Source: Ilyomonas limi
GTDB lineage: Bacteria; Bacteroidota; Bacteroidia; Chitinophagales; Chitinophagaceae
Length of the DNA: 64,000 nt
NCBI RefSeq assembly: GCF_005233845.1
Contig: NZ_SZQL01000015.1
Coordinates: forward strand, 62,001 to 126,000
Direction: 5' to 3'
Part shown: piece after piece, positions 1 to 64,000 of the stretch
Layout of the letters: each line of letters opens with the position of its first letter
How positions within the stretch are numbered: position 1 is the first letter of the stretch
The notes under the pieces: model-generated
Databases searched by the model: none
Seen by the model: the letters and a program-made list of their open reading frames with translations, nothing else
What the model was told of the DNA's origin: nothing
Translations under genes and position numbers: made by a program

Positions 1-186
1 AACCTTCTGTGCGTTTTGCAACCAAATTGTTTTATTTTGAAGCCTTTGGACTTTCAAGTCTACTGCTTTTATAACCTTGGTAACGCCCTGTTTAATAACA
101 TCAGCAATAGGAATTTGAGCCTGTCCCTTTTGCGGAGCTATGCAGGCGAGTAACCATATACATATAATGATCATAAGCCTTTGCAT
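1..186 (-). CDS. traI: Conjugal transfer protein TraI-like, partial (C-terminus cut by window edge)
   Basis: An open frame starts at the ATG at 184-186 on the minus strand and runs off the left edge, giving 62 visible residues. It begins with a signal peptide (MQRLMIIICIWLLACIA then a QAQ cleavage-like site) followed by residues resembling IPIADVIKQGVTKVIKAVDL and NKTIWLQNAQK. That pattern is characteristic of the periplasmic/exported TraI-type protein of Bacteroidota conjugation systems. It is the last visible gene of the traE-traF-traG-lipoprotein-traI run. The match is from memory of the family; only the N-terminus can be examined, so the name is tentative but the context supports it strongly. 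Confidence 0.7.
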   Translation of the reverse strand, partial: MQRLMIIICIWLLACIAPQKGQAQIPIADVIKQGVTKVIKAVDLKVQRLQNKTIWLQNAQKV

Positions 187-220
187 ACAATTTTAATTTA
201 CTTGGTGAACAATAGGGTTA

Positions 221-607
221 TCAAGGGATTACTTTGGTGTATTCGCTGCCACCTTCAAACAATCTCCCATTGCCGGGATCAAAAGAAAACGTCTTGCCGA
301 GCCTTTGCTCATATAAATTTTGGGACTTCTCATCATATATTGCTTTCCAATTTTCTTCTGAATGCTGCTCCGGCAAAAGCTTATTGTTGCGAATGCGCTG
401 ATAAGCAGTTCTGTTTACAATAAGGTAGTCATTGCCTGCTGAACATTGTATAATCAATGTGTCGTACGCAATCAGGAATTCGTTTTTTACTTCCTTCACG
501 TAAGTACCGGGGATAAACCTTTTGGTATTATCCATTCTTTTCCATGCATCTACACATCCTGCACAAAAGATCAAACCAGTGATACAAATTAATTTTAAGT
601 GACTCAT
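221..607 (-). CDS. Small lipoprotein inside the conjugation operon
   Basis: A 128-residue protein with a lipoprotein signal peptide: hydrophobic ICITGLIF followed by a lipobox-like FCAGC, with the lipidated Cys at residue 18. The mature part has no domain I recognise. It sits between traG (25 bp upstream in reading direction) and the traI-like gene, on the same strand, so it is very likely co-transcribed with the transfer genes. Possible roles are entry exclusion or an envelope-anchored accessory factor of the transfer machine, but that is inference from location only. The Bacteroidota tra order I know places TraI close after TraG, so this gene may be an insertion particular to this subfamily of elements. 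Confidence 0.75.
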   Translation of the reverse strand: MSHLKLICITGLIFCAGCVDAWKRMDNTKRFIPGTYVKEVKNEFLIAYDTLIIQCSAGNDYLIVNRTAYQRIRNNKLLPEQHSEENWKAIYDEKSQNLYEQRLGKTFSFDPGNGRLFEGGSEYTKVIP

Positions 608-631
608 AGCTTTATTTTTAAATGATAAAAT

Positions 632-3088
632 TTATAGTGTTGTCCTGTTTATATCTGCAACAAGTCTTTTAATACCCTTTTCCATGCTGCCGTACTTTTC
701 AGTATATTCCTGTACTTTCAATTTTTCCCGTTCTTCAGTGGTGTACGTGAAATATTCTTCTGGTGATAATTCGTTCCTATATACTTTCATCACCTGTCCG
801 CCAAGATCAATAAACACCTCTCTATACTTCTTTCCTGGCTCATTGTTACGGTTAACAGACAATAAGATCGTTTTGCCTTTATCAGACAACCCTAAAGCTG
901 CTTGCAAAGCATCGAACTTGTTCATGAACTTTCGCATGTCCATGAGTACTTTAATATCAGCGTTGTTAATGATAGCCTCTTTAATAACCGGCGAGCTAAT
1001 CACATCATCTAATTCTTGTGTAACAACTACTGCTATCCCATTAAACTTTCTAACCGTTTTATACACGTACTTTATAAACTCCGCCATACCAGCCTTTGTT
1101 ATTGCTTTCCATGCTTCTTCTATCACCAATACTTTACGAGCGCCTTTCAGCTTCCTCATTTTTGAAATAAAAAGCTCCATAATAATGAGTGTTACAACAG
1201 GAAACAGTATGGGATGATCCTTAATATTATCCAGTTCAAAAACAATAAACCGTTGTTGCAATAAATCGAGGTTCTCTGTAGCGTTTAGTAAATAATCAAA
1301 TTCACCGTCTTTGTAATACGGTCGGAGAACATATAAAAAGTTATTGATGTCAAAATCCTTTTCTTTCACCCGATGATCTTTCAAAACCAGTACATAAACT
1401 TCTTCCAGGTATTCGTAAAAGGTGTTGAATGAAGGAAAGACATGTTGGTTTTGAAATAACCAGTCATAATATCCCTGCAAGGCATTAGACAAGGCTACAT
1501 ATTCGGCACGATTAAAACTTTCATTTTCCTTTTTCCAAAGGGAGACTAATAGCGCTTTTAAGCTTTCCTTCTTTTCTGTATCCAATGGTTCACCGGCAGC
1601 TATATAAAAAGGATTGAACCGGATGGGGTTTGCTTCGGTATAAGTAAAGTAGTAGCCATTTAATAAGGTACACAGCCCCTTGTAACTGCCTCCGATATCT
1701 ACTATTACTGCGTGAGCACCGGCATCATACAATGAGCGGGACAGGTGATTGGTGAAGACGGATTTACCACCACCTGAGCCACCAACAACAATCATATTCC
1801 GGTTGGTGATAATCCCCCTTTCCATTGGCTCATCAAACAAATCAACGTTTACTGGTCTGCCGTATAAACGCTCAGCCAACCGTATTGAACAATGTTTGCC
1901 ATCCATATAAGCTGTATCACTATTTAGGAAACAGGAGGCCTGATCTGTGAATGTTTCAATTACATGATCTTTCGGTAAATCAGCAGCGTTGCCGGGAATG
2001 CCTGCAAAAAACAACTGTGGTCCACAAACTGTTTCGAACTTTGGAACAGCATCTATTTGTGCAAATGCAGCTCTAACTACTTCAACCTGCATATTTGCTT
2101 CGTTACGGTCCATTGCAATTGTCATTACTGTTACATTCAAAAAGCAAGGTCTTTTACTGTCTGCCGTAAGTTCCTGTAAGTATTCATTAATTGCCTGATT
2201 GGAGATGGCATTTTCACGCGAATACCGGGCAAGTGAAAAGGTATGTCTTGCCTTGCGTTCATTGCGTTGCTTACTTTCGTTTGCACTATGTAAGAGAACA
2301 TATGTAGTGGTGACATGATCCACCGGCAAAAGCATTCCTAAATAAGAAGCATAGCTAACAGGGAATAAGCTCTTATCGGTACTGTATGCGTCATGTGTTA
2401 TCCGGGAAGAACAAAAAGTGGGAAAACTGTTTATATCCGCAAGTGTAAAGAACCGGCAAATAGTATCTCCAATCTTAACTCCCTCTTCCAAATCGATATC
2501 CTTCACTAACGGCTTATATTGATCCCCAATCTGAAACAAGTACTGTTCAATAATACCAGCCCTTTTATCATCACTCAATAACTCACCATCGGTTAATCTT
2601 TGCAATTGTATGCCAGCTTCCTGCATCAATCTTTTGAATTGATTGACGTTGCCTTCCCACTCCTGCAGCAGGTTAGCGCTTATTGTCTGTTCAGGAACAA
2701 CAGAAGAACGAAGCAGGTTATTGAATCCTGAATCAGACATGCGCCTGTTGACAGGCATCTTGACAACACTAATAATACATTCATGTTCAAAATAAGTTCT
2801 GCCATTAAAAAAGGTATTACTGGCTGTTGCTAAAAAGCTCGCTTCTATTGTGTTACCTGAAAAGACTTTCTTTCTGTAATGATCCTGTTGTACAAACAAG
2901 CTATTGTCCGGCAATGAATTAATTGCTTTGATTCTTGCCTGGTTAAGCCTTTCATATTCTTCATTAGAACGGGTTAAACATTCAGGATAAACTGCCCGAA
3001 AAAGAGCAGTAATATCTCCATTCTTTGATGCTATACAATTGTGCTCTACTGTTGCAATCGGAATCTGTTCTTCCAGCCACTTTTCCAT
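632..3088 (-). CDS. traG: Conjugation ATPase TraG (VirB4-like)
   Basis: An 818-residue VirB4-family ATPase that powers the mating-pair channel at the inner membrane. The Walker A motif GGSGGGKS is at residues 436-443 and the Walker B-like VLVIEEAW at 653-660; the N-terminal ~380 residues match the DUF3875-type N-region usual for Bacteroidota TraG. The length (about 800-840) fits the family. Start: ATG four bases after the stop of traF, i.e. tight translational coupling traE-traF-traG. The gene lies in the minus-strand tra run and reads toward the left edge. No frameshift or missing motif was seen. Not to be confused with the VirD4-type coupling protein at 26275-28263, which is also sometimes called TraG. 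Confidence 0.95.
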   Translation of the reverse strand: MEKWLEEQIPIATVEHNCIASKNGDITALFRAVYPECLTRSNEEYERLNQARIKAINSLPDNSLFVQQDHYRKKVFSGNTIEASFLATASNTFFNGRTYFEHECIISVVKMPVNRRMSDSGFNNLLRSSVVPEQTISANLLQEWEGNVNQFKRLMQEAGIQLQRLTDGELLSDDKRAGIIEQYLFQIGDQYKPLVKDIDLEEGVKIGDTICRFFTLADINSFPTFCSSRITHDAYSTDKSLFPVSYASYLGMLLPVDHVTTTYVLLHSANESKQRNERKARHTFSLARYSRENAISNQAINEYLQELTADSKRPCFLNVTVMTIAMDRNEANMQVEVVRAAFAQIDAVPKFETVCGPQLFFAGIPGNAADLPKDHVIETFTDQASCFLNSDTAYMDGKHCSIRLAERLYGRPVNVDLFDEPMERGIITNRNMIVVGGSGGGKSVFTNHLSRSLYDAGAHAVIVDIGGSYKGLCTLLNGYYFTYTEANPIRFNPFYIAAGEPLDTEKKESLKALLVSLWKKENESFNRAEYVALSNALQGYYDWLFQNQHVFPSFNTFYEYLEEVYVLVLKDHRVKEKDFDINNFLYVLRPYYKDGEFDYLLNATENLDLLQQRFIVFELDNIKDHPILFPVVTLIIMELFISKMRKLKGARKVLVIEEAWKAITKAGMAEFIKYVYKTVRKFNGIAVVVTQELDDVISSPVIKEAIINNADIKVLMDMRKFMNKFDALQAALGLSDKGKTILLSVNRNNEPGKKYREVFIDLGGQVMKVYRNELSPEEYFTYTTEEREKLKVQEYTEKYGSMEKGIKRLVADINRTTL

Positions 3089-3091
3089 ACA

Positions 3092-3406
3092 CTAATGTTG
3101 AATTAAAAATTTTCTTGATCTGCTTTTAAGCCTCTCTGGAATGCTTCTCTTTGCTTTTCTTTGCATCCAGCCGAATTGGCCGTACTTATTATTTAGCTTA
3201 TATACATAGTAGAATAATAAAGCTCCCAAACTAAGTCCGGTTAGCACAGACAAGTAAGCGTTTAAGCCAGCTATATACATAATGCTGAAGAGAATAAGTA
3301 GCCCTACTAAACCGCCAGCTAAATACCAGATGTACTGTGCTTTCAAACCATTGAATTCAAGTGGTTTGTTTACGCCTTTGTTAATGGTGTAAATGGTGTT
3401 ACCCAT
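3092..3406 (-). CDS. traF: Conjugal transfer protein TraF (DUF4133)
   Basis: A 104-residue protein with two hydrophobic segments (about residues 26-45 and 50-68) followed by a basic tail with GQFGWMQRKAKRSIP and many Arg/Lys. This is the small inner-membrane TraF/DUF4133 protein, the VirB3-like partner that always precedes the VirB4-like TraG in Bacteroidota elements. It ends 3 bp before the traG start and begins 10 bp after the traE stop, giving a compact traE-F-G operon. Length and hydrophobic profile fit the family. Recognition rests on family memory plus position. Confidence 0.9.
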   Translation of the reverse strand: MGNTIYTINKGVNKPLEFNGLKAQYIWYLAGGLVGLLILFSIMYIAGLNAYLSVLTGLSLGALLFYYVYKLNNKYGQFGWMQRKAKRSIPERLKSRSRKFLIQH

Positions 3407-3416
3407 GCCTTACCGT

Positions 3417-3755
3417 TTATATACCAAAGAATGATTTTAATACGGTAGCCACCACTACCAAAAACACACAGGAACCAAACCAGGCAGCCGCCGTAGAGCC
3501 GGTATCAGGATGACCATTACTCCATTTCTGATACACTTTAACAGCCCCTACTAATCCTACAATAGCACCTATGGCATACATTAAGTTTGTCCCGGAGTCA
3601 AAGTAACTTTTCACCATATCGGTTGCCTGATTGATACCGGCATTGCCATCCTGCGCCTGCGCATAAAAATTTAATCCGGCAGCAATCATTATCATTGCTG
3701 CTCTTTTAAGGCTGTTCTTCTCTTTCCTCATTCCTTTTCCAATACACTTTTTCAT
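3417..3755 (-). CDS. traE: Conjugal transfer protein TraE (DUF4134, pilin-like)
   Basis: A 112-residue protein with an N-terminal signal peptide (hydrophobic AAMIMIAAGLNFYAQAQ) followed by two transmembrane stretches (about residues 57-75 and 90-108). DUF4134/TraE is the VirB2-like small membrane subunit found directly upstream of TraF and TraG. The motif TGSTAAAWFGSCVF near residues 86-99 is typical as I recall it. The first Met gives a long basic N-region; a start at the internal Met at residue 9 (MRKEKN) is also possible. First gene of the traEFG run, preceded by about 170 bp with a strong hairpin. Confidence 0.9.
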   Translation of the reverse strand: MKKCIGKGMRKEKNSLKRAAMIMIAAGLNFYAQAQDGNAGINQATDMVKSYFDSGTNLMYAIGAIVGLVGAVKVYQKWSNGHPDTGSTAAAWFGSCVFLVVVATVLKSFFGI

Positions 3756-3803
3756 TTTCTCTTGTTTATGATTTAATAATAGACTACTTAATTAACCTGT
3801 TGC

Positions 3804-3836
3804 TCCTGCCTCTTAAACCAGCAAACAGAGGCAGGA
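3804..3836. repeat. Perfect 10-bp inverted repeat (hairpin) upstream of traE
   Basis: TCCTGCCTCT at 3804-3813 and its exact complement AGAGGCAGGA at 3827-3836 enclose a 13-base loop in the 170-bp gap between the 3926-4423 gene and traE, both on the minus strand. Reading on the minus strand it is not followed by a run of T, so it is not a standard intrinsic terminator. It could be an operator or an RNA stem attenuating traEFG expression. Confidence 0.6.
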
Positions 3837-3925
3837 AGACAAACAGGCATAATTACCCTTGCATAGTGTTTTACACACGCACTTTTACTTTCTGCTCTTC
3901 ACTTATGCAGGGCTATTGTTTCCAT

Positions 3926-4423
3926 TCAGCCATTCCACAACTCACTTAATTCATCTGCACTTAAATGAATGGAACAATTATTTTCTGAAGAGATAGCGAT
4001 TAACTGGCTGAGTTCATACTGCGAATCGCTACCGATTAAAGAAGGATATTTTTGAATGATTTTCTGGAGATGCTGAATTAATTCTTCCTTGACAATATCA
4101 TCACCACACGAACAAGTATAAGCCTGTATTTCATCTGCAAAAGCTTGTGCACCAGGCGTAAAATCCTGATCTTCATCCTTGGGCTGTAGCTCTTCTTCCT
4201 CCATTGCTTCCCCAAAAAGATTAAGACTTGTGCTATTGGCAATTTTCATTTCTTCTGTGGATAAAGCAGATATTGAATGTGAAGTATCAGCTATTTTCAT
4301 TGTCGAAACCCGGGTGAAACTCTTTCGATAGAAAAACAGCACAACAAAATAATAGATAGCCAAACATACACTTACTATCAGGGCATAGCTCGCCCATGTC
4401 AATGATATATTCATAACACACAT
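3926..4423 (-). CDS. Single-pass membrane protein upstream of traE, unknown
   Basis: A 165-residue protein with one N-terminal transmembrane segment (residues ~10-30, SYALIVSVCLAIYYFVVLFF) and an acidic cytoplasmic or periplasmic part (EEEELQPKDEDQD around residues 77-90). The C-terminal ~60 residues have a predicted helical look and carry a CSCGDD motif. I recognise no named family. Proteins of this size and layout are common just before traE in Bacteroidota ICEs, so a transfer-associated role is likely but unproven. An internal Met at residue 4 is an alternative start. Confidence 0.7.
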   Translation of the reverse strand: MCVMNISLTWASYALIVSVCLAIYYFVVLFFYRKSFTRVSTMKIADTSHSISALSTEEMKIANSTSLNLFGEAMEEEELQPKDEDQDFTPGAQAFADEIQAYTCSCGDDIVKEELIQHLQKIIQKYPSLIGSDSQYELSQLIAISSENNCSIHLSADELSELWNG

Positions 4424-4465
4424 TTTCTTATTTCACAATATCAGGCAGTAGAATTACAATCCGAC

Positions 4466-4879
4466 CTAAGCCGATAGAGGCGGCTTTCTTTCTAAAATCA
4501 ACATCCTTAGCTGATTCACAATAAAGAGCAGTAGTAACAATGAGAAGAGTATTAATAACACTAAGGGAACAGATTCCCGGAGTGTATTGTAGTTATAACT
4601 TGCACCTGGTTGTGTAAAGAACCGAAGCAATGAGAAAATAAAACATAATGCGCCGGCTAATCGTATTAGGTAAACTGTACTTCTTTTTTTGATAGAGATT
4701 GAAGACAATAATAGTACCATACCAAGCATACCGAGTATGGAATGCAACACACCATGTGGCAACCCCAATAATAGAACAAATATGTAAAAGAACGCAGTGG
4801 ATTTACCGCTGATTATTAGAAAACAAAATAGCAGGCAAATGGTTACCGGATGTACCAAAATTTTGAATGCTGATTTCAT
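4466..4879 (-). CDS. Polytopic membrane protein, unknown
   Basis: The frame is open from 4903, but the Met at 4879 gives a start 11 bp after the stop of the upstream gene and avoids an overlap, so it is preferred (137 residues). The protein is almost wholly hydrophobic, with about four transmembrane helices (roughly residues 7-22, 24-52, 62-80, 95-120) and a short basic C-terminus. It is encoded directly downstream of the large lipoprotein at 4891-6189 and probably shares its transcript. No family recognised. By position it might be a membrane partner or immunity-like protein for the lipoprotein, which is only speculation. Confidence 0.65.
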   Translation of the reverse strand: MKSAFKILVHPVTICLLFCFLIISGKSTAFFYIFVLLLGLPHGVLHSILGMLGMVLLLSSISIKKRSTVYLIRLAGALCFIFSLLRFFTQPGASYNYNTLRESVPLVLLILFSLLLLLFIVNQLRMLILERKPPLSA

Positions 4880-4890
4880 AAAATTAATTT

Positions 4891-6189
4891 TTATTCGCCA
4901 CATTTTCCATGACTATCTCCTGACTTTCCTGCAGAGCTCGGAACGTTTGGAGTACCTTGAGTTGTGATTCCAGAAACTTGCAGGCGCTTGATTTCATTAT
5001 AAAGCCCTTGTGGGGTGTTCATTAATTCGTAACTCCCTGCTGTAATGTACTTGGGAATTGACAATTGAATATAGGATGAAGCGTTATATACACTAAGTGC
5101 AAAATCGGTGCAGTTCCACGTGTTTATGTCATAATCTGTTGTCTGTAAAGATTCCAATTTATTAATTGTTGTTTGAAACTGAGTGCTGCTGAGTGTTTTA
5201 GTGAGAGAAGCATTAAACTCATGGCCACCATTATCTACAATTTTACTCTCTGTTGGATAGTTTCCCAAAACCTTGAAGCCGACCTTAGGGTAAAATCCAA
5301 AATTTTGCTGGACGCTTATTCCACCTGATGATTTTGTAAGCTGAATGAAGCTATGCCCCGGAGATGTAGTGGCCCAGTTAAACATTTCAGATGGGTCAGT
5401 ATCTACCGGAATATCTGAATAGATTGCTACTTGGTAAGTAGCATTTAAGTCTGAAACTGTACTGAAGCATTTGACATAATCTTCTACTTTAATCGGCATG
5501 TCATCATTGGATTCTACTTCAATGATGATTGTATTATCATTGCTGCCATCATTATAACTACTTCCACCGCCCCCAGCACTACCATAAGTATAACCACCGC
5601 CACCACCATAACTATAATCATCAAAAAAGAAGTCATACCAGTACCAATCACCCGTATAGCTGCCATCGTATTTATAAGAAGTAACCACCACTTCCGGTAA
5701 TTCCTGCTCACCAGCCGGTTCTTCTGCCTTCATTGTGGAGTTCGTACTGGATTGTTTCTTCCACCTGCCATTTACAACCTCTTTCGTAACCTTATTGCTC
5801 CCATTGAGGGATTTGATTACAACTTGCCCTTGAAATGAAGTATTTTTCGTGCTGCGGTTGTTGTTGGCTTTATTTACATGAATGATTTTACCTTGCCTGA
5901 TGTTTCCTAAACTATCTGTTTTTAATAAAAAGAAATCCGTAGCTATATCTTTTTTCTGGAAAGCACCTCTTACAAAGTAGCCATCGCTTTGTGCATCTTT
6001 GCTTTTGAACAATTGATTTATATCAATTTTGGAGAAATCGCTCTGGGAAAGGCTATCTTTCAATTGAGTTTTAACTCTCTGGAAAAATGTGTTACTGGTA
6101 GTTACAATATCATTCATTGGCAAACCCATCTCTTTCCTACAAGACGTAACAACTAAAAGAGTTGCCATAGTTACAATCAGGTGTTTCAT
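4891..6189 (-). CDS. Large lipoprotein with permuted papain-like (NlpC/P60-type) C-terminus
   Basis: A 432-residue protein. The signal peptide ends in a lipobox (VVTSC, Cys at residue 17). Residues ~190-215 form a Gly/Ser/Tyr-rich linker (DDYSYGGGGGY, SAGGGGSSY). The C-terminal ~150 residues hold GHSFIQL (His 279) followed ~80 residues later by WNCTDFAL (Cys 360). This His-before-Cys order is the layout of circularly permuted papain-like/NlpC-P60 hydrolases and amidases. It would be anchored in the outer membrane or periplasm and could cut a peptide or amide bond, possibly in peptidoglycan or a competitor's envelope. Cargo gene of the ICE; neighbours are a small membrane protein and Crp/XRE regulators. 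The family assignment is by motif only. Confidence 0.7.
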   Translation of the reverse strand: MKHLIVTMATLLVVTSCRKEMGLPMNDIVTTSNTFFQRVKTQLKDSLSQSDFSKIDINQLFKSKDAQSDGYFVRGAFQKKDIATDFFLLKTDSLGNIRQGKIIHVNKANNNRSTKNTSFQGQVVIKSLNGSNKVTKEVVNGRWKKQSSTNSTMKAEEPAGEQELPEVVVTSYKYDGSYTGDWYWYDFFFDDYSYGGGGGYTYGSAGGGGSSYNDGSNDNTIIIEVESNDDMPIKVEDYVKCFSTVSDLNATYQVAIYSDIPVDTDPSEMFNWATTSPGHSFIQLTKSSGGISVQQNFGFYPKVGFKVLGNYPTESKIVDNGGHEFNASLTKTLSSTQFQTTINKLESLQTTDYDINTWNCTDFALSVYNASSYIQLSIPKYITAGSYELMNTPQGLYNEIKRLQVSGITTQGTPNVPSSAGKSGDSHGKCGE

Positions 6190-6281
6190 TTCTATCTGCT
6201 TTTATGATGTAAAATTAGCTTGCAGTATGTGAAGGTTATATTGGAAAATTACAAGAAATTGAGTTGGAAAATTACAAGATT

Positions 6282-6851
6282 TTAACTCGCGAATTTTGCC
6301 TTGATCTTACTAAGATAAGACTCATCAATATTAAGATAACTTGCAATATATTTAGCCGGAAGTTGCAGCGTGATATCAGGTTGCGTTTCCATCAGCAACG
6401 CGTACCGTTCAGAAGCTGTATTGAGTGAAAGAATACGCTGCCTTTTTTCACTTTCAACATAATATTTCTCCAGTAGAACCGCCCGATGAAAATTGAATTC
6501 GGGATATTTTTTATAAATATCATGCAACTCGGTATAGGTAATTGACCAGGTAATGCTATTGTCAATTGCTTGAATGTACTGGTAACTTTTAATCTGCCGC
6601 AGAAAACTTTCAACAGAAATAACCACATTACCTGCATCCATAAACCAAATGCAAATTTCCTGTTCATCTCTGTCATAAAAGCATCGCACTATACCGGATT
6701 CGAGGAAATGTATGCAGTTACTTACCTGCCCGGCTTGTAAAATATACGATCTTTTCTTGAAGGTATTACGCTTTAATACGCTGTTAAGATGAGTTTGTAA
6801 AGCCGTAGATAATGGCGCAATCGAGTTTAACATCTGAATCAACTTTTCCAT
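6282..6851 (-). CDS. Crp/Fnr family transcriptional regulator (intact copy)
   Basis: A 189-residue regulator of the Bacteroidota Crp/Fnr type: an N-terminal cyclic-nucleotide-binding-like beta-roll (residues ~20-120, including LQAGQVSNCIHFLESGIVR) and a short C-terminal helix-turn-helix (LPAKYIASYLNIDESYLSKIK) at the end. The frame is open to 6875, but the Met at 6851 lies at the same place as the conserved Met in the paralogue at 7316-7888, so that start is preferred. The effector-binding residues of true cAMP receptors are not obvious. It lies downstream of an XRE gene (6930-7169) in a two-gene module that is duplicated immediately to the right. Confidence 0.85.
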   Translation of the reverse strand: MEKLIQMLNSIAPLSTALQTHLNSVLKRNTFKKRSYILQAGQVSNCIHFLESGIVRCFYDRDEQEICIWFMDAGNVVISVESFLRQIKSYQYIQAIDNSITWSITYTELHDIYKKYPEFNFHRAVLLEKYYVESEKRQRILSLNTASERYALLMETQPDITLQLPAKYIASYLNIDESYLSKIKAKFAS

Positions 6852-6929
6852 ACAACACAATTCCTTTTCACTCAAAATATTAATAAAGGTTAGCTTGTTT
6901 TCGAAGGAAGTAGGAAAGAAAAATGTCCA

Positions 6930-7169
6930 TTAAGGAAGCAAATCTTTTGGATTCACATTCAGTGCCTGAGCAATGAGAGGCAGATAAGAGAGACTACAAT
7001 TCACCTTGCCAAGTTCTATACGGTTGATCTGGCTATCAGGAATCCCGCAATCAAAGGCTAATGAAGCTTGTGTGATGTCTTTTGATAGCCTGATTTCCCG
7101 AATCCTTAAGCCAACCGCTGAAAGAAAACCATCGTCTCTGTAATATCTATTTGAAACTGCTTTTGGCAC
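6930..7169 (-). CDS. XRE-family helix-turn-helix protein (module copy A)
   Basis: A 79-residue single-domain DNA-binding protein. The HTH occupies residues ~22-76: IREIRLSKDITQASLAFDC, then recognition-helix residues IPDSQINRIELGKV, ending NVNPKDLLP. It is paired with the Crp/Fnr gene at 6282-6851, about 80 bp away on the same strand. A second XRE gene of the same layout (NxRYYRD near the start, EIRLSKDI, PxDLLP ending) lies at 7968-8213. Small XRE proteins of this kind regulate their own cargo modules in ICEs; the target here is unknown. Confidence 0.85.
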   Translation of the reverse strand: MPKAVSNRYYRDDGFLSAVGLRIREIRLSKDITQASLAFDCGIPDSQINRIELGKVNCSLSYLPLIAQALNVNPKDLLP

Positions 7170-7315
7170 ACTTCAAAAAGAAAGCAAGAAAGGAGTATAA
7201 AAAAGAGCGAATTCGCCTTGATTTTAAAATTTATTTATAGAAGCCATTTTAGAAAACGAGCAAAGCACCGTTGACACAGCCTTATTGGTTGATATACCTA
7301 TTGATAAATATTAAG

Positions 7316-7888
7316 TCAGTTAGCGTTTTTCTTTATGCTGCTTAATTAAACCTCATCAATATTTAAATAGGTCTGGCTATGTATTTAGAGGGGAAGTAAA
7401 ATATCATTTATAATTTCCAGTAATTGAGTATACTGGTCTCATGCAGAATTGAGTGAAAGCATTCGCTGCCATTTTTTACTTGCTACAAAGCATTTCTCGA
7501 TAAGAGTGGCCCGGTGTAGATTAAATTCCGGGTACCTCTTGTATATATCCTGTAGTTGCTGATAGGTAATAGACCACGTAATACAATCTTCTACAGCCTG
7601 GATGTATTGACTACTCTTAACCTGACGCATAAAGCTCACTGCTGATATTACTACATTTCCAGCCTGCATGAACCATATATTTATTTCCTGAGCACCATTG
7701 TAGTAGAAACCCCGCACCAAACCTAATTCTATGTAATGAATACAGTTGCTTACTTGTCCTGCCTGCAGCAAGTAGGAATCTTTTTGAAAGCTGTTCCTTT
7801 TAAGAATATGCTGTAGATGGCTCTCGAGTGCAGGCGATAACGGCGATATGCTGTTTAATAACTGAAGTACCTTTTCCATACAACACAT
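7316..7888 (-). pseudogene. Crp/Fnr regulator pseudogene with three in-frame stops (module copy B)
   Basis: From the ATG at 7886-7888 the frame matches the intact Crp/Fnr paralogue (6282-6851) to residue ~150 (CCMEKVLQLLNSISPLS versus CCMEKLIQMLNSIAPLS; AGQVSNCIHY in both). It then meets a TGA at 7439-7441. Reading on in the same frame, the homology continues (D-QYTQLLE, then YLNIDE, then LSSIKK versus LSKIKA) through a TAA at 7385-7387 and a TAA at 7346-7348, and ends at a TGA at 7316-7318. That is 191 codons against 190 for the intact gene with no frameshift, so this is a full-length copy killed by nonsense mutations. The truncated product of ~149 residues would lack the HTH. Confidence 0.85.
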
Positions 7889-7967
7889 TTTCTATTTGTT
7901 ATAAAATATCGAAGTAAGTTGGAGGAATATAAATGGTAGGCGATGTTGATCTGTAACCCTTTCCATA

Positions 7968-8213
7968 TTACAACGGCGGAAGTAAATCCCTTGGAGCAAC
8001 CTTTAAAACTTCTGCAATCCGATATAGCATAGACATACTAAAATTAACCTTCCCATGTTCCATCCTGCTTATTTGACTGTCATCCACCTTGCATTCTTTT
8101 GCAAGCACTCCGATGGAAATATCTTTAGATAATCTTATTTCTTTCATTTTGGCTCCAATGAATGCCAGCAGTTGCTCATCCCTATAATATCTCTGTGAAT
8201 TACTTTTTACCAT
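7968..8213 (-). CDS. XRE-family helix-turn-helix protein (module copy B)
   Basis: An 81-residue HTH protein (MKEIRLSKDISIGVLAKEC, then VDDSQISRMEHGKV, ending APRDLLPPL). It is clearly a diverged paralogue of the protein at 6930-7169, with the same RYYRD N-terminus and the same spacing to a downstream Crp/Fnr gene. Its Crp partner (7316-7888) is broken, yet this reading frame is intact, suggesting it still has a job such as autoregulation or control of the divergent hsd operon, whose promoter starts about 230 bp to the right. The latter is inference from position. Confidence 0.85.
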   Translation of the reverse strand: MVKSNSQRYYRDEQLLAFIGAKMKEIRLSKDISIGVLAKECKVDDSQISRMEHGKVNFSMSMLYRIAEVLKVAPRDLLPPL

Positions 8214-8442
8214 ATACCAAAGAGATGAAATTCAAATAACTTGTACAAGGGAGAATACTCCCTATTTTTTTAATCTTTAGCATTACTAATTGTGTGGAAT
8301 TCATTCACTTTTAGCTCGAAATACCCTTTTTATTTCTTTCAGAATAGACCTTAATAAGCAAGTCCTAAGGACCGAGTTAAATAAAACTTTACTATTCTTA
8401 AGTAGTAATCACAAATTTTGTATATTCCCTACTTAAAAATAA

Positions 8443-8474
8443 TTTTGAAACTATAATTACTTTTTGCATCTTTG
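8443..8474 (+). promoter_or_regulatory. Probable Bacteroidota promoter of the type I RM operon
   Basis: TTTTG at 8443-8447 (the -33 element of Bacteroidota promoters is TTTG/TTG) is followed after 19 bp by CATCTTTG at 8467-8474, one mismatch from the -7 consensus TAnnTTTG. Transcription would start about 8480, with the first gene beginning at 8499. The rest of 8214-8442, between the divergent XRE gene and this promoter, shows nothing I can name. Confidence 0.5.
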
Positions 8475-8498
8475 TAGCTGTATTACAAAGGAAAAAAT

Positions 8499-9068
8499 TT
8501 GAAACTAAACTTAGAAAATATAGCAATACTTCAAACTGGCGTCTTTGCAAAACCGGTAAAGAGTGGTGAGATTGCTTATTTACAAAGTAAACATTTTGAT
8601 GAAAATGGACAATTGACATCTGTCCTTTATCCGGATTTGAAGCCGAATAACCAAACAAATAGGCATTTGCTCAAACCTGGTGACGTTTTGTTTGCCGCCA
8701 AGGGATTAAAGAATTTTTCAACATTATATGAAAGCATGGATATCCCTGCAGTCGCATCTACCTCATTTTTTGTCATTCGTTTACAGGAAAATTTTCAAAG
8801 CAAAGTATTACCGGAGTATCTCGTTTGGTTTTTAAATCAGCCTGCCTCCATGCAATTCTTAAAAGGGAAAGCTACAGGTACTTCTCTTCCTTCTATATCA
8901 AAAACAACTTTGGAGGAGTTACAAATTTCAGTTCCTGATTTAAAAACACAGAAAATAGTTTTAAAAATTGCACAATTGAAAGACCAAGAAAAAAGATTAA
9001 AAGCTGAGCTTGAAATTCTTATAGAAAAGAAGATGCAACAACAGATTATTAATGCCATAAACAAATGA
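8499..9068 (+). CDS. Half-length type I restriction specificity subunit (HsdS-like, one TRD)
   Basis: A 189-residue protein with a single target-recognition domain (residues ~1-150, including GDVLFAAKG and the GTSLPSISKTTLEELQISVP boundary motif) and one C-terminal coiled-coil conserved region (KTQKIVLKIAQLKDQEKRLKAELEIL). Normal HsdS has two of each (about 400-450 residues). Half-HsdS proteins can work as homodimers or exchange half-sites. The start is a TTG at 8499 with a purine-rich AAAGGAAAAAA just before it; no ATG fits. It opens a plus-strand operon, and its stop is one base from the next ATG. A second, full-length HsdS follows at 12270-13583. DNA recognition function is from the family; the target is unknown. 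Confidence 0.8.
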   Translation: MKLNLENIAILQTGVFAKPVKSGEIAYLQSKHFDENGQLTSVLYPDLKPNNQTNRHLLKPGDVLFAAKGLKNFSTLYESMDIPAVASTSFFVIRLQENFQSKVLPEYLVWFLNQPASMQFLKGKATGTSLPSISKTTLEELQISVPDLKTQKIVLKIAQLKDQEKRLKAELEILIEKKMQQQIINAINK

Positions 9069-9069
9069 T

Positions 9070-9324
9070 ATGAAGATAGATATACCATGTCCAAGCTGCG
9101 GTTGCCAGTATTGCGAAGCAACCACTAAATCAGGTGAAAAGGTGCAGATTGAAATATGCAGGTGTAACGATGGAAGCGGTGAGTTTGAAGTCGCAATAAT
9201 ACATGCCACTTCCGCGAATCCGGTTTATGAAAAGCATCAATGTTCTGAAACTGATATAGCAAACTGCCTTGCTTCCAGATTTGATATTAATTTAAACAGT
9301 ATGAATCATCAATGCTTTAACTAA
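9070..9324 (+). CDS. Cys-rich small protein (zinc-ribbon-like) in the RM operon
   Basis: An 84-residue protein with six cysteines in its first 32 residues: CPSCGCQYC at 7-15 and CRC at 30-32. This suggests a zinc ribbon or similar metal knuckle. The rest has no recognisable fold. The start codon follows the half-HsdS stop by one base, and the stop is 6 bp before hsdM, so it is translated with the RM genes. I know no such component of standard type I RM enzymes. It might be an accessory DNA-binding factor or an inhibitor, but nothing in the sequence proves it. Confidence 0.7.
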   Translation: MKIDIPCPSCGCQYCEATTKSGEKVQIEICRCNDGSGEFEVAIIHATSANPVYEKHQCSETDIANCLASRFDINLNSMNHQCFN

Positions 9325-9330
9325 TACACA

Positions 9331-10896
9331 ATGGTCAAAATAACTCAAAAAGATATCAACGATGCAGTTTGGAAAGCTTGCGATACGTTTCGCGGCAGTA
9401 TAGATCCCAGCATATACAAAGACTATGTGCTTACGATGCTGTTTATTAAGTACCTCAGCGATGTACATGATGATAAATTGGAAGCGTACCGCCAAAAATA
9501 TAACAACGATGAAGAAAGGGCCAGGCGTGCCATGAAGTATGAACGCTTTGTGGTGCCAGAACATAGCCATTTTAAATATTTGTTTGACCACCGCAATGAA
9601 GCCAATATAGGTGAGTTGATTGATATTGCTCTGGAGGATTTGGAAGAGGCTAACCGGGAGAAATTGTATAGTGAAGACGGCATAGGCATTTTCCAAAATA
9701 TCAGCTTCAACAGTAGTGTTCTGGGGGATACAAAAGATAAAAATACAAGACTAAAGAACCTATTACTTGACTTTAATAAAAATAGTCTTGACCTGCGACC
9801 ATCGCATCTGGCAGGTACTGATATAATTGGTGGTGCCTACATGTTCCTGATTGAAAACTTTGCCAGCGATGCCGGTAAAAAAGCGGGTGAGTTTTTTACC
9901 CCAAAAGAAGTTTCAACACTTATTGCCAAACTTACCAAGTCCGCCCCCGGCTCACGTATTTGTGACCCCACCTGCGGCTCTGCATCACTTTTAATTAAGG
10001 CGGGTGAGGAAGTTGGTTCGGATAATTTTTCGCTGTACGGGCAAGAGGCTAATGGCAGTACATGGGCATTAGCAGTGATGAATATGTTTTTGCATGGCTT
10101 TGATAATGCTACTATCCGTTGGGGCGATACTATCCGTAATCCAAAGCTAAAGGAGGGCGATGCACTAATGAAGTTTGATACGGTAGTGGCCAATCCGCCT
10201 TTTAGCTTAGATAAATGGGGAAAGACAGAAGACAGGGAAGAGAATAAGTCAGCAGATAGCTTCGACCCTGAAACGGATAAATATAACCGGTTTTGGCGTG
10301 GAATACCACCAAAAAGTAAAGGCGATTGGGCTTTTATCAGTCACATGATTGAGACGACTTATGAAGGCACCGGCAAAGTAGGCGTGGTGGTGCCGCATGG
10401 TGTATTGTTTCGTAGTGCCAGTGAAGGAAAGATAAGGCAGAAAACCATCGAGGAAAACATATTGGAAGCAGTTATTGGGCTACCTGCCAACCTGTTTTTT
10501 GGTACCGGCATACCTGCCGCAATCATGATTTTTAATAAAGGCAAAGGAGACAATAAGAACGTGTTGTTTATTGATGCCAGTAAGCATTATGAGAGTGCCA
10601 AGAACCAGAACCGGCTTCGCGAACAGGATATTAGCCATATCGTTGATACTTACAGGAAGTTTAATGCAGGGCAATTGCAGCCCGGTTTAGTAGAAGCCAG
10701 GTTTAGCTATGTAGCCACTTTTGAACAAATAAGAGAGAATGAATTTAACCTTAACATTCCCCGGTACGTAGACACCTTTGAAGAAGAAGCCGAAGTAGAT
10801 ATTGCAGCGGTACAAAAAGAGATTGACCGACTGGAGGATGAATTGAAAACAGTACAGGCAGAAATAGCAAAATATTTAACCGAACTCACATCTTAA
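9331..10896 (+). CDS. hsdM: Type I DNA methyltransferase subunit HsdM
   Basis: A 521-residue N6-adenine methylase. SAM-binding motif I appears as DPTCGSASLL (residues 212-221) and the catalytic motif IV as NPPF (288-291). The N-terminal HsdM helical domain (residues ~10-150) and a C-terminal coiled coil (EIDRLEDELKTVQAEI) that contacts HsdS are present. Length is typical of HsdM. With HsdS it methylates the host recognition sites; with HsdR it forms the restriction complex. It lies between the small Cys-rich protein and the Fic gene, with gaps of 6 and 4 bp. No defects seen. Confidence 0.96.
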   Translation: MVKITQKDINDAVWKACDTFRGSIDPSIYKDYVLTMLFIKYLSDVHDDKLEAYRQKYNNDEERARRAMKYERFVVPEHSHFKYLFDHRNEANIGELIDIALEDLEEANREKLYSEDGIGIFQNISFNSSVLGDTKDKNTRLKNLLLDFNKNSLDLRPSHLAGTDIIGGAYMFLIENFASDAGKKAGEFFTPKEVSTLIAKLTKSAPGSRICDPTCGSASLLIKAGEEVGSDNFSLYGQEANGSTWALAVMNMFLHGFDNATIRWGDTIRNPKLKEGDALMKFDTVVANPPFSLDKWGKTEDREENKSADSFDPETDKYNRFWRGIPPKSKGDWAFISHMIETTYEGTGKVGVVVPHGVLFRSASEGKIRQKTIEENILEAVIGLPANLFFGTGIPAAIMIFNKGKGDNKNVLFIDASKHYESAKNQNRLREQDISHIVDTYRKFNAGQLQPGLVEARFSYVATFEQIRENEFNLNIPRYVDTFEEEAEVDIAAVQKEIDRLEDELKTVQAEIAKYLTELTS

Positions 10897-10900
10897 CACA

Positions 10901-12280
10901 ATGATTTACCCCGAAAAAAGACAGCAGGTAGATGAACTCCAGCAAAAAATAAATGCTTATGGAGAGTTAAGGGCTACAGTTAAAAAGAAGATTAACTATA
11001 AGTTCAGGCTCGACTGGAACTACTACAGCAATAGTATGGAAGGCAATACCCTTACTATGGAAGAGACCCGTAGTGTAATGGTAGGCAACCTTACTGTTGG
11101 AGGCAAACCTATAAAAGATGTGCTGGAGATAAAGGGACATGATGAAGTAATAAGCGAGATACTGCGGATAGGCAAAAGCGAAGTGCGGCTTTCTGAAAGA
11201 AGGATACGCGATATACATAAAGGTATTATGTATGAAGAAAATGAAACAGAGCGGGAGAAAATAGGCAAATGGAAAACGGAACCAAACTATGTTATCAATT
11301 ATAAGGGGGAAAGATTTGATTTTGCTCCGCCTGCAGATGTACCAGAACTTATGCATGAGTTATTGAATAGAACCAATGCAGCTATTGATGCCATTCAGCA
11401 GGGAAAGAAGGATGCGCCGCACCCGCTGGATGTAGCCTTACAGTTTCATTTGGATTATGTGCTCATTCATCCTTTTTACGACGGTAATGGCAGAACAGCA
11501 CGGATACTTACCAATTTACTACTGATCTCTTTTGGTTATCCACCGTTTTGGATAAATACCGGCGAACGAAAAATATATAACCAGTACATAGCCGATATAC
11601 AGGGGTATGGAGGTAGCCCTGACTTGTTTTATGATTTTGCAGCCGGCTTGGTATTGCGATCACAGCAAATAATATTAGATGCAATTAATGGCAAGAGTAT
11701 AGAAGAAGATGATGATACTGATAAGCAGATAGAATTATTCAAAAGGTCTTTAAGCAAAAAGAATGAAAGTAATAAAATAAGAGCACTTGAACATATACAT
11801 TCTATTCTAACCCATTCTGGTGTTTATTTAATTGAAAGGCTAATTAAGACCTTATCAAGGTTTAATGATTTGTTCCATAAAACAGAAACCCGCTTTATAT
11901 TTTCAAATCAGGAAGGAAAATTTTACGACATAAGAAAAAGAATGGAGGGTTATATGCGCGCGATAGATGAGCAATTTCCAGACTCATTTGTGAACTGGAT
12001 TGAAAAAAAAGGCAATCTGGATTTCATAAGTTTCGGAATTGAATTTTATTGGGAGGGATATAAATTATCTACGCCGCCTTTTAATGTAGGTGTTTACGTG
12101 TACTTCAGATTTGATAATTATTCCTATCAAATTTTACGTGATACAACTTTTAACGATACTGACAATTACTTTGAATGCAGTTACGAAGAACAACTTGCAA
12201 AAGAAGATATAAACTTAATTGTATCAAAAGTTGCCAATGATATTATTAACGAAATAAAAGAAAAGCACCTTGAATTCTAA
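10901..12280 (+). CDS. Fic-domain protein (AMPylase-type) inside the RM operon
   Basis: A 459-residue protein with the Fic active site HPFYDGNGRTAR at residues 190-201, a complete HxFx(D/E)GNGRxxR motif. An autoinhibitory motif of the (S/T)xxxE(G/N) type, SNSMEGN, is at residues 43-49, which marks it as class II with the inhibition helix in front of the Fic domain. The family transfers AMP (or another nucleotide part) to hydroxyl groups of target proteins. The C-terminal ~200 residues are not recognised. It lies between hsdM and hsdS and overlaps the hsdS start by 11 bases. Fic genes occur repeatedly inside type I RM operons, but their role there is not known to me. Confidence 0.92.
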   Translation: MIYPEKRQQVDELQQKINAYGELRATVKKKINYKFRLDWNYYSNSMEGNTLTMEETRSVMVGNLTVGGKPIKDVLEIKGHDEVISEILRIGKSEVRLSERRIRDIHKGIMYEENETEREKIGKWKTEPNYVINYKGERFDFAPPADVPELMHELLNRTNAAIDAIQQGKKDAPHPLDVALQFHLDYVLIHPFYDGNGRTARILTNLLLISFGYPPFWINTGERKIYNQYIADIQGYGGSPDLFYDFAAGLVLRSQQIILDAINGKSIEEDDDTDKQIELFKRSLSKKNESNKIRALEHIHSILTHSGVYLIERLIKTLSRFNDLFHKTETRFIFSNQEGKFYDIRKRMEGYMRAIDEQFPDSFVNWIEKKGNLDFISFGIEFYWEGYKLSTPPFNVGVYVYFRFDNYSYQILRDTTFNDTDNYFECSYEEQLAKEDINLIVSKVANDIINEIKEKHLEF

Positions 12281-13583
12281 TCGCAACCATTTGCAAAGCA
12301 TAAAGACTTTTTACACCACAACTGTTCCAAGCGATTGGGATACCCCTGAGTTTGGTAAAGAATTTTATTTTCTAAAAACATTTTCACACTCACGAGAGCA
12401 ATTGACCAGCAAAAAAACTGAGGATGAAATCTACAATATTCACTACGGAGATATTCATGCAACATTTAAAAATAAAATTGTAGACTTCGAAATTGAGGAG
12501 TTCATTCCATTTTTAGCTGATGGATTGATAAGGGAAGAAAGTATTAGAAATAGCGAATTTCCGGCCCTAAAAGACGGCGATTTAATTATAGCTGATGTTT
12601 CCGAAGATTACGCAGGTATTTGTGGCTGTATAGAGTTGAAAAATGTTAACGGAAGAAAGGTGATTGGTGGTTTACATACGTTTGCAGCAAGAGCAAACGA
12701 AAGTAGTATTGCATTAGGCTTTAGAGCATATGTGTTAAGTCATCAACAGGTAATTAGAGAGTTGCGAAGAATAGTAACTGGGACTTCCGTAAATGGTATT
12801 TCTAAAATAGGCCTTTCAAAGTTAAAAATTGCTCTCCCACCTCTTGCAGAACAAAAAGCAATAGCTCACATCTTGAGTTTAATGGATAGCTCAATTACCA
12901 GTAACAATCTTCTCATTACTCAAAAAGAACTTCGCAAAAAATGGATGGTGCAGAACCTATTAACAGGTAAGATAAGGCTAACGGGGTACACTAAAGATTG
13001 GGAAAACAAAACTTTAAAAAAGCTTGTTACTCCTGTTAAAAGAGCACTCAATCCGATTCAAGATGAATTATACCAACAAATAGGAATTCGTTCCCATGGA
13101 AAAGGTTTATTCTATAAAGAGAAAGTTACCGGAGCAGCACTTGGCAATAAAAGTGTTTTTTGGGTAGAGCCAAATTGCTTTATTGCAAATATTGTTTTTG
13201 CATGGGAGCATGCAGTTGCAAAAACAACCGAAGCAGAAACAGGCATGATTGCTTCTCATCGCTTTCCAATGTTTAAGCCAAAAGAAGGAGTGCTTCATTT
13301 AGACTATTTGCTGTACTTCTTTAAATCTTCACGTGGCAAACAATTGCTTGAGCTTGCTTCTCCTGGTGGTGCCGGGAGGAACAAAACATTAGGACAATCA
13401 GAGTTTTTAAAGCTCAATATACCTGTACCCTCATATGAAGAACAAACAGCTATTGCGCAAGTGTTATTAGCAGTTGATAAAGAGTTGCAACTGCTTAAAG
13501 CAAAAACTGAAAAGCTTAAAGAGCAAAAGAAGGGTATGATGCAGGTGCTTTTGACGGGAAAGAAAAGACTAAAAATTACATAA
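12270..13583 (+). CDS. hsdS: Type I restriction specificity subunit HsdS (full length)
   Basis: A 437-residue specificity subunit with two target-recognition domains (about residues 15-190 and 245-395), each followed by a conserved helical spacer: PPLAEQKAIAHILSLMD then a coiled coil to LLTGKIRLTGYT, and PSYEEQTAIAQVLLAVD then a coiled coil to VLLTGKKRL. Together with HsdM and HsdR it sets the DNA target, probably a bipartite site. The start is a TTG at 12270 within the last codons of the Fic gene, which implies coupled translation; a downstream ATG would cost part of the first TRD. It coexists with the half-HsdS at 8499-9068, so the locus could make alternative enzymes. Confidence 0.93.
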   Translation: MNSNRNHLQSIKTFYTTTVPSDWDTPEFGKEFYFLKTFSHSREQLTSKKTEDEIYNIHYGDIHATFKNKIVDFEIEEFIPFLADGLIREESIRNSEFPALKDGDLIIADVSEDYAGICGCIELKNVNGRKVIGGLHTFAARANESSIALGFRAYVLSHQQVIRELRRIVTGTSVNGISKIGLSKLKIALPPLAEQKAIAHILSLMDSSITSNNLLITQKELRKKWMVQNLLTGKIRLTGYTKDWENKTLKKLVTPVKRALNPIQDELYQQIGIRSHGKGLFYKEKVTGAALGNKSVFWVEPNCFIANIVFAWEHAVAKTTEAETGMIASHRFPMFKPKEGVLHLDYLLYFFKSSRGKQLLELASPGGAGRNKTLGQSEFLKLNIPVPSYEEQTAIAQVLLAVDKELQLLKAKTEKLKEQKKGMMQVLLTGKKRLKIT

Positions 13584-13586
13584 TAA

Positions 13587-15155
13587 ATGAAAGTAGCAGC
13601 GAGACTATCTAAACCAAATGTAGCTGTAAAACAGCTATTACGAGCTACAAGTTCCTTAACAGGTCCCATTATGGACTGGGGTGGTATTAAAGGAAGCGAA
13701 CTATATCATGGAACCTCTTATGCGGGGCAGCCAAGCTGGATAAATTTTATCTTAACAGGCACTAATTCATCACTACCGGCATTAAAGAACGAAGGAGCAG
13801 CAGCATTGTTGTTTATTCCAATTAACAATCGTTACATAATGTTCTGTTTTGGATATAGTAACCAACATTTATCTGGATTTGGAATTGAAAGAGATTTCGG
13901 GTTAAGAGTAGTTTTAAATACTGTTGATCCTTCTAAAATCAAAAGTATTGATTCCAAGATTATGGGTTCTGTTGTTATGAACAGGCGTACACAATTAAGT
14001 AAAGAAAACAGAATTGAGGATTTTGGATTTGAAGTTAATAAGGATTTTTTAAGGCATGTCGCAGGTAAACCTACTACAAGCAGCTTTGCTTCTGCTATCG
14101 CAGGATCAGATAGCTTAAATATGAATTGTGATTTAAACGTAAGAAATTTACAGACAAAGGTTACTGATATTTACAACTATTATACTGCTACTAATTATCA
14201 AACTAACTACAGTTGGGTTGACAATATAAAAAATGTCAAAGACGGATTTTTGTTGCCAAGTTTAGATAATGATTTACTCACCTCATTTAACAATCTACTT
14301 TCAGGCAGTCCTTCTAATTTATATATCGCTTGTCCAGAAGTTGTGGATTATACAACTCTTGCTTATTTCAAATTAACTGGTTATCGCTCAAATACAACTT
14401 TCGGCTTTATTGAAGTTGAAAGTTTAGTAGCCGATCTTCAATTAAAAGGTATAACATCTATCACAATCAAAAACTTAGAAAATTTTAGAATAGAAGCTTT
14501 TGATAATGATGATAATTTTTTGAATAGCTGGTCTTTAAAGGATTGGATTGTATATGAGAGCATAATAAGTGGTACACAATACATTTTTTCTGAAGGTGAA
14601 TGGTTTGAAATAAGTTCAAATTATTTTAATTTAGTAACCAGTAGTGTTAATTCAATTCTTTCCCACCCAACGGAATACTTATCACTTACTCCCACACCTC
14701 ATAAGAATGAGGCTGATTATATTAAAAGCTATACTGCACAGCGCGGGCATGAAAAAATATTTGATCGTAGCTTATCCTATACTTATGGTACAACCAATGC
14801 AATTGAGATATGTGATATATACAATTCAACAAAAGAGTTCATTCATATAAAAGAAGGTAGTTCTTCCAACAAGCTAAGCCACTTGTTCAACCAAGGATTT
14901 GTTTCTGCCTCGTTACTTCTTAATGATTCAAATTTCAGAACAGATTTAACATCAAAATTAAAAGGTTATACAACACTCTTAAAAACAATAATTAATCCGA
15001 TTAACTCTACAAAATATACTGTCGTATACAGAATATTAAGAAATGGATCTGCGTTTTCACTTCCATTTTTTTCAAAGATTGTTCTAATCGATACACATAA
15101 AAAGATAAAATTAATGGGCTTTAAATTCAGATTAGAATGGGTTCCAAAAATATAG
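13587..15155 (+). CDS. TIGR04141/DUF6119 sporadically distributed protein
   Basis: A 522-residue protein matching, from memory, the TIGR04141 family (DUF6119). Visible family signatures are the N-terminal WINFI region, then GIERDFGLRVVLNTVDPSK (residues ~109-127), RRTQLSK, an IEDFGFEVNKDFLR stretch, a GSDSLNMNCDL segment and a YSWVDNIKNVKD motif. The family is widespread but patchy and often sits in restriction or other defence loci; its biochemical role is not established as far as I know. It begins 4 bp after hsdS and ends 4 bp before hsdR, so it is firmly inside the RM operon. AT content is higher than in hsdM/hsdR, hinting at separate acquisition. Confidence 0.85.
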   Translation: MKVAARLSKPNVAVKQLLRATSSLTGPIMDWGGIKGSELYHGTSYAGQPSWINFILTGTNSSLPALKNEGAAALLFIPINNRYIMFCFGYSNQHLSGFGIERDFGLRVVLNTVDPSKIKSIDSKIMGSVVMNRRTQLSKENRIEDFGFEVNKDFLRHVAGKPTTSSFASAIAGSDSLNMNCDLNVRNLQTKVTDIYNYYTATNYQTNYSWVDNIKNVKDGFLLPSLDNDLLTSFNNLLSGSPSNLYIACPEVVDYTTLAYFKLTGYRSNTTFGFIEVESLVADLQLKGITSITIKNLENFRIEAFDNDDNFLNSWSLKDWIVYESIISGTQYIFSEGEWFEISSNYFNLVTSSVNSILSHPTEYLSLTPTPHKNEADYIKSYTAQRGHEKIFDRSLSYTYGTTNAIEICDIYNSTKEFIHIKEGSSSNKLSHLFNQGFVSASLLLNDSNFRTDLTSKLKGYTTLLKTIINPINSTKYTVVYRILRNGSAFSLPFFSKIVLIDTHKKIKLMGFKFRLEWVPKI

Positions 15156-15158
15156 TTT

Positions 15159-18100
15159 ATGCAAACGCCATCTTTCAAAGAAGATCATATCAGCCAGATA
15201 CCTGCCTTGCAAATGTTGCAAAAGCTGGGTTATACCTATCTAAGCCCGGAAGAGATAGATAAGATTCGCGGAGGTAAAACAACCAATATATTGCTGGATG
15301 AAATTTTGAGAAAGCAGCTAAAGGAAATTAATGCCCAAAAGCGGATTAGCTCTACTAAAACAACCTATATCAGCGATGCAAATGTTGAGAATGCAATACG
15401 AGCATTGAAGGAATTACCCTTGAACGAAGGATATATTGCTGCCAGTGAAACGGTTTATAACATTCTTACTTTAGGTAAAACTTTTGAACAAAGCTTTGAC
15501 GGAGAAATCAAAAGTATTTCTGTACAATACATTGATTGGAAAAACATAGAAAACAATGTTTTTCATGTGGCGGAAGAATTCAGTGTAACACGCAGTACCA
15601 GCAAAGAGCATTATATACCCGACCTGGTTTTATTTGTAAACGGCATTCCGCTTTGCATTATGGAGTGCAAACGTCCAAACATGAAGGAGCCATTGGCACA
15701 GGCAATCAGCCAGCACTTACGCAATCAACAATCTGATGGCATACGTTCCTTGTATGTTTATTCGCAGTTGATCTTAGCATTAAGTTGCAACAATGCTTTG
15801 TATGCGACTAACGGCACACCAGAAAAGTTTTGGGCACATTGGGAAGAAAAATTTCAAAGTGATGAGGAGGCAGCAGCATACAGGAATACTTTAGAAATGA
15901 TCAAAAACCAGCCACTTACACCCGCTCAAAAAGATAAATTGTTTGCTGATCGCTTCAGGTACGTTAGGCAGTACTTTGATGAACTGAAAAAAGAGATTGT
16001 ACTACCGACTATTCAGGATGAATATCTATATGGCCTATGCCGGCCAGAAAGGTTGATGGATATTGTATTCAACTTTATTTTATTTGACAATGGTGAGAAA
16101 AAGGTTGCCCGTTATCAGCAGTATTTCGCCATTAAAAAAGCAATGCAGCGTATCCTTCAAATTAAGGATGGCAAAAGAGAGGGCGGTGTTATATGGCATA
16201 CACAAGGCAGTGGTAAATCTTTAACTATGGTAATGCTTGCACAAGCAATTGCTATGGAGCCATCTATTCGCAATCCAAAAATTGTTTTGGTAACAGACAG
16301 AACTGATCTTGATAACCAAATAACAGGCACATTTAAAAAGTGTGGCAAGTTTGTAGAGAATGCTACTACAGGGCAACGCTTGCTGGATTTGTTGGAAAGC
16401 AAAAGTGACGCGGTAGTTACCACCATCATTAATAAGTTTACTGCTGCAGTAAAGAAAATTAAGCAACCGCTGCTCAGTCATGACATATTTGTGCTGGTTG
16501 ATGAAGGGCACCGAACGCAGCATGGAACCTTTAACATTGAAATGCAAAAAACATTGCCGAATGCCTGTTTTATTGCTTTGACGGGAACCCCCCTGTTTAA
16601 AAAGGATAAAAGCACAGCAGCAAAATTCGGAGGTATTATTGATACATACACCGTTGATACGGCAGTTAAAGATAAAGCAGTTGTTCCGCTATTGTATGAA
16701 GGAAGATTGGCAAGGCAGCTTGTGAATGAAGCTCCGCTGGATACATTCTTTGGAATGGTATCGGAACCATTAACTGAATACCAGAAAGCAGACTTTAAAA
16801 AGAAATTTAGCCGTGCAGACCAGTTAAATAGTGCAGAACAAAAGATATATGCCATAGCATGGGACATTAGCAGGCATTTTCGTAACAACTGGCAAGGAAC
16901 GCCGTTTAAAGCGCAATTAGTATGTGACAAAAAGTTAAATGCTATCCGGTTTAAGGAGTTCCTGGATGAAATAGGTATTGTAAGCAGCGACGTATTAATT
17001 TCTTCTATTGATGAAAGAGAGGGTGAGGATAGTGCTTATGAGAAGTCATCCGAAAAGGAAAATAAGTTCTGGAAAAGAATGATGGATGAACATGGAAATG
17101 CAAAGACGTATGAAAAGAATATCATCAACAGATTTAAAAATCAAAAAGACCCGGAAATCATAATTGTAGTGGACAAGCTGCTTACCGGTTTTGACGAACC
17201 TAAGAACACTGTTTTATACCTTGCCAGAAATTTACAAGGGCATAAACTTTTACAAGCGATTGCAAGGGTGAATCGTGTCTATCCGGATAAAGAATTTGGA
17301 TACATTATTGACTACTATGGTGTAATAAAAAACCTTGATGATGCGTTAATGCTTTACTCTGCCCTTGAGGACTTTGATGAAGAAGATTTGGAAGGTACAC
17401 TTGTGAATATTTCGGATGAGATAAAAAAGCTTCCTCAAAAACATTCGGAACTGTGGGATATTTTCAAAACAATAGCTAATAAAAGGGATGCAGAAGCTTA
17501 CCAAGTACTGCTGAAAGATCAGGCTATACGAGTTGTATTTTATGATAAGCTGGCAGCTTTTGCCAAAAGTTTAAAGCTGGCACTTTCTTCTATTCAATTT
17601 CACAAGGAAACAGATGAAAGGCTACTTGATCGGTACAAAGAGGATTTAACCATGTTTCTGAAGCTAAGAATAGCAGTGATTGAACGATATAGTGATCAGG
17701 TAGATTATAAACAATATGAAGGTCAAATACAAAAGTTGATTGATACACATGTTACGAGCGAGAAGGTAGAGACTATAACTGAATTGGTCAACATCTTTGA
17801 TAAAGAGAAGTTTCAGCAGGAAGTTGAAAACACTACTGGAAAGGCAGCTAAAGCAGATAAGATTGCAAGCAGAACAGCCAAACACATCTCAGAGAAAATG
17901 GAGGAAGATCCTGCTTTTTATAAAAAGTTTTCGCAGATGCTAAAGGAAACTATCTCTGAGTATGAAGCAAACCGCTTAACCGAAACACAGTATTTGAAAC
18001 AAGTTCAAAAAATAATGAATAATGTATTGGCGCACACTGATATAGATGTACCTGAAGCTTTAAAAGATAAAGACATAGCTAAAGCATTCTATGGATTAAC

Positions 18101-18386
18101 AGTTGAGTCGTTACATGAGAAATTGCAAGATCCTGTTGTTTTGAGGGAGGTAGCAACTCAGGTTGCATTACAAGTTGATGAATATATCAAAGATGCAGTT
18201 TTGGAAAATAGCAAGCCTATTATAGATTGGCAAAATAAAACAAGTATTACTGGTAAACTGGTAATTGAAATCGGAGACTATTTGATTGATGAAGTAAGAG
18301 ACAAATACCATATCCATTTATCGTTTAGCGAGATGGACGAGATTGCCAATAAATATATTGGGGTTGCAAAAATCCGTTATAAGTAA
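15159..18386 (+). CDS. hsdR: Type I restriction subunit HsdR
   Basis: A 1075-residue translocating restriction subunit. The N-terminal nuclease has the PD-(D/E)XK elements IPDLVLF (Asp 155) and MECKRP (Glu 169, Lys 171). The motor has Walker A GSGKS at 350-354, the DEAD-like box VDEGHRTQ around 447-454, motif III ALTGTP and motif VI QAIARVNR. The C-terminal ~300 helical residues would bind the HsdM/HsdS core. Length is typical. The complex cuts unmodified foreign DNA after ATP-driven translocation. Tight spacing to the TIGR04141 gene (4 bp) and overlap of the stop (TAATG) with the next gene show a single transcription unit. All motifs look intact. Confidence 0.96.
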   Translation: MQTPSFKEDHISQIPALQMLQKLGYTYLSPEEIDKIRGGKTTNILLDEILRKQLKEINAQKRISSTKTTYISDANVENAIRALKELPLNEGYIAASETVYNILTLGKTFEQSFDGEIKSISVQYIDWKNIENNVFHVAEEFSVTRSTSKEHYIPDLVLFVNGIPLCIMECKRPNMKEPLAQAISQHLRNQQSDGIRSLYVYSQLILALSCNNALYATNGTPEKFWAHWEEKFQSDEEAAAYRNTLEMIKNQPLTPAQKDKLFADRFRYVRQYFDELKKEIVLPTIQDEYLYGLCRPERLMDIVFNFILFDNGEKKVARYQQYFAIKKAMQRILQIKDGKREGGVIWHTQGSGKSLTMVMLAQAIAMEPSIRNPKIVLVTDRTDLDNQITGTFKKCGKFVENATTGQRLLDLLESKSDAVVTTIINKFTAAVKKIKQPLLSHDIFVLVDEGHRTQHGTFNIEMQKTLPNACFIALTGTPLFKKDKSTAAKFGGIIDTYTVDTAVKDKAVVPLLYEGRLARQLVNEAPLDTFFGMVSEPLTEYQKADFKKKFSRADQLNSAEQKIYAIAWDISRHFRNNWQGTPFKAQLVCDKKLNAIRFKEFLDEIGIVSSDVLISSIDEREGEDSAYEKSSEKENKFWKRMMDEHGNAKTYEKNIINRFKNQKDPEIIIVVDKLLTGFDEPKNTVLYLARNLQGHKLLQAIARVNRVYPDKEFGYIIDYYGVIKNLDDALMLYSALEDFDEEDLEGTLVNISDEIKKLPQKHSELWDIFKTIANKRDAEAYQVLLKDQAIRVVFYDKLAAFAKSLKLALSSIQFHKETDERLLDRYKEDLTMFLKLRIAVIERYSDQVDYKQYEGQIQKLIDTHVTSEKVETITELVNIFDKEKFQQEVENTTGKAAKADKIASRTAKHISEKMEEDPAFYKKFSQMLKETISEYEANRLTETQYLKQVQKIMNNVLAHTDIDVPEALKDKDIAKAFYGLTVESLHEKLQDPVVLREVATQVALQVDEYIKDAVLENSKPIIDWQNKTSITGKLVIEIGDYLIDEVRDKYHIHLSFSEMDEIANKYIGVAKIRYK

Positions 18387-19081
18387 TGATTGATTATATT
18401 GAATTTGGTTCAAAGAAAATAGGTTTTCATTTAGTGTATTCTAATCGAAAATCTTTAGGCATTACCGTTACATCAGACTTAGCGGTTATTGTAAAAGCAC
18501 CAGTTAATACATCCATCAATAAGATAAGGGAAAAACTGTATAATAAAGCATCCTGGATAATAAAACAACAAAGCTTTTTTTTATCCTTTCAACCTAAAAC
18601 ACCTGAAAAAAAGTATATAGCAGGTGAAACTCATTTATATCTTGGCAGGCAATATCGTTTGAAAATTGAACAAGGAAATGAGGAATCTGTAAAGCTGAAA
18701 GGAAAATTTCTTGTAGTAATCACAACCTCACAATCACGATCTAAGCAATTAATAAGAAAGTGGTATCTAAATAATGCTAAGTTGAAATTTCAATTGATAT
18801 CTCAACCGCTTATTCATAGGTTTAGAAAACATGGTGTTGAGCCATCGTCTATTGTTTTGCGCGAAATGCCCACACGATGGGGAAGTTGCACACCTAAAGG
18901 AAAAATCATTTTGAATCCTGAATTAATAAAGGCACCAAGAGGTTGTATAGAGTATGTGATTATTCATGAATTGTGTCATTTGATACATCGTGACCACACG
19001 CAAAAATTTATAGACTTACAAGTTAAAGAAATGCCTGACTGGCAGCAATGGAAGATGAAGTTGGAAAAATTGCTGGCATAG
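18386..19081 (+). CDS. YgjP-like M48-type metallopeptidase (DUF45)
   Basis: A 231-residue zinc metallopeptidase of the YgjP/DUF45 (WLM-like) family. The zinc motif HELCH is at residues 194-198 with a further His at 204 (HRDHTQKF), preceded by the family signature RWGSC at 164-168 and NPELI at 177-181. The start codon overlaps the hsdR stop (TAATG), so it is the last gene of the RM operon. Genes of this family are frequently found behind type I RM genes; a role in processing a restriction component has been supposed but is not known to me. The operon appears to end here, with about 590 bp of non-coding sequence after it. Confidence 0.9.
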   Translation: MIDYIEFGSKKIGFHLVYSNRKSLGITVTSDLAVIVKAPVNTSINKIREKLYNKASWIIKQQSFFLSFQPKTPEKKYIAGETHLYLGRQYRLKIEQGNEESVKLKGKFLVVITTSQSRSKQLIRKWYLNNAKLKFQLISQPLIHRFRKHGVEPSSIVLREMPTRWGSCTPKGKIILNPELIKAPRGCIEYVIIHELCHLIHRDHTQKFIDLQVKEMPDWQQWKMKLEKLLA

Positions 19082-19672
19082 AAAAGACTGTTGTAAAAGT
19101 AATTTAAAGTAGCTGCTAACAATGGTATTGGCTTTGCTCACCAAAGTTGTCAGAGCCTTCCGGTACCTACAAATAAAATCAGAAGATTATTGCTTGTGAC
19201 TGATTACTGCTGATTAATTCTGCCCTGAACATTTATACTATTCACCTTAGCCACTATTTATTGAATAGCTTCTTTTAATTTCATTCTTACTGCTGCTATT
19301 TTATCTTCTTTTCTTTTACTATACTATTTGATAAGACAAACTACTTCAACTTTAAAGAATTCTTCAAACAGAAGAAAGGAACCATTTTGTAAGATATTTA
19401 ACCACTTATAATCCTTAATCAAATACTTCACTTTTTCAGAACTAATTAAGTGCGCTGTTTTGTAACGAACAACGGATAAAAAGAGACGCAAAGTTGTGCA
19501 GGCTGCCATTGTAAAAGCCTGCGCTAAATGCTGCCAAAAGACTACGGCATAAACCATTTCAAGCCCTTTCCTACACTCCCGATTTTATTCCGTTTCCTTT
19601 TGGCTTTGTGTCCAGCCTGCCCTCTCAACAGCTTTCTTTTTTTCCGTTTTTTCTTTTACAAAACAGTTTTTT
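19082..19672. other. Gene-free spacer after the RM operon
   Basis: About 590 bp without a convincing gene. It is AT-rich with T-rich stretches (for example TTTCTTTTTTTCC near 19633-19648). A 77-codon minus-strand frame here (19324-19557) has no recognisable features and is treated as chance. The last ~100 bp should contain the promoter of the GIY-YIG gene. The spacer marks the seam between the restriction cargo and the ICE maintenance genes. Confidence 0.6.
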
Positions 19673-19930
19673 ATGGTTTACCTGATTCACTTCCAAGAGA
19701 AATTACACCATGCTCAACATTACATTGGCTATGTTGATAATAACCTCAAACAACGCATCAGAATGCATAGAAGTAATAAGGGAGCTAAGTTGTTAATAGC
19801 AGTAAACAACAAAGGCATTCAGTGGGAAGTCGTAAGAGTGTGGGAAGAAGGTAATCGCGAGTTAGAACGCCGGTTGAAAAACTGTAAAAAGTCTCGCTGT
19901 TTTTGTCCTGTTTGCCGTAGTAGCAGCTAA
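19673..19930 (+). CDS. Small GIY-YIG nuclease-domain protein
   Basis: An 85-residue protein with the GIY-YIG layout: VYLIHF at residues 2-7, HYIGYVDN at 16-23, a basic segment LKQRIRMHRS with the family Arg, and RELERRLKNCKKSR carrying the likely metal-binding Glu. A Cys-rich end (CFCPVC) is unusual and may bind zinc. Such single-domain proteins (UPF0213-like) occur in many Bacteroidota ICEs near ssb; the family cuts DNA or repair intermediates, but the role here is unknown. It starts the plus-strand maintenance block. Confidence 0.8.
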   Translation: MVYLIHFQEKLHHAQHYIGYVDNNLKQRIRMHRSNKGAKLLIAVNNKGIQWEVVRVWEEGNRELERRLKNCKKSRCFCPVCRSSS

Positions 19931-19979
19931 CTCATTATCATTAAACATCATTCACCTGCAACTGTAAACTATATAAGTT

Positions 19980-20189
19980 ATGCAAACACAACAATTATCA
20001 CGACTTATGTACCTGTCGTGGGAAATACAACATAAAAAGCATTGCAGCCGTAGCAAAGCAATGGTAGCTGCATGGGCGATCATGCTAAACGAAGACATCA
20101 CTATCTATTATCTCGTCCGGAGGCATTCACGTAGCTACAATCCAAATAAAACTGAACCATCAGAACTTTCATTATTCACTAATCAATAA
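19980..20189 (+). CDS. Small ICE-associated protein, unknown
   Basis: A 69-residue basic protein (LMYLSWEIQHKKHCSRSKAM, then AWAIMLNEDITIYYLVRRHS). No domain recognised, but short proteins of this type, with the SKAMxxAWAI pattern, occur before ssb in related elements as I recall. It lies 29 bp upstream of ssb on the same strand and 49 bp behind the GIY-YIG gene, so it is probably co-transcribed. A DNA-related accessory role is plausible from its charge and position only. Confidence 0.6.
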   Translation: MQTQQLSRLMYLSWEIQHKKHCSRSKAMVAAWAIMLNEDITIYYLVRRHSRSYNPNKTEPSELSLFTNQ

Positions 20190-20218
20190 TCATTTATTCA
20201 CAATTAAAATATACAATT

Positions 20219-20626
20219 ATGGAACTCACAGGAAGATTAACAGCGGATGCAGTTATTAAAGCATTACCCGACGAAAGACAAGTGGTAAACTTTAGCATTG
20301 CCATCAATGATTACCACCGTCCAAAAGGTGCGGCAGAAGGTAAAGAATTTACCTTATATGTGTCTTGCAGCTATTGGAAAAGTACAGGCGTAGCAGCAAA
20401 GCTTTTGAAAGGTACCATAGTTGAGGTTAGTGGCAGGATGTACATTAGAGCTTACATAGGTACAGATAACGAACCCAAAGCCTCTTTGAACCTTCATTGC
20501 AACAGCATTAAAGTACATGGTTCCAGCAGTAAAAAACAGCATGGAAATAGTGAGGAAGCTAAGCCAGAAGCACCAGTTGAAAATATGGTTGCACAAATGG
20601 AACCGGAGGACGATATCCCGTTCTAA
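20219..20626 (+). CDS. ssb: Single-stranded DNA-binding protein
   Basis: A 135-residue SSB with an OB-fold N-terminus (MELTGRLTADAVI, VVNFSIAINDY, VEVSGRMY) and a disordered tail ending in the acidic tip DDIPF, which recruits repair and replication partners. This is an element-borne copy that protects the transferred single strand during conjugation and early establishment in the recipient. It lies in the plus-strand maintenance block. The typical chromosomal Bacteroidota SSB is of similar length, so the ICE copy is distinguished by its location rather than its sequence. Confidence 0.93.
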   Translation: MELTGRLTADAVIKALPDERQVVNFSIAINDYHRPKGAAEGKEFTLYVSCSYWKSTGVAAKLLKGTIVEVSGRMYIRAYIGTDNEPKASLNLHCNSIKVHGSSSKKQHGNSEEAKPEAPVENMVAQMEPEDDIPF

Positions 20627-20749
20627 TTACTATTTCTTTTCGTCAGCCCTCAACCCTTATAAAACACATTTCTTAATCATTTAATTATCAACCAACAAAA
20701 CCGCAGCAGGACCGCCTGCGGGATAGAAATAAAAGCTTGGCAATATACT

Positions 20750-21790
20750 ATGGCACATAACATTCATTTTAACGAAGCAACAAATCAACACAGCTTCTTT
20801 TCCGTACAGGAAAAGCCCTGGCATGGCTTAGGTAAAATTGTAAAAGATTACCCTACCAGCAAACAAGCATTGGAGTTTGCAAGATTGGATTTTGAGGTAG
20901 AGAAAAGAGGGCTCTTCACTGTCAACAAGCATAACGGCAATGCAGACTTGATAGTACCCGAACACTTTGCTACGGTACGCACCGATACACAGGCTGTTTT
21001 GGGAGTTGTGGGTAAGCAATATGAAGTAGTACAAAACAGAGATGCGTTTACCTTTTTTGATGCTATTGTACAAGGTGAGGGCATACTGTACGAAACAGCC
21101 GGTGCATTAGGCAAAGGAGAACGTATCTTCATAACTGCTAAATTGCCCAACTACATCACTGTTGGAAGGGAGGATTTGATTGAACAATATTTGTTTCTTA
21201 CGACCTCGCATGATGGCACCGGCAGCATCACAGCCGCTTTTACTCCCATTCGTATCGTTTGCAACAATACGCTCAATGCTGCGCTGAGGAATAAAAGCAA
21301 CAGCGTTAAGATACGCCATACCAATAATGCAAAGCAAAAATTAGAACAGGCGCATCAACTAATGGGCATTACCAACACCCTTTCCTCTCAATTAGAAACC
21401 ATCTTTAATAACTGGTCTAAGGTGCGCATTACTGATAAAGAAGTGTACAAATTAATCCAGCTTGCATTGATACCCAATAAGGAGGTATTACAAAACATTC
21501 AAAGAGGAAGAGAAGACGAACTATCTACCTATTTTCTCAACACCTGCAATCATGCCTATGAATATGCTTTGGGCAATGAAACACAACAGTTAGAAACCAC
21601 AAGAGGCACTTTGTTTGGCGCCTATAATGGTGTAACAGGATACTTTCAAAATGTGCGGAACTACAAGGACAAGGAGGCTAAAATGAAGTCGTTATTACTT
21701 GGCGGTACTGGTCAGGCAAGAACACAGGCAGCCTTTAACCTATGCACCGCTTACGCGAGCAAAGGTGCAGATGCATTTTTGTTGAATTAA
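20750..21790 (+). CDS. DUF932 / TIGR03299 phage-plasmid protein
   Basis: A 346-residue protein of the DUF932 family (TIGR03299). Signatures are the N-terminal SFFSVQEKPWHGLGK, then VVGKQYEVVQNRDAFTFFD, TSHDGTGSITAAFTPIRIVC and NTLNAAL. It is found in phages, plasmids and ICEs next to ssb and radC. Its biochemical function is not established to my knowledge; it resembles the anti-restriction/replication support group. Length is close to the family norm. Plus strand, about 120 bp behind ssb and 70 bp in front of the MutS-domain gene. Confidence 0.9.
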   Translation: MAHNIHFNEATNQHSFFSVQEKPWHGLGKIVKDYPTSKQALEFARLDFEVEKRGLFTVNKHNGNADLIVPEHFATVRTDTQAVLGVVGKQYEVVQNRDAFTFFDAIVQGEGILYETAGALGKGERIFITAKLPNYITVGREDLIEQYLFLTTSHDGTGSITAAFTPIRIVCNNTLNAALRNKSNSVKIRHTNNAKQKLEQAHQLMGITNTLSSQLETIFNNWSKVRITDKEVYKLIQLALIPNKEVLQNIQRGREDELSTYFLNTCNHAYEYALGNETQQLETTRGTLFGAYNGVTGYFQNVRNYKDKEAKMKSLLLGGTGQARTQAAFNLCTAYASKGADAFLLN

Positions 21791-21861
21791 GATAATAGAG
21801 GAGCAGGGAATTATACCTGCTCCCTTTAAACTTATTTATCAATCCACTTAAATCAAAAAAC

Positions 21862-22179
21862 ATGACCATAAATATCATCAGCAAGGATGGAGAAGCCAAC
21901 CTGCGTAATAACAGCTTTCTTGCATGGCAACATATCAAGATGAAATATATGGATGCTATTATTTTAGTAAGACACGAAAACGAATACTACACTTTTGGTA
22001 GCGATGCCGAAATAGTAGCCGGTTTGTTAAACATAGAACCTGTTAAAGACGGCGAAGAAAGAATTACCTGCCGTCTGCCATACTATTATACAGATTGGCT
22101 GTTGCCAAAGCTGGTAAAAGCAGGTTACCGGGTTGCATTAGGCGAGCCATTATACTTTAAACTAAAAGGGGTAAGTTAG
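21862..22179 (+). CDS. Free-standing MutS domain I-like mini-protein
   Basis: A 105-residue protein resembling only the N-terminal mismatch-contact domain of MutS. The segment MKYMDAIILVRHENEYYTFGSDAEIVAGLL corresponds in pattern to the MutS start (K-YPDA-LLFR-GDFYE-F--DA---S--L, recalled consensus), quoted here as two joined pieces of under 20 residues each: MKYMDAIILVRHENEYY and TFGSDAEIVAGLL. The tail TDWLLPKLVKAGYRVALGEP matches the end of that domain. The Phe-x-Glu wedge of true MutS is replaced by Tyr-Tyr-Thr, so mismatch intercalation is doubtful. There is no ATPase or clamp. Such mini-proteins accompany DUF932 and RadC genes in Bacteroidota ICEs. A strong terminator follows the stop. 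Confidence 0.78.
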   Translation: MTINIISKDGEANLRNNSFLAWQHIKMKYMDAIILVRHENEYYTFGSDAEIVAGLLNIEPVKDGEERITCRLPYYYTDWLLPKLVKAGYRVALGEPLYFKLKGVS

Positions 22180-22188
22180 TTGAAGTGA

Positions 22189-22216
22189 GAAAGCGGCTCT
22201 GTACAGAGCCGCTTTC
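22189..22216 (+). terminator. Intrinsic terminator after the MutS-domain gene
   Basis: A perfect 14-bp inverted repeat without loop (GAAAGCGGCTCTGT at 22189-22202 and its complement at 22203-22216) is followed by TTTTCC. It lies 10 bp after the stop of the 21862-22179 gene and closes the ssb-DUF932-MutS-domain transcript. Confidence 0.85.
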
Positions 22217-22498
22217 TTTTCCTAAAAGAAAGCTTGGCAAAGAAAAGATAGCCAGAAGGCAACCGCTGGTTGAGTCTTTTGTTTTTTCAAATAAACCTTA
22301 CTAAAAAGTTATTGGTTTCTTCCTTTATTCTGCTACAAAGTTAGCCCACGGCGCTGCTGAAGCGGCAAGGGAATTTCCGGCATAAACCCATTGCTTCCTT
22401 AACAGGATAAGTTTTGCGTGGCATTGAACATTTATTCCGTTCCTCCTTTGCCTTTATTGCGCCGGGGCTGATGGTGCACCATAATAAAATTTAAAACT
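22217..22498. other. Conserved-looking ICE spacer before radC
   Basis: About 280 bp with no gene. It is GC-richer than most spacers here and contains stretches such as CTACAAAGTTAGCCCACGGC and CTGCTGAAGCGGCAAGGG, which I recall as typical of Bacteroidota ICEs at this position. Function unknown; it may hold the radC promoter or a structured leader. Confidence 0.45.
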
Positions 22499-22981
22499 AT
22501 GAAAAAGATTATGGAAGGCCTTTGCACAGCACAAGAGGGTATGCAGGTAAGTGAAGTAGAACTGGTGTATAAAACCAAAATAAAAGCTACTGAAAGATTA
22601 CAGGTAAGTACTTCAAAAGAGGTATATGAGCTATTGAAAAGACACTGGGATGAAAATAAGATTGAATTTGTTGAACAGTTCAAAATTTTATTGCTCAACC
22701 GGGCTAATAAAGTATTAGGCATTTACGAAATATCTACAGGTGGACTTGTAGGCACAGTAGCCGATCCAAAGTTGATTTTCATAGCCGCTTTAAAAGTAGC
22801 AGCAAGCCATATCATTTTAGCTCATAATCATCCTTCCGGCAATTTAAATCCGAGCATTCAGGATAAACAGCTTACTCAAAAAATTAAGGAAGGTGGGAAA
22901 CTGCTGGAGATAGTAGTAATGGATCATTTAATCATCTCCAAAGACGGTTATTACTCCTTTGCTGATGAAGGATGGATGTAA
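22499..22981 (+). CDS. radC: RadC-family JAB-domain protein
   Basis: A 160-residue RadC-like protein without the usual helix-hairpin-helix N-terminus. The JAMM metal motif is complete: HNHPSGNLNPSIQD (residues ~119-132) fits HxHx7Sx2D, with an upstream Glu in GIYEIS. ICE and plasmid RadC proteins of this short form are common beside ssb and primase genes. The name comes from an old, disputed link with recombination repair; the activity is unproven. An intrinsic terminator follows directly. Confidence 0.9.
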   Translation: MKKIMEGLCTAQEGMQVSEVELVYKTKIKATERLQVSTSKEVYELLKRHWDENKIEFVEQFKILLLNRANKVLGIYEISTGGLVGTVADPKLIFIAALKVAASHIILAHNHPSGNLNPSIQDKQLTQKIKEGGKLLEIVVMDHLIISKDGYYSFADEGWM

Positions 22982-22986
22982 ATTAA

Positions 22987-23027
22987 AGCAGCAAGCTATT
23001 TAAAGTAGATTTAGAAAGCTTGCTGCT
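22987..23027. terminator. Bidirectional intrinsic terminator between radC and the convergent small gene
   Basis: AGCAGCAAGCT at 22987-22997 pairs perfectly with AGCTTGCTGCT at 23017-23027 around a 19-base loop. It is followed by ATTTTTTTG on the plus strand, so it stops radC transcription. On the minus strand the stem is followed by TTTAATT, which can also serve the convergent gene ending at 23057. Confidence 0.8.
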
Positions 23028-23056
23028 ATTTTTTTGTTCATTCAAACTGCAAGCTA

Positions 23057-23347
23057 TCACTTAGCAGATAATGCAATCAGTTTACTGTTCATTTCCTGCA
23101 AGCCTGCTTTGTTTAGTAATTCATCCGATAATGCACTTAATTCGATAAGTGTTTCCTTGCTGGCAATATTTACTATTGTTTGCTCGCCCCCTCCTCCTTC
23201 TTTATTTGCCAAGCCCAGTTCAATCACTTTGGCAAGCAATAATATATTTTTCCTTGGCATGTTCAGCGCAACTTTTACCGATTCATTCATACCTGGAGAA
23301 ATGAGCAGTGTTTCATACACAATGGCGATGTCTTTTGTTGATAGCAT
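23057..23347 (-). CDS. Small conserved ICE protein, unknown
   Basis: A 96-residue, largely helical protein (STKDIAIVYETLLISPGMNE, then NMPRKNILLLAKVIELGL, then IELSALSDELLNKAGL). I recall similar proteins at the same place, convergent with radC, in other Bacteroidota ICEs, which is why this frame is chosen over the overlapping plus-strand frame 23034-23489. No domain name known. It shares a bidirectional terminator with radC. Its start is ~150 bp from the divergent primase gene. Confidence 0.65.
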   Translation of the reverse strand: MLSTKDIAIVYETLLISPGMNESVKVALNMPRKNILLLAKVIELGLANKEGGGGEQTIVNIASKETLIELSALSDELLNKAGLQEMNSKLIALSAK

Positions 23348-23494
23348 AAGTCAAAATTTTATTTCACAAAATCATTTTCACGATGGTAAAAATATAGAGG
23401 AATATGGGGCATATCCTCTTCATTTTTTGAATAGGTCATTGTTCACTTCACATTCTACTTTCACACCTGTTAATCTGATTTGTGAATAAGAAAA

Positions 23495-24448
23495 ATGTGG
23501 ACAATGAACATCAGCAACAAACCGCTCACCTGTGCGGAAGTAAAAAGCAGGGACATGGTAGATTATTTAGCATCATTAGGCTTTGAACCAAAAAGAATCA
23601 GCAGGCAACATTACTGGTATATTTCGCCTTTCCGTAATGAACGCACGGCCTCTTTCAAAGTAAACAGAGCATTAAACAAATGGTATGACTTCGGAGAAGG
23701 GCGTGGAGGTAATTTAATTGACTTTGGTGTATTATATTTTAAGTGTTCTGTAAGTGAGTTTTTGAAACAACTACCGCTCACATCTCTTCAACATCAACCA
23801 CATATTTTACCTCCTGAACGCCAAAAGTTAGAGGAAGGATTAATTACAATTTTGAAAGTAGAAAAGCTCTCTTCTCCGGTCCTATTCCACTATCTAAAAC
23901 ATAGAAAAATTGATTCTGAAGTTGCACAGTCATTTTGCAAAGAAGTAATGTTTGAGTTGTACAAGAAAAAATATTACGCTATCGGCTTTAAAAACGATGC
24001 AAATGGCTACGAATTACGCAACCAATTTTTCAAAGGAAGCAGCCAGCCAAAAGGCATCACAACAATTGAAGGCAAAGAGCAAAAGTTGGTAGTATTTGAA
24101 GGCTTTTTTGACTTTCTTTCCTACCTAACAATTTACAAATATTCAGCATACTTAATTGAAGATTGTTTAATTCTGAATTCACTTTCATTTTTAAACAAGG
24201 CTAAACCTTTATTAAAGAATTATAATCAGGTACATCTCTTTTTAGACCGTGATACAAAAGGACAAAATTGCACCTTGGAACTTCTTTTATTGGGAAGCCA
24301 TATACAGGATGAAAGTCATCTATACCATCGTAACAAAGATCTTAATGAATGGCTGATGAACTTTGGCATACCTAAAAACTTAGCCCCACAAACAAACTGT
24401 AATAACATACAGCAGACTACCGAAAACAGTATTGGGCAACCTGATTAA
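23495..24448 (+). CDS. Toprim-domain primase-like protein
   Basis: A 317-residue mobilization-type primase. The N-terminal region resembles the CHC2 zinc-finger fold (WYISPFRNERTASFKVN, KWYDFGEGRGGNLIDF) but has lost the metal-binding Cys/His set. The Toprim part shows LVVFEGFFDFLSYL (Glu) and LFLDRDTKGQ (Asp-x-Asp) around residues 200-265. It would prime the complementary strand on transferred DNA. Start: ATG at 23495, with another Met at 23504 as an alternative. It lies upstream of the candidate oriT and the relaxase genes, as expected. Confidence 0.88.
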   Translation: MWTMNISNKPLTCAEVKSRDMVDYLASLGFEPKRISRQHYWYISPFRNERTASFKVNRALNKWYDFGEGRGGNLIDFGVLYFKCSVSEFLKQLPLTSLQHQPHILPPERQKLEEGLITILKVEKLSSPVLFHYLKHRKIDSEVAQSFCKEVMFELYKKKYYAIGFKNDANGYELRNQFFKGSSQPKGITTIEGKEQKLVVFEGFFDFLSYLTIYKYSAYLIEDCLILNSLSFLNKAKPLLKNYNQVHLFLDRDTKGQNCTLELLLLGSHIQDESHLYHRNKDLNEWLMNFGIPKNLAPQTNCNNIQQTTENSIGQPD

Positions 24449-24625
24449 AGAGTACAGACAATCAAAAGGAATATTCCAGATGATGCAAAAGGCTTCGGAT
24501 TGCCTCTTTTGCGCAATCTGCCAGAAGTACGATTGTATCACACAACCGGCTTCTGTCCGCCCGTTCACTCCGAAGTCGTTGGGCGTATAAACTTTAAAAG
24601 AATTTAGAAACTGTGTAAAAGATAA
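24449..24625. other. Candidate origin of transfer (oriT) region
   Basis: A 177-bp non-coding gap directly upstream of the relaxosome and relaxase genes, the usual site of oriT in Bacteroidota elements. It contains GC-rich motifs unlike the flanks, including GGCTTCGGATTGCC (from about 24503) and TCCGAAGTCGTTGGGCG (from about 24569), which hold the oppositely oriented pieces CTTCGGA and TCCGAAG, and CGCCC...GGGCG near 24559-24585. The nick site cannot be told from sequence alone. Confidence 0.4.
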
Positions 24626-25018
24626 GTGATGAGCGAAACAAAAAAGAACCATTCCAAATGGCTGCATATCCGGTTGAAAGAAGAAGAATACAATAAGATT
24701 CACAAAAAGTTTGAGGCATCAACTTGCCGCAAACTAAGTGAATACGCAAGGCGAATTCTGCTCGATAAAGTGGTTACCATAAATCAGCGCAACCAATCCC
24801 TCGATGCCTTTATGGCAGAAATGATTCGCTTACGAAATGAGCTGCACAATGTTGAAAACAACTTTAATCAGGCAGTAAAAAAACTACACACATTACAAAA
24901 AATAGATGAATTTAAATCATGGCTTTTGCTTTATGAAACAACAAGAAAAATGTTGCTTGAAAAAGTGGAAAACATAAAACAAAAAATAGCTCAAATTTCC
25001 GACAAATGGTTGCAATAG
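24626..25018 (+). CDS. Relaxosome accessory protein (MobB/MobC-like)
   Basis: A 130-residue basic protein. The N-terminal ~50 residues look like a ribbon-helix-helix DNA-binding fold (KWLHIRLKEEEYNKIHKKFE, then RKLSEYARRILL), and the rest is a long coiled coil. This is the form of plasmid mobilization relaxosome proteins that bind oriT and load the relaxase. The end overlaps the relaxase start by 13 bases, showing translational coupling. Naming differs between elements (MobA, MobB, MbpA, MobC), so no symbol is given. Confidence 0.85.
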   Translation: MMSETKKNHSKWLHIRLKEEEYNKIHKKFEASTCRKLSEYARRILLDKVVTINQRNQSLDAFMAEMIRLRNELHNVENNFNQAVKKLHTLQKIDEFKSWLLLYETTRKMLLEKVENIKQKIAQISDKWLQ

Positions 25019-26253
25019 TTCATAACAGCGGAAGCCTCAGAAATGCGCTCCATTACAATGAAAATAAGGTGAAGCAAAAAGTGGCTGAATGCATCCATTC
25101 GGCTAACTATCCAAAGGACACAGAATGGCTCTCATTTAAGGACAAAATAAACCGCCTGGAAAAGCTCACAATGCTCAACCAACAGACTAAAATAAACAGT
25201 GTTCACATCTCACTGAATTTTGATCCTTCCGAAAAGTTGAGCAAGGAATTATTAAAAGAAATAGCAGACCTGTACATGATAGAAATTGGTTTTGGTGAAC
25301 AGCCTTATCTGGTGTACCAGCATTACGATGCAGGGCATCCACATTTGCATATTGTTACGACCAACATCAGGGAAAACGGGAAACGTATTGAACTGCACAA
25401 TTTAGGACAGAACCGCTCCATGAAAGCCAGCAAGGAAATAGAAAAAGAATTTGGCCTGGTAAGAGCACTCAGCAAGTCACGTACAGGTTATGAATTGAAG
25501 CCTGTGAACGTGCAAAAAGTACAGTATGGAAAAAGCGAAACCAAACGGGCAATTACGAATGTATTGGATGGGGTACTGCCTCACTATAAATACACCTCCT
25601 TTGCGGAATTGAATGCAATACTAAAACAGTACCATATAGTGGCAGACAGAGGAAGTGAAGGGTCAAGAATTTATAAGAACGAAGGGTTGGTTTATCGCAT
25701 ACTGAATGACAGGGGTGAAAAGATCGGCGTGCCAATCAAAGCAAGTCTCATTTATAACAAGCCTACGCTAAAATCTATAGAGGCAAGATTTCCGCAAAAT
25801 GATGCAACCAGGCAACGGCACAAGCAAAGAGTAAAGAATGCTATTGATCTTTCGTTCTTAAAGCTTCCGACACAAAGTATCTACAGCTTGCAACAATCGT
25901 TAATGAAAGAGCGCATTCAGTTAATACTCAGGCAAAATGACAAAGGCATCATCTATGGTTTGACCTATATAGACCACCAAAACAAATGCGTATTTAACGG
26001 CAGTGATTTAGGAAAGCAATACAGTGCAAATACCATACAGCAAAGATGCAGTGGAGAGATTACGCAACCTGAGCAGCAAAAACAGTCGTTACAGGTACAT
26101 CAGCAGGTTTCAAATTCATCCAACGTTATTACCATTTCAAACAAGCCGGTATCGGATGTTTTACAATCATTAGCCGAGCAGGAAACAGAGCCGGTTGCCA
26201 ATGAATTGAAACAGGATCAGAAACGCAAACGGAAGAAACCAAAATTCAATTAA
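25006..26253 (+). CDS. Relaxase / mobilization nuclease (MobP-like)
   Basis: A 415-residue relaxase. The metal-binding three-His signature lies in HYDAGHPHLHIV (His 106, 111, 113, 115), and the probable catalytic Tyr is Tyr 17 in ALHYNENKV. The family nicks one strand at oriT, stays bound to the 5' end and is exported through the coupling protein. The C-terminal region is Lys/Arg-rich and disordered (QDQKRKRKKPKFN), common for relaxases. It overlaps the upstream relaxosome gene and is followed 21 bp later by the coupling protein gene, forming a three-gene mobilization operon. Confidence 0.93.
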   Translation: MVAIVHNSGSLRNALHYNENKVKQKVAECIHSANYPKDTEWLSFKDKINRLEKLTMLNQQTKINSVHISLNFDPSEKLSKELLKEIADLYMIEIGFGEQPYLVYQHYDAGHPHLHIVTTNIRENGKRIELHNLGQNRSMKASKEIEKEFGLVRALSKSRTGYELKPVNVQKVQYGKSETKRAITNVLDGVLPHYKYTSFAELNAILKQYHIVADRGSEGSRIYKNEGLVYRILNDRGEKIGVPIKASLIYNKPTLKSIEARFPQNDATRQRHKQRVKNAIDLSFLKLPTQSIYSLQQSLMKERIQLILRQNDKGIIYGLTYIDHQNKCVFNGSDLGKQYSANTIQQRCSGEITQPEQQKQSLQVHQQVSNSSNVITISNKPVSDVLQSLAEQETEPVANELKQDQKRKRKKPKFN

Positions 26254-26274
26254 TAACCTAACAAATTAAAGCGT

Positions 26275-28263
26275 ATGTCGATGAATACAGGCGAGAATGA
26301 ACAGGGATTGAGAAAAGTAATTGATTTAACAAGAATGATTAGTATAGTATTGGTGTTGTTGCACTGCTATTTTTACTGTTATGCTGCATTCAAACAATGG
26401 CATTGTACGGCACCGATTGGAGATAGGATATTGGGTAATCTGGCACATACCGGATTGTTTACTTCCTTCTATAAATCAAAGTGGATTGCGGCAGCTTTTT
26501 TACTCCTTTCACTGGTTGGAGTAAAAGGGCGCAAAAGTGAAAAGATGAGTTACAAAAAAGCTTTTGCTTACTTTATCCTTGGATGGATAATCTATTTTAC
26601 CAGTGCATTATGTTTTAGCATATTTAGCTCCGCTACTACCCAGTCCATTACTTATATTACCTGCACCGTTATAGGCTACATTTTGATACTTACCGGTGGC
26701 GGTCTATTAACAAGAATAATTAAAGTAAAATTATCCACTGATGTATTTAACAAGCTGAATGAAACCTTTCCGCAGGAGGAGCGGCTACTAGAGAATGAAT
26801 ACTCCATTAACCTGCCTGCAAAATATAATTTGAAGGGAAAGGAACGTAAAAGCTGGATAAACTTTATAAATCCTATGCGTGGCTTGCTGGTATTGGGTTC
26901 TCCGGGTTCCGGCAAGTCTTATTTTATCATTCAACACATTATCCGGCAGCACATTGAAAAAGGCTTTAGCCTATTCATTTATGACTTTAAGTATGACGAC
27001 CTTACCCGTATTGCCTACAACCACCTGCTGAAGCATAAAAATGGGTACACTATTGAGCCCCGTTTTTACATCATCAACTTCGATGATTTGAACCGTTGCC
27101 ACCGTTGTAACCCGCTGCATCCCGAAGACATGAAAGATATTACAGATGCAGTAGAATCGGCACGAACGATTCTACTTGGACTAAACCGTTCCTGGATAAG
27201 GAAGCAGGGAGAGTTTTTCATTGAATCTCCTATTAATTTTGTAACGGCGGTCATCTGGTATCTACGCAAATATAAAGCGGGCGAATACTGCACCTTACCG
27301 CATGTTATTGAACTGATGCAGATCGACCATGAAAAGCTGTTTACTATACTTAGAACAGAACCGGAAATTGAAGCCTATATCAATCCCTTTATTTCGGCTT
27401 ATTTAAGTAACTCCATGGAGCAGTTGGAAGGCCAGATTGATGCGGCTAAAATCGGCATGGCACGGCTTGCTTCGCCCATTTTATACTATGTGATGACAGG
27501 CAATGATTTTACGTTGGACATTAATAATCCTGCAGCACCAAAGATTGTTTGCCTTGCCAATAATCCTCAAAAACAGGAAGTATACGGTGCCGTGCTTTCG
27601 CTCTATATTTCACGCATGACGAAACTGGTAAACCAACGGGATAAACTAAAGAGCAGTTTGATATTTGATGAATTCCCGACTATCTTTTTTAAAGGCATTG
27701 ATAATCTGATTGCTACTGCCCGCTCTAACAAGGTGGCTACTACCATTGCCGTGCAGGATTACAGCCAACTGAAGAATGAGTATTCCCGCGAACAGGCAGA
27801 AGTGGTTATGAATATCATGGGCAATGTCATTTCTGGCCAGGTAAGCGGCGATACCGCTAAGTTTTTATCAGAAAAATTTGGCCGCATTCTGCAGGATAAG
27901 GAAAGTATTTCTATTAATGCCAGTGATACTTCTGTAAGCCGTTCAAAGCAATTAGAACAGGCAGTGCCTCCTTCTGTTATTTCCGGCTTGTCGAGTGGTG
28001 AATTTGTAGGCATTGTAGCGGACAATCCAGATACTGTTATTGATTTAAAAGCTTTCCATTGTAAGGTAGTGAATGACCATAAAGCATTAGAAAAAGAAGG
28101 GGCAAATTTTCAGCCAATACCCGCTTTTAAACACGTGGATAATGCAGTTGTACAACGCAATTATCAGCAGATAAAACAAGATGTGCAAGATATTCTTGAA
28201 AGTGAGATGGAAGCTATTTTGAATGATCCGGCGAAAGTAAATCTAGTTGTTGTAAAAAATTGA
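26275..28263 (+). CDS. Type IV coupling protein (VirD4/TraG-type, Bacteroidota MobC)
   Basis: A 662-residue coupling ATPase. Three or four transmembrane helices occupy the first ~150 residues; Walker A GSPGSGKS is at 208-215, a Walker B-like LIFDEFPTIFF near 460, and a TraM/TraD-type C-terminus (QDYSQLKNEY, SGQVSGDTAKFLSEKFG) follows. It brings the relaxase-DNA complex to the mating channel powered by TraG at the left. It is last in the mobilization operon; immediately after it lies a decayed DUF4365 gene and then the CBASS operon on the opposite strand. Confidence 0.94.
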   Translation: MSMNTGENEQGLRKVIDLTRMISIVLVLLHCYFYCYAAFKQWHCTAPIGDRILGNLAHTGLFTSFYKSKWIAAAFLLLSLVGVKGRKSEKMSYKKAFAYFILGWIIYFTSALCFSIFSSATTQSITYITCTVIGYILILTGGGLLTRIIKVKLSTDVFNKLNETFPQEERLLENEYSINLPAKYNLKGKERKSWINFINPMRGLLVLGSPGSGKSYFIIQHIIRQHIEKGFSLFIYDFKYDDLTRIAYNHLLKHKNGYTIEPRFYIINFDDLNRCHRCNPLHPEDMKDITDAVESARTILLGLNRSWIRKQGEFFIESPINFVTAVIWYLRKYKAGEYCTLPHVIELMQIDHEKLFTILRTEPEIEAYINPFISAYLSNSMEQLEGQIDAAKIGMARLASPILYYVMTGNDFTLDINNPAAPKIVCLANNPQKQEVYGAVLSLYISRMTKLVNQRDKLKSSLIFDEFPTIFFKGIDNLIATARSNKVATTIAVQDYSQLKNEYSREQAEVVMNIMGNVISGQVSGDTAKFLSEKFGRILQDKESISINASDTSVSRSKQLEQAVPPSVISGLSSGEFVGIVADNPDTVIDLKAFHCKVVNDHKALEKEGANFQPIPAFKHVDNAVVQRNYQQIKQDVQDILESEMEAILNDPAKVNLVVVKN

Positions 28264-28299
28264 AAACAAATAGAATTATTTAATTATAGACAAAAGTAA

Positions 28300-28735
28300 A
28301 TGATAAATCGTACTCTGAATCTCAAAACAGAATTTGAAGGTATCCGTTATGTGCAGGGCGTTGTACAAAATAGAATCCTATATTCCAATTTATTGCTTTG
28401 GAAAATGATCGAGGAAATAATTGCTATATAGAATTTCTTATTGATAATAAAGCAATCAATTGGGGGAGTGTTTGTTCAAATCAAGAGTGGCAGTAGTTAT
28501 AAAGATTCAAAAGGTTACAAAATACCAGTTAACAAACAGCACCTTGCTTATTGGTACAACCCCATAAATCCAATAATTGGCATTGTATATGCCCCAGATT
28601 TGAAGAAAGCTTTTTGGCAAATATAGCAGCCTACTTGCAAGAGGATAAACAATTCCTTGATACTGACTATCACGCTATAAGAGTATCACCCGAATAGGAG
28701 TTTTCAGAGCTTGCTTTTACCAACTATTTTATATC
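28300..28735 (+). pseudogene. Frameshifted DUF4365-domain gene
   Basis: Three consecutive frames together spell one DUF4365-like protein. Pieces are an N-terminal EGIRYVQGVVQN, then (shifted) ENDRGNNCYIEFLIDNK, then (shifted, open 28441-28626) VFVQIKSGSSYKDSKGY and HLAYWYNPINPIIGIVY and KKAFWQI, then (shifted) IAAYLQEDKQFLDTDYHAI, an in-frame TAG, and EFSELAFTNYF. The D...E...QIKSG arrangement is the PD-(D/E)XK-like core of DUF4365. At least three frameshifts and one stop show it is dead. It lies between the coupling protein and the CBASS operon, as the remnant of an earlier cargo gene. Confidence 0.75.
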
Positions 28736-28766
28736 GAGAAGAGTGTTAATCAAAATAATTTTTTGC

Positions 28767-29912
28767 CTAATTTACTTGTAAAACTTCTTTAAAACCCTTA
28801 CCATCTGTATAGTACTCGCAAACAAATATTTGCGGGTCTTTAGTTGGTAGTAAAACTCTGCCACACTCCAACGCGAAAGAAAGTGGTATTGCAGGAAGGA
28901 TTGTTATTTTACAATTTCTACCATGTTTAGCTTGTATTTGATTGAGAAGCTTTCTGTACTCATAGCTGAAGAGCTCGAGATGTTTCTTTGATTTAGCAAA
29001 ATGCGGATTAGGTTCGGCAACCGTAATTTCATAAACTGAGACACTATCATCTAATAAACAGGCATATTTATCTTCACCAATGGTGTCGCTTATAGCCAGC
29101 TTAAGTAGTACTTTTTCTCCTGTTGATTGTTTTAGAGAACTGATTTCGAAGGATGTTGTAGAATCATCAGCTTCCTGCCAATTCCAGGTTTTGTTGGTAT
29201 TAGCAATATTTCGGTGAGACTGATAAATATCACATGGAATTGTATCTCCAATGCACCTTCCCAGATAAATGAGTAAAGGCATTGGTGCAATTGCAAAAAC
29301 GGAAAGATGTTTAACCCTGACGTCGTCGGTTCCTTGTTCTAGTTCTCTTACTAATCTCCTTTTTATACATCTTTCTGCAAATGATTGCCAGTCTGCCTTT
29401 TCAGCAAATCTATCGAAGTTTGTTTCTTCTATTTTAATGCCTTTAAAGTCGGTTGGATATTTAGGAAACATGGCATTCCTGACGGCTTCAAAATTGATAG
29501 GCGTTATTCTATCACCTATGTTGATGGAGCCAGTCAATACCGTGGATTTATGTATGTCTTCTGGGTGGCTGGTTTGAATTTCTATGCGGCCTTCATGTTC
29601 CTGCTTCCATTTTCTTAATAGCTCGGCTGGATATTTATCAGGGTTGTCGTCAACCTCTTTATGGCAGTCATAGCAAAGCAGCATAAGGTTGGAAAATTCT
29701 TTTTGAAGTTCGTGCGATTTATCAGTCCCCCTGGGGCCAGACTTACTGTAACCAATAATATGTGCTACTTCAGAAAAATTTCCAGCACTTAACGTCAAAC
29801 CATTATACCATACTGGTTTGTTGCAACCTTTGAATTCGCACCTGCCTGCGGATTTTACCCATAGCTGTAATTTTACCGTTTCGGGTATACTTCCCCGATT
29901 TGTTTTTGCCAT
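28767..29912 (-). CDS. cap5: CBASS effector Cap5 (HNH nuclease fused to SAVED)
   Basis: A 381-residue effector. The N-terminal HNH nuclease spans residues ~15-95: zinc Cys 25 and Cys 30 (RCEFKGC), HIIGYSKSGPRG with His 51, and NLMLLCYDCHKEVD with Cys 80 and Cys 83. The C-terminal ~230 residues are the SAVED sensor, which binds the cyclic oligonucleotide made by Cap1. By family knowledge, signal binding makes Cap5 assemble and degrade DNA, killing the infected cell. It is last in the minus-strand order Cap1-Cap2-Cap3-Cap5, 52 bp after Cap3. The HNH residues look intact. Domain assignment of SAVED rests on length, position and context; few strict motifs exist. Confidence 0.92.
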   Translation of the reverse strand: MAKTNRGSIPETVKLQLWVKSAGRCEFKGCNKPVWYNGLTLSAGNFSEVAHIIGYSKSGPRGTDKSHELQKEFSNLMLLCYDCHKEVDDNPDKYPAELLRKWKQEHEGRIEIQTSHPEDIHKSTVLTGSINIGDRITPINFEAVRNAMFPKYPTDFKGIKIEETNFDRFAEKADWQSFAERCIKRRLVRELEQGTDDVRVKHLSVFAIAPMPLLIYLGRCIGDTIPCDIYQSHRNIANTNKTWNWQEADDSTTSFEISSLKQSTGEKVLLKLAISDTIGEDKYACLLDDSVSVYEITVAEPNPHFAKSKKHLELFSYEYRKLLNQIQAKHGRNCKITILPAIPLSFALECGRVLLPTKDPQIFVCEYYTDGKGFKEVLQVN

Positions 29913-29964
29913 AATAATAGTTTAAATAATATTCGTTTTGTAATCATAAGTAGGCAAATACTTC

Positions 29965-30516
29965 TTATATATCACTGATTGGTTCCAACCCTCGAATTTC
30001 GTTTGTACGTCTGTCACCTTCCCACATATTTATGCTTCTGGTTCCTGCTATTATGAAATACAGAAATCGGCTTGAAAAGGTATCTGTTTTGAGCTTTCTT
30101 TTCCAATCTCTTATATCGATCCCTGAAGGCGTAGGAACTAACTCAGGATGGGTGTGCCATTCTCCTAAGTAATTACAAGTGCCATTGCTTTTATTCCATT
30201 CTGAATCAATAATCAATTGATGCAATGGAGATAATCGCTTAAATAAATATCTCGTTTGTTTGTCGCCTTTCATTGGAGTCGTTACCTTATCAACAACAAT
30301 GTTCTTTGAATCTTTTATAAATCTTCCTAACAACACTCCGCCAGATTCAGGGGAGCGAGCTTCATATTGTGTTAATTTATTAATTAAGTACACTGCACTT
30401 TTTGATAGTTTGATTTTACCTCCATTGGTTAAATTAAAAATTGGCTCATTTGTTACCACAGACTCTGCAATTTGGTTGTAAAAAAAGGTATTTTGCTGAG
30501 TTAAGTTGTTCATCAT
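29965..30516 (-). CDS. cap3: CBASS Cap3 JAB/JAMM isopeptidase
   Basis: A JAMM-type metallopeptidase that removes proteins conjugated to the C-terminus of the CD-NTase by Cap2. The motif WHTHPELVPTPSGID matches HxHx7Sx2D exactly, with the acidic residue in SPESGGVLLG. The open frame reaches 30594, which would overlap cap2 by 149 bases. The Met pair at 30516/30513 gives ~183 residues with a 71-base overlap, and a GTG at 30457-30459 gives 164 residues with only 14 bases of overlap. The start is therefore uncertain; the catalytic domain is unaffected. Confidence 0.9.
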   Translation of the reverse strand: MMNNLTQQNTFFYNQIAESVVTNEPIFNLTNGGKIKLSKSAVYLINKLTQYEARSPESGGVLLGRFIKDSKNIVVDKVTTPMKGDKQTRYLFKRLSPLHQLIIDSEWNKSNGTCNYLGEWHTHPELVPTPSGIDIRDWKRKLKTDTFSSRFLYFIIAGTRSINMWEGDRRTNEIRGLEPISDI

Positions 30517-32161
30517 TCTGATGGAATCTTGCAGACAGGTTATAGCCTTCTGAAAGAAATAAATCAGGGTTGCCTTTCCAGGAAAAAATCGCATTTTGTT
30601 CTTCTCTTTTCAGGAAAACGTCCAGGAGCTTTCGTACCGTTAAAATGGCTGTTTGTAAAGCATCCAATGATCCATAAGGAATGTACATGCTGCTACATCC
30701 TGATATACTTTTTGAAAAGCTTTTTGGTTGCGTTGGAGCTGAAAATGAAGCTGTATTGTGTAAGCTGCCATTTTGATATAAGCACTGATAGCATCCTTTA
30801 TCAGTTATATTAGTCAGTAAGCAATGACCGCCGATGGCATAAGGATCCAGCCAACTAAACAGTATAGGTATTCCAGGTATCTGAGCCCTGAATACCTCAT
30901 TTAAATATTGGTTGATAGTGCCATTGCCGGTAGCCACAATAATAGCATCATACTGTTGCAAATTAATTTTTCTTTTGTTGAACCCATCCTCAATCGACAT
31001 GCTAAATGCAGTTACTTTACAATGAGGGTAATAGGATTCTAATTTCGTCTTAATTGCTTCTGCTTTCTTGAGAGAAATATACTTATAACCACAGTTGTGC
31101 CTGTAGCAATTTTCAGGTTCTATAGTATCTTTATCTATTATATCTACACTTAGAATACCTGCCTTTATTATTTCTTCACAAACAGCACTACCAACGGAAC
31201 CGCCTCCAATAACAAGAACTTTTTTTGACAAAAAGGTTTGCCCTGTCCCTCCTCTTGCAAGCATATATTCTGGATCAAGATGCCGGACGCGCAAAGGTGT
31301 GATTGTCGTATTCGTATCAGCATTCAATAATGGATGTATCCTGTGATTGATACCTTTTAAACGAATACCGAACAATGAAAATTTACCATTAGGTTGGGGA
31401 AGGCTAAAAATAATCAAATCGTCTATCTTTGTTTTGGCTAATGCCTTATTTATTCGCTCCTTGTTATCTACTGATGTGTGATGGCTTATCAAATGCTTAA
31501 TCGTATCAATGGTTAAAGATGTATTTCCTTCCGGTATAAAAACTTTAGCATTTGGAAGAAGAGGAATGAATAATCCGTTTTGAAACTGCGGTGGAGAGTT
31601 TTTGGAATTAAACAATCTGTGAAAGCTGTTTATTCGCTCTGCCTCATCAGACGAAGCAAATAAATGTCTCGCTTCTCTAACCCTTGTATATTTAACCCCT
31701 TTTACTTCATCAGCCACTAAAATGTTAGTATAAACTATTGTCTGATTCTTTAATTTCGCCCAGTATGCCTCATATTCATTGTAGAAATCATTCAGGTTCT
31801 GTTTTAAAAAACCTTTTATGATAGTTTGCCTCACAAGCTCAAAACTTTCACGTATAATTCCTTCAGCATTTCCAATGTCTAAAACCAGACTATCATCATT
31901 TGTATAACATATATAGCCATCTTCCTCAACATGAGGGATCTTCTCAAAATCTTTGTGATTTAGGAGAAAAAAGATCGGTTCGCGAAGCGGAAAGTGTGTC
32001 GATGCACCAATGCAAATATGAACTTCATAACCTGCTACTTCCGTTGTACCAGAAAACCCGAAAGCCAGCCCTCTTGCAGATAGAGCTGGCAATACTGATT
32101 CCTTCACGTCTGTAAGAATCTCTGACTGTTGCAGGATATTTAAAAAGTTCTCCTTCTCCAT
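30446..32161 (-). CDS. cap2: CBASS Cap2 E2-E1 fusion conjugating enzyme
   Basis: A 571-residue fusion. The N-terminal E2-like domain carries the likely catalytic Cys 85 in IPHVEEDGYICYT. The C-terminal ThiF/E1 domain has the ATP loop GGGSVGSAV (319-327), Asp 345 in DKDTIEPEN, and a probable E1 catalytic Cys 489 (SGCSSMY). CYQC (457-460) and CRVC (565-568) would form the structural zinc site. In type II CBASS this enzyme attaches the C-terminus of Cap1 to target molecules, which primes Cap1 for signal synthesis. It starts directly after the cap1 stop (adjacent bases) and overlaps cap3. All expected residues are present. Confidence 0.94.
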   Translation of the reverse strand: MEKENFLNILQQSEILTDVKESVLPALSARGLAFGFSGTTEVAGYEVHICIGASTHFPLREPIFFLLNHKDFEKIPHVEEDGYICYTNDDSLVLDIGNAEGIIRESFELVRQTIIKGFLKQNLNDFYNEYEAYWAKLKNQTIVYTNILVADEVKGVKYTRVREARHLFASSDEAERINSFHRLFNSKNSPPQFQNGLFIPLLPNAKVFIPEGNTSLTIDTIKHLISHHTSVDNKERINKALAKTKIDDLIIFSLPQPNGKFSLFGIRLKGINHRIHPLLNADTNTTITPLRVRHLDPEYMLARGGTGQTFLSKKVLVIGGGSVGSAVCEEIIKAGILSVDIIDKDTIEPENCYRHNCGYKYISLKKAEAIKTKLESYYPHCKVTAFSMSIEDGFNKRKINLQQYDAIIVATGNGTINQYLNEVFRAQIPGIPILFSWLDPYAIGGHCLLTNITDKGCYQCLYQNGSLHNTASFSAPTQPKSFSKSISGCSSMYIPYGSLDALQTAILTVRKLLDVFLKREEQNAIFSWKGNPDLFLSEGYNLSARFHQNDEQLNSAKYLFLQPNCRVCGNK

Positions 32162-33196
32162 TTAAGCAGATTCAGAGGTTCCTGCAACAGCTCTGTTACG
32201 ACTTTGACCGGTATCTTCTTTGGGCGGAACGGGAAAGTCATCACCAAACTGTTTCCTTAAAATTTCACAAGCTTCGTGCGGATCAGCTTCTTTTTCAGCA
32301 GCAATTAGTGAATCTTTAAGAGACTCCAGTTTTTCTTTGAAGGTTTTACACTGCTGATCAGTCATTTTAATAAATAAATCGTTGCCGGGAGGGACAGGCA
32401 AACTCACTCGGATCCTACCATCCCAGCCGAACTGATTTAAAACATAATTTACGAAGTCTTTGGTTGCTTTTAAATCATTTATATCGACTGCCCAGGAAAA
32501 TTGATCCTTGATGCTCGGAACAAATCCGTTGTAAGCCAAAGCTGTAAAGGCAATTCCTGTCGGTTTGCCATCCTTACTGGAGAATTGTTTATCCTTCCAT
32601 CTTTTCATGTAACGGATTTCTCTTTTAAATTGACTACATTCTTCATCATCCGAAAACCGGTTGTTTATTAAATCACGCAACTTCTTAGGATCTGATACTT
32701 CCCATATCTTATCTTCTAGCAAGGACTTTGGCTTGCCTTTCGCCAGATATACTTTGCCGTCGTTATTTGCGTTGGAGTAACATGCAAAGTCGACATGAAA
32801 TCTAGGTAAGCCCTCTTGCTTATATTGCACCCTTATACAAGCTTTTTTCCACTCCACTGTTCTAAACTGGTTACTGTCTAAAGCATCAAATACCCATTGC
32901 TTTACTTGCACTGAAGTATATTTATCTTTATCGATCTCGAATAGTAAACCACAATCGATGTCATAGTCATGTTCGTCTTTTATAGGTTTGATACCTGTAC
33001 TCATAGAGTAACTACCCTGATTAAACGATTCAAAACGAATCAACTTAATTTTCTTTTCGTCGCACATCTTTTTTAGATACGCTCTTACTTCTTCAATCAA
33101 CATATCTCGTTTTGCAATAACATCTCTGTGATCATCCATATCAAGCCTAATATTTTTGTGAAACTTGATAAATTGATCTTGTACTATCTTACCCAT
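32162..33196 (-). CDS. cap1: CBASS CD-NTase Cap1 (cGAS/DncV-like nucleotidyltransferase)
   Basis: A 344-residue nucleotidyltransferase. The GS motif is at residues 61-62 (NQGSYS), the metal-binding acidic pair in HDYDIDCGLLF (Asp 79 and 81) and the third Asp in FHVDFACY (Asp 136). The OAS-like helical C-terminal half follows. The protein ends GTSESA; the flexible tail with a small last residue suits Cap2-mediated conjugation through the C-terminus. On infection such enzymes make cyclic di- or trinucleotides that activate Cap5. The exact clade and product cannot be read by eye; Cap5 partners are known from clades that make 2'3'-linked products. First gene of the CBASS operon, divergent from the LexA-like gene. 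Confidence 0.93.
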   Translation of the reverse strand: MGKIVQDQFIKFHKNIRLDMDDHRDVIAKRDMLIEEVRAYLKKMCDEKKIKLIRFESFNQGSYSMSTGIKPIKDEHDYDIDCGLLFEIDKDKYTSVQVKQWVFDALDSNQFRTVEWKKACIRVQYKQEGLPRFHVDFACYSNANNDGKVYLAKGKPKSLLEDKIWEVSDPKKLRDLINNRFSDDEECSQFKREIRYMKRWKDKQFSSKDGKPTGIAFTALAYNGFVPSIKDQFSWAVDINDLKATKDFVNYVLNQFGWDGRIRVSLPVPPGNDLFIKMTDQQCKTFKEKLESLKDSLIAAEKEADPHEACEILRKQFGDDFPVPPKEDTGQSRNRAVAGTSESA

Positions 33197-33224
33197 TTTT
33201 AAAGTTTTAATTATAGAAGATATC

Positions 33225-33317
33225 GTAGAACAAATTTAAGATTACTATCTTTCGTGGAACATGTTTTTATGTACATAGATTGCACATTTTATTCACATGT
33301 TCTATGGTTTGTTCTAT
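33225..33317. promoter_or_regulatory. Shared CBASS / lexA-like control region with four operator-like half-sites
   Basis: The 139-bp divergent intergenic region holds GTAGAACA (33225-33232), GTGGAACA (33254-33261), TGTTCTAT (33298-33305) and TGTTCTAT (33310-33317). The right pair are direct repeats 12 bp apart, and the left pair are near copies of the reverse complement ATAGAACA. On the minus strand TAAATTTG (33238-33231) fits the Bacteroidota -7 box TAnnTTTG and overlaps the first half-site, so a bound repressor would block the cap1 promoter. On the plus strand, possible -7 boxes are imperfect (TATCTTTC at 33246; TATGGTTTG at 33302). Confidence 0.6.
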
Positions 33318-33335
33318 CCCACTTAACTTAGCTAC

Positions 33336-33935
33336 ATGAAGGATTTGCATAGCAGTCAAGAAAAGCTTTTGAAGCTTCTAAAAGGGAATATTGAATTTCC
33401 TCTTACAATGCGTGAACTTCAGGAACAACTTGAGCTTGCCTCTCCAAGTGTGGTACATCATCACTTGCAACAGTTAGAAAAGAAGGGATATTTAAAGAGG
33501 AATCCAAATAACTCAAAAGATTATATTATTATGGACGATCCTGAGAAAGCGATCGTCTACATTAACAAGTATGGCTTGGCTCAATGTGGTCCTGATGGTA
33601 CTATGCTTTCCTGTAATCCAATCGACAGAATACCTATTGCCTCCCGCTTATTAAAGTTTCCTGCTGAAGAAGCATTTATTGTTGAAGCTAAGGGAAATTC
33701 AATGGAACCTAAAATAAAGAACGGTGATTTAGTAATTGCACAGATGCAGAATCATGCAAAAAATGGTGAAATAGTTGTGTGCGTCAATAATCGGAAGGTA
33801 TTAATCAAGCAATTTATTAAATCTGGAAAAAATATTATTCTACATTCACTTAACAGTGAAGAGTATCATCCTTTCATAGCAGAAGAGGATTTGAAGATTG
33901 AAGGTATTGTAAAGAACACATTACAATACGAATAA
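33336..33935 (+). CDS. LexA/UmuD-like S24 self-cleaving repressor, divergent from CBASS
   Basis: A 199-residue repressor. The N-terminal winged HTH (residues ~8-65, TMRELQEQLELASPSVVHHH then LQQLEKKGYL) is of the LexA type. The C-terminal S24 peptidase has the nucleophile Ser 122 in GNSMEP and the base Lys 158 in VLIKQF. The predicted self-cleavage bond is Cys 84-Gly 85 (LAQCGPDG), a Cys-Gly as in UmuD rather than LexA's Ala-Gly. By family knowledge RecA-ssDNA filaments trigger cleavage and relieve repression. Located 139 bp from cap1 on the opposite strand with operator-like repeats between them, it very probably controls CBASS and itself. It could alternatively be a general ICE repressor. 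Confidence 0.88.
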   Translation: MKDLHSSQEKLLKLLKGNIEFPLTMRELQEQLELASPSVVHHHLQQLEKKGYLKRNPNNSKDYIIMDDPEKAIVYINKYGLAQCGPDGTMLSCNPIDRIPIASRLLKFPAEEAFIVEAKGNSMEPKIKNGDLVIAQMQNHAKNGEIVVCVNNRKVLIKQFIKSGKNIILHSLNSEEYHPFIAEEDLKIEGIVKNTLQYE

Positions 33936-34076
33936 AGTATGTTTTGCTACAGATATATAGCCAACAACGCAAGAACAATGGTTATAAAACAGCTGAGTAA
34001 TTTATAGAGACGGAGTTGTGTAAGTGACTTCATTCTATATGCACAATGAAAGCAGTAACAAAGAATTTGAAGATCT

Positions 34077-34514
34077 TTACTCTAAAGGTATTGACTGATG
34101 TATATACCAGTCTTTTACTTGACAAACTATTTTGTCTAATGAGCTATTGTCTAATTTGTTCCAATCTTTTGTCTTGAAATCCAAAAGTAAACGACCATCC
34201 ACTTTAGGTTCTTTAATCCATGTAAAATAGCCTTGGTCTGTTTTATTATCGAATGCAATAAGTAGCATTGGAAATGATGTATGCTGATATTGCTTAATTA
34301 TAGATTGAATGTCAATAGACGTGCCGTTCAATGCTTTTACTTTAACACCAAACAACCTTCCGGTTTGTTTTCCGCTTTCACCAACATCTATCAGGTAATC
34401 AAAGAATGTATCATCAGCATTTGACCCTGTGATGATTAAATCTTTGATTCGTGAGAAATAAACATAGCCTAATTTTTCAGCCCGCCACTCATTAAAATCT
34501 TTTCTGTTCTCCAT
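34077..34514 (-). CDS. DUF4365-like (PD-(D/E)XK-type) small protein B
   Basis: The frame is open to 34613, but the Met at 34514 lies 7 bp after the stop of the upstream gene and starts a protein of 145 residues, so it is preferred. Sequence shows a possible nuclease-like core: FDYLIDVGESG (Asp 39) and LFGVKVKAL (Lys 58/60), then alternating strands such as FPMLLIAFDNKTDQGYFTWI. This resembles DUF4365-type restriction-endonuclease folds, but the catalytic Glu/Gln position is not clear and the match is weak. It is the second gene of a two-gene operon with the related protein at 34522-34998, between the LexA-like gene and the integrase. Confidence 0.65.
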   Translation of the reverse strand: MENRKDFNEWRAEKLGYVYFSRIKDLIITGSNADDTFFDYLIDVGESGKQTGRLFGVKVKALNGTSIDIQSIIKQYQHTSFPMLLIAFDNKTDQGYFTWIKEPKVDGRLLLDFKTKDWNKLDNSSLDKIVCQVKDWYIHQSIPLE

Positions 34515-34521
34515 TTGCTGA

Positions 34522-34998
34522 TTAATTGAAGTGTGATACAAATTTCGTGATTTCTTTGTTATTGTTCCAATAATTAGCCACCTCCTTCCAAAGTAGAGCA
34601 ATATTAATGGCATTCACTGGAAACAGGGTTGGAATCCCGCTCAAATTCTTATTTGTATCCATGTGATTTGCACAGATAAAGAAGCCAACTTCCTCATTTT
34701 CGTCAATTCCAAATAGATAAACAGGTACAGGATACTTGATTAATTCCGCAAGTGCTGCTTTGTCAACAGTTATCCTCAGCTTTGTGTTATCGGCAGTATA
34801 CCCAAGGGTAGTAGTCTTAACGCTGGCAAAGAAAAACGCCTTCTTAATGTTGTAATTCAATAAATGCACATAAAAATCCACTATAGGAAATTTCTCACCC
34901 AAGAAAGTAGGATCTAATAAAAAACCAGCCGGATCAACATACCGGCTGATTATGGTTGAGAAAATACTTTCACCTCTTTTGCCTATAACATTCCCCAT
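34522..34998 (-). CDS. DUF4365-like (PD-(D/E)XK-type) small protein A
   Basis: A 158-residue protein. An N-terminal KRGESIFSTIISRYV (Glu 10), then FPIVDFYVHL (Asp 41), then FFASVKTTTLG (Lys 61) give a Glu-Asp-x-Lys layout typical of DUF4365 and related PD-(D/E)XK proteins. A VPVYLFGIDENEEVGFFI strand pair follows. It precedes gene B by 7 bp on the same strand. The two appear to be distant paralogues forming a pair. A decayed DUF4365 gene also sits on the other side of the CBASS operon. Function is not known; a nuclease-type defence role is only an inference. Confidence 0.7.
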   Translation of the reverse strand: MGNVIGKRGESIFSTIISRYVDPAGFLLDPTFLGEKFPIVDFYVHLLNYNIKKAFFFASVKTTTLGYTADNTKLRITVDKAALAELIKYPVPVYLFGIDENEEVGFFICANHMDTNKNLSGIPTLFPVNAINIALLWKEVANYWNNNKEITKFVSHFN

Positions 34999-35051
34999 AT
35001 TTCCATTTCATTGTGGCATTAAGCCCATCTTCAGTAAGCGTACCAATTTAT

Positions 35052-36278
35052 TCAACCGCCATTACCACCAAACTTTTTGCGCAAAGCCTGCATATCATCG
35101 CTTACCTTACGATCAAGAATTTTTGCATAAATCTGTGTAATTTTTAAACTTTTATGACCGAGCATTTTACTTACTGTTTCAATAGGCACCCCATTGTTGA
35201 GCGTGACTGTTGTAGCAAATGTGTGGCGTGCGATATGAAAAGTGAGATGCTTATCTATACCACATATATCAGCCACTTCCTTTAGGTAAGCATTTAGCTT
35301 TGCATTGCTTGGCACCGGAAGCAAGCTGCCAGAGTTGAGACAATGTGGATGATCTTTATAATGTTCTATAAGATGAAGTACGGTTGGCAACAAGGGAATG
35401 CGTGTAGGAGCATCTGTTTTCTTTCTTTTAGTAAAAATCCATTTCTCACCATCAATGCCAACGGAGATATTAGATCGCTTGAGCCGTTTCGCATCAATGT
35501 AGGCAAGCCCTGTAAAGCAGCTAAAAACAAAAATGTCTCTTACCTGATTTAGCCTGTCATTCTTAAAATCTTTGGAAAGTAATGTCTGTATTTCATCTTC
35601 TCTCAAGAAATCCCTGATTACTTCTTTCTTGCACATCTTAAAACCAAAGAAGGGATCTTTGGCTAACCACCCGTTTTTGATACAAACATTTACAATCTTT
35701 CTGAGGTTACTCAGATATTTGATGGTTGTATTATGATTGCACTTCTGTTTACTCTTTAGGTAAAATTCATAATCTGTAATAAAGGAGTAAGTGAGTTTGG
35801 CTATCTCCATATCCTTTATACCATACTTCCATTGTATAAAAGCCGCAGTATGGTCATAGGTAGTTCTATATTTACAATAGGTCGCTTTTGAACAGTCAGT
35901 TCCAATCAGTGCAAACAGTTGCGTATTATGCTCCTTGAATACTTCCAATAAAGTATAAGTCCGCTCTTTGATACCTAACCATCTCTTCTTAAATGCCTGA
36001 AGATTAAAAGGCTCATTGTCTAGTATGATTTCCCTTTGATAATCATACACTTTTTGTTTTAAACTATCTAAGAAGTAATTGATCGTTCTCGCTTCTTCTG
36101 AATTGCCTTTTGCACGCCCCGCTTCTTTGGACCATGCCCTCGATGAAATATAACGTTGTGTACTTTGCTCAAACCGCTCTCCATTAATAGTAACACGCAG
36201 GTAAATTGGTGTAAGCCCGTCTTTGGTTTGTTTTGATGTTTTGCTGTAAAAAAGAATACTCAATTTCGTGTCCATCAT
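35052..36278 (-). CDS. int: ICE integrase, tyrosine recombinase of IntDOT type
   Basis: A 408-residue tyrosine recombinase with arm-binding N-terminus, SAM-like core-binding domain (~105-200) and C-terminal catalytic domain. Catalytic residues visible: HIARHTF (His 348, Arg 351), GHKS (His 375) and IYAKI with nucleophile Tyr 384. The usual first Arg in TGLR is replaced: the sequence reads FTGLAYIDAKRL, with Ala 259. The IntDOT family of CTnDOT elements is known for lacking this Arg. It integrates and excises the ICE at tRNA-Asp. The gene starts about 250 bp from the tRNA 3' end and reads away from it. Intact. Confidence 0.95.
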   Translation of the reverse strand: MMDTKLSILFYSKTSKQTKDGLTPIYLRVTINGERFEQSTQRYISSRAWSKEAGRAKGNSEEARTINYFLDSLKQKVYDYQREIILDNEPFNLQAFKKRWLGIKERTYTLLEVFKEHNTQLFALIGTDCSKATYCKYRTTYDHTAAFIQWKYGIKDMEIAKLTYSFITDYEFYLKSKQKCNHNTTIKYLSNLRKIVNVCIKNGWLAKDPFFGFKMCKKEVIRDFLREDEIQTLLSKDFKNDRLNQVRDIFVFSCFTGLAYIDAKRLKRSNISVGIDGEKWIFTKRKKTDAPTRIPLLPTVLHLIEHYKDHPHCLNSGSLLPVPSNAKLNAYLKEVADICGIDKHLTFHIARHTFATTVTLNNGVPIETVSKMLGHKSLKITQIYAKILDRKVSDDMQALRKKFGGNGG

Positions 36279-36375
36279 TGCCTCCTTATCTTTTGAGGTT
36301 AAAAATAAATGGTTAGTATATGCCGGTCAAGATGTCCATTTGCTGGACTGCTTACCTGGCCTACGTTTCAGCGCA

Positions 36376-36416
36376 ATTCGGTTACCCGGAACCAAATAAT
36401 TTTCGGGTAACCGAAT
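36376..36416. repeat. 13-bp perfect inverted repeat in the attachment-site region
   Basis: ATTCGGTTACCCG (36376-36388) and its complement CGGGTAACCGAAT (36404-36416) flank a 15-base loop, in the 250 bp between the integrase start and the tRNA-Asp end. There is no T-run next to it. Nearby are two TTTTGATA copies 10 bp apart (36439-36446 and 36449-36456). These are candidates for integrase arm-type or excisionase binding sites. Confidence 0.55.
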
Positions 36417-36474
36417 AGAGCACTTTCCGATTGAGTTCTTTTGATACTTTTTGATAAGGGCAGAAAACAAAAAA

Positions 36475-36501
36475 AGCTCACAACCAATAAGTTTGTGAGC
36501 T
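36475..36501 (-). terminator. Intrinsic terminator of tRNA-Asp
   Basis: AGCTCACAA (36475-36483) pairs with TTGTGAGCT (36493-36501) around a 9-base loop. On the minus strand the stem is followed by TTTTTTTG. It lies 27 bp downstream of the tRNA-Asp 3' end on the element side, so it came with the ICE or restored the original terminator after insertion. Confidence 0.85.
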
Positions 36502-36527
36502 TTTAATACGATTTGATATCAATGTTG

Positions 36528-36601
36528 CGGACCGGACGGGACTCGAACCCGCGACCTCTGCCGTGACAGGGCAGCATTCTAACCAACTGAACTACCGATC
36601 C
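36528..36601 (-). tRNA. tRNA-Asp (GTC), ICE attachment site
   Basis: A 74-nt cloverleaf on the minus strand: acceptor GGATCGG pairs with CCGGTCC (with a G-U-type pair), D-arm AGTTCAGTTGGTTAGAAT, anticodon stem-loop GCTGCCCTGTCACGGCAG with anticodon GTC, T-arm CGGGTTCGAGTCCCG. The discriminator base is G; CCA is not encoded. The 3' half faces the integrase, as expected of an integration target. Confidence 0.96.
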
Positions 36602-36703
36602 TCCTTTCTTCCCTTTCGGGGGTGCAAATATAAGGGGAAACAATTTTTCTTAGCAAAACTTTCTGCCTTTATTTTTACTTTTGTCTTTTATCTAAATCAG
36701 ATT

Positions 36704-37675
36704 ATGCCGCAATATCCTAACAGACAGTTTCTCGATTTTGAACAACCTATTAAAGAATTATACGAACAAATAGACCAGACTAAAAAGCTGGCGGCCAAAA
36801 ATCCAAAGATTAATTATGAACAAACGCTCCAGCAGTTGGAACATTCGATACTTGAAAAAAGGCATGAGATAACCGGGCAGCTCACACCTTGGCAACGGGT
36901 ACAGCTCAGCCGTCACCCCGACCGCCCTTACACGCTCAAGTATGTTGAAAAAATGTCCACCAGCTTTATAGAACTGCACGGCGACCGTAATGTAAGAGAT
37001 GATAAAGCAATGGTGGGCGGCTTTGCTGAACTGGACGGGCAAACGGTGATGTTTATTGGTCAGCAAAAAGGTGCCAATACCAAACTGCGGCAACTACGCA
37101 ACTTTGGAATGGCCAATCCCGAAGGTTACCGCAAAGCCCTGCGCCTGATGAAGCTCGCTGAAAAATTCAACAAACCTATTATTACACTCATAGATACGCC
37201 GGGCGCCTTCCCAGGTGCGGAAGCTGAAGAGCGCGGACAGGGCGAAGCTATTGCCCGCAACATTTACGAAATGATACGCCTTAAAGTACCGGTTATTTGC
37301 GTGATTATTGGCGAAGGTGCCAGCGGCGGCGCATTGGGTATTGGCGTAGGCGACCGCGTGCTAATGATGGAAAACACCTGGTACACCGTTATCTCGCCCG
37401 AAAACTGTAGTTCTATTCTCTGGCGTAGCTGGGAGAAAAAAGAAGTGGCCGCCGAGCAATTGAAGCTTACTTCCAAAGACATGCAAGGCTTTGGACTAGT
37501 GGATGAAATAGTGCCCGAGCCGGAAGGTGGCGCACACTGGAACTACGACGAAGCTGCGCAACTGCTTAAAGAAGCCATCATACGCAACCTGAATGAAGTA
37601 AAAGATATTCCCGCAGAAACGCGTATTGAACAGCGCATAGAAAAGTTTGGAAAAATGGGTTTTTGGGAAGAATAG
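36704..37675 (+). CDS. accA: Acetyl-CoA carboxylase carboxyltransferase subunit alpha
   Basis: A 323-residue protein, AccA. It joins AccD to transfer carboxyl from biotin to acetyl-CoA for fatty acid synthesis. Features seen: N-terminal helical region ([15 protein letters not shown]), the [19 protein letters not shown] linker, the crotonase-like core [20 protein letters not shown] and the oxyanion segment [15 protein letters not shown]. The frame is open further upstream through the tRNA, but the Met at 36704 ([12 protein letters not shown]) matches the usual AccA start and length (about 315-325). First chromosomal gene beyond the ICE. Confidence 0.96.
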
Positions 37676-38072
37676 GTTATGGATGTATAGCTTTCTGAAA
37701 AGGGGCATAAACTTTACACTATATTATTGTAGCAAGCTGGAATGATTAACCTCAACAACAATCAGAAGCTGATTAAAAGTTAAGTATTTGGAACCGAGAA
37801 GATACCAGGAATACAGAGCGGCACAAGTAAGAATAAAAGGTACTTGATGTAATACTGCCTGCCGACAGATGAATTCGTCTTATTGAATTTTCGTGGTTCT
37901 ATTCTTCTATTTTAGCAAGTACAAATTTTCAATGTTAAAGGCGATGTTTTAAACTTCAAACTTTTCCTGAAAGCATCAATTACCTGACATTGAAAACCGG
38001 TTATAAAAATTTATCTTTTATTTTTTATATATACAATTTCGTATATTGCAACAACTTTCTCAAAAATAAAAA
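37676..38072. other. Gene-free spacer after accA
   Basis: About 400 bp before the terminator at 38073. It is AT-rich, especially 37990-38050 (TTATCTTTTATTTTTTATA). No gene, RNA gene or repeat that I can support. Confidence 0.5.
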
Positions 38073-38094
38073 GGCCACTATAGAAATAGCGGCC
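38073..38094 (-). terminator. Intrinsic terminator of the LytTR gene
   Basis: GGCC (38073-38076) with CTATAG-type inner pairs and GGCC (38091-38094) form a hairpin which on the minus strand is followed by TTTTTATTTTTG. It lies about 70 bp past the stop of the LytTR gene. A second hairpin, AAGTAAGAAC (38132-38141) with GTTCTTACTT (38148-38157), sits between them and has its T-run on the plus strand. Confidence 0.7.
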
Positions 38095-38164
38095 GTTGTA
38101 CTTATTTAAAAGCACATGAGAATTATATAGGAAGTAAGAACGTTGCTGTTCTTACTTTTTTATT

Positions 38165-38545
38165 TTACATCTCTGCAATCCATTTGCGAAAATAGGGCGC
38201 CGTTTCCTGGCTTACAATTATTGAGTGGTTCAAATCGGGCAGCGTCATATCCACTATCAGCTTTACTTTCTGGTAGGGCTTGTAGCCTTTTACAAAATTG
38301 ATATTGACAATATACTTTCTGTTTGCACGAAAGAATACGGTATTGTCAAGCCCAGCTTCCAGCATGCTCAGGTTTTTATCTACTACATACTTTTGCTTCA
38401 TTTTATCTATAGCAAATACCAGTTTTTCTTCGGTGTAAAAAAAGACTACGTCTTCTAGTTTTAGCAAGATATATTCCACCCCTTTTTTCACCAGGATACG
38501 GGTACGTTTTTTTGTGTCTTTCTCATTCATTAGAGTGGTCATCAT
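38165..38545 (-). CDS. Stand-alone LytTR DNA-binding regulator
   Basis: A 126-residue protein that is just the LytTR DNA-binding domain (residues ~15-118): RILVKKGVEYILLKLEDVVFF, then KYVVDKNLSMLEAGLD, FFRANRKYIVN, and IIVSQETAPYFRKWI. There is no receiver domain, so it is not a classical response regulator. Such proteins in Bacteroidota may respond to a membrane partner or to cell density. The neighbours (accA, surE) give no hint of its target. A long upstream spacer (38546-39030) may carry its control sites. Confidence 0.85.
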   Translation of the reverse strand: MMTTLMNEKDTKKRTRILVKKGVEYILLKLEDVVFFYTEEKLVFAIDKMKQKYVVDKNLSMLEAGLDNTVFFRANRKYIVNINFVKGYKPYQKVKLIVDMTLPDLNHSIIVSQETAPYFRKWIAEM

Positions 38546-39030
38546 TTTCTTTAATATTTAATGTTTCTCTATTTTATCACATTTCTTTTATCATCACTTA
38601 AGACGTTAATAATGGGCGTTTTCTTATGCTGCTTATGGTGCGTAACAGGTCAGCTATTTATATTGTGAAATTAACTGCTTTAACAAAAGGTAATGGCTTT
38701 TCTACGTGAGCGGAAAATACAATGGATGAGTGCGACACATTTCGTAGATTAAATAAATAGTGAAGGATGAAAATAAAAGCGTGAAGCATGAATTTTTTTA
38801 TCTGAAACCTATGAAGTTTATTTTGATGTATCCGGAAAGTTCTAACTGTTAAAATACATAGTAAAAAGCAGAAATCAACGCCCTCATTTCACACGGATCT
38901 TCAAACAACCGATGAATGGCATATAGATAGTGATGGCAACTACTCTGAGGCGCAGTTACAAGCTATATAACCGGCTAAAGTATTAGTACAGGTAAGAATA
39001 TCGCCTTATACAGAGAATATTTATAATCAT
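38546..39030. other. Gene-free spacer upstream of the LytTR gene and downstream of surE
   Basis: About 485 bp, AT-rich. Near 38840-38970 an ATG-less open stretch reads ...TPSFHTDLQTTDEWHIDS then DGNYSEAQLQAI and a stop, which might be the tail of a decayed gene. No start, domain or homology could be supported. Confidence 0.4.
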
Positions 39031-39765
39031 TTACAGTGGTTGTTGCTCCTGCACTTTCCTAAGCTGTTCATGATCGGTTAAGTCAAGGCATAAAGGAGTG
39101 ATAGATACAAAATCATTTTCGAACGCCCACCTGTCTGAACCTTCTTCAGCAGCTTCCAATGGTCTTACGTTAAACCAGTAATGTTTCCTGCCAAATGGGT
39201 CCGTTCCGGGCATTACAATACCATCGTAAAATCTTACCGACTGCCTCGTCCACTTAATATCTCTGGGGTTTTCAGGCAGGTTTACATTATACAGCCCTTT
39301 TCCCTGCGTTTTTAACAGCAGCTCTAAACATTGCTCTACAAAAGGGACAAGCTTATCAAAATCAGGTTCTGATTTACCAACAAGGGTACTGAATGCAATG
39401 CCTTTATACCCTAGCAAAACACCTTGCTTCGCAGCCGCAAGCGTGCCGGAATGCCACATACCATTACCCAAATTGGGCCCCATATTAATACCCGACAATA
39501 CTACATCTGTATTGGCATGTATATGTGTACCTAAGGCCACGCAATCGCCCGGTGTGCCATTAACACGAAAAGCCTCTATGCCTTCAAATTTTATGGGTGC
39601 GGCTTTTATAGACAAAGGTTTGGAGTGGGTAACTGCATGCCCCATAGAAGATTGTTCCACATCGGGTGCTACAACCGTTACCTGTCCAAATTTTAAAGCT
39701 GACTTAGCCAATGCAGCGATACCGGGGCTGTATATACCATCATCGTTTGAAATAAGTATTTTCAT
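39031..39765 (-). CDS. surE: 5'/3'-nucleotidase SurE
   Basis: A 244-residue SurE phosphatase that removes phosphate from nucleoside monophosphates in the cytoplasm or periplasm. N-terminal metal site MKILISNDDGIYSPGI (Asp 8, Asp 9), then APDVEQSSMGHAVT (Ser/Asn region), VNGTPGDCV and SGINMGPNLGNGMWHSGT are all SurE signatures. Length is typical (~250). It is divergent from the lipid kinase gene, with a 71-bp intergenic region that must hold both promoters. No defects. Confidence 0.96.
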   Translation of the reverse strand: MKILISNDDGIYSPGIAALAKSALKFGQVTVVAPDVEQSSMGHAVTHSKPLSIKAAPIKFEGIEAFRVNGTPGDCVALGTHIHANTDVVLSGINMGPNLGNGMWHSGTLAAAKQGVLLGYKGIAFSTLVGKSEPDFDKLVPFVEQCLELLLKTQGKGLYNVNLPENPRDIKWTRQSVRFYDGIVMPGTDPFGRKHYWFNVRPLEAAEEGSDRWAFENDFVSITPLCLDLTDHEQLRKVQEQQPL

Positions 39766-39836
39766 AATTTTTCTCCCGTATTTTCATGCCAGATAAATTG
39801 GTATGATTTTAAAACCCAAGATATAAAGATCCCACT

Positions 39837-40727
39837 ATGAAAGTTGCAAGGCTGTTTCATAATCCCAAAGCGGGTGACGAAGGTCATGGTAAAGAGGAAC
39901 TGGTTTCGCAAATTGAAGCTGCCGGTTTTGAATGCAGGTATTCATCTGTAAAAGGATGGTTTTGGGACAACTTTGAAAAGGATGTTGATTTTGTAATAGT
40001 TGCCGGTGGCGATGGCACCGTAAGAAAAATAACCAAAGAATTATTAGATAGAAAAGTACTGGATAAAACATTTCCTATTGCCCTGTTGCCTATGGGCACA
40101 GCAAATAACATCAGTAAAACCTTACAAATTACAGGGAGTACAGAAGCTATTATTCAATCGTGGCACAAGGGAAAAATAAAAAAGTATGATGTAGGTAAGA
40201 TCAGTAATGTAAAGGATGCTTCCTTTTTTCTTGAGAGCTTTGGCTATGGGTTGTTTCCTTACCTCATGCAGGTAATGAAAAAAGAAACATCAGCAGACAC
40301 GCCGGAACAGCGTATACAAACGGCATTGCATGAACTACACAACATTACCCTTTCGTACGAACCAAAAAAATGTAACCTGATAATAGACGGGAAGGATTAT
40401 TCGGGGAAATTTTTACTTGCAGAAGTAATGAATATACGCTCTATCGGCCCTAATCTTTTTTTGTCGCAAAATGGCGATCCCGGTGATGGTGAAATGGAAG
40501 TAGTGCTGCTGCCGGAAGAGGATAAAGAAAAGTTTGCTGCTTACATCTCCGATAAAGTAAGTGGCAACGAAGAGAACTATGACTTTAAAACAATTAAAGC
40601 AAAGAACGTAACATTAAACTGGGATGGAACGCATGTACATGCAGACGATGAGGTTTTAAAAATTAAAGATAAAGCAGAAGTAGCAATTGAAGTAAAGCCA
40701 GGTTTGTTGGAGTTTTTGGCGCCCTAA
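39837..40727 (+). CDS. Diacylglycerol/lipid kinase (DgkB/YegS-like)
   Basis: A 296-residue soluble lipid kinase of the DAGK catalytic family. The phosphate-binding motif VAGGDGTVRK is at residues 57-66, preceded by FHNPKAGDEGHGKEEL. LLPMGTANNISKTL is the second active-site loop, and GDGEMEVVLLPEE lies in the C-terminal beta domain. The family phosphorylates diacylglycerol or related lipids. It is divergent from surE; the GH43 gene converges from the right with a 68-bp gap. Confidence 0.92.
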   Translation: MKVARLFHNPKAGDEGHGKEELVSQIEAAGFECRYSSVKGWFWDNFEKDVDFVIVAGGDGTVRKITKELLDRKVLDKTFPIALLPMGTANNISKTLQITGSTEAIIQSWHKGKIKKYDVGKISNVKDASFFLESFGYGLFPYLMQVMKKETSADTPEQRIQTALHELHNITLSYEPKKCNLIIDGKDYSGKFLLAEVMNIRSIGPNLFLSQNGDPGDGEMEVVLLPEEDKEKFAAYISDKVSGNEENYDFKTIKAKNVTLNWDGTHVHADDEVLKIKDKAEVAIEVKPGLLEFLAP

Positions 40728-40795
40728 CTTTCCGTCTTTACCGTAGCGTATCAAAGTATGCGGGAATTGCTTTAATAAAAAGTATTAAAAACACA

Positions 40796-41959
40796 TCATT
40801 CATTAATAATTTTCCTTACACCCGAGGGAAGCTTTTGCGGTGTGGTGGTAGGTCCAAAGACGGTTATTTTTCCATCCTTCACCTGCATGCGGTCAATAAA
40901 TACCACTCTTTCGTCGCCTGTTTTGGTAGTTCTTGCATGATAAACGCAAAACATCTCTTTGCCATCCGGTGAGTATGTAATGCTGTTGTGCCCCGTACCG
41001 GTTACGGTACCACCTTTATCTGTATTTTTCTGCAGCACCGGATTATTGGCAGCTTTCTTATAAGGACCTAAAGGTGATGTAGCAGTGGCATAACCAACGG
41101 CATAATACTGACCACCGAAGTAGTTGGCGGAATACATGATATAATACGTGTCTTCTTTTTTAAACGTAACAGAACCTTCGGTCCAGCGGCGGTTCACTTC
41201 GTGGGCTGTTACAGACCGGCTTTCCCATTCTGCCTGTTTGTCGCTGAGATGAACGGGCGGGCGCAGCAACAAAACCGGTTCGCCAATGACGCCGGAAAAA
41301 TCAGGTCTGAGTTCAACACTATATACCCAGCTTTCTTCAATCTCCTTATACCAGCCTTTTTCTTGTGCCCAATCAGCAATTTCGCTTTCCACCGGGTGTT
41401 TGTAAGCTACGCGGGAGTAGTACAGATAAACTTTGCCGTCCGTATCAAAAAACACATTGGCATCAATAGTGGGATAGCCAGGGTCAAAAACAGGTTTATT
41501 GGCTAAATCAATGAATGGACCGGTAGGCTTATCTGCTACTGCCACCCCAATGCGGAAATTCTCCGCTTCATGGGTTGGATTTTCCTTCCATTGCGCACTG
41601 TAAAACAGGTAAAATTTACCCTTTACCTCATACACTTCAGGCGCCCAATACGCACCACCCCAGTTGGCAGCCGGGTCGCTCCAGCCATTTTTATTGTCAT
41701 GAAAATATACCTGCCCTTCACGCTTCCAGTTCACCATATCTTTTGATGAATAAGCGGCAAATCCTTTATCTGCTCCGCCTCCGGTACCATACATGTAATA
41801 CATATCGCCCGTATACAACACAAAAGGGTCACCAAACTGCACGTCCAATGGATTTGAAAAAGTAGCGTTGACCTTAGCAACACGTTGCGTTGTTTGAGCT
41901 ATCGCCGCGTGCAAAGAAATTTCTATGAAAAAGAATAAAAAAAGCAGGATATTTTTCAT
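40796..41959 (-). CDS. Secreted glycoside hydrolase family 43 protein
   Basis: A 387-residue five-bladed propeller glycosidase. The three GH43 acids are visible: Asp in VQFGDPFVLY (general base), Asp in YPTIDANVFFD (pKa modulator) and Glu in RWTEGSVTFKK (acid). The frame is open to 42136, but the Met at 41959 begins a clear signal peptide (KNILLFLFFFIEISLHAAIA), so that start is used; a Met three residues earlier (41968) also fits. Family members are arabinofuranosidases, xylosidases or galactosidases; the subfamily cannot be told. It is the outermost gene of the SusC/D glycan locus on the minus strand, separated from the rest by ~880 bp. Confidence 0.93.
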   Translation of the reverse strand: MKNILLFLFFFIEISLHAAIAQTTQRVAKVNATFSNPLDVQFGDPFVLYTGDMYYMYGTGGGADKGFAAYSSKDMVNWKREGQVYFHDNKNGWSDPAANWGGAYWAPEVYEVKGKFYLFYSAQWKENPTHEAENFRIGVAVADKPTGPFIDLANKPVFDPGYPTIDANVFFDTDGKVYLYYSRVAYKHPVESEIADWAQEKGWYKEIEESWVYSVELRPDFSGVIGEPVLLLRPPVHLSDKQAEWESRSVTAHEVNRRWTEGSVTFKKEDTYYIMYSANYFGGQYYAVGYATATSPLGPYKKAANNPVLQKNTDKGGTVTGTGHNSITYSPDGKEMFCVYHARTTKTGDERVVFIDRMQVKDGKITVFGPTTTPQKLPSGVRKIINE

Positions 41960-42835
41960 AATGGCCATTGTATTTCGTAAAAAACAAATGTAGGCTAATA
42001 CCGCATTCAAACAGGCACTAGTTACCAGTAAGAATCCTCGGCGGTAAGCCGTGAGTTTAAAAGCGCATGTGGTACTATTTAAGTCTAAGAAGCTGTTTAG
42101 AAATAATTGCTTTACCCACAAAGGCGCTAAGGGCACAAAGAATGATAAAGCATACTTCGTGTAACCCCGTCTTCATTCAGGCAGGTTCTTTTCTTTAGGT
42201 CTTAGCGGTTCCTGATTCGTATAGAATTTAAACAACCTTTAATTGATATAGCATTAAGGCTAAAGAAGATAACAAAAATGTAATAAAAACGAACAATCGT
42301 CCTCCGGGAAGACTGGTTTTCCATTGAATAATTAAGGAATATCCTTCTATTGTTTTTGCATCAAAAAAGGGTAACTGAACCTAATAAATCTGAAGGTTGT
42401 AAAGCCACCCGAAAGCATCAAATTGCCTGTTAATTGACCCGACCTGAAAAAAGCTGGCTGTATTTAGTAAGCAAATTCTGTCATTGGTTGGTGACGGCAG
42501 TTCATCCTGAATACGGTTGATATATTTTGATGTTAGCCAGGTGACATGTAAAATTATTCTTGCGTGCGAAGTGTGTCGGAGATGGTTGAAGACAGGCATG
42601 GCAAAATGCCTATAATTATAACTTATCACTTGCCGACAAACAAATGGTATAAAGTGGTAAAAAAACAATAGCCGAATAATACTTGATGCACACACAGGCT
42701 GGAACTCAAAGGAGAATTATTCAGAAAGAAAAACAACCAATACAAGAAAACAAAAAAGACAATAAACTTTACTTCAGGAAGGTTATTCCTGCACCAATTA
42801 AATATATCTCAAAACTAAGATCAAACTGGTTTTTA
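41960..42835. other. Long gene-free spacer within the glycan locus
   Basis: About 880 bp with no supportable gene; a 104-codon minus-strand frame (42381-42695) has no domain and unlikely composition. At 42110-42145 it contains CCACAAAGGCGCTAAGGG-type sequence, followed by TTAGGTCTTAGCGG at 42203-42216. This resembles dispersed intergenic repeats common in Bacteroidota. It may be the scar of a lost gene. Confidence 0.45.
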
Positions 42836-44995
42836 CTATTCCAGCACTTTAAGATAGCGTGCCATCCAGTAAGGCAACAAATATTCATCGCCTGCCAATT
42901 CCTCTTTTCCACCATCACCGCCATCGAGTATAAAAGCATTGGTATTATGGCGATGCATGGGAACTTCATCCGGCGGCAACAATTCTTTTGTACGCTGTTC
43001 ACGAAAATTTGGTGGAAGTAAAACAATATCTTTACGATGCGAGTTTTTTATATTCCAGCGAATAAGATCCATTGGAAAGCCACGCAAATGCCAAAGCGTT
43101 GATTCTTTATCAAAAGCACCGGAAGTGCCTAAGCTTATCAAATTCCATAACGCATTTCTTTCTGGTTTTTCTATTTGCCAATGGTCACGGATTACATCCG
43201 CATATTGCTTTTTCAACTGATCGTTAAAAGCATAATTATACAACACCCAATAGGTTAAAAAAGCCATTTCATCATCCGAGTGATTCCAGTCTTCGCCCAC
43301 CACAACGCCTTCAGATAACACCACTTTTGTAGGCTTGAGATTTTCGCAGGGAACAAGAATATTTTTAAGATAACCATGATCGTTCATTAATCTTAATGCT
43401 TCTTTTTTATACAGTTCTTTTCCTGTTAAAGCATATCCCAACTGCAAGCCCGCAATAATAGTTGTGCTGCCGAGTTTTCTATCGCCAACGGTTGAAGGAA
43501 ATGAATTAATGTATTCGGGATTCCATTTGCCCCACATGGTTGGCTTGCCATCTGCATCAATAAAATAATAATTGTTATCAATAATGTGGGTGAGAATTTT
43601 ATCCATAAAATTTGCTACTCTTTTTTTCTCCGCAGCTGTTTCTGCAGTCATTTCATTCATCACTGCAGCTACCCATATATAAGCCACAAATTCATCGCTG
43701 CTCGTGGTTCCTTTCCATTCCCATTGACCATTAGGTGATTCGTGCCAGCGTTCAGGATCAGAATGTTTGAAACCAATTCTTTCAAAGGTTCTTGCCGGAA
43801 AACCTTTTAACGGGTTAATGGAAATAAGTCTTTCAAATGCTTCAAACGCTTCCCAGGCATAACGCTTAGCCAGCGTGTCTTTTGTAACCGCATAGCAGAA
43901 TGCCTGGCTGCCGAGATAAAAAGAACTCCATAAGCCATCGTTGTCTGTATCGGTAAGTTGTGAAGTGGTTATATCGACTGGAACGGTGAAAGTAATATTC
44001 GAAATAAAGCCATAACGAATGTGTCTTTGTCTTATATCATCCTGGAAATATTTTGCTTTTTCGGCAAGTGTTTGCGAGATGAATTCAATTTTATTCAATC
44101 CAGTGGGTGTGAGCAGGTAAACATTGCCTTTACTGTCTGAAGTTATGCCTATCACTTTGTCTTCATTCAGCCATCTTTTTGAAGCATAATAATGATAACT
44201 TCCTTCGGGTTGACGCATATAAGCGCCTTCGTTTGTACCCGCCCAAATTGTATTGTTTACCGTACTCAAGCAATTGATATTTTCAACCGGCACTTTTGTT
44301 TGAAGCGTAAGAGACGTATCACCGTTTTTGTTGCTAATACCATAATAACCTTGTGAAGTAGCGAGTATAATTTCATCCTTTTTAAAACTCATGGAATGCA
44401 GATCGTTGCCCTTGTGCAGTACTTTGAAATTATTACCATCCAATTTATAAACAGCTTGTTTACTAAGCGCATAAAAAACACCGTCATTTATTGTTACCAA
44501 TAAAAAATCAACGTTTGGTTTGGTAAGATGTATCCATTTATCACCGGTAAAAATATCGGCTGCATCTTTACCTGTTAAAAGGATATTTCCATTCGCAGCT
44601 ACTGCCAGCATGGAGTATTTTCCTTTCGGCAGCTTTGAAAACGGAACACCTGCATAACCATTCGTGAGCACTTCATCTTCATATAAATAATACAAATGCT
44701 TTGCGCCTTCCTGCACTGCAATATCAACCGGAATTTTTTTTGCAAGCGGTGTATAACGAATGTCTTTTGCTACTTGTTTATCAAACACTTTGTACAGCCC
44801 ATTTTCTGCCAGCACATACACAATGTCATTGTAATCTGTTACTGTTTTTTTTAAAGTGATTCCCTGTAGCGATTCGGGCATTTCATATTTTACAGAAATG
44901 GCCTGTTTAAAAAGCGTGTCAGGCTCAGCAAATGCAACAGAAGAAACAAGAACAGAAAAAAGAAATAATAAACAAACAGAAAAAGATTTCCACAT
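42836..44995 (-). CDS. Secreted beta-propeller plus (alpha/alpha)6-barrel protein, probable glycosidase
   Basis: A 719-residue exported protein. A signal peptide (FSVCLLFLFSVLVSSVAFA) precedes ~300 residues of short repeats of propeller type (ENGLYKV, ATSQGYYG, GTNEGAYM, LTPTGLNKI), resembling two-component-regulator-type propellers. The C-terminal ~380 residues look like an (alpha/alpha)6 toroid (DNDGLWSSFYLGSQAFCYAV, GFPARTFERI, WKGTTSSDEFVAYIW, WNHSDDEMAFLTYW). The recurrent Trp/Asp/Glu clusters suggest a glycoside hydrolase acting on an acidic or decorated sugar chain, but I cannot assign a GH family. It lies downstream of susD on the same strand, as part of the glycan locus. Confidence 0.75.
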   Translation of the reverse strand: MWKSFSVCLLFLFSVLVSSVAFAEPDTLFKQAISVKYEMPESLQGITLKKTVTDYNDIVYVLAENGLYKVFDKQVAKDIRYTPLAKKIPVDIAVQEGAKHLYYLYEDEVLTNGYAGVPFSKLPKGKYSMLAVAANGNILLTGKDAADIFTGDKWIHLTKPNVDFLLVTINDGVFYALSKQAVYKLDGNNFKVLHKGNDLHSMSFKKDEIILATSQGYYGISNKNGDTSLTLQTKVPVENINCLSTVNNTIWAGTNEGAYMRQPEGSYHYYASKRWLNEDKVIGITSDSKGNVYLLTPTGLNKIEFISQTLAEKAKYFQDDIRQRHIRYGFISNITFTVPVDITTSQLTDTDNDGLWSSFYLGSQAFCYAVTKDTLAKRYAWEAFEAFERLISINPLKGFPARTFERIGFKHSDPERWHESPNGQWEWKGTTSSDEFVAYIWVAAVMNEMTAETAAEKKRVANFMDKILTHIIDNNYYFIDADGKPTMWGKWNPEYINSFPSTVGDRKLGSTTIIAGLQLGYALTGKELYKKEALRLMNDHGYLKNILVPCENLKPTKVVLSEGVVVGEDWNHSDDEMAFLTYWVLYNYAFNDQLKKQYADVIRDHWQIEKPERNALWNLISLGTSGAFDKESTLWHLRGFPMDLIRWNIKNSHRKDIVLLPPNFREQRTKELLPPDEVPMHRHNTNAFILDGGDGGKEELAGDEYLLPYWMARYLKVLE

Positions 44996-45029
44996 GCGTA
45001 GCTTGATTTTATAAATGGTTTATAAATCT

Positions 45030-45172
45030 TGCATTTTTTTGTACCTGGCTTTTGTACAAGTATTAAACTCCGTTGCGTCGCACACCTGTACTGATGTAAA
45101 GGCACGAGCTGAGCCATGAGCTATGAAAAAACACTTACAGCTCATCGTTCGCGACGCTTGCAGCTTACATTT
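45030..45172. repeat. Possible dispersed intergenic repeat next to susD
   Basis: The gap before the susD stop contains TACTGATGTAAAGGCACGAGC, given here in shorter form as CTGATGTAAAGGCACGAGC, plus CTCCGTTGCGTCGCACACC and CAGCTCATCGTTCGCGACGC. These GC-rich blocks are unlike the AT-rich flanks and have GAGCTGAG/CAGCTC complementarity. Only one copy lies in the window, so repeat status is a guess. Confidence 0.3.
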
Positions 45173-46822
45173 TTATTGTAACAACCACATCTTTGAATGT
45201 TCATCATCCACGGCAGGAACGAGGTCTGCAACGCCGGCATCGTAAGCGTCTTTGTTTTGGCCTAATTCATTGCCCGGATAACGGTAACGTAATGGGAACT
45301 CGAAAGTAGAAAGGTTGCCGTTTTTGAAAATATAAGGCAATTGTGTACGGCGTATATCGAGATATGTTTCTGTAGTAACAAGGAATAAAGCCAGCCATTT
45401 TTGATCGGCTATTTTTGCCAGTTTTCCTGCTTCATCTGCAGGCAATGTAACAGATGGTTGTGCGAGATAAGTAGTTATCTCAGTATCTGCAATTCCCCAG
45501 CGTTGCATGGAATAAGTAATGCCTTTGCGATAGTATGCATCTGCATCACCGGTTATCATGCCTTTTGCAGCAGCTTCGGCCAAAATAAACTGCACCTCAT
45601 CACTGTTCATGATCATCGCTTTTAGTAAAGGATGGCTGTTTTGCCGGAAGAGCTGCGAAAATTTGGACACTTTGAAATTGCCAACCACACCACCATCCTG
45701 CGTGTTATAATGACCGTTACCATTTTTATAATCGCCGGGCATGCCTGCTATAAAGCCAACATACAATTTATTTGAATCCAAAATGTTTGAAGCCTGTGCA
45801 GCAATGGCAGGATTACTGCGATCAATATATTCCCAGGTAGAAGTATAACTAAACCCGTTAGGATCGGTTATAGCAAGCGAAACACCGTTTTGTGCAGGAT
45901 CGCTTGTCCAGGGTTGTTCAACCGGTGCAATCCAAACCTGCAATCGCGGATCGTTGTATTCCGTTAATTTATCAACAAGTGTTTTTGCCGGTCTTCTCTT
46001 ATCAAACTCTTCATTGCCTTCCCAGTTCAATGTGCCGCCATTCCACGAATTATCTGCATTTGTTCCAATATAACTGATGGATGCATTATCGCCTGCCTCC
46101 GTAAAAACGGGTGTAGCAGGATTATTTAAAATTGCTTGCATTTGCGTGCCTGCATCTGCCAATTTATTAGAAGCCCGCATCAGCAAGCGAAGCTTTAATG
46201 AGTTTGCAAATTTTTGCCATTGAATTTTTTGTCCGCCAAACATCAGATCATAAGAAGAAGAAATTTCTTCTGTGCCCTGTGCTATCCATGTGTTGGCCTG
46301 ATCCAGTTCGTTTAATAAACCGGTATAAATATCTTGCTGCTTATCGTATTTGGGGTAAAGGATGCCTTCTCTTCCTTTCAGCGCTTCGGAGTAATAAATA
46401 TCTCCATAAAAATCAGTGATAAAGGAAAACAGCAACACTCTGAAAATGGTAAAAATACCTTTGTGCGAAAGCGAACCTCTTTTATCTGCCAAACCGATAG
46501 CACCATCAACCAGTTTTAAAATATCCATTGCAGCGTACAGATCATCGGCAGGCGTTTTAAAACCATCATAGTAATTATCGCCGCCCTGGAAATTTCTTTC
46601 CATATATTGAACAGCGCCGGGTAATTTACTGTTCTCGTAACCTCTTTCCTGGTAAAAAAGGGTCGTATTTTTAATAATGGATGATAAAAGGAAGGGATCA
46701 TTTACCGACTCGGTCGCATCGAGTTGTCTTAGAATATCGTCATTCCGTAAAGCATCTTTACTACAGGAGGCAACTGCAATAATGGCTAACAGGACGAATG
46801 TTTTTATTAAAAAAGATTTCAT
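45173..46822 (-). CDS. SusD-like outer-membrane glycan-binding lipoprotein
   Basis: A 549-residue SusD/RagB-family lipoprotein (SusD_2-like form). The signal peptide ends in a lipobox (IIAVASC, Cys 20). Family traits: N-terminal DILRQLDATESVNDPF, TPR-like helices (LLNELDQANTWI, NSLKLRLLMRAS) and the C-terminal EVQFILAEAAAKG and YLDIRRTQLP motifs. It captures glycan at the cell surface and works as a lid on the SusC transporter encoded just upstream (47017-50397). Its leader is partly duplicated (see the repeat at 46817-46933). Confidence 0.95.
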   Translation of the reverse strand: MKSFLIKTFVLLAIIAVASCSKDALRNDDILRQLDATESVNDPFLLSSIIKNTTLFYQERGYENSKLPGAVQYMERNFQGGDNYYDGFKTPADDLYAAMDILKLVDGAIGLADKRGSLSHKGIFTIFRVLLFSFITDFYGDIYYSEALKGREGILYPKYDKQQDIYTGLLNELDQANTWIAQGTEEISSSYDLMFGGQKIQWQKFANSLKLRLLMRASNKLADAGTQMQAILNNPATPVFTEAGDNASISYIGTNADNSWNGGTLNWEGNEEFDKRRPAKTLVDKLTEYNDPRLQVWIAPVEQPWTSDPAQNGVSLAITDPNGFSYTSTWEYIDRSNPAIAAQASNILDSNKLYVGFIAGMPGDYKNGNGHYNTQDGGVVGNFKVSKFSQLFRQNSHPLLKAMIMNSDEVQFILAEAAAKGMITGDADAYYRKGITYSMQRWGIADTEITTYLAQPSVTLPADEAGKLAKIADQKWLALFLVTTETYLDIRRTQLPYIFKNGNLSTFEFPLRYRYPGNELGQNKDAYDAGVADLVPAVDDEHSKMWLLQ

Positions 46823-46933
46823 CTGAAAATTTTTTATTGTTTTATAGGTCAGATGGAACTTCGCATCTTTTATTTCTCTGTATGTTAAAGATTTGCCATG
46901 CTCCGTTTCATCTGAAAATTTTTTATTGTTTTA
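46817..46933. repeat. Tandem duplication of the susD leader and start codon
   Basis: The 28-base sequence with TTTCATCTGAAAATTTTT at its start occurs at 46817-46844 and again at 46906-46933, 89 bp apart; similarity continues for ~25 bases more (GTCAGATGGAAC versus GTCGGATGTAAC). On the minus strand each copy supplies CAGATGAAA, so the upstream copy has its own ATG, which opens an eight-codon upstream frame (MKRSMANL then stop). Confidence 0.8.
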
Positions 46934-47016
46934 AAAGTCGGATGTAACCTGCATTTTACCGCTCGTAAGATGAGTAATGTCCGGTTTCCTATTTCAATTT
47001 TTACCCTAATTAAAAA

Positions 47017-50000
47017 TTAAAATTGAACTGCCAGTTTTACTCCATAAGAACGGATGCTTGGCAAGGTCGCTCTTAAAACTCCCTGGTTGGTTCCTACACC
47101 TGTAAAAGCAGACTCCGGATCCTCATTCCTGCCGGAAGCATTCCATTGAAATACATTTCTTCCTATCAGAGATACGACCAGGTTATTAAGCCTGTAACGG
47201 CTTATCAATTTACCGGGTAAAGTATAGGAAAGCGAAATTTCCCGCATTTTAAAATTGGTCGCATCGAATGTTCTTGTGCGGGAAAAATCCCAGATAACAT
47301 CGCCATAACTATTGTAAGGAATTTGATAGAACGTATTGTTGGGATCAGCGCCGTTAACAATGTAATCAGCATCGGTTGGCGTTTCACCTGTAAAGTCGGG
47401 TCTTACAAAAACACCATGCGCATAGCTGGCATCGTTCCAGTCGGAGCGTTGGCCATCATTATTATTATTGATGGCTTCATACTGGCTGGAACCTTCAGCC
47501 GGCCAGGGGAGACCGCCATGCTCGGAATCACGTCCACCTGTCCACCATGGATTGTTTGGTCCTGAACCTAAAGTAGTAAATGCTCTGCCGTTTGATTCGA
47601 GATATTGCTGGTTGACGGAAATATACTCGCCGCCCTGGCGAAAACTTCCAACCAGGTTTAATGCAAATTGTTTGTAACGAAGGGTAGTATTCAATCCCAA
47701 AATATAATCGGGATTAAAGTTGCCTAACTTTTCACGGTCGCTTTCATCACCTGATACCTGAAACTCTCCACCTTCGCTGTTTAACAAATACATGCCTGCA
47801 TATTTGCCAGTCTTGACTTTCATGATGGGATTTTGTTCGTAAATATTTCCAATCTCTTCGCCCACTGCAATTTTTACCCTTGTTTTTCCATCATAATCTG
47901 CGAATACATATCCGTTGGGAGCAAACTTATCAGATAGTCTTGTAATGGTTGCTTTGTAGTGTGTAAAGCTTGCAGAAACATCCCAGTTCCAGTTTTTTGA
48001 ACGGACCGGATTCAGTGTTAATCCCCATTCAAAACCTTTGTTTCTCACATCACCAATATTGGTTAACACACCGCTATAACCTGTTCCTTCAACGGTAGGG
48101 ATATTATCAATCTGGTTCTTCTGATCCTTGATAAAATAAGTGAAATCAAATCGCAGCAGATTATTCCACATCCACACATCAATACCTGCTTCTTTTGTTA
48201 CTGAATGCTGCGGCTTTATAAATGGATCGACCAAGGAAGCATTAATGCTTACCGTTTTTATAGCGCCCCAATCGCTGGCATCATAAGTATAAGTATCTAC
48301 AGAACGACGACGTGTTAAACCGTTGCCAACATCAGCCCAGGCAACTCTCGGTTTTACAAGATTGAAAACTTTGGGAAGGCTGAATGTTTCTGAAGCAACC
48401 CAGCTTAACGATGCGGAGGGATAGAAATAATGTATTTTTTCTTCGCTTAAAATCCCTTTCCAGTCGTTTCTGCCTGTAGCATCGAGATAAAGCTGATTGG
48501 CATAACCGAGTGTTGCAGTTCCATAGGCACTGTAAGATTGGCCCGTTCCCCAACTGGAAGAAGAAACATACAACTGCCCCGGCATGGCATTGGTTAAAGT
48601 GAAAATAGACGGGGTGGAAAGTTTGCCGGCCGTGTTTTCAAGACTGTTGTTATTGGTGTACGCATAATTTCCACCAACAGAAACATTCACCGAAAACTTA
48701 CCAAAATTGTTGTTGTAAGTAAGAATGGCATCGGAGTTTACCATCAAACTGTTGTTCGTTCCGGTAACATACTGACCATCGCCAATATTAAACTTATCGC
48801 TCATGTTGGTTTTACCCCATGATTGCCTCAGTTCATAATCTTCACGCACATTCTCCATGCCTGTGCGAACCATTAAAGAAAATGCGTTTGATAACCGCCA
48901 GTCTAACTGCAGTTTGCCAAAATAATTATCACGGGTAAAGCGATGTATTTTTTCATAGGTTGTCCACCAGGGATTATCGGTATCCACGTCAACACCATTA
49001 TCTTTCATAATAGCACCATTCTGCTGGATGTTTTCATTACCATCCAGCCAGTAATTTCTCATTTGAGAAAGCGGCTGCAGATTAGTTGGGAAATTGAATA
49101 ATAAATTATTGATAACACTGTTGGAACCAACGCTGTTTGCTTTATTGGGCGAATAGGTTCTTATATAGCTTGCGTTTACAGAAACCCTGATATTCTTTGT
49201 GAGCAAATAATCGCTGTTGAAAGTAATGCCTGTTTGATCTGTTTTGGTATTTGGCATTACTCCTTTGTTATCCATTTTTGATAACGATAAACGGAACGAA
49301 CCTTTATCATAATTACCAAATACATTAATATTATTAGTTAAAGTATTACCGGTTTGCAAATAAGTTTTCAGCCTGTTTTCATGCGATGAAAGCATCGGTC
49401 CGGTCTTCCATTCCTGCGCCTGCACATCCCAATAATCCGAAGTAAATTTCCCATCCAGTTTTGGTCCCCAGGTATCGGTGTTGTCGTACTGCCATTCAAA
49501 AGCCCTTTCACCCTGTCCATACAACGTTTGTTCCTCAATAAACTGGTAAGGCTGATCCCAAACTGAAGAAGCCGTATAAGAAACGCCTAACCCCCTTTTG
49601 CCACCACGGCCGGATTTTGTAGTAATCATGACAACGCCGTTACCACCTTCTGCACCGTATAATGCACCTGCACTTCCGCCTTTCAGGACGGTTACACTTT
49701 CTATATCTTCGGGATTGAGTTGTGACAGAATATTACCAAAGTCAACACCATCTTTTGGTGTAAAAGTTTGGGTTCCCACCGGTATTCCATCAATCACATA
49801 TAAAGGCTGCGATCTTACAGAAATATCGGCGCCACTGCTAAGTGAAGGCATGGTGGTAGTACCACGAATATTCACCAACACAGAAGAGGTAGGATCGCTG
49901 CTTAAGCTAACAATGTTAACACCGCTTACCTTTCCATCCAAGGATTTAAGTAAGTTGGGATTGGCAGCCTTCACCAGGTCTTCGGACTTTACTTCAGCAA

Positions 50001-50397
50001 CCGAATAACCGAGTGAACGCTTACTTCGTGTAAGTCCGAGTGCTGTTACAACCACGGTAGAGAGTTGATTGGTAGATGACTGCAATTCCACATTTATAGT
50101 GGTTTGGTTACCAACAGCAATTTCCTGTGTTTGATAACCTACAGCCTGAAAAACAAGTGTTGGGTTTGCGCCGGAAACAGTGATGGTAAATTCACCATTT
50201 TTATTAGTAGCAACCGTGTTGGAAGTGCCTTTTTCAACAACGGTTATGCCTTCAACAGCACCTGTGGAATCTCTTACCGAACCTCTTACCGTTTTCTTTG
50301 TTTCTTGGGCTGTTGATTGCTGCAGCGATAATGCTGTAAAAAAGCATAATAAGATGCAGGACGCAACAAAGCGGGAAAGCCTGGTTTGTGTTCTCAT
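47017..50397 (-). CDS. SusC-like TonB-dependent outer-membrane transporter
   Basis: A 1126-residue SusC/RagA protein. After a signal peptide (FVASCILLCFFTALSLQQSTAQ) comes a carboxypeptidase-regulatory-like domain (KTVRGSVRDSTGAVEGITVVEKGT and QAVGYQTQEI), then the plug (VVVTALGLTRSKRSLGYSVAEV, with the SusC signature YVIDGIPV) and a 22-strand barrel. It imports oligosaccharides with TonB energy and pairs with the SusD protein just downstream (194 bp). There is no N-terminal STN domain, so it is unlikely to signal to an anti-sigma factor; control may lie with the AraC regulator at 53352. Length and motifs are normal. Confidence 0.96.
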   Translation of the reverse strand: MRTQTRLSRFVASCILLCFFTALSLQQSTAQETKKTVRGSVRDSTGAVEGITVVEKGTSNTVATNKNGEFTITVSGANPTLVFQAVGYQTQEIAVGNQTTINVELQSSTNQLSTVVVTALGLTRSKRSLGYSVAEVKSEDLVKAANPNLLKSLDGKVSGVNIVSLSSDPTSSVLVNIRGTTTMPSLSSGADISVRSQPLYVIDGIPVGTQTFTPKDGVDFGNILSQLNPEDIESVTVLKGGSAGALYGAEGGNGVVMITTKSGRGGKRGLGVSYTASSVWDQPYQFIEEQTLYGQGERAFEWQYDNTDTWGPKLDGKFTSDYWDVQAQEWKTGPMLSSHENRLKTYLQTGNTLTNNINVFGNYDKGSFRLSLSKMDNKGVMPNTKTDQTGITFNSDYLLTKNIRVSVNASYIRTYSPNKANSVGSNSVINNLLFNFPTNLQPLSQMRNYWLDGNENIQQNGAIMKDNGVDVDTDNPWWTTYEKIHRFTRDNYFGKLQLDWRLSNAFSLMVRTGMENVREDYELRQSWGKTNMSDKFNIGDGQYVTGTNNSLMVNSDAILTYNNNFGKFSVNVSVGGNYAYTNNNSLENTAGKLSTPSIFTLTNAMPGQLYVSSSSWGTGQSYSAYGTATLGYANQLYLDATGRNDWKGILSEEKIHYFYPSASLSWVASETFSLPKVFNLVKPRVAWADVGNGLTRRRSVDTYTYDASDWGAIKTVSINASLVDPFIKPQHSVTKEAGIDVWMWNNLLRFDFTYFIKDQKNQIDNIPTVEGTGYSGVLTNIGDVRNKGFEWGLTLNPVRSKNWNWDVSASFTHYKATITRLSDKFAPNGYVFADYDGKTRVKIAVGEEIGNIYEQNPIMKVKTGKYAGMYLLNSEGGEFQVSGDESDREKLGNFNPDYILGLNTTLRYKQFALNLVGSFRQGGEYISVNQQYLESNGRAFTTLGSGPNNPWWTGGRDSEHGGLPWPAEGSSQYEAINNNNDGQRSDWNDASYAHGVFVRPDFTGETPTDADYIVNGADPNNTFYQIPYNSYGDVIWDFSRTRTFDATNFKMREISLSYTLPGKLISRYRLNNLVVSLIGRNVFQWNASGRNEDPESAFTGVGTNQGVLRATLPSIRSYGVKLAVQF

Positions 50398-50687
50398 AAG
50401 CTGATTAATATTTTATTATTGAAAAGAGATATTGCTGTGACTGATCAATTTCCCGATGCTCAAAATCTTCAGTTCCTATGGTATATATGGCTAAGATGCT
50501 CTATGTTTCTGATTTCGCTTGCAGTTGTTTATTGCTAAATTACCTGAACGATTCTGTCATCAAAACAAATTTAATTTAATAAATTATAAAATTTATACAA
50601 TGCATTAGCATCTTATTGTATAATATTATCATGGTTAATTTCTTTTAATAAATTCACTTTCATTATGGCTATCATCTTTCTGGTTGC

Positions 50688-51869
50688 TTAAAGACTTTTT
50701 ACATCTATGCAAACATATTTGATTGATTTGCCTGCATGCTCTTTATGATAAGAATAGGTGATATGAACAAGACCATCCGAAGTTTGTATAACACTTGGAT
50801 ATGAAAAACTTCCTGCGCCTTTTTCTTCGTTTTCAAGCGTATACTTTTTAGACCATGTTTTTCCTTCGTCATTGGACACATACAGCGAAAGCCTGTATCT
50901 GCCACCTTCGATATCGTTGCCAACAAAAAGCCATCTTCCATCTTTCAAAACACAAACTTCTACGCTTGCTGTATTGGGAATATCTGTTTTTATAGCAGCA
51001 GACCACGATGCACCACTATCCTTCGACGTACTTGTTTGCACCCTGTTTGGTTCATCACCGCTGTCCCGCATTAAGGCAATAATATCTCCATTCTTTCGCT
51101 GAGCAAGTGCCGGCTGAATAGGGCCTCTGCCAACAACAGGCAGCGAAGGTTTCCAGGTTGCGCCATCATCATCCGAAATTGCCATTAAGGACATATTAAA
51201 ACCATCAGAGTATAAAGGCAGAATTATTTTGCCATTTTTTAAGATAAGGGGATGAATGCGCGTCATCCAGCCGGTGCTTCTTTTTGCAAGGTCTTTACTT
51301 GCTTCAATGATCATTTCGTCATAAGGTGGCGCATACGCAGACCAGCCGCTACCTTGTTCCGGAAGTTGTTTCAATTTTGCTTCTGTTTCCTTAGCAAAAC
51401 GTTCATCAGGTTTTATTAAAATATCATCCTGCCAGTTCCAGGTTGGTGCTTTATCTCCATCATAATCAACAGATGTTTTGAAACGTAAAACAGCATGTTC
51501 CCAGCGATTTGCCTGAACAGCTATCCAAACAAGAAACAATTTTCCTTTTGCATTTAAGAATAATACCGGGTTACAATCCGGAAGACCATATGTATCTGCA
51601 AGCTCAAAAGGAGGACTCCATTCAGAACTTCCCTTTCTTAATCTTGCTCCCATAATTTTTACATCGTCTGCAGTTCGCTCTCCACTGCCATAAAACCATG
51701 CAACCAGCAGATCGCCGTTAGGTAAACTAACAATACTGCTGCCATGAACATGTTTTTCCTGCATAGGAAAAATCAACTGTGCATTCTTTGTTTGTACAGG
51801 TTGCCTCTCTTGTGCCGGGGCTGACAAAAAGTTTATAAAAAGAAAAAATAAGAGAACGATTTTTTTCAT
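50688..51869 (-). CDS. Secreted sialidase-fold (BNR/Asp-box) protein
   Basis: A 393-residue exported protein with a signal peptide (KKIVLLFFLFINFLSAPAQ) and a six-bladed propeller carrying three Asp boxes: SDDDGATW, SKDSGASW and SNDEGKTW. The family is annotated exo-alpha-sialidase, but many members act on other sugars; I see no clear arginine triad to prove sialidase activity. The gene lies ~290 bp before susC and 51 bp after the DHDPS-family gene on the same strand. This pairing recurs in Bacteroidota glycan loci and suggests that the released acidic sugar is cleaved by the aldolase. Confidence 0.85.
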   Translation of the reverse strand: MKKIVLLFFLFINFLSAPAQERQPVQTKNAQLIFPMQEKHVHGSSIVSLPNGDLLVAWFYGSGERTADDVKIMGARLRKGSSEWSPPFELADTYGLPDCNPVLFLNAKGKLFLVWIAVQANRWEHAVLRFKTSVDYDGDKAPTWNWQDDILIKPDERFAKETEAKLKQLPEQGSGWSAYAPPYDEMIIEASKDLAKRSTGWMTRIHPLILKNGKIILPLYSDGFNMSLMAISDDDGATWKPSLPVVGRGPIQPALAQRKNGDIIALMRDSGDEPNRVQTSTSKDSGASWSAAIKTDIPNTASVEVCVLKDGRWLFVGNDIEGGRYRLSLYVSNDEGKTWSKKYTLENEEKGAGSFSYPSVIQTSDGLVHITYSYHKEHAGKSIKYVCIDVKSL

Positions 51870-51919
51870 TAGGCAATTGTTAGAACTGGTTGTTTAAAGC
51901 TATTTGGAAATATAGTTGG

Positions 51920-52906
51920 TTAAATAGCAGCATCCAGTCTTCCGCCCGGCAGCAGAGCGTCTTCTATATTCACCTGTGCTATTTTTAAACGTGCACACCA
52001 GTCATTGAAGCTATCGTACAAGTTGTCCAGGTTTTGCTTTTGAGCAGGACTAAGCTCAAGTACATGTGCCCTGCTGATCGTCTTTACCGGGACTCCCCTT
52101 TTCCTGAGAAAATATTTTGCACTCAGGGGATAAGCAATATGAATTAAAGGATCTGCCTTTGTTAACGCCGATTGCAGCCACTTTACTTCTTCCTGCTTGT
52201 CCGGGTCATTTACATGTTCACACATCCATGCTATTACTTCAGGATAAAAATTTGCAGCGATGCACGACATTCCTTTTGCTCCCGACTGCATGGAAAACAG
52301 AGCATTGGGTGTATGTGCATCAAAAAACTCAAACCCAGGACTGTTTTTAATCACAGCAAGTTTTGCTTTTATATAATCCTGTTCAATGGAAGTATCCTTA
52401 TGAAAAAAAAACCTGTTTGTTGTTATTAAACTTTCTAAAACAGAAGACGATATAATCCTTTTATAAGGTGCAGGACATTCATATAAACCTAACGGAATAT
52501 TCCCGGTAAGGTGCAACATTTTCTCAAAATTTCTAAGCAGGATTTCATCGCTCTCTTCTACATTGGCGTAATGGCTTGTTATTAATACAACTGCGCTAAT
52601 GCCTGTGTCGTAAATCTTCCTTGCAAATTCTGCTTTATCTTCTATGGTTAATCCAAACGAGCCTGTAGCGACCACGGGAACACGGCCTTTCGCAGATTTT
52701 ACAACACTTCGTGTAAGCTCCAATCTTTCATCTTCACTTATGCTATACATTTCGCTGCTAAGGCAATTGGTAAAAAGACCTTTGGCACCTGCTGCTATAT
52801 AAAATTCAACAAGTTTGCGTACCGCATCTTTATCTATTTTAGTCTTGAGATTATACGGTGTAATCATTACAGGAACTAATTTCTTCTCATCCGGATTCAT
52901 ATACAA
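51920..52906 (-). CDS. Dihydrodipicolinate synthase/N-acetylneuraminate lyase family aldolase
   Basis: A 328-residue class I aldolase of the DapA/NanA superfamily. Traits: VPVMITPYNLKTKIDKDAVRKL at the start (quoted short: VPVMITPYNLKTKID), GLFTNCLSSEMYSIS in place of the classic GTTGE loop, VPVVATGSFG, LYECPAPYKRI with the Tyr, and the Schiff-base Lys in FFFHKDTS. The replaced loop means it is not a normal DapA. By context it may split a keto-deoxy sugar acid released from the glycan, but substrate is inference. Cytoplasmic; no signal peptide. First gene of the minus-strand part of the locus, divergent from the AraC regulator. Confidence 0.88.
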   Translation of the reverse strand: MYMNPDEKKLVPVMITPYNLKTKIDKDAVRKLVEFYIAAGAKGLFTNCLSSEMYSISEDERLELTRSVVKSAKGRVPVVATGSFGLTIEDKAEFARKIYDTGISAVVLITSHYANVEESDEILLRNFEKMLHLTGNIPLGLYECPAPYKRIISSSVLESLITTNRFFFHKDTSIEQDYIKAKLAVIKNSPGFEFFDAHTPNALFSMQSGAKGMSCIAANFYPEVIAWMCEHVNDPDKQEEVKWLQSALTKADPLIHIAYPLSAKYFLRKRGVPVKTISRAHVLELSPAQKQNLDNLYDSFNDWCARLKIAQVNIEDALLPGGRLDAAI

Positions 52907-53351
52907 GGCTATTTACAGATAAGCATTTTATGTAGTAATTGTACAAAGCCCGTTTAACGAGACCTGCGATAATACTCGTTTTTTTGATGCAGTTTGTCTG
53001 GAATATTTAACGCTGAATATTCTCTATGAATATAGTTCTTTCAATTATGGCAACAAGCTAATCCCTAACAAAAATAGCACAGGAGGTAAGCAAAACATTC
53101 CGTTTTCTTTGCTTATTATTATAGGATATTAGCACACTTTTAAAGCGATCATTTATTCCGTTTTTTAAAGAGAAAATTTAATGATAAGATGCACAATTTA
53201 TTAAGCTGAAGGCTTAACCGGTAGTTAAGAAACTGCTCTTAATCCTGCAGTTTATAGGTTTATTACAGAAAATTGATTATACTTGATTATTTATTGTAAA
53301 ATCAAAATTGTCAACCTATTATCTACTGTTGCTGTTTAAATTAATTGCTGT
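52907..53351. other. Divergent control region between aldolase and AraC genes
   Basis: About 445 bp, AT-rich, with no gene. It must carry the promoters of both the aldolase/sialidase-like genes (minus) and the AraC gene (plus). I could not identify a clear operator repeat. Confidence 0.5.
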
Positions 53352-54227
53352 ATGAAACCCCTTTTTCACAAAGTACCCCTTGGCTTGCAAAGCTCTTTTG
53401 GCATTCGTCATGATATTCAACAATATTTTCCAACGCTATGGCATTTCCACCCCGAACTGGAATTGCATTACGTTATAAGAGGTGAAGGGCTTCGTTTTAT
53501 TGGTGATAATATCAGCAACTTTTCTGCCGGGGAAATTTTATTATTAGGAGAAAATTTACCCCATACCTGGAGATGCCGGGAAGCGTATTTTGAACAGAAC
53601 TGCGGGTTGCAGGTGGAAGCTATTGTACTGCATTTTTTACCTACTTGTTTAGGAGAAGATTTTTTGAAACTGCCGGAAGCTTATCTGATATCAAAATTGT
53701 TTGAAAAGGCAAAAAAGGGAATGCTTATCACGGGTAGAACAAAAGAAAAATTAGCCAAACTGATGTATGCAGCGTTGAAAGCTGTAAATCTTGACCGTAT
53801 TATTTTATTGCTTTCCATCATTAAAATTTTAGCAGAAACCAAGGACTTTACTTATATCGCTTCTGCACATGCATTTTATAAAACCAATGAAGCAGAAACG
53901 TTGCGGCTGAATAAAATTTACACGTACACATTGGCTAATTACAAAAAGAATATTTCATTGCATGAAATTTCAGGCATTGCCAATTTAAGCACTACGTCAT
54001 TTTGCCGTTACTTTAAACTGATGACCCAAAAAACATACAATGATTTTTTGGTTGAAATCAGGATCAGTCATGCCTGCCGGCATTTGATAGAAGACAGGCT
54101 TCCAACAGAACTTATTTGCTTTGAATGCGGATTTAATAATGTTTCAAATTTTTACCGGAGTTTTAAAAAGATAACGGCTATGACGCCTTTTGAATACAAA
54201 AGCAAATACCTGAAAAACAGTAATTGA
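53352..54227 (+). CDS. AraC-family regulator with cupin sensor domain
   Basis: A 291-residue regulator. The N-terminal cupin (residues ~15-110) shows WHFHPELELHYVIRGEG, FSAGEILLLGENLPHTW and a Cys-rich ECRxAY-like region. The C-terminal AraC HTH pair covers ~195-288: ISLHEISGIANLSTTSFCRY, and then ICFECGFNNVSNFYRSFKK with the signature TPFEYKSKY. It likely senses a sugar product and activates the adjacent minus-strand glycan locus. A potential ligand-binding His pair is seen in the cupin. Divergent from the aldolase gene with a 445-bp control region. Confidence 0.93.
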   Translation: MKPLFHKVPLGLQSSFGIRHDIQQYFPTLWHFHPELELHYVIRGEGLRFIGDNISNFSAGEILLLGENLPHTWRCREAYFEQNCGLQVEAIVLHFLPTCLGEDFLKLPEAYLISKLFEKAKKGMLITGRTKEKLAKLMYAALKAVNLDRIILLLSIIKILAETKDFTYIASAHAFYKTNEAETLRLNKIYTYTLANYKKNISLHEISGIANLSTTSFCRYFKLMTQKTYNDFLVEIRISHACRHLIEDRLPTELICFECGFNNVSNFYRSFKKITAMTPFEYKSKYLKNSN

Positions 54228-54424
54228 CCAAGCGGCCTGTTGAATGATTATAGAATATTCTAAAATTTCGAAGAGAATAGCTGTAACTAAGCATGGCTCG
54301 TTAAGCATACAATCAAAAGGGTGAATGAAGCAACTTCCACCTGTACAGTTTTTCCCAATAATGTCTGTTAACGATGGCAGTAAAAAGCAAGAAAAATTAA
54401 CACTTTTTGATATCTGAAAATAAA

Positions 54425-54457
54425 AAAGCCTTGTAAATCAACTATTTACAAGGCTTT
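54425..54457 (-). terminator. Intrinsic terminator of tRNA-Leu
   Basis: A perfect 14-bp inverted repeat, AAAGCCTTGTAAAT (54425-54438) and ATTTACAAGGCTTT (54444-54457), with a 5-base loop. On the minus strand it is followed by TTTATT and begins 5 bp after the tRNA 3' end. Confidence 0.85.
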
Positions 54458-54461
54458 GAGG

Positions 54462-54545
54462 TGCCCGGAACAGGAATCGAACCTGCACTCCCTTGCGAGA
54501 ACCAGATTTTGAGTCTGGCGCGTCTACCAATTCCGCCATCCGGGC
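54462..54545 (-). tRNA. tRNA-Leu (CAA)
   Basis: An 84-nt class II tRNA on the minus strand: acceptor GCCCGGA pairs with TCCGGGC, D-arm GGCGGAATTGGTAGACGC, anticodon stem-loop CCAGACTCAAAATCTGG with anticodon CAA, a variable arm TTCTCGCAAGGGAGT, T-arm GCAGGTTCGATTCCTGT. Discriminator A as expected for Leu. CCA not encoded. Confidence 0.96.
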
Positions 54546-54575
54546 TTTTCTGAATTGGGCTGCAATATTAGTATA

Positions 54576-55085
54576 TCAGTGCATACCTGCCAAAATACGT
54601 GTCAGGTATTTTTTCTTGTAATAATAATCTTTTACTTGCAGCAACTCTTCTTTGGCAGTAACACCTTCCTGATAATGCTCCACAATTTGCCGAACAGGTT
54701 CATATAAGTTTGATTGAATATCATAAATAGTAGATTGTATTTGCTGCAATGCCGTGGCATCTTCATCTATTTCAGCCTCTGCAATTTGCTCGTTCAGGTC
54801 CAGCATTGTTGCCAGAAAAGCACCCGGCAGTTGATTCTTTTCCTCTTCTTCCAGCAAGCCGTGCAGTTGAAGCACATATTTAATCGTTTCATCCGGCTGC
54901 TGCAATACTTTAAAAGCCCTGTTTATCAGCGATGATTTTTCCAGTGCTTGTATCTGCTCTTCCGCTGTAGCATTCGCAAAAAAATCCGGGTGGTAACGGC
55001 GGCTTAATTCATAAAACTTTTGTTTCACCTGCTGCACATCCGGCTTCATTGTAACAGGCATATTATAAAGCTCAAAATAATTCAT
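54576..55085 (-). CDS. hscB: Fe-S assembly co-chaperone HscB
   Basis: A 169-residue J-domain protein. The Met at 55085 begins MNYFELYNMPV, the standard HscB opening; the frame is open ten codons earlier but that extension is not family-like. The HPD motif is in RRYHPDFFANA at about residues 26-36. The C-terminal HSCB helical domain (LEEEEKNQLPGAFLATMLDL) binds the scaffold IscU. The protein stimulates HscA in Fe-S cluster transfer. It stands alone here, beside tRNA-Leu, without hscA in the window. Confidence 0.93.
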   Translation of the reverse strand: MNYFELYNMPVTMKPDVQQVKQKFYELSRRYHPDFFANATAEEQIQALEKSSLINRAFKVLQQPDETIKYVLQLHGLLEEEEKNQLPGAFLATMLDLNEQIAEAEIDEDATALQQIQSTIYDIQSNLYEPVRQIVEHYQEGVTAKEELLQVKDYYYKKKYLTRILAGMH

Positions 55086-55399
55086 TTCCTGCTTGCATTG
55101 CGGTACAAAGTTCACTCGTAATAGTGTAAATACGAAATGTAATTACCGGCAGCATTTATTTATTGCGCGCATTGCTAAACATACTGCTCCTACAGCACGC
55201 TGATTACTGTTTTTGTACTTTTTTACCTATTACCATTCCTGCTAAACTTTTCACAACGTACACCTTACATTTCATACTATACATAAAAAATCTTGTTTAC
55301 TCCTGTCTGCCAACAGGCAGGCCTGTGTTATAAACATTCCGGCTCACAACATTTCATCAATAACCTTTACCTTTCCATCCCATACCATATACACTTCCC
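55086..55399. other. Divergent spacer between hscB and the dehydrogenase gene
   Basis: About 314 bp with no gene. Contains CTGTCTGCCAACAGGCAGGCCTG near 55303-55325, where CTGCC and GGCAG form a short hairpin. Should hold both promoters. Confidence 0.45.
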
Positions 55400-56602
55400 A
55401 TGCTTACGATTGGCTTAATTAAAGAAGAAAAAATTCCTTCTGATAACCGCGTTGCACTTACGCCTGCACATTGCAAATGGTTGCTCACCAAAGTAGGTGG
55501 TTGCCGTATTGTAATAGAGCCATCTGAGAGCCGCTGCTTTGCCGATGAAGATTATGAAAGAGCCGGCGCTATTATTAGCAACAATTTAAGTGTGTGCGAT
55601 GTGTTGCTGGGTATAAAAGAAGTGCCGGTTGCCAAGTTAATCCCAAACAAAACCTACTTATTTTTTTCGCATACCAAAAAAGGGCAGCCTCACAATCAGC
55701 AACTCATGCACGCTATGATAGATAAAGGCATTACGCTGGTAGATTATGAATGCCTGGAGCATGAAGATGGACAGCGCATTATCGGCTTTGGCTTTTTTGC
55801 AGGTGTTGTAGGCGCACACAATGGCATGATGGCTTATGGCAACCGCACTAAAACATTTTCGCTTGGCCGCGTGTATCAAAATAAAGATTACCGGCATCTC
55901 ATCAATACGTATTTTGGACTGAAGTTACCCAACATTAAAATAACAGTTACCGGCAGCGGGCGCGTAGCGCACGGCATACTCGAAATTATGAACCTGATGG
56001 ATGTGCAGGAAGTGGAACCGGAAGAGTATCTGCAGCGCAGTTTCAACTATCCGGTATATGTGCACCTCAAAGGCGCCGACCTGTACATACACAAAAACAA
56101 GCGCACGTATCAACGCGCTGAGTTTCATGCCAATCCTGAAGAATATGAATGTCTTTTTGAGCCATATTGCGCCCACACCGATATACTGATGAACGGTATT
56201 TATTGGGATAAAAGAATACCGCGTCTTTTTGAGCCGGAAACCATGCAAAACAGCGATTTTAACATACAAACCATTGCAGATATTACCGATGATACAGGTG
56301 GCAGCATCCCCTGCAATCTGGGCGATGCAACTATTACAAACCCGGTATATGGGGTAGATAAAATGACGAATACCAAAACAGCACCCTATCTGCCCACCAG
56401 TGTAGATGTAGTGGCTGTAGGCAATCTGCCCAACGAACTGCCTTGCGATGCGAGCCGGTACTTTGGAGATCAACTCATAAAATATGTGTTAGAGGACATT
56501 CTTAAAAAAGAAAGCAGCAGCATGATAGAGCGGGCGACTATTTTAAGGAATGGATACCTTACCGAACGGTTCGGGTATTTGAAAGATTATGCAGCGCATT
56601 AA
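55400..56602 (+). CDS. Saccharopine/alanine dehydrogenase-family protein
   Basis: A 400-residue NAD(P)-dependent dehydrogenase of the AlaDH/PNT N-terminal superfamily, closest in look to saccharopine dehydrogenase (L-lysine forming). Seen: IGLIKEEKIPSDNRVALTP at the start, LFFSHTKKGQPHNQ (active-site Lys/His region, residues ~87-99), the nucleotide-binding GSGRVAHG at 185-192, and DITDDTGGSIP in the C-terminal half. The exact substrate is uncertain: lysine metabolism is likely by family but alanine or another amino acid cannot be excluded. Convergent with the next gene with a 7-bp gap. Confidence 0.85.
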   Translation: MLTIGLIKEEKIPSDNRVALTPAHCKWLLTKVGGCRIVIEPSESRCFADEDYERAGAIISNNLSVCDVLLGIKEVPVAKLIPNKTYLFFSHTKKGQPHNQQLMHAMIDKGITLVDYECLEHEDGQRIIGFGFFAGVVGAHNGMMAYGNRTKTFSLGRVYQNKDYRHLINTYFGLKLPNIKITVTGSGRVAHGILEIMNLMDVQEVEPEEYLQRSFNYPVYVHLKGADLYIHKNKRTYQRAEFHANPEEYECLFEPYCAHTDILMNGIYWDKRIPRLFEPETMQNSDFNIQTIADITDDTGGSIPCNLGDATITNPVYGVDKMTNTKTAPYLPTSVDVVAVGNLPNELPCDASRYFGDQLIKYVLEDILKKESSSMIERATILRNGYLTERFGYLKDYAAH

Positions 56603-56609
56603 ATTTTCT

Positions 56610-57335
56610 TTATAAATACAGGTAATAATCTTTCAGCAATGCAACAAACGCATCTGTATAACTTCCGGCTTTATCTTTTATTATTATGGTTGTTTGTTCA
56701 GGTTCTTTTTGTTCTCTTCCAAACAATAACATACTTCTGAATAAAGCGTGCGCAGGTGTTTGTTGTACCCATGTTTTTTGATGTAAATAAAACCCTTCCC
56801 TTTGTGCTAAACTTTCAAATACTGTTGTACGATGATAGGGAAGTAACACAGCAAAATGTCCCGTTACAGAAAGGTGCATTTGTATTGCAGCCAACAACTC
56901 TTCAAAACCAAGCTGATGACTGTGCAAAGCCACGTTGCGCTGTGCATTGTTGCTTGCCAGATCGTTTTGAAAAAACGGTGGGTTGGATACAATAAAATCG
57001 TACTGCAAGGAGGACGAAAAAGATTGTATAGGAGCATTAACAGCATGCAATTGCCCATGCCACGGCGAAGCGGCAAAGTTTTCACTTGCTTGCTTTGCTG
57101 CATCAGCATCTATTTCTGTAGCATGTATAATACTGTTACTTAATTGTTGTGCAAGCATCAATGATAACAAACCGGTGCCTGCGCCAATATCTAAAATAGA
57201 ATTGCTTTGCAGTTTTTTAGCGGCGATCTTATTTGCAGTCCATGCGCCAAACAGGCAGGCATCAGTACACACTTTCATAGCACAATGCTGCTGATATATT
57301 GTAAACTTTTTAAAGCGAAAAAAGTCATTAGGCAT
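56610..57335 (-). CDS. trmN6: tRNA1(Val) A37 N6-methyltransferase TrmN6-like
   Basis: A 241-residue SAM methyltransferase. Motif I is DIGAGTGLLSLMLAQ, the acidic end of beta 2 is ATEIDADA, and the N6-adenine motif is VSNPPFF. The N-terminus (FFRFKKFTIYQQHCAMKVCTDAC) matches the YfiC/TrmN6 family, which methylates A37 of tRNA-Val. Length is typical (~240). Divergent from the 57602 gene. No anomaly. Confidence 0.88.
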   Translation of the reverse strand: MPNDFFRFKKFTIYQQHCAMKVCTDACLFGAWTANKIAAKKLQSNSILDIGAGTGLLSLMLAQQLSNSIIHATEIDADAAKQASENFAASPWHGQLHAVNAPIQSFSSSLQYDFIVSNPPFFQNDLASNNAQRNVALHSHQLGFEELLAAIQMHLSVTGHFAVLLPYHRTTVFESLAQREGFYLHQKTWVQQTPAHALFRSMLLFGREQKEPEQTTIIIKDKAGSYTDAFVALLKDYYLYL

Positions 57336-57601
57336 ATTATTTCACCGAAAAGTTGTGAAGGCGCTAAGCTAATATATGAGGAGTAAAACGGAGTAATTTA
57401 AAAATTTAGCTGGTTTATTTAAGTTGTTTATTGTATAAAAATAAATGACCCTTTAAAGTTAAACGATTGCTTTTGAGGTTTAAACCAAAAACTAAACAGA
57501 GACTATATTTGCTGCTTATATTCACAATTGACCATTCGCAATTCACCGCTCCTCATTTCATCAACATTACTTACATTCGGCACACTTAAATCCTTACACT
57601 G

Positions 57602-58333
57602 ATGAAAGTGTTGTTATTTACAATCTATAATTTGCTTTTTTGCTTATCCATCATACATGCGCAATCGTATGAATACATGTATAAAAAACAACCCGCAAAT
57701 GATTCTACCATCAACATCAAAACCTATAATAATCAACATCTAAATGCCTATGCAGATAGTACAGACACCTCCAAAGTAATTGGCTTTGCAATAGCACCGT
57801 TATATAAAAAGCAACCCGAAAGTCCGCTTGGAAATTTAATGGCAGATTGTATGAAATTGTATGCAGAAAAACTATACAACAAAAATGTGGATGCGGCTTT
57901 TGTAAACTTTAGTGGTATGCGCGCTTATATACCTAAAGGTGATATTACCATTGGAACGATTTTTAAAGTAATGCCGTATGATAATAAGATAGTTTTACTC
58001 TCTATACAAGGTAATATATTCCGGCAGTTTTTAGATCATCAGGCAAGCCTTGGCGGCTGGCCTTGCTCTGGCATCAGCATGACTATTAAAGATAAGCAAG
58101 CCATTGACATTCAGATAAATAATCAACCATTAGAAGATACAAAAACATATACTGTTGCGGTAGCCGATTATATAGCCAATGGCGGCAATCAATGTACTAT
58201 GTTCAAAGGCTTGCTGCAGCTCAATAAGAATCATTTATTTCGTACTGCTTTGATAGACTATATTGCCTCTTTTACAAAAGCAGGTAAACCTGTAACAGCC
58301 ACCATAGAAAATCGCATTGTTTATAGAAATTAA
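57602..58333 (+). CDS. 5'-nucleotidase C-terminal domain protein (lone)
   Basis: A 243-residue protein with a signal peptide (LFTIYNLLFCLSIIHAQS) and only the C-terminal, substrate-binding domain of UshA-type 5'-nucleotidases: SPLGNLMADCMKLYAEKLY, AAFVNFSGMRAYIPKGDIT, FKVMPYDNKIVLLSIQGN, VAVADYIANGGNQCTMF. The metal-binding phosphoesterase half is absent. In many Bacteroidota this domain is encoded next to a separate metallophosphatase gene; here none follows, since the next gene is dnaA after ~420 bp. It may act with a phosphatase encoded elsewhere, or the partner has been lost. Confidence 0.88.
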   Translation: MKVLLFTIYNLLFCLSIIHAQSYEYMYKKQPANDSTINIKTYNNQHLNAYADSTDTSKVIGFAIAPLYKKQPESPLGNLMADCMKLYAEKLYNKNVDAAFVNFSGMRAYIPKGDITIGTIFKVMPYDNKIVLLSIQGNIFRQFLDHQASLGGWPCSGISMTIKDKQAIDIQINNQPLEDTKTYTVAVADYIANGGNQCTMFKGLLQLNKNHLFRTALIDYIASFTKAGKPVTATIENRIVYRN

Positions 58334-58754
58334 TAAAAAAAAAATTTATAAACATTGCATCAATTTTCCCATTAAAATACAGGTAGCTGCCAATTTTTCA
58401 GCATACCGCAAGCAAATATTTTTTTTATATTTGATGACTTGCGAATTCCCCACTACATCTTCTAAAAACGATTGTATGCTATTTGCCAAAACACATATAA
58501 AACATTCTTCTGTACACTCCAAAAAACAATCTTGTACAAATAAGCTGTATGTTTTTGTATATCCCGCGTTAAAAAAAATTTTGCCATTACCTGCAACTCC
58601 CTATTGAGGAAAAATTGGCTGATTAAAAAATTTTTTTTTCAACAAAAAGGTAGAAATTCGTCCTCCTGTCCTAATTTTTTTTCATACACAACAATGAAAC
58701 GTTGGGACCTTACGAAATAGATTTCTTTAACTCTATAAACCGATATTGCCTATT
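58334..58754. other. AT-rich leader region before dnaA
   Basis: About 420 bp with several A/T runs (AAAAAAAAAATTTATAA near 58336, GATTAAAAAATTTTTTTTTC near 58621) and no convincing gene. I found no cluster of TTATCCACA-type DnaA boxes, so an origin cannot be claimed. The dnaA promoter should lie here. Confidence 0.5.
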
Positions 58755-60185
58755 ATGCTATTAACCGCCGAATCCGTTTGGACTAATTGCTTGCAGATAA
58801 TTAAGGATATTGTAGAGTGGCAGCACTACAAAACATGGTTCGAGCCCATTAAGGCCGTCGAACTAAAGGGAAATGTGTTGCTAATACAGGTACCCAGCCA
58901 GTTTTTTTATGAGTACTTAGAGGAGCACTACATTAATCTGCTGGCAAAAATACTGAAGCGTGAGCTGGGCAAAGATGCCCGGCTGGAATACCGTATTATG
59001 GTAGACAGCGGCAATAATGGTCGCAATGGCTCGATGGATATTGCCGCGAGCAATGGTAAAGTATATGTAAATAATGAAATGGAATTTCCACTGGTAATTA
59101 ATAACCCCGTTAAGAATCCTTTTGTGATTCCGGGATTAAAAAAAGTGCAGATAGATCCGCAACTCAATCCGGCTTATACCTTCGACTCATTGATAGAAGG
59201 CGATTGCAACAGGGTAGCGCGGCGTGCCGGTAAAACGGTAGCCGAAAAGCCCGGTGCCAGTTCCTTCAATCCGCTGGTTATTTATGGTGGTGTGGGTTTG
59301 GGCAAAACGCATTTGGCGCAATGTATTGGCAACGAAGTAAAACGTCTGCATCCCAACAAAGTAGTATTGTATGTAAGCAGTGAGAAATTTATCAACCAGT
59401 TTCAGGATCACAGCCGTAACAATGCTATTAACGACTTTATTCATTTCTACCAGTTAATAGATGTGTTGATTATTGATGATGTTCAATTCTTCAACCGTGC
59501 CGAAAGAAGCCAGGATGCTTTCTTTGCTATATTCAATCATTTGCACCAAAGCGGTAAACAACTCGTGCTTACATCAGACAAAGCCCCCAAAGATCTTGAC
59601 GGTTTGCAGGAGCGTTTGCTCAGCCGTTTTCGCTGGGGCTTAAGTGCCGACCTGATGATGCCCGACTACGAAACGCGTATAGAGATACTGGAACGCAAAA
59701 TGAAGATTGATGGCTGCGATATGCCCAAAGAAGTAGTGAAATATGTAGCCTACAACATCAGCACCAATGTACGCGAGCTGGAAGGTGCGTTAATATCGTT
59801 GCTGGCGCAATCATCGCTCAATAAGCGCGACATAGATGTAGAACTAGCCAAGAAAGTGCTGCGCAATTTTGTGAAAACGAGCAGTAAAGAAATCACTATT
59901 GATATTATACAAAAAATGGTGTGCGAATATTTTGATGTGCCATACGATAAATTGCTGCAAAAAACCCGCAAGCGCGAGATTGTGCAGGCACGGCAAATTA
60001 CTATGTACCTCGCCAAATCATTTACCAAAAATTCGCTCAAAACCATTGGCGAACATTTTGGTGGTCGCGACCATACCACCGTTATCCACAGTTGTCAAAC
60101 CGTAAAAGACCTGATGGATACAGATAGTTTGTTTAAAGAAAATGTAATAGAGCTTACGCAAAAAGTACAGCTTGCCTCTATGTAA
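58755..60185 (+). CDS. dnaA: Chromosomal replication initiator DnaA
   Basis: A 476-residue DnaA. Domain I is WTNCLQIIKDIVEWQHYKTWF; domain III has Walker A GGVGLGKTHL, Walker B VLIIDDVQFF and the sensor motif LTSDKAPKDL; domain IV ends with the DNA-binding signature GGRDHTTVIHS. The reading frame can begin at a TTG at 58746, but the ATG at 58755 gives the usual MLLTAESVW-type start. It unwinds oriC and binds DnaA boxes. A strong terminator follows. Confidence 0.97.
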   Translation: MLLTAESVWTNCLQIIKDIVEWQHYKTWFEPIKAVELKGNVLLIQVPSQFFYEYLEEHYINLLAKILKRELGKDARLEYRIMVDSGNNGRNGSMDIAASNGKVYVNNEMEFPLVINNPVKNPFVIPGLKKVQIDPQLNPAYTFDSLIEGDCNRVARRAGKTVAEKPGASSFNPLVIYGGVGLGKTHLAQCIGNEVKRLHPNKVVLYVSSEKFINQFQDHSRNNAINDFIHFYQLIDVLIIDDVQFFNRAERSQDAFFAIFNHLHQSGKQLVLTSDKAPKDLDGLQERLLSRFRWGLSADLMMPDYETRIEILERKMKIDGCDMPKEVVKYVAYNISTNVRELEGALISLLAQSSLNKRDIDVELAKKVLRNFVKTSSKEITIDIIQKMVCEYFDVPYDKLLQKTRKREIVQARQITMYLAKSFTKNSLKTIGEHFGGRDHTTVIHSCQTVKDLMDTDSLFKENVIELTQKVQLASM

Positions 60186-60220
60186 GATACTTACTACACC
60201 TACAACCAAACAACTTTTTC

Positions 60221-60248
60221 AAAAGCCCCGCCCGCATGCGGGGCTTTT
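60221..60248 (+). terminator. Intrinsic terminator of dnaA
   Basis: AAAAGCCCCGC (60221-60231) pairs with GCGGGGCTTTT (60238-60248) around CCGCAT, followed by GCTTTG. It lies 36 bp past the dnaA stop and is nearly symmetric, so it may also act from the right. Confidence 0.85.
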
Positions 60249-60381
60249 GCTTTGTAATGTTACAAGCTATATAGTGTTGCTATAAAGCTTCGGTTGCAGC
60301 CAGTGGTGCTAAAGATGCCACCGCATACTTCCACCGCGCAATAAAAACTGAGCATTTATTTGTATGAGCGTCTGAAAATAA

Positions 60382-60409
60382 AAAACCTCTTCAATATTGA
60401 AGAGGTTTT
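60382..60409 (-). terminator. Intrinsic terminator of tRNA-Pro
   Basis: AAAACCTCTTCAAT (60382-60395) with ATTGAAGAGGTTTT (60396-60409), a near-perfect inverted repeat directly behind the tRNA-Pro 3' end on the minus strand. It is followed on that strand by TTATTTTC. Confidence 0.8.
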
Positions 60410-60410
60410 G

Positions 60411-60484
60411 TCGGGGCGGCAGGATTCGAACCTACGACCTCCTGGTCCCAAACCAGGCGCGATACCGGGCTACGCTACGCCCCG
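60411..60484 (-). tRNA. tRNA-Pro (TGG)
   Basis: A 74-nt minus-strand cloverleaf: acceptor CGGGGCG pairs with CGCCCCG, D-arm AGCGTAGCCCGGTATCGC, anticodon stem-loop CCTGGTTTGGGACCAGG with anticodon TGG, T-arm GTAGGTTCGAATCCTGC. Discriminator A, as expected for Pro. Its terminator follows at once. It lies 18 bp from tRNA-Ser and is probably co-transcribed with it. Confidence 0.96.
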
Positions 60485-60502
60485 AAGAAAATGATTAATG
60501 AG

Positions 60503-60591
60503 CGGTGAGGGAGGGATTCGAACCCTCGGTACAGAGTTACCCGTACGGCAGTTTAGCAAACTACTGATTTAAGCCACTCATCCACCTCACC
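60503..60591 (-). tRNA. tRNA-Ser (GCT)
   Basis: An 89-nt class II tRNA on the minus strand: acceptor GGTGAGG pairs with CCTCACC, anticodon stem-loop GTAGTTTGCTAAACTGC with anticodon GCT (reads AGC/AGT), long variable arm CGTACGGGTAACTCTGTACCG, given in short as CGTACGG...TGTACCG, T-arm GAGGGTTCGAATCCCTC, discriminator G as expected for Ser. It precedes tRNA-Pro in the same direction. Confidence 0.96.
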
Positions 60592-60699
60592 GTTTCTCAC
60601 ACTCTATTTAGGGGCTGCAAAAATAGGAGTATGACTGTGAAATGCCAAATGAAAATTGAACAGAATTGTAAGAGACTTTATTTTTATATATCTTAACAA

Positions 60700-60727
60700 A
60701 AAACCTCTCCGGTAGCGGCGAGGTTTT
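60700..60727 (-). terminator. Intrinsic terminator of the small membrane protein gene
   Basis: AAAACCTC (60700-60707) and GAGGTTTT (60720-60727) form a hairpin around a GC-rich loop; on the minus strand it is followed by TTTTTTGTTAAG. It lies ~80 bp past the stop of the 60808-61062 gene. Confidence 0.75.
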
Positions 60728-60807
60728 ATAAAAGTATAACAGTATAAAATATAATAGTGCAGGAATAATACTGCGGGTAAATAATTTTAAACGTATATAA
60801 AACTAAC

Positions 60808-61062
60808 TTATGCACCCATATACATGGCCAATGCAATTGGAAGTGCGATAATAATGCCACCAAAAACAATACGTTTGATAATATTCATTTTGTGGTTGAC
60901 AATTAGCGTATCAATACATAAGAACCAGGCAAGCACAATACCGGTAACGCCTGCCAGCACAATGAGGCTTTTAAATACAATACCAATAATCATTAACGAT
61001 AAACTTACAAACAATAGTGCAAGCGGAGCAATATCTTGCCGCGTCAGGTCGAGCTTCTTCAT
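60808..61062 (-). CDS. Small membrane protein, unknown
   Basis: An 84-residue protein with about three transmembrane helices (IAPLALLFVSLSLMIIGIVF, LIVLAGVTGIVLAWFLCIDT, IVFGGIIIALPIALAMYMG) and a charged N-terminus (MKKLDLTRQD). No family recognised. Small proteins of this form are common near conserved genes in Bacteroidota. It has its own terminator at 60700-60727 and is a single-gene unit. Confidence 0.7.
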   Translation of the reverse strand: MKKLDLTRQDIAPLALLFVSLSLMIIGIVFKSLIVLAGVTGIVLAWFLCIDTLIVNHKMNIIKRIVFGGIIIALPIALAMYMGA

Positions 61063-61719
61063 ATCCTGTATTTTATGGGATTTTCATGTATAAATTCCTG
61101 ATAGGTTTAGTAAAATTTTATGCCAAATATTCCCGATATAACAGTCCGTTCTGTTAATTAATATGTACAACTGCTTGATAGTAAACCAAAAGAATGGATA
61201 AAAAAATTTCTAACAAGTTTTATGATCAACTCCTTCCTTTTCACATTCTATTCATTGATTAATGAAAATGGACATTATTATTTTCATTAATCAAATGTAT
61301 TTCAATAAAAAAGGAGGTTGCCACACTGTAGAAAACCGGTGTGGCACTTTTTTCTTATCTACAGTTTAAATAAGTTGTATTAAATAAGTTATTATAAATA
61401 TGCTAAAACTTATAGCATTAAACACCACTCTTTTATCCTCTACATGCCTTTGCATTGCTCTTAGCCATCGTTATTTGCAGGAAATATTAAACAACTTTAT
61501 TGCGAGCGAAACAATCTGTATGCTGGTAAAAGTGGAATTAATGATAGCATTAGTATCTTTTCAATAAAAATACTGCTCTAATTTTCCTATCATCTTTTTC
61601 TATACCTGTGATGTTTCTCACCGGTAAATACTTGCTGGCTGGTAAAGAACATCAATAGCAGCAATAATTTATTTGTCATAAAAGCTGTTGTACTTTCACC
61701 TCATACAACTACTGCCGGC
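61063..61719. other. Long spacer with a 15-bp palindrome and a hairpin
   Basis: About 657 bp without a standard gene. It contains a perfect 15-bp inverted repeat TTGATTAATGAAAAT (61255-61269) and ATTTTCATTAATCAA (61280-61294) with a 10-base loop, then a second hairpin TGCCACAC (61319-61326) and GTGTGGCA (61339-61346) followed by CTTTTTTC, terminator-like on the plus strand. A 33-codon frame (61268-61369, beginning MDIIIFINQMYFNKKGG) covers this interval. It could be a small RNA or an attenuated peptide, but evidence is thin. Confidence 0.5.
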
Positions 61720-63252
61720 ATGAAGAACTACAACAAACTACTGTATGCACTTGCTTTATTAAGATTAGTGTTGCCTTACCTGTTGCAAAACCCTGTGTAC
61801 GAGCCGCACCGGGACGAATTTTTATATTTAGCCGAAGGAAATCATGTAGCCTGGGGCTTTATGGAAGTGCCGCCAATGCTCAGCATTTTTGCATGGCTTA
61901 CCCACCTGTTGGGCGGTGGTATGTTTTGGATAAAGCTTTGGCCGTCGCTGTTTGGCGCTGCTACTTTTATAGTTGCCGGTAAAATAGTATTATCGCAGGG
62001 CGGAAGAAGTTTTGCACTGTGGCTCCTTTTTTTATCCTTCACCTTTAGTGTATATCTCCGATTGTTCTTTCTATTTCAGCCCAATCCACCCGAAGTATTT
62101 TTTTGGACAATGATGGTGTATAGCATTATTCGTTATATACAAACCGGCAAAAACAGATGGCTATATGTGTTTGGCGTAGCTGTTGGTTTGGGTATGCTGA
62201 GTAAATATTCGGTAGCATTTTATACGGTAAGCCTGCTAGCGGGTGTGCTGCTTACAAAGTATCGCACCATCTTTATCAGTAAGCATTTTTGGCTGGCTGC
62301 ATTGGCAGGTTTTATTATTTTTTTGCCCAACTTATTGTGGCAATACCATCATCAGTTTCCGGTTTTTCATCATATGCGCGAGTTGCAGCAAACACAGTTG
62401 CAATATATTAGCCCGCTATCTTTTCTCTCCGACCAGTTATTGATGTTTGCACCCTGCTTTTTTGTATGGCTGGCTGGCTTGTATTATGTTTTCTTTTCGC
62501 GCAATGAAAAACGGTTTCGCTTTGCAGGTTGGGCGTATGTATTTGTTATCATTATTCTATTAATCGGTCGCGGAAAAAATTATTATGCACTTGGTGCTTA
62601 CCCTGTGTTGCTGGCTTTTGGCGCTTATTATCTGGAGCACATTACAATTGCAAAAAAGATGTGGCGCTATATAATGATGGTGCCCATTTTTATTTTGGGT
62701 TTCGTTTTTTTACCGCTGTTGCTGCCTATATATGAGCCTGCTAAATTGGCTGCATTTTACCAGAAAATGGGTATAAACAAAACTGGCCTTTTAAAATGGG
62801 AAGATCTTAAAAATCATCCCTTGCCGCAAGACTTTTCTGATATGCTGGGCTGGGAAGAAATGACAAAAAAAGTAGCGGCAGCGTATCGCTCTTTATCGCC
62901 TGCAGAGCAGCAGCAAACGCTTATTTTTTGTAACAATTATGGCATGGCGGGCGCCGTTAATTATTATGGAAGAAAATATGGCTTGCCCGAAGCATACAGC
63001 GACAATGCAAGCTTTTTATACTGGTTGCCGGAAAATAAGCCAATGACCAATTTGATTTTGGTAACAGAAGATACTGATGAATTAGCACACGATTATATCC
63101 GCTTTTTCAAATCGGCACAGTTTACCGATAGCGTAACAAATGTGTACGCCAGGGAATATGGCGATTTTATAATGCTGGCAAAAGGCGCTGATGAGCGTTT
63201 TACACGCTTCTTCCATCAAAAAATAGCGGAGGATAAGGCGGAAATGAAATAG
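61720..63252 (+). CDS. GT39/ArnT-like membrane glycosyltransferase
   Basis: A 510-residue polytopic glycosyltransferase of the GT39/GT83 (dolichyl-phosphate-mannose or ArnT-like) class. The first periplasmic loop has the catalytic-type acidic motif EPHRDEFLYLAEGNHVAWG with EVPPMLSIFAWL, near residues 29-57. About ten transmembrane helices follow up to residue ~350, and a soluble C-terminal part ends at ~510. Family members move a sugar from an undecaprenyl- or dolichyl-type lipid to a protein or lipid acceptor; the acceptor here is unknown. Stand-alone gene, followed by a palindromic repeat. Confidence 0.85.
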   Translation: MKNYNKLLYALALLRLVLPYLLQNPVYEPHRDEFLYLAEGNHVAWGFMEVPPMLSIFAWLTHLLGGGMFWIKLWPSLFGAATFIVAGKIVLSQGGRSFALWLLFLSFTFSVYLRLFFLFQPNPPEVFFWTMMVYSIIRYIQTGKNRWLYVFGVAVGLGMLSKYSVAFYTVSLLAGVLLTKYRTIFISKHFWLAALAGFIIFLPNLLWQYHHQFPVFHHMRELQQTQLQYISPLSFLSDQLLMFAPCFFVWLAGLYYVFFSRNEKRFRFAGWAYVFVIIILLIGRGKNYYALGAYPVLLAFGAYYLEHITIAKKMWRYIMMVPIFILGFVFLPLLLPIYEPAKLAAFYQKMGINKTGLLKWEDLKNHPLPQDFSDMLGWEEMTKKVAAAYRSLSPAEQQQTLIFCNNYGMAGAVNYYGRKYGLPEAYSDNASFLYWLPENKPMTNLILVTEDTDELAHDYIRFFKSAQFTDSVTNVYAREYGDFIMLAKGADERFTRFFHQKIAEDKAEMK

Positions 63253-63260
63253 CAAATTTG

Positions 63261-63395
63261 ATAGCACACGAATGACACGGACTAAAGCATGGATAAGAAA
63301 GGATTGATTTATCATAGAAATAAATCCTTTAATTACCGGTTTAATCAATTGTTCTCATCAGTATCATCCTTATCCAAGGATAAGCCGTGTGCTAT
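63261..63395. repeat. Nested inverted repeat, REP-like intergenic element
   Basis: Three nested arms: ATAGCACACG (63261-63270) with CGTGTGCTAT (63386-63395); TGGATAAG (63290-63297) with CTTATCCA (63369-63376); AAAGGATT (63298-63305) with AATCCTTT (63323-63330). Such folded repeats with CACGAATGACACGG-type sequence are common between Bacteroidota genes. May also act as a terminator for the gene at its left. Confidence 0.65.
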
Positions 63396-63431
63396 AGATT
63401 CTTTTTACCTTTGAAAAATAATAACGATTGT

Positions 63432-63851
63432 ATGAGTCCATCCTTTCATCGCCCGATACGCGTACTGGTTGCTAAAGTAGGTTTGGATGGGCACGACCGC
63501 GGTGCCAAAGTAATTGCCGCCTCCCTGCGCGATGCCGGTATGGAAGTGATTTATACCGGGCTGCGGCAAACGCCCGAAATGGTGGTGAATGCTGCCTTGC
63601 AAGAGGATGTGGATGCTATTGGCATTAGTATTTTAAGCGGTGCCCATATGACTGTTTTTCCAAGAGTACTGGCATTGCTGAAGGAAAAAAATATGACTGA
63701 TGTATTGCTTACCGGTGGCGGCATTATACCACAGGATGATATGCAGCAATTACAGCAAATGGGCGTTGGTAAATTATTTTCGCCCGGCACACCCACTAAG
63801 GAAATTGCCGGTTATATCACCGGATGGGTGAAGAGTAACAGACCGTTTTGA
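63432..63851 (+). CDS. B12-binding subunit of methylmalonyl-CoA mutase type
   Basis: A 139-residue protein consisting of a cobalamin-binding domain. The DxHxxG motif is [14 protein letters not shown] (Asp-Gly-His-Asp-Arg-Gly, residues ~19-24), with the ISILSGAHM and LLTGGGIIP loops that cup the lower ligand. It matches the C-terminal domain of methylmalonyl-CoA mutase, here as an independent gene of usual size (~130-140). The Met at 63432 is preferred over 63387, which lies in a non-coding-like stretch. Its catalytic partner is not in the window. Confidence 0.92.
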
Positions 63852-64000
63852 TTAGTATATTGCTGAAGTACATTAACTATTATGCCTGCAACCCATAGTA
63901 GTATTAAATAAGGTTTTGTAGCGTCATGTAAGCTCCAAATGTAACAACCTTTTCATTTATCTGTTTTATACTAAAAGAAAAAGCCTGCAAATATTTACAG
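63852..64000. other. Right-edge non-coding sequence
   Basis: About 150 bp at the window edge, AT-rich. Nothing recognisable is seen. Confidence 0.4.

Follow-up and report, generated by a model that had tools for sequence, protein, structure and literature searches.

The eight genes at positions 8499-19081 of the window (the whole 64,000-nucleotide stretch of Ilyomonas limi DNA that was analysed) probably form a type I restriction-modification (RM) operon with a constant frame (halfS, HsdM, HsdS, HsdR and YgjP) and junctions that hold exchangeable genes, often ones for defence. Relatives have the same frame with swapped cargo, and the operon is thus an elaborate variant of something known, with no new machine. 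Our analysis divides the companions of the RM enzyme (halfS and YgjP) from carried genes (Fic, DUF6119 and others).

The + strand holds eight complete open reading frames in the order halfS-mini-hsdM-fic-hsdS-DUF6119-hsdR-ygjP (Table 1), with TTG as the start codon of halfS and hsdS in the call used. The preliminary description had them tightly packed, and indeed all are intact, with junctions between -11 and +6 bp (in gene order +1, +6, +4, -11, +3, +3 and -1 bp). The families that it named (hsdM, hsdS and hsdR, half-HsdS, Fic, DUF6119/TIGR04141 and YgjP) have Pfam or NCBIfam support. Its placement of the accessory genes between the hsd genes stands for fic (M-S) and DUF6119 (S-R) and fails for halfS and the Cys-rich mini-gene, both upstream of hsdM. 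HsdM, HsdS and HsdR are all present with intact motifs, which by sequence places the operon among type I RM systems. Membership of HsdM and HsdS in the methylation-associated defence system (MADS) was rejected on the MAD2/MAD5 equivalogs (46.2 for HsdM, cut-off 720; 23.4 for halfS, cut-off 400). The operon probably sits on an integrative conjugative element.

Table 1. Features of the operon and its upstream region, with window coordinates.
Feature	Position	Strand	Evidence
Upstream intergenic stretch, possible operon promoter	8440..8498	+	inference
halfS, 189 aa, one HsdS-type domain	8499..9068	+	PF01420 Methylase_S 31.6 bits (cut-off 22)
Cys-rich mini-protein, 84 aa, orphan	9070..9324	+	extra gene in halfS-hsdM junction
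hsdM	9331..10896	+	Pfam N6_Mtase 325.7; TIGR00497 263.4 bits (cut-off 242.75); NPPF motif
Fic, class II by motif, M-S bay cargo	10901..12280	+	PF02661 67.2 bits
hsdS, two specificity domains	12270..13583	+	PF01420 68.9 bits, 2 stretches
DUF6119/TIGR04141 protein, S-R bay cargo	13587..15155	+	PF19614 459.2 (cut-off 27); TIGR04141 416.4 bits (cut-off 35)
hsdR	15159..18386	+	HSDR_N 127.1; SWI2_SNF2 260.2; TIGR00348 469.8 (above cut-off); PD...ECK, GSGKS, DEGH
YgjP-like/SprT-like zinc metallopeptidase	18386..19081	+	PF01863 183.4 bits; HELCH; 1-bp overlap with hsdR

This layout fits the one transcription unit proposed earlier, in which a single promoter would drive all eight genes. In a terminator pattern scan the single + strand site (8248-8263) lies upstream of the operon and no + strand terminator-like site falls inside it, which agrees with a single transcript and does not establish one. 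A Bacteroidetes-like -33/-7 pair, a candidate promoter, was spotted by eye in the upstream intergenic stretch. A sigma-70 pattern scan, whose pattern leaves out other promoter types, gave no + strand site at 8200-8498 and is uninformative, with fewer sites than in shuffled sequences.

Gene order shows a frame of halfS-hsdM-(bay)-hsdS-(bay)-hsdR-YgjP, which is kept both in the phylum of the window and in Pseudomonadota. Among testable same-phylum loci selected by HsdR, YgjP is present in 29 of 29 and halfS in 19 of 20; the 40 other type I loci used as controls have them in 3 and 0 cases, respectively. The HsdR-selected set comprises 30 of the 32 non-window HsdR matches (G334 and G530, both partial, are left out), and these counts require 800 bp of sequence beyond hsdM or hsdR; the 40 type I controls were hand-chosen from the match list, with no requirement of complete flanks for either count. 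The conservation count scores halfS as missing in loci L152, L046 and L050, though other listings give halfS-like matches there, and also in L156, whose record lists a 594-bp 'hypothetical protein'. The collinear order halfS-M-S-DUF6119-R-YgjP recurs in 26 of 69 loci selected by DUF6119, and in the HsdM tree (FastTree, with long-branch warnings) a branch of support 99 divides 63 lineage rows from 40 control rows. The hsdR-YgjP pair is present and halfS absent in L160, L162 (which has no cargo) and L163; L217 carries hsdR-ygjP, and matches to halfS, hsdM and hsdS are lacking from the 17.5 kb examined. These comparisons indicate that halfS and YgjP are the only accessory genes whose presence follows that of the hsd genes.

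By the same comparisons, Fic, DUF6119 and the mini-gene are cargo and not frame. In relatives with HsdR 71-80% identical, other genes, CBASS among them, fill the same bays, and L125, L126 and L218 keep halfS, M, R and YgjP with bay contents that differ from those of the window. Between L019 and L020, identity is 93-97% for halfS, M, R and YgjP and 33% for DUF6119. In relatives the bays contain known defence modules, or parts of them (CBASS, Pycsar, Shedu, Qat and Gabija), with PADLOC matches in 18 of the 20 hand-picked representatives scanned; cargo bit scores are 952 for GajA, 739 for PycC, 633 for a CBASS cyclase, 432 for QatA and 224 for SduA, and a RhuM cargo scores 447 with PADLOC PDC-S05. 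Judged by family match, a type I RM operon thus hosts defence genes that are swapped between relatives. The back-up response suggested in the preliminary description fits, since the same bays in relatives hold such modules. The coherent eight-gene machine that it also implied is not supported, with Fic and DUF6119 exchanged; a distribution of the accessory genes independent of hsd, which it had named as an outcome that would refute it, is seen for these two and not for halfS and YgjP. One integrated eight-protein machine, with all accessory proteins acting on the RM enzyme to modify or control it, would suit the tight junctions and the constancy of halfS and YgjP; it is highly improbable, since conservation of the frame does not extend to Fic, DUF6119 and the mini-gene.

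On gene content, embedding is general in type I operons, and the lineage described here carries more. A junction occupied by more than 300 bp occurs in 27 of the 32 complete type I operons of the control set, which rules out this lineage as the sole RM group with cargo. Median cargo is 3,912 bp in the lineage versus 1,772.5 bp in controls, and both bays exceed 300 bp in 16 of 23 lineage loci versus 7 of 32 controls; loci whose stretch shows no complete ordered M-S-R are left out of this comparison (8 of the 40 controls; 8 of the 31 targets, a set that includes the window), and control cargo may be understated because control stretches extend only about 8 kb to the left and right of hsdM and the genes of the two sets were identified with different methods. 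Embedding this widespread could reflect insertions that arose by chance in a permissive operon and brought no selected benefit. We regard that explanation as quite improbable: 28 of 30 HsdR-selected loci have no counter-oriented ORF of at least 120 aa from the first frame gene to hsdR (all but L136 and the disturbed L152), the hand-picked representatives carry defence-family cargo at the frequency given above, and the Fic and DUF6119 motifs are intact.

Within the frame, halfS would be an additional S-type subunit, paired with HsdM. It might instead be a reservoir for HsdS specificity switching by recombination of the shufflon or inverton type, as both window proteins have Methylase_S domains and share 27% identity over 110 aa. 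This is scarcely plausible, since no repeats common to halfS and hsdS were found in the operon, halfS and its own hsdS are 50% identical over at least 60 aa in 0 of 49 loci, and no domain-swap profile is seen. Indeed, halfS as a swapped second specificity subunit, an idea prompted by 24 of 50 close pairs being less than 60% identical, was dropped on the regional profile: halfS shows 52-74% identity in all nine segments (42 pairs), and hsdS shows 12-28% in 11 of 14 segments, 39% in one, and 77% and 84% in two conserved ones. The neighbouring Cys-rich mini-protein has no Pfam, NCBIfam or PADLOC match at E<=0.001, finds its only match among 390 phylum genomes in its own genome, and gave no homologues in phages or plasmids. 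The mini-gene is absent from L125, where halfS and hsdM lie 2 bp apart.

Class II Fic proteins combine HPFx(D/N)GNGR with an N-terminal inhibitory (S/T)xxxE(G/N). The window Fic has HPFYDGNGR at 190 and SNSMEG at 43, which by motif make it a putative class II Fic AMP-transferase; such an auto-inhibited enzyme would arrest the cell once inhibition is relieved. The auto-inhibitory motif is kept in all 11 embedded Fic proteins checked, as would suit a PrrC-type guard in which the RM complex keeps Fic and/or DUF6119 inactive and releases them when a phage inhibits or bypasses restriction. We consider such a guard unlikely, since the same bays accept the unrelated CBASS, Shedu, Gabija and Qat, which are not known to need an RM partner, and since in 8 of 8 other same-family genomes DUF6119 has no hsd match in the stretch examined, with the window's hsd proteins as the only queries. 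In its favour there is the precedent of ecoprrI, whose PrrC is described, in passages of two papers, as sequestered by the complex and freed on T4 infection (PMC3874165, PMC12707154). With a constant frame and exchangeable cargo, which we prefer, the cargo would be a second defence layer working mostly on its own. Embedded genes need not be fully independent, as TgvAB without its type I host operon protects 10-100-fold less against several phages, an observation that also suits a guard (PMC11411939, in part).

The DUF6119 protein matches nearly the whole of its family models. Its C-terminal domain (residues about 350-522) is predicted from a structural model to be PD-(D/E)XK-like. The neighbours of this domain, with a best Z below 8, include HamA (Z 7.8, rmsd 4.1, 144 aligned), CdiA-CT (7.5, 3.8, 134), EcoT38I (6.1, 3.4, 105) and Can2 (6.0, 3.6, 114), and SduA matches the whole model (Z 4.7, rmsd 4.7, 137 aligned); all these are PD-(D/E)XK folds. 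CD38 rows, with Z up to 5.5, form the background of the C-terminal comparison, and Foldseek returned nothing at E<=0.001 for both models. For the N-terminal part, the whole-model comparison gave only RdgC (Z 4.1) among the matches listed. E375, D410 and H420 are present in 53 of 53 sequences and K422 in 52 of 53, with H at the (D/E) position of (D/E)xK. We propose that the protein may act as a nuclease-type effector. A literature search for TIGR04141 and DUF6119 gave no relevant paper, and PMC13092281 does not mention DUF6119. In the DUF6119 tree, which takes in 4 of the 8 same-family copies, branches with support of at least 95 force no fewer than 8 slot/free changes. An obligate DUF6119-RM link, suggested by the first plasmid matches, was rejected, copies without nearby hsd genes being common (443 plasmid records, 349 from Klebsiella and 60 listed; 12 plus four earlier ones were examined).

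The last gene is identified as YgjP-like/SprT-like by its Pfam model and HExxH, with SprT-like PF10263 at 25.4 (cut-off 25.6). HExxH is kept in 47 of 48 lineage YgjP rows, and the window ygjP is the sole PF01863 match in its own genome. A candidate DUF45/YgjP paper, PMC5587805, proved a false match on 'DUF450'. HsdM, HsdS and HsdR would keep self DNA methylated and cut unmodified DNA, and YgjP, translationally coupled to HsdR, would most likely remove or turn over HsdR complexes, an action that could serve as built-in restriction alleviation or DNA-roadblock clearing. A bolder and less likely reading is a distinct class of type I RM system that joins a half-HsdS evolving fast along its whole length without domain exchange and an SprT-like protease, coupled to HsdR, as a dedicated restriction-alleviation or roadblock-clearing safety device; this device would let the operon spread on mobile elements and house several complete foreign defence systems, with DUF6119 as a new nuclease effector among them. 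Separating frame from cargo makes two questions testable, namely why a restriction operon would need its own SprT-like protease and whether RM operons act as expression platforms for other immune systems. New effectors may also be sought in the junctions of this lineage, such as DUF6119, which has no PADLOC match at E<=0.001.

Embedding in type I operons has been published for PrrC, TgvAB and DarTG2 (PMC3874165, PMC12707154, PMC11411939, PMC12255303; passages of each). The EPEC RRDM island, rptR-hsdM-hsdS-darT-darG-hsdR-M48, likewise has a defence module between hsdS and hsdR, a site that its authors call a potential recombination hotspot, and an M48-family metallopeptidase downstream of hsdR; it differs in its leading repressor rptR, in having no half-HsdS among the seven ORFs listed in the part of the paper available, and in a single filled bay, with DarTG2 (PMC12255303). 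TgvAB, in the type I cluster of V. cholerae VPI-2, also places defence genes inside a type I operon; it is a type IV GmrSD-like pair, and the passages cited mention neither YgjP nor half-HsdS (PMC11411939). EcoprrI similarly embeds a latent effector gene, and its PrrC, in the passages cited, is an anticodon nuclease that the complex sequesters (PMC3874165, PMC12707154); such a link for the window cargo would be by analogy. Hachiman HamA apparently has ExK, judging by the mutant E138A,K140A in a PDB title, in contrast to the HxK of DUF6119, and HamA, Shedu SduA, CdiA-CT and similar proteins have an N-terminal part unlike that of DUF6119. The PADLOC candidates (PDC) are reported to have been found through guilt-by-embedding, with the preprint Payne et al. 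2024 given as the source in a passage of PMC12988326. The window Fic matches one of them, PDC-S04 (103.9 bits), and DUF6119 differs in giving no PADLOC match at that E-value cut-off.

All eight ORFs of the operon are intact, lie on the plus strand and follow the order halfS (a one-domain HsdS-type protein), mini (an 84-aa Cys-rich protein), hsdM, fic, hsdS, the DUF6119 gene, hsdR and ygjP, with junctions of +1, +6, +4, −11, +3, +3 and −1 bp. This bears out the eight-gene, same-strand operon of the preliminary description, which also correctly placed fic and the DUF6119 gene between hsd genes but put halfS and mini there too; both are upstream of hsdM. This slip in gene order aside, the operon is real and was correctly seen. 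Pfam assigns seven of the eight proteins, and HsdM, DUF6119 and HsdR additionally have NCBIfam equivalog or subfamily matches over the cut-off; mini has no match in Pfam, NCBIfam or PADLOC. A pattern scan found no terminator-like pattern on the plus strand inside the operon.

Contig C7 of a 5.88 Mb genome (70 contigs) carries the window. The operon appears to be part of an integrative conjugative element, since genes for TraG, a relaxase, a coupling protein and an integrase near tRNA-Asp flank it. These mobile-element families suggest a member of the Bacteroidota. A CBASS-like operon lies in the same stretch. Just upstream of the operon, two copies of a small HTH regulator and Crp-like pair resemble a tandem duplication in which the second Crp-like ORF is shorter (labels partly by eye); the nearer HTH protein shows weak likeness to RM control proteins (PADLOC, 35.1 bits).

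Features of the operon and its surroundings
Feature	Position	Strand	Remark
Marker genes of the apparent integrative conjugative element (span)	632-36601		
TraG P-loop ATPase gene	632-3088		
HTH/Crp-like pairs	6282-8213	−	two copies
Nearer HTH protein	7968-8213	−	
Type I RM operon	8499-19081	+	eight genes
Relaxase	25006-26253		
Coupling protein	26275-28263		YWFCY-type
CBASS-like operon	28767-33196	−	DncV-like cyclase, E2-E1 fusion, HNH-SAVED effector
Tyrosine integrase	35052-36278		near tRNA-Asp
tRNA-Asp gene	36527-36601		

Searching 395 genomes of the phylum with HsdR (E<=1e-100) gave matches in 33, the window's own included, and regions were fetched for 30 of the other 32. Several of these 30 HsdR-selected loci are cut off by a contig or fetch border; wherever the stretch is long enough, the order is halfS-hsdM-[bay]-hsdS-[bay]-hsdR-ygjP, the bays being the M-S and S-R junctions (one locus, L152, is disturbed). 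YgjP follows hsdR in 29/29 loci with 800 bp downstream (split over two frames in L137), and halfS precedes hsdM in 19/20 with 800 bp upstream, the sole exception, L152, still showing a halfS-like match. hsdR and ygjP overlap or lie almost end to end, with spacings from −4 to +6 bp across the 23 same-phylum loci for which this was determined. Among 40 control type I loci from other lineages of the phylum, halfS occurs in none and YgjP in three. In an HsdM tree built with FastTree, which gave long-branch warnings, a branch of support 99 separates the 63 lineage rows from these 40 controls.

The frame evidently extends beyond the window's phylum. A genome scan for DUF6119 gave 69 loci, 26 of them with collinear halfS-M-S-DUF6119-R-YgjP, all from Pseudomonadota by record titles. 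A SprT-family protease is annotated after hsdR in all twelve HsdR-chosen plasmid loci; a small annotated S subunit precedes hsdM in eight, an unnamed ORF of halfS-like size does so in L156, and no small S subunit was found there in L160 (Deinococcus), L162 and L163. In eleven of the twelve, some additional gene sits between frame genes; L162 (a Klebsiella plasmid) has none. In a same-family genome (L217, G001:C21), hsdR and ygjP are 77% and 69% identical to the window's, with no hsdM, hsdS or halfS match in the 17.5 kb fetched; the hsdR-ygjP pair may outlast the remaining frame.

In the same-phylum HsdR-selected set, the halfS-M gap has a median of 3 bp (n=19), the M-S gap a median of 1,056 bp (maximum 4,186 bp, n=23) and the S-R gap a median of 2,810 bp (maximum 8,534 bp, n=27). 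The 30 HsdR-selected loci and 30 DUF6119-selected ones (four plasmids and 26 genome loci) yielded 151 cargo ORFs co-directional with the frame; together with three window genes these make 69 clusters. A number of the 50 scanned with Pfam had no match. PADLOC matched 18 of 20 representatives, a rate that is not unbiased because they were hand-chosen, partly for Pfam matches. The PADLOC assignments include CBASS cyclases, a 2TM effector, a SAVED-HNH effector, Pycsar PycC, Shedu SduA, QatA, QatB, QatC, Gabija GajA and candidates PDC-S02, S04, S05, S06, S13, S14, S22 and S39; one DUF3800 and one Schlafen-type cargo protein had no match at the threshold used. The 8.5 kb S-R bay of L141 holds 10 ORFs, including QatA, QatB, QatC, a Fic and a RhuM-cluster protein. 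In L032, L041, L043 and L051, a 101-105 aa protein, GIY-YIG-like by eye (no Pfam match in L041), fills the halfS-M junction, making this a third cargo position.

Close relatives display cargo replacement directly. L125 (HsdR 80% identical to the window's) has a Fic similar to the window's in its M-S bay; its S-R bay is filled by an unassigned gene, a CBASS cyclase, a 2TM effector and a second Fic. DNA alignment of L125 with the window covers halfS, hsdM, the beginning of fic as far as 11725, and hsdR-ygjP; hsdS and the S-R bay do not align, and the mini gene is extra DNA between halfS and hsdM in the window. L126 (79%) carries a different cargo set, and L218 (71%) two CBASS-like cyclases, a patatin-like gene and a Schlafen-type gene (by likeness to other cargo). 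The operons of two plasmids, L019 and L020, are 93-97% identical in halfS, M, R and YgjP, whereas the DUF6119 proteins share 33%.

Foreign DNA occurs in type I operons of other lineages too, and the window's lineage carries more. At least one junction exceeds 300 bp in 27/32 complete controls versus 23/23 lineage operons, and both do in 7/32 versus 16/23 (Fisher p 7e-4). Median junction cargo is 1,772.5 bp in controls and 3,912 bp in the lineage (Mann-Whitney p 1.8e-4), although control cargo may be understated because control stretches extended ~8 kb to either side of hsdM and gene finding differed from that of the lineage set.

That the accessory genes keep company with hsd genes, as the preliminary description implied, holds for halfS and YgjP, which track the frame, and fails for DUF6119, often found without hsd genes nearby. 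DUF6119 occurs in nine of 294 genomes of the window's family, the window included; the other eight loci gave no hsd match to window queries in the 13.7-19.9 kb fetched. Eight of 24 plasmid records with DUF6119 were examined: it lies in a bay in four (hsdM being broken in one, L018), beside a separate RM operon in one and without an RM operon in three. A tree of 79 DUF6119 proteins (FastTree, long-branch warnings; 31 in bays, 48 not) needs 11 changes of setting, at least eight forced by branches with support 95 or more. The nearest kin of the window's protein (48% identical) has no hsd match nearby, and a Pseudomonas phage record carries a relative between two integrase genes near its end (BK061476.1, 38564-40060). 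By its tree changes, hsd-free copies and integrase-flanked phage copy, DUF6119 behaves as mobile cargo.

A name search found no relevant literature on TIGR04141 or DUF6119. AlphaFold models both the whole protein (pLDDT 84.9, pTM 0.80) and its C-terminal domain (91.6 and 0.89) well. The best structural neighbours of this domain are PD-(D/E)XK proteins (HamA Z 7.8, CdiA-CT 7.5, EcoT38I 6.1, Can2 6.0, BglII 5.0), in a comparison where unrelated CD38 reaches Z 5.5; Foldseek returned no significant match for either model. E375, E407, D410 and H420 are invariant in 53/53 sequences, and K422 and Q436 are conserved in 52 of them. The likeliest reading of the modelled protein is a nuclease-like effector with His where the PD-(D/E)XK family usually has D/E.

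The window's Fic matches PDC-S04 (103.9 bits), and the catalytic and N-terminal inhibitory motifs are kept in all 11 Fic proteins examined, among them the window's (a twelfth cluster member, a 62-aa fragment, was left out). HalfS is fast-evolving: among pairs with HsdR at least 90% identical, identity falls below 60% for halfS in 24/50, hsdS in 52/63, hsdM in 0/63 and ygjP in 1/47. Divergence in halfS is spread evenly, each segment being 52-74% identical, so that halfS shows no exchange of target-recognition domains. In hsdS, by contrast, 11 of 14 segments fall to 12-28% identity, bracketed by stretches that reach 77% and 84%. HalfS may serve as an additional S-type subunit or as a regulator. 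The window's YgjP, the only PF01863 match in its genome, has an intact HExxH, and its gene overlaps hsdR. Passages of PMC12707154 and PMC4231737 describe destruction of HsdR via ClpXP during restriction alleviation in family IA and IB enzymes; YgjP could be a dedicated SprT-like protease for this step. Among the matches listed, no paper pairs a YgjP/SprT-type protease with hsdR by title.

We consider it probable that this is a type I RM operon with a constant frame and exchangeable cargo, many of whose genes belong to defence families and would act mostly independently. The weaker protection reported for TgvAB without its host type I operon (PMC11411939) bears on cargo independence and slightly lowers our confidence in this reading. 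A guilt-by-embedding preprint (10.1101/2024.01.29.577857), cited by several papers, may already list this operon type. In being embedded within a type I operon, the cargo resembles published cases: DarTG2 in an EPEC operon with an M48 peptidase (PMC12255303), TgvAB (PMC11411939) and PrrC (PMC3874165, PMC12707154). Three points are new here: across one lineage, a constant frame is separable from exchangeable cargo; YgjP and halfS are constant parts of that frame; and DUF6119 is a likely, predicted nuclease-type effector.
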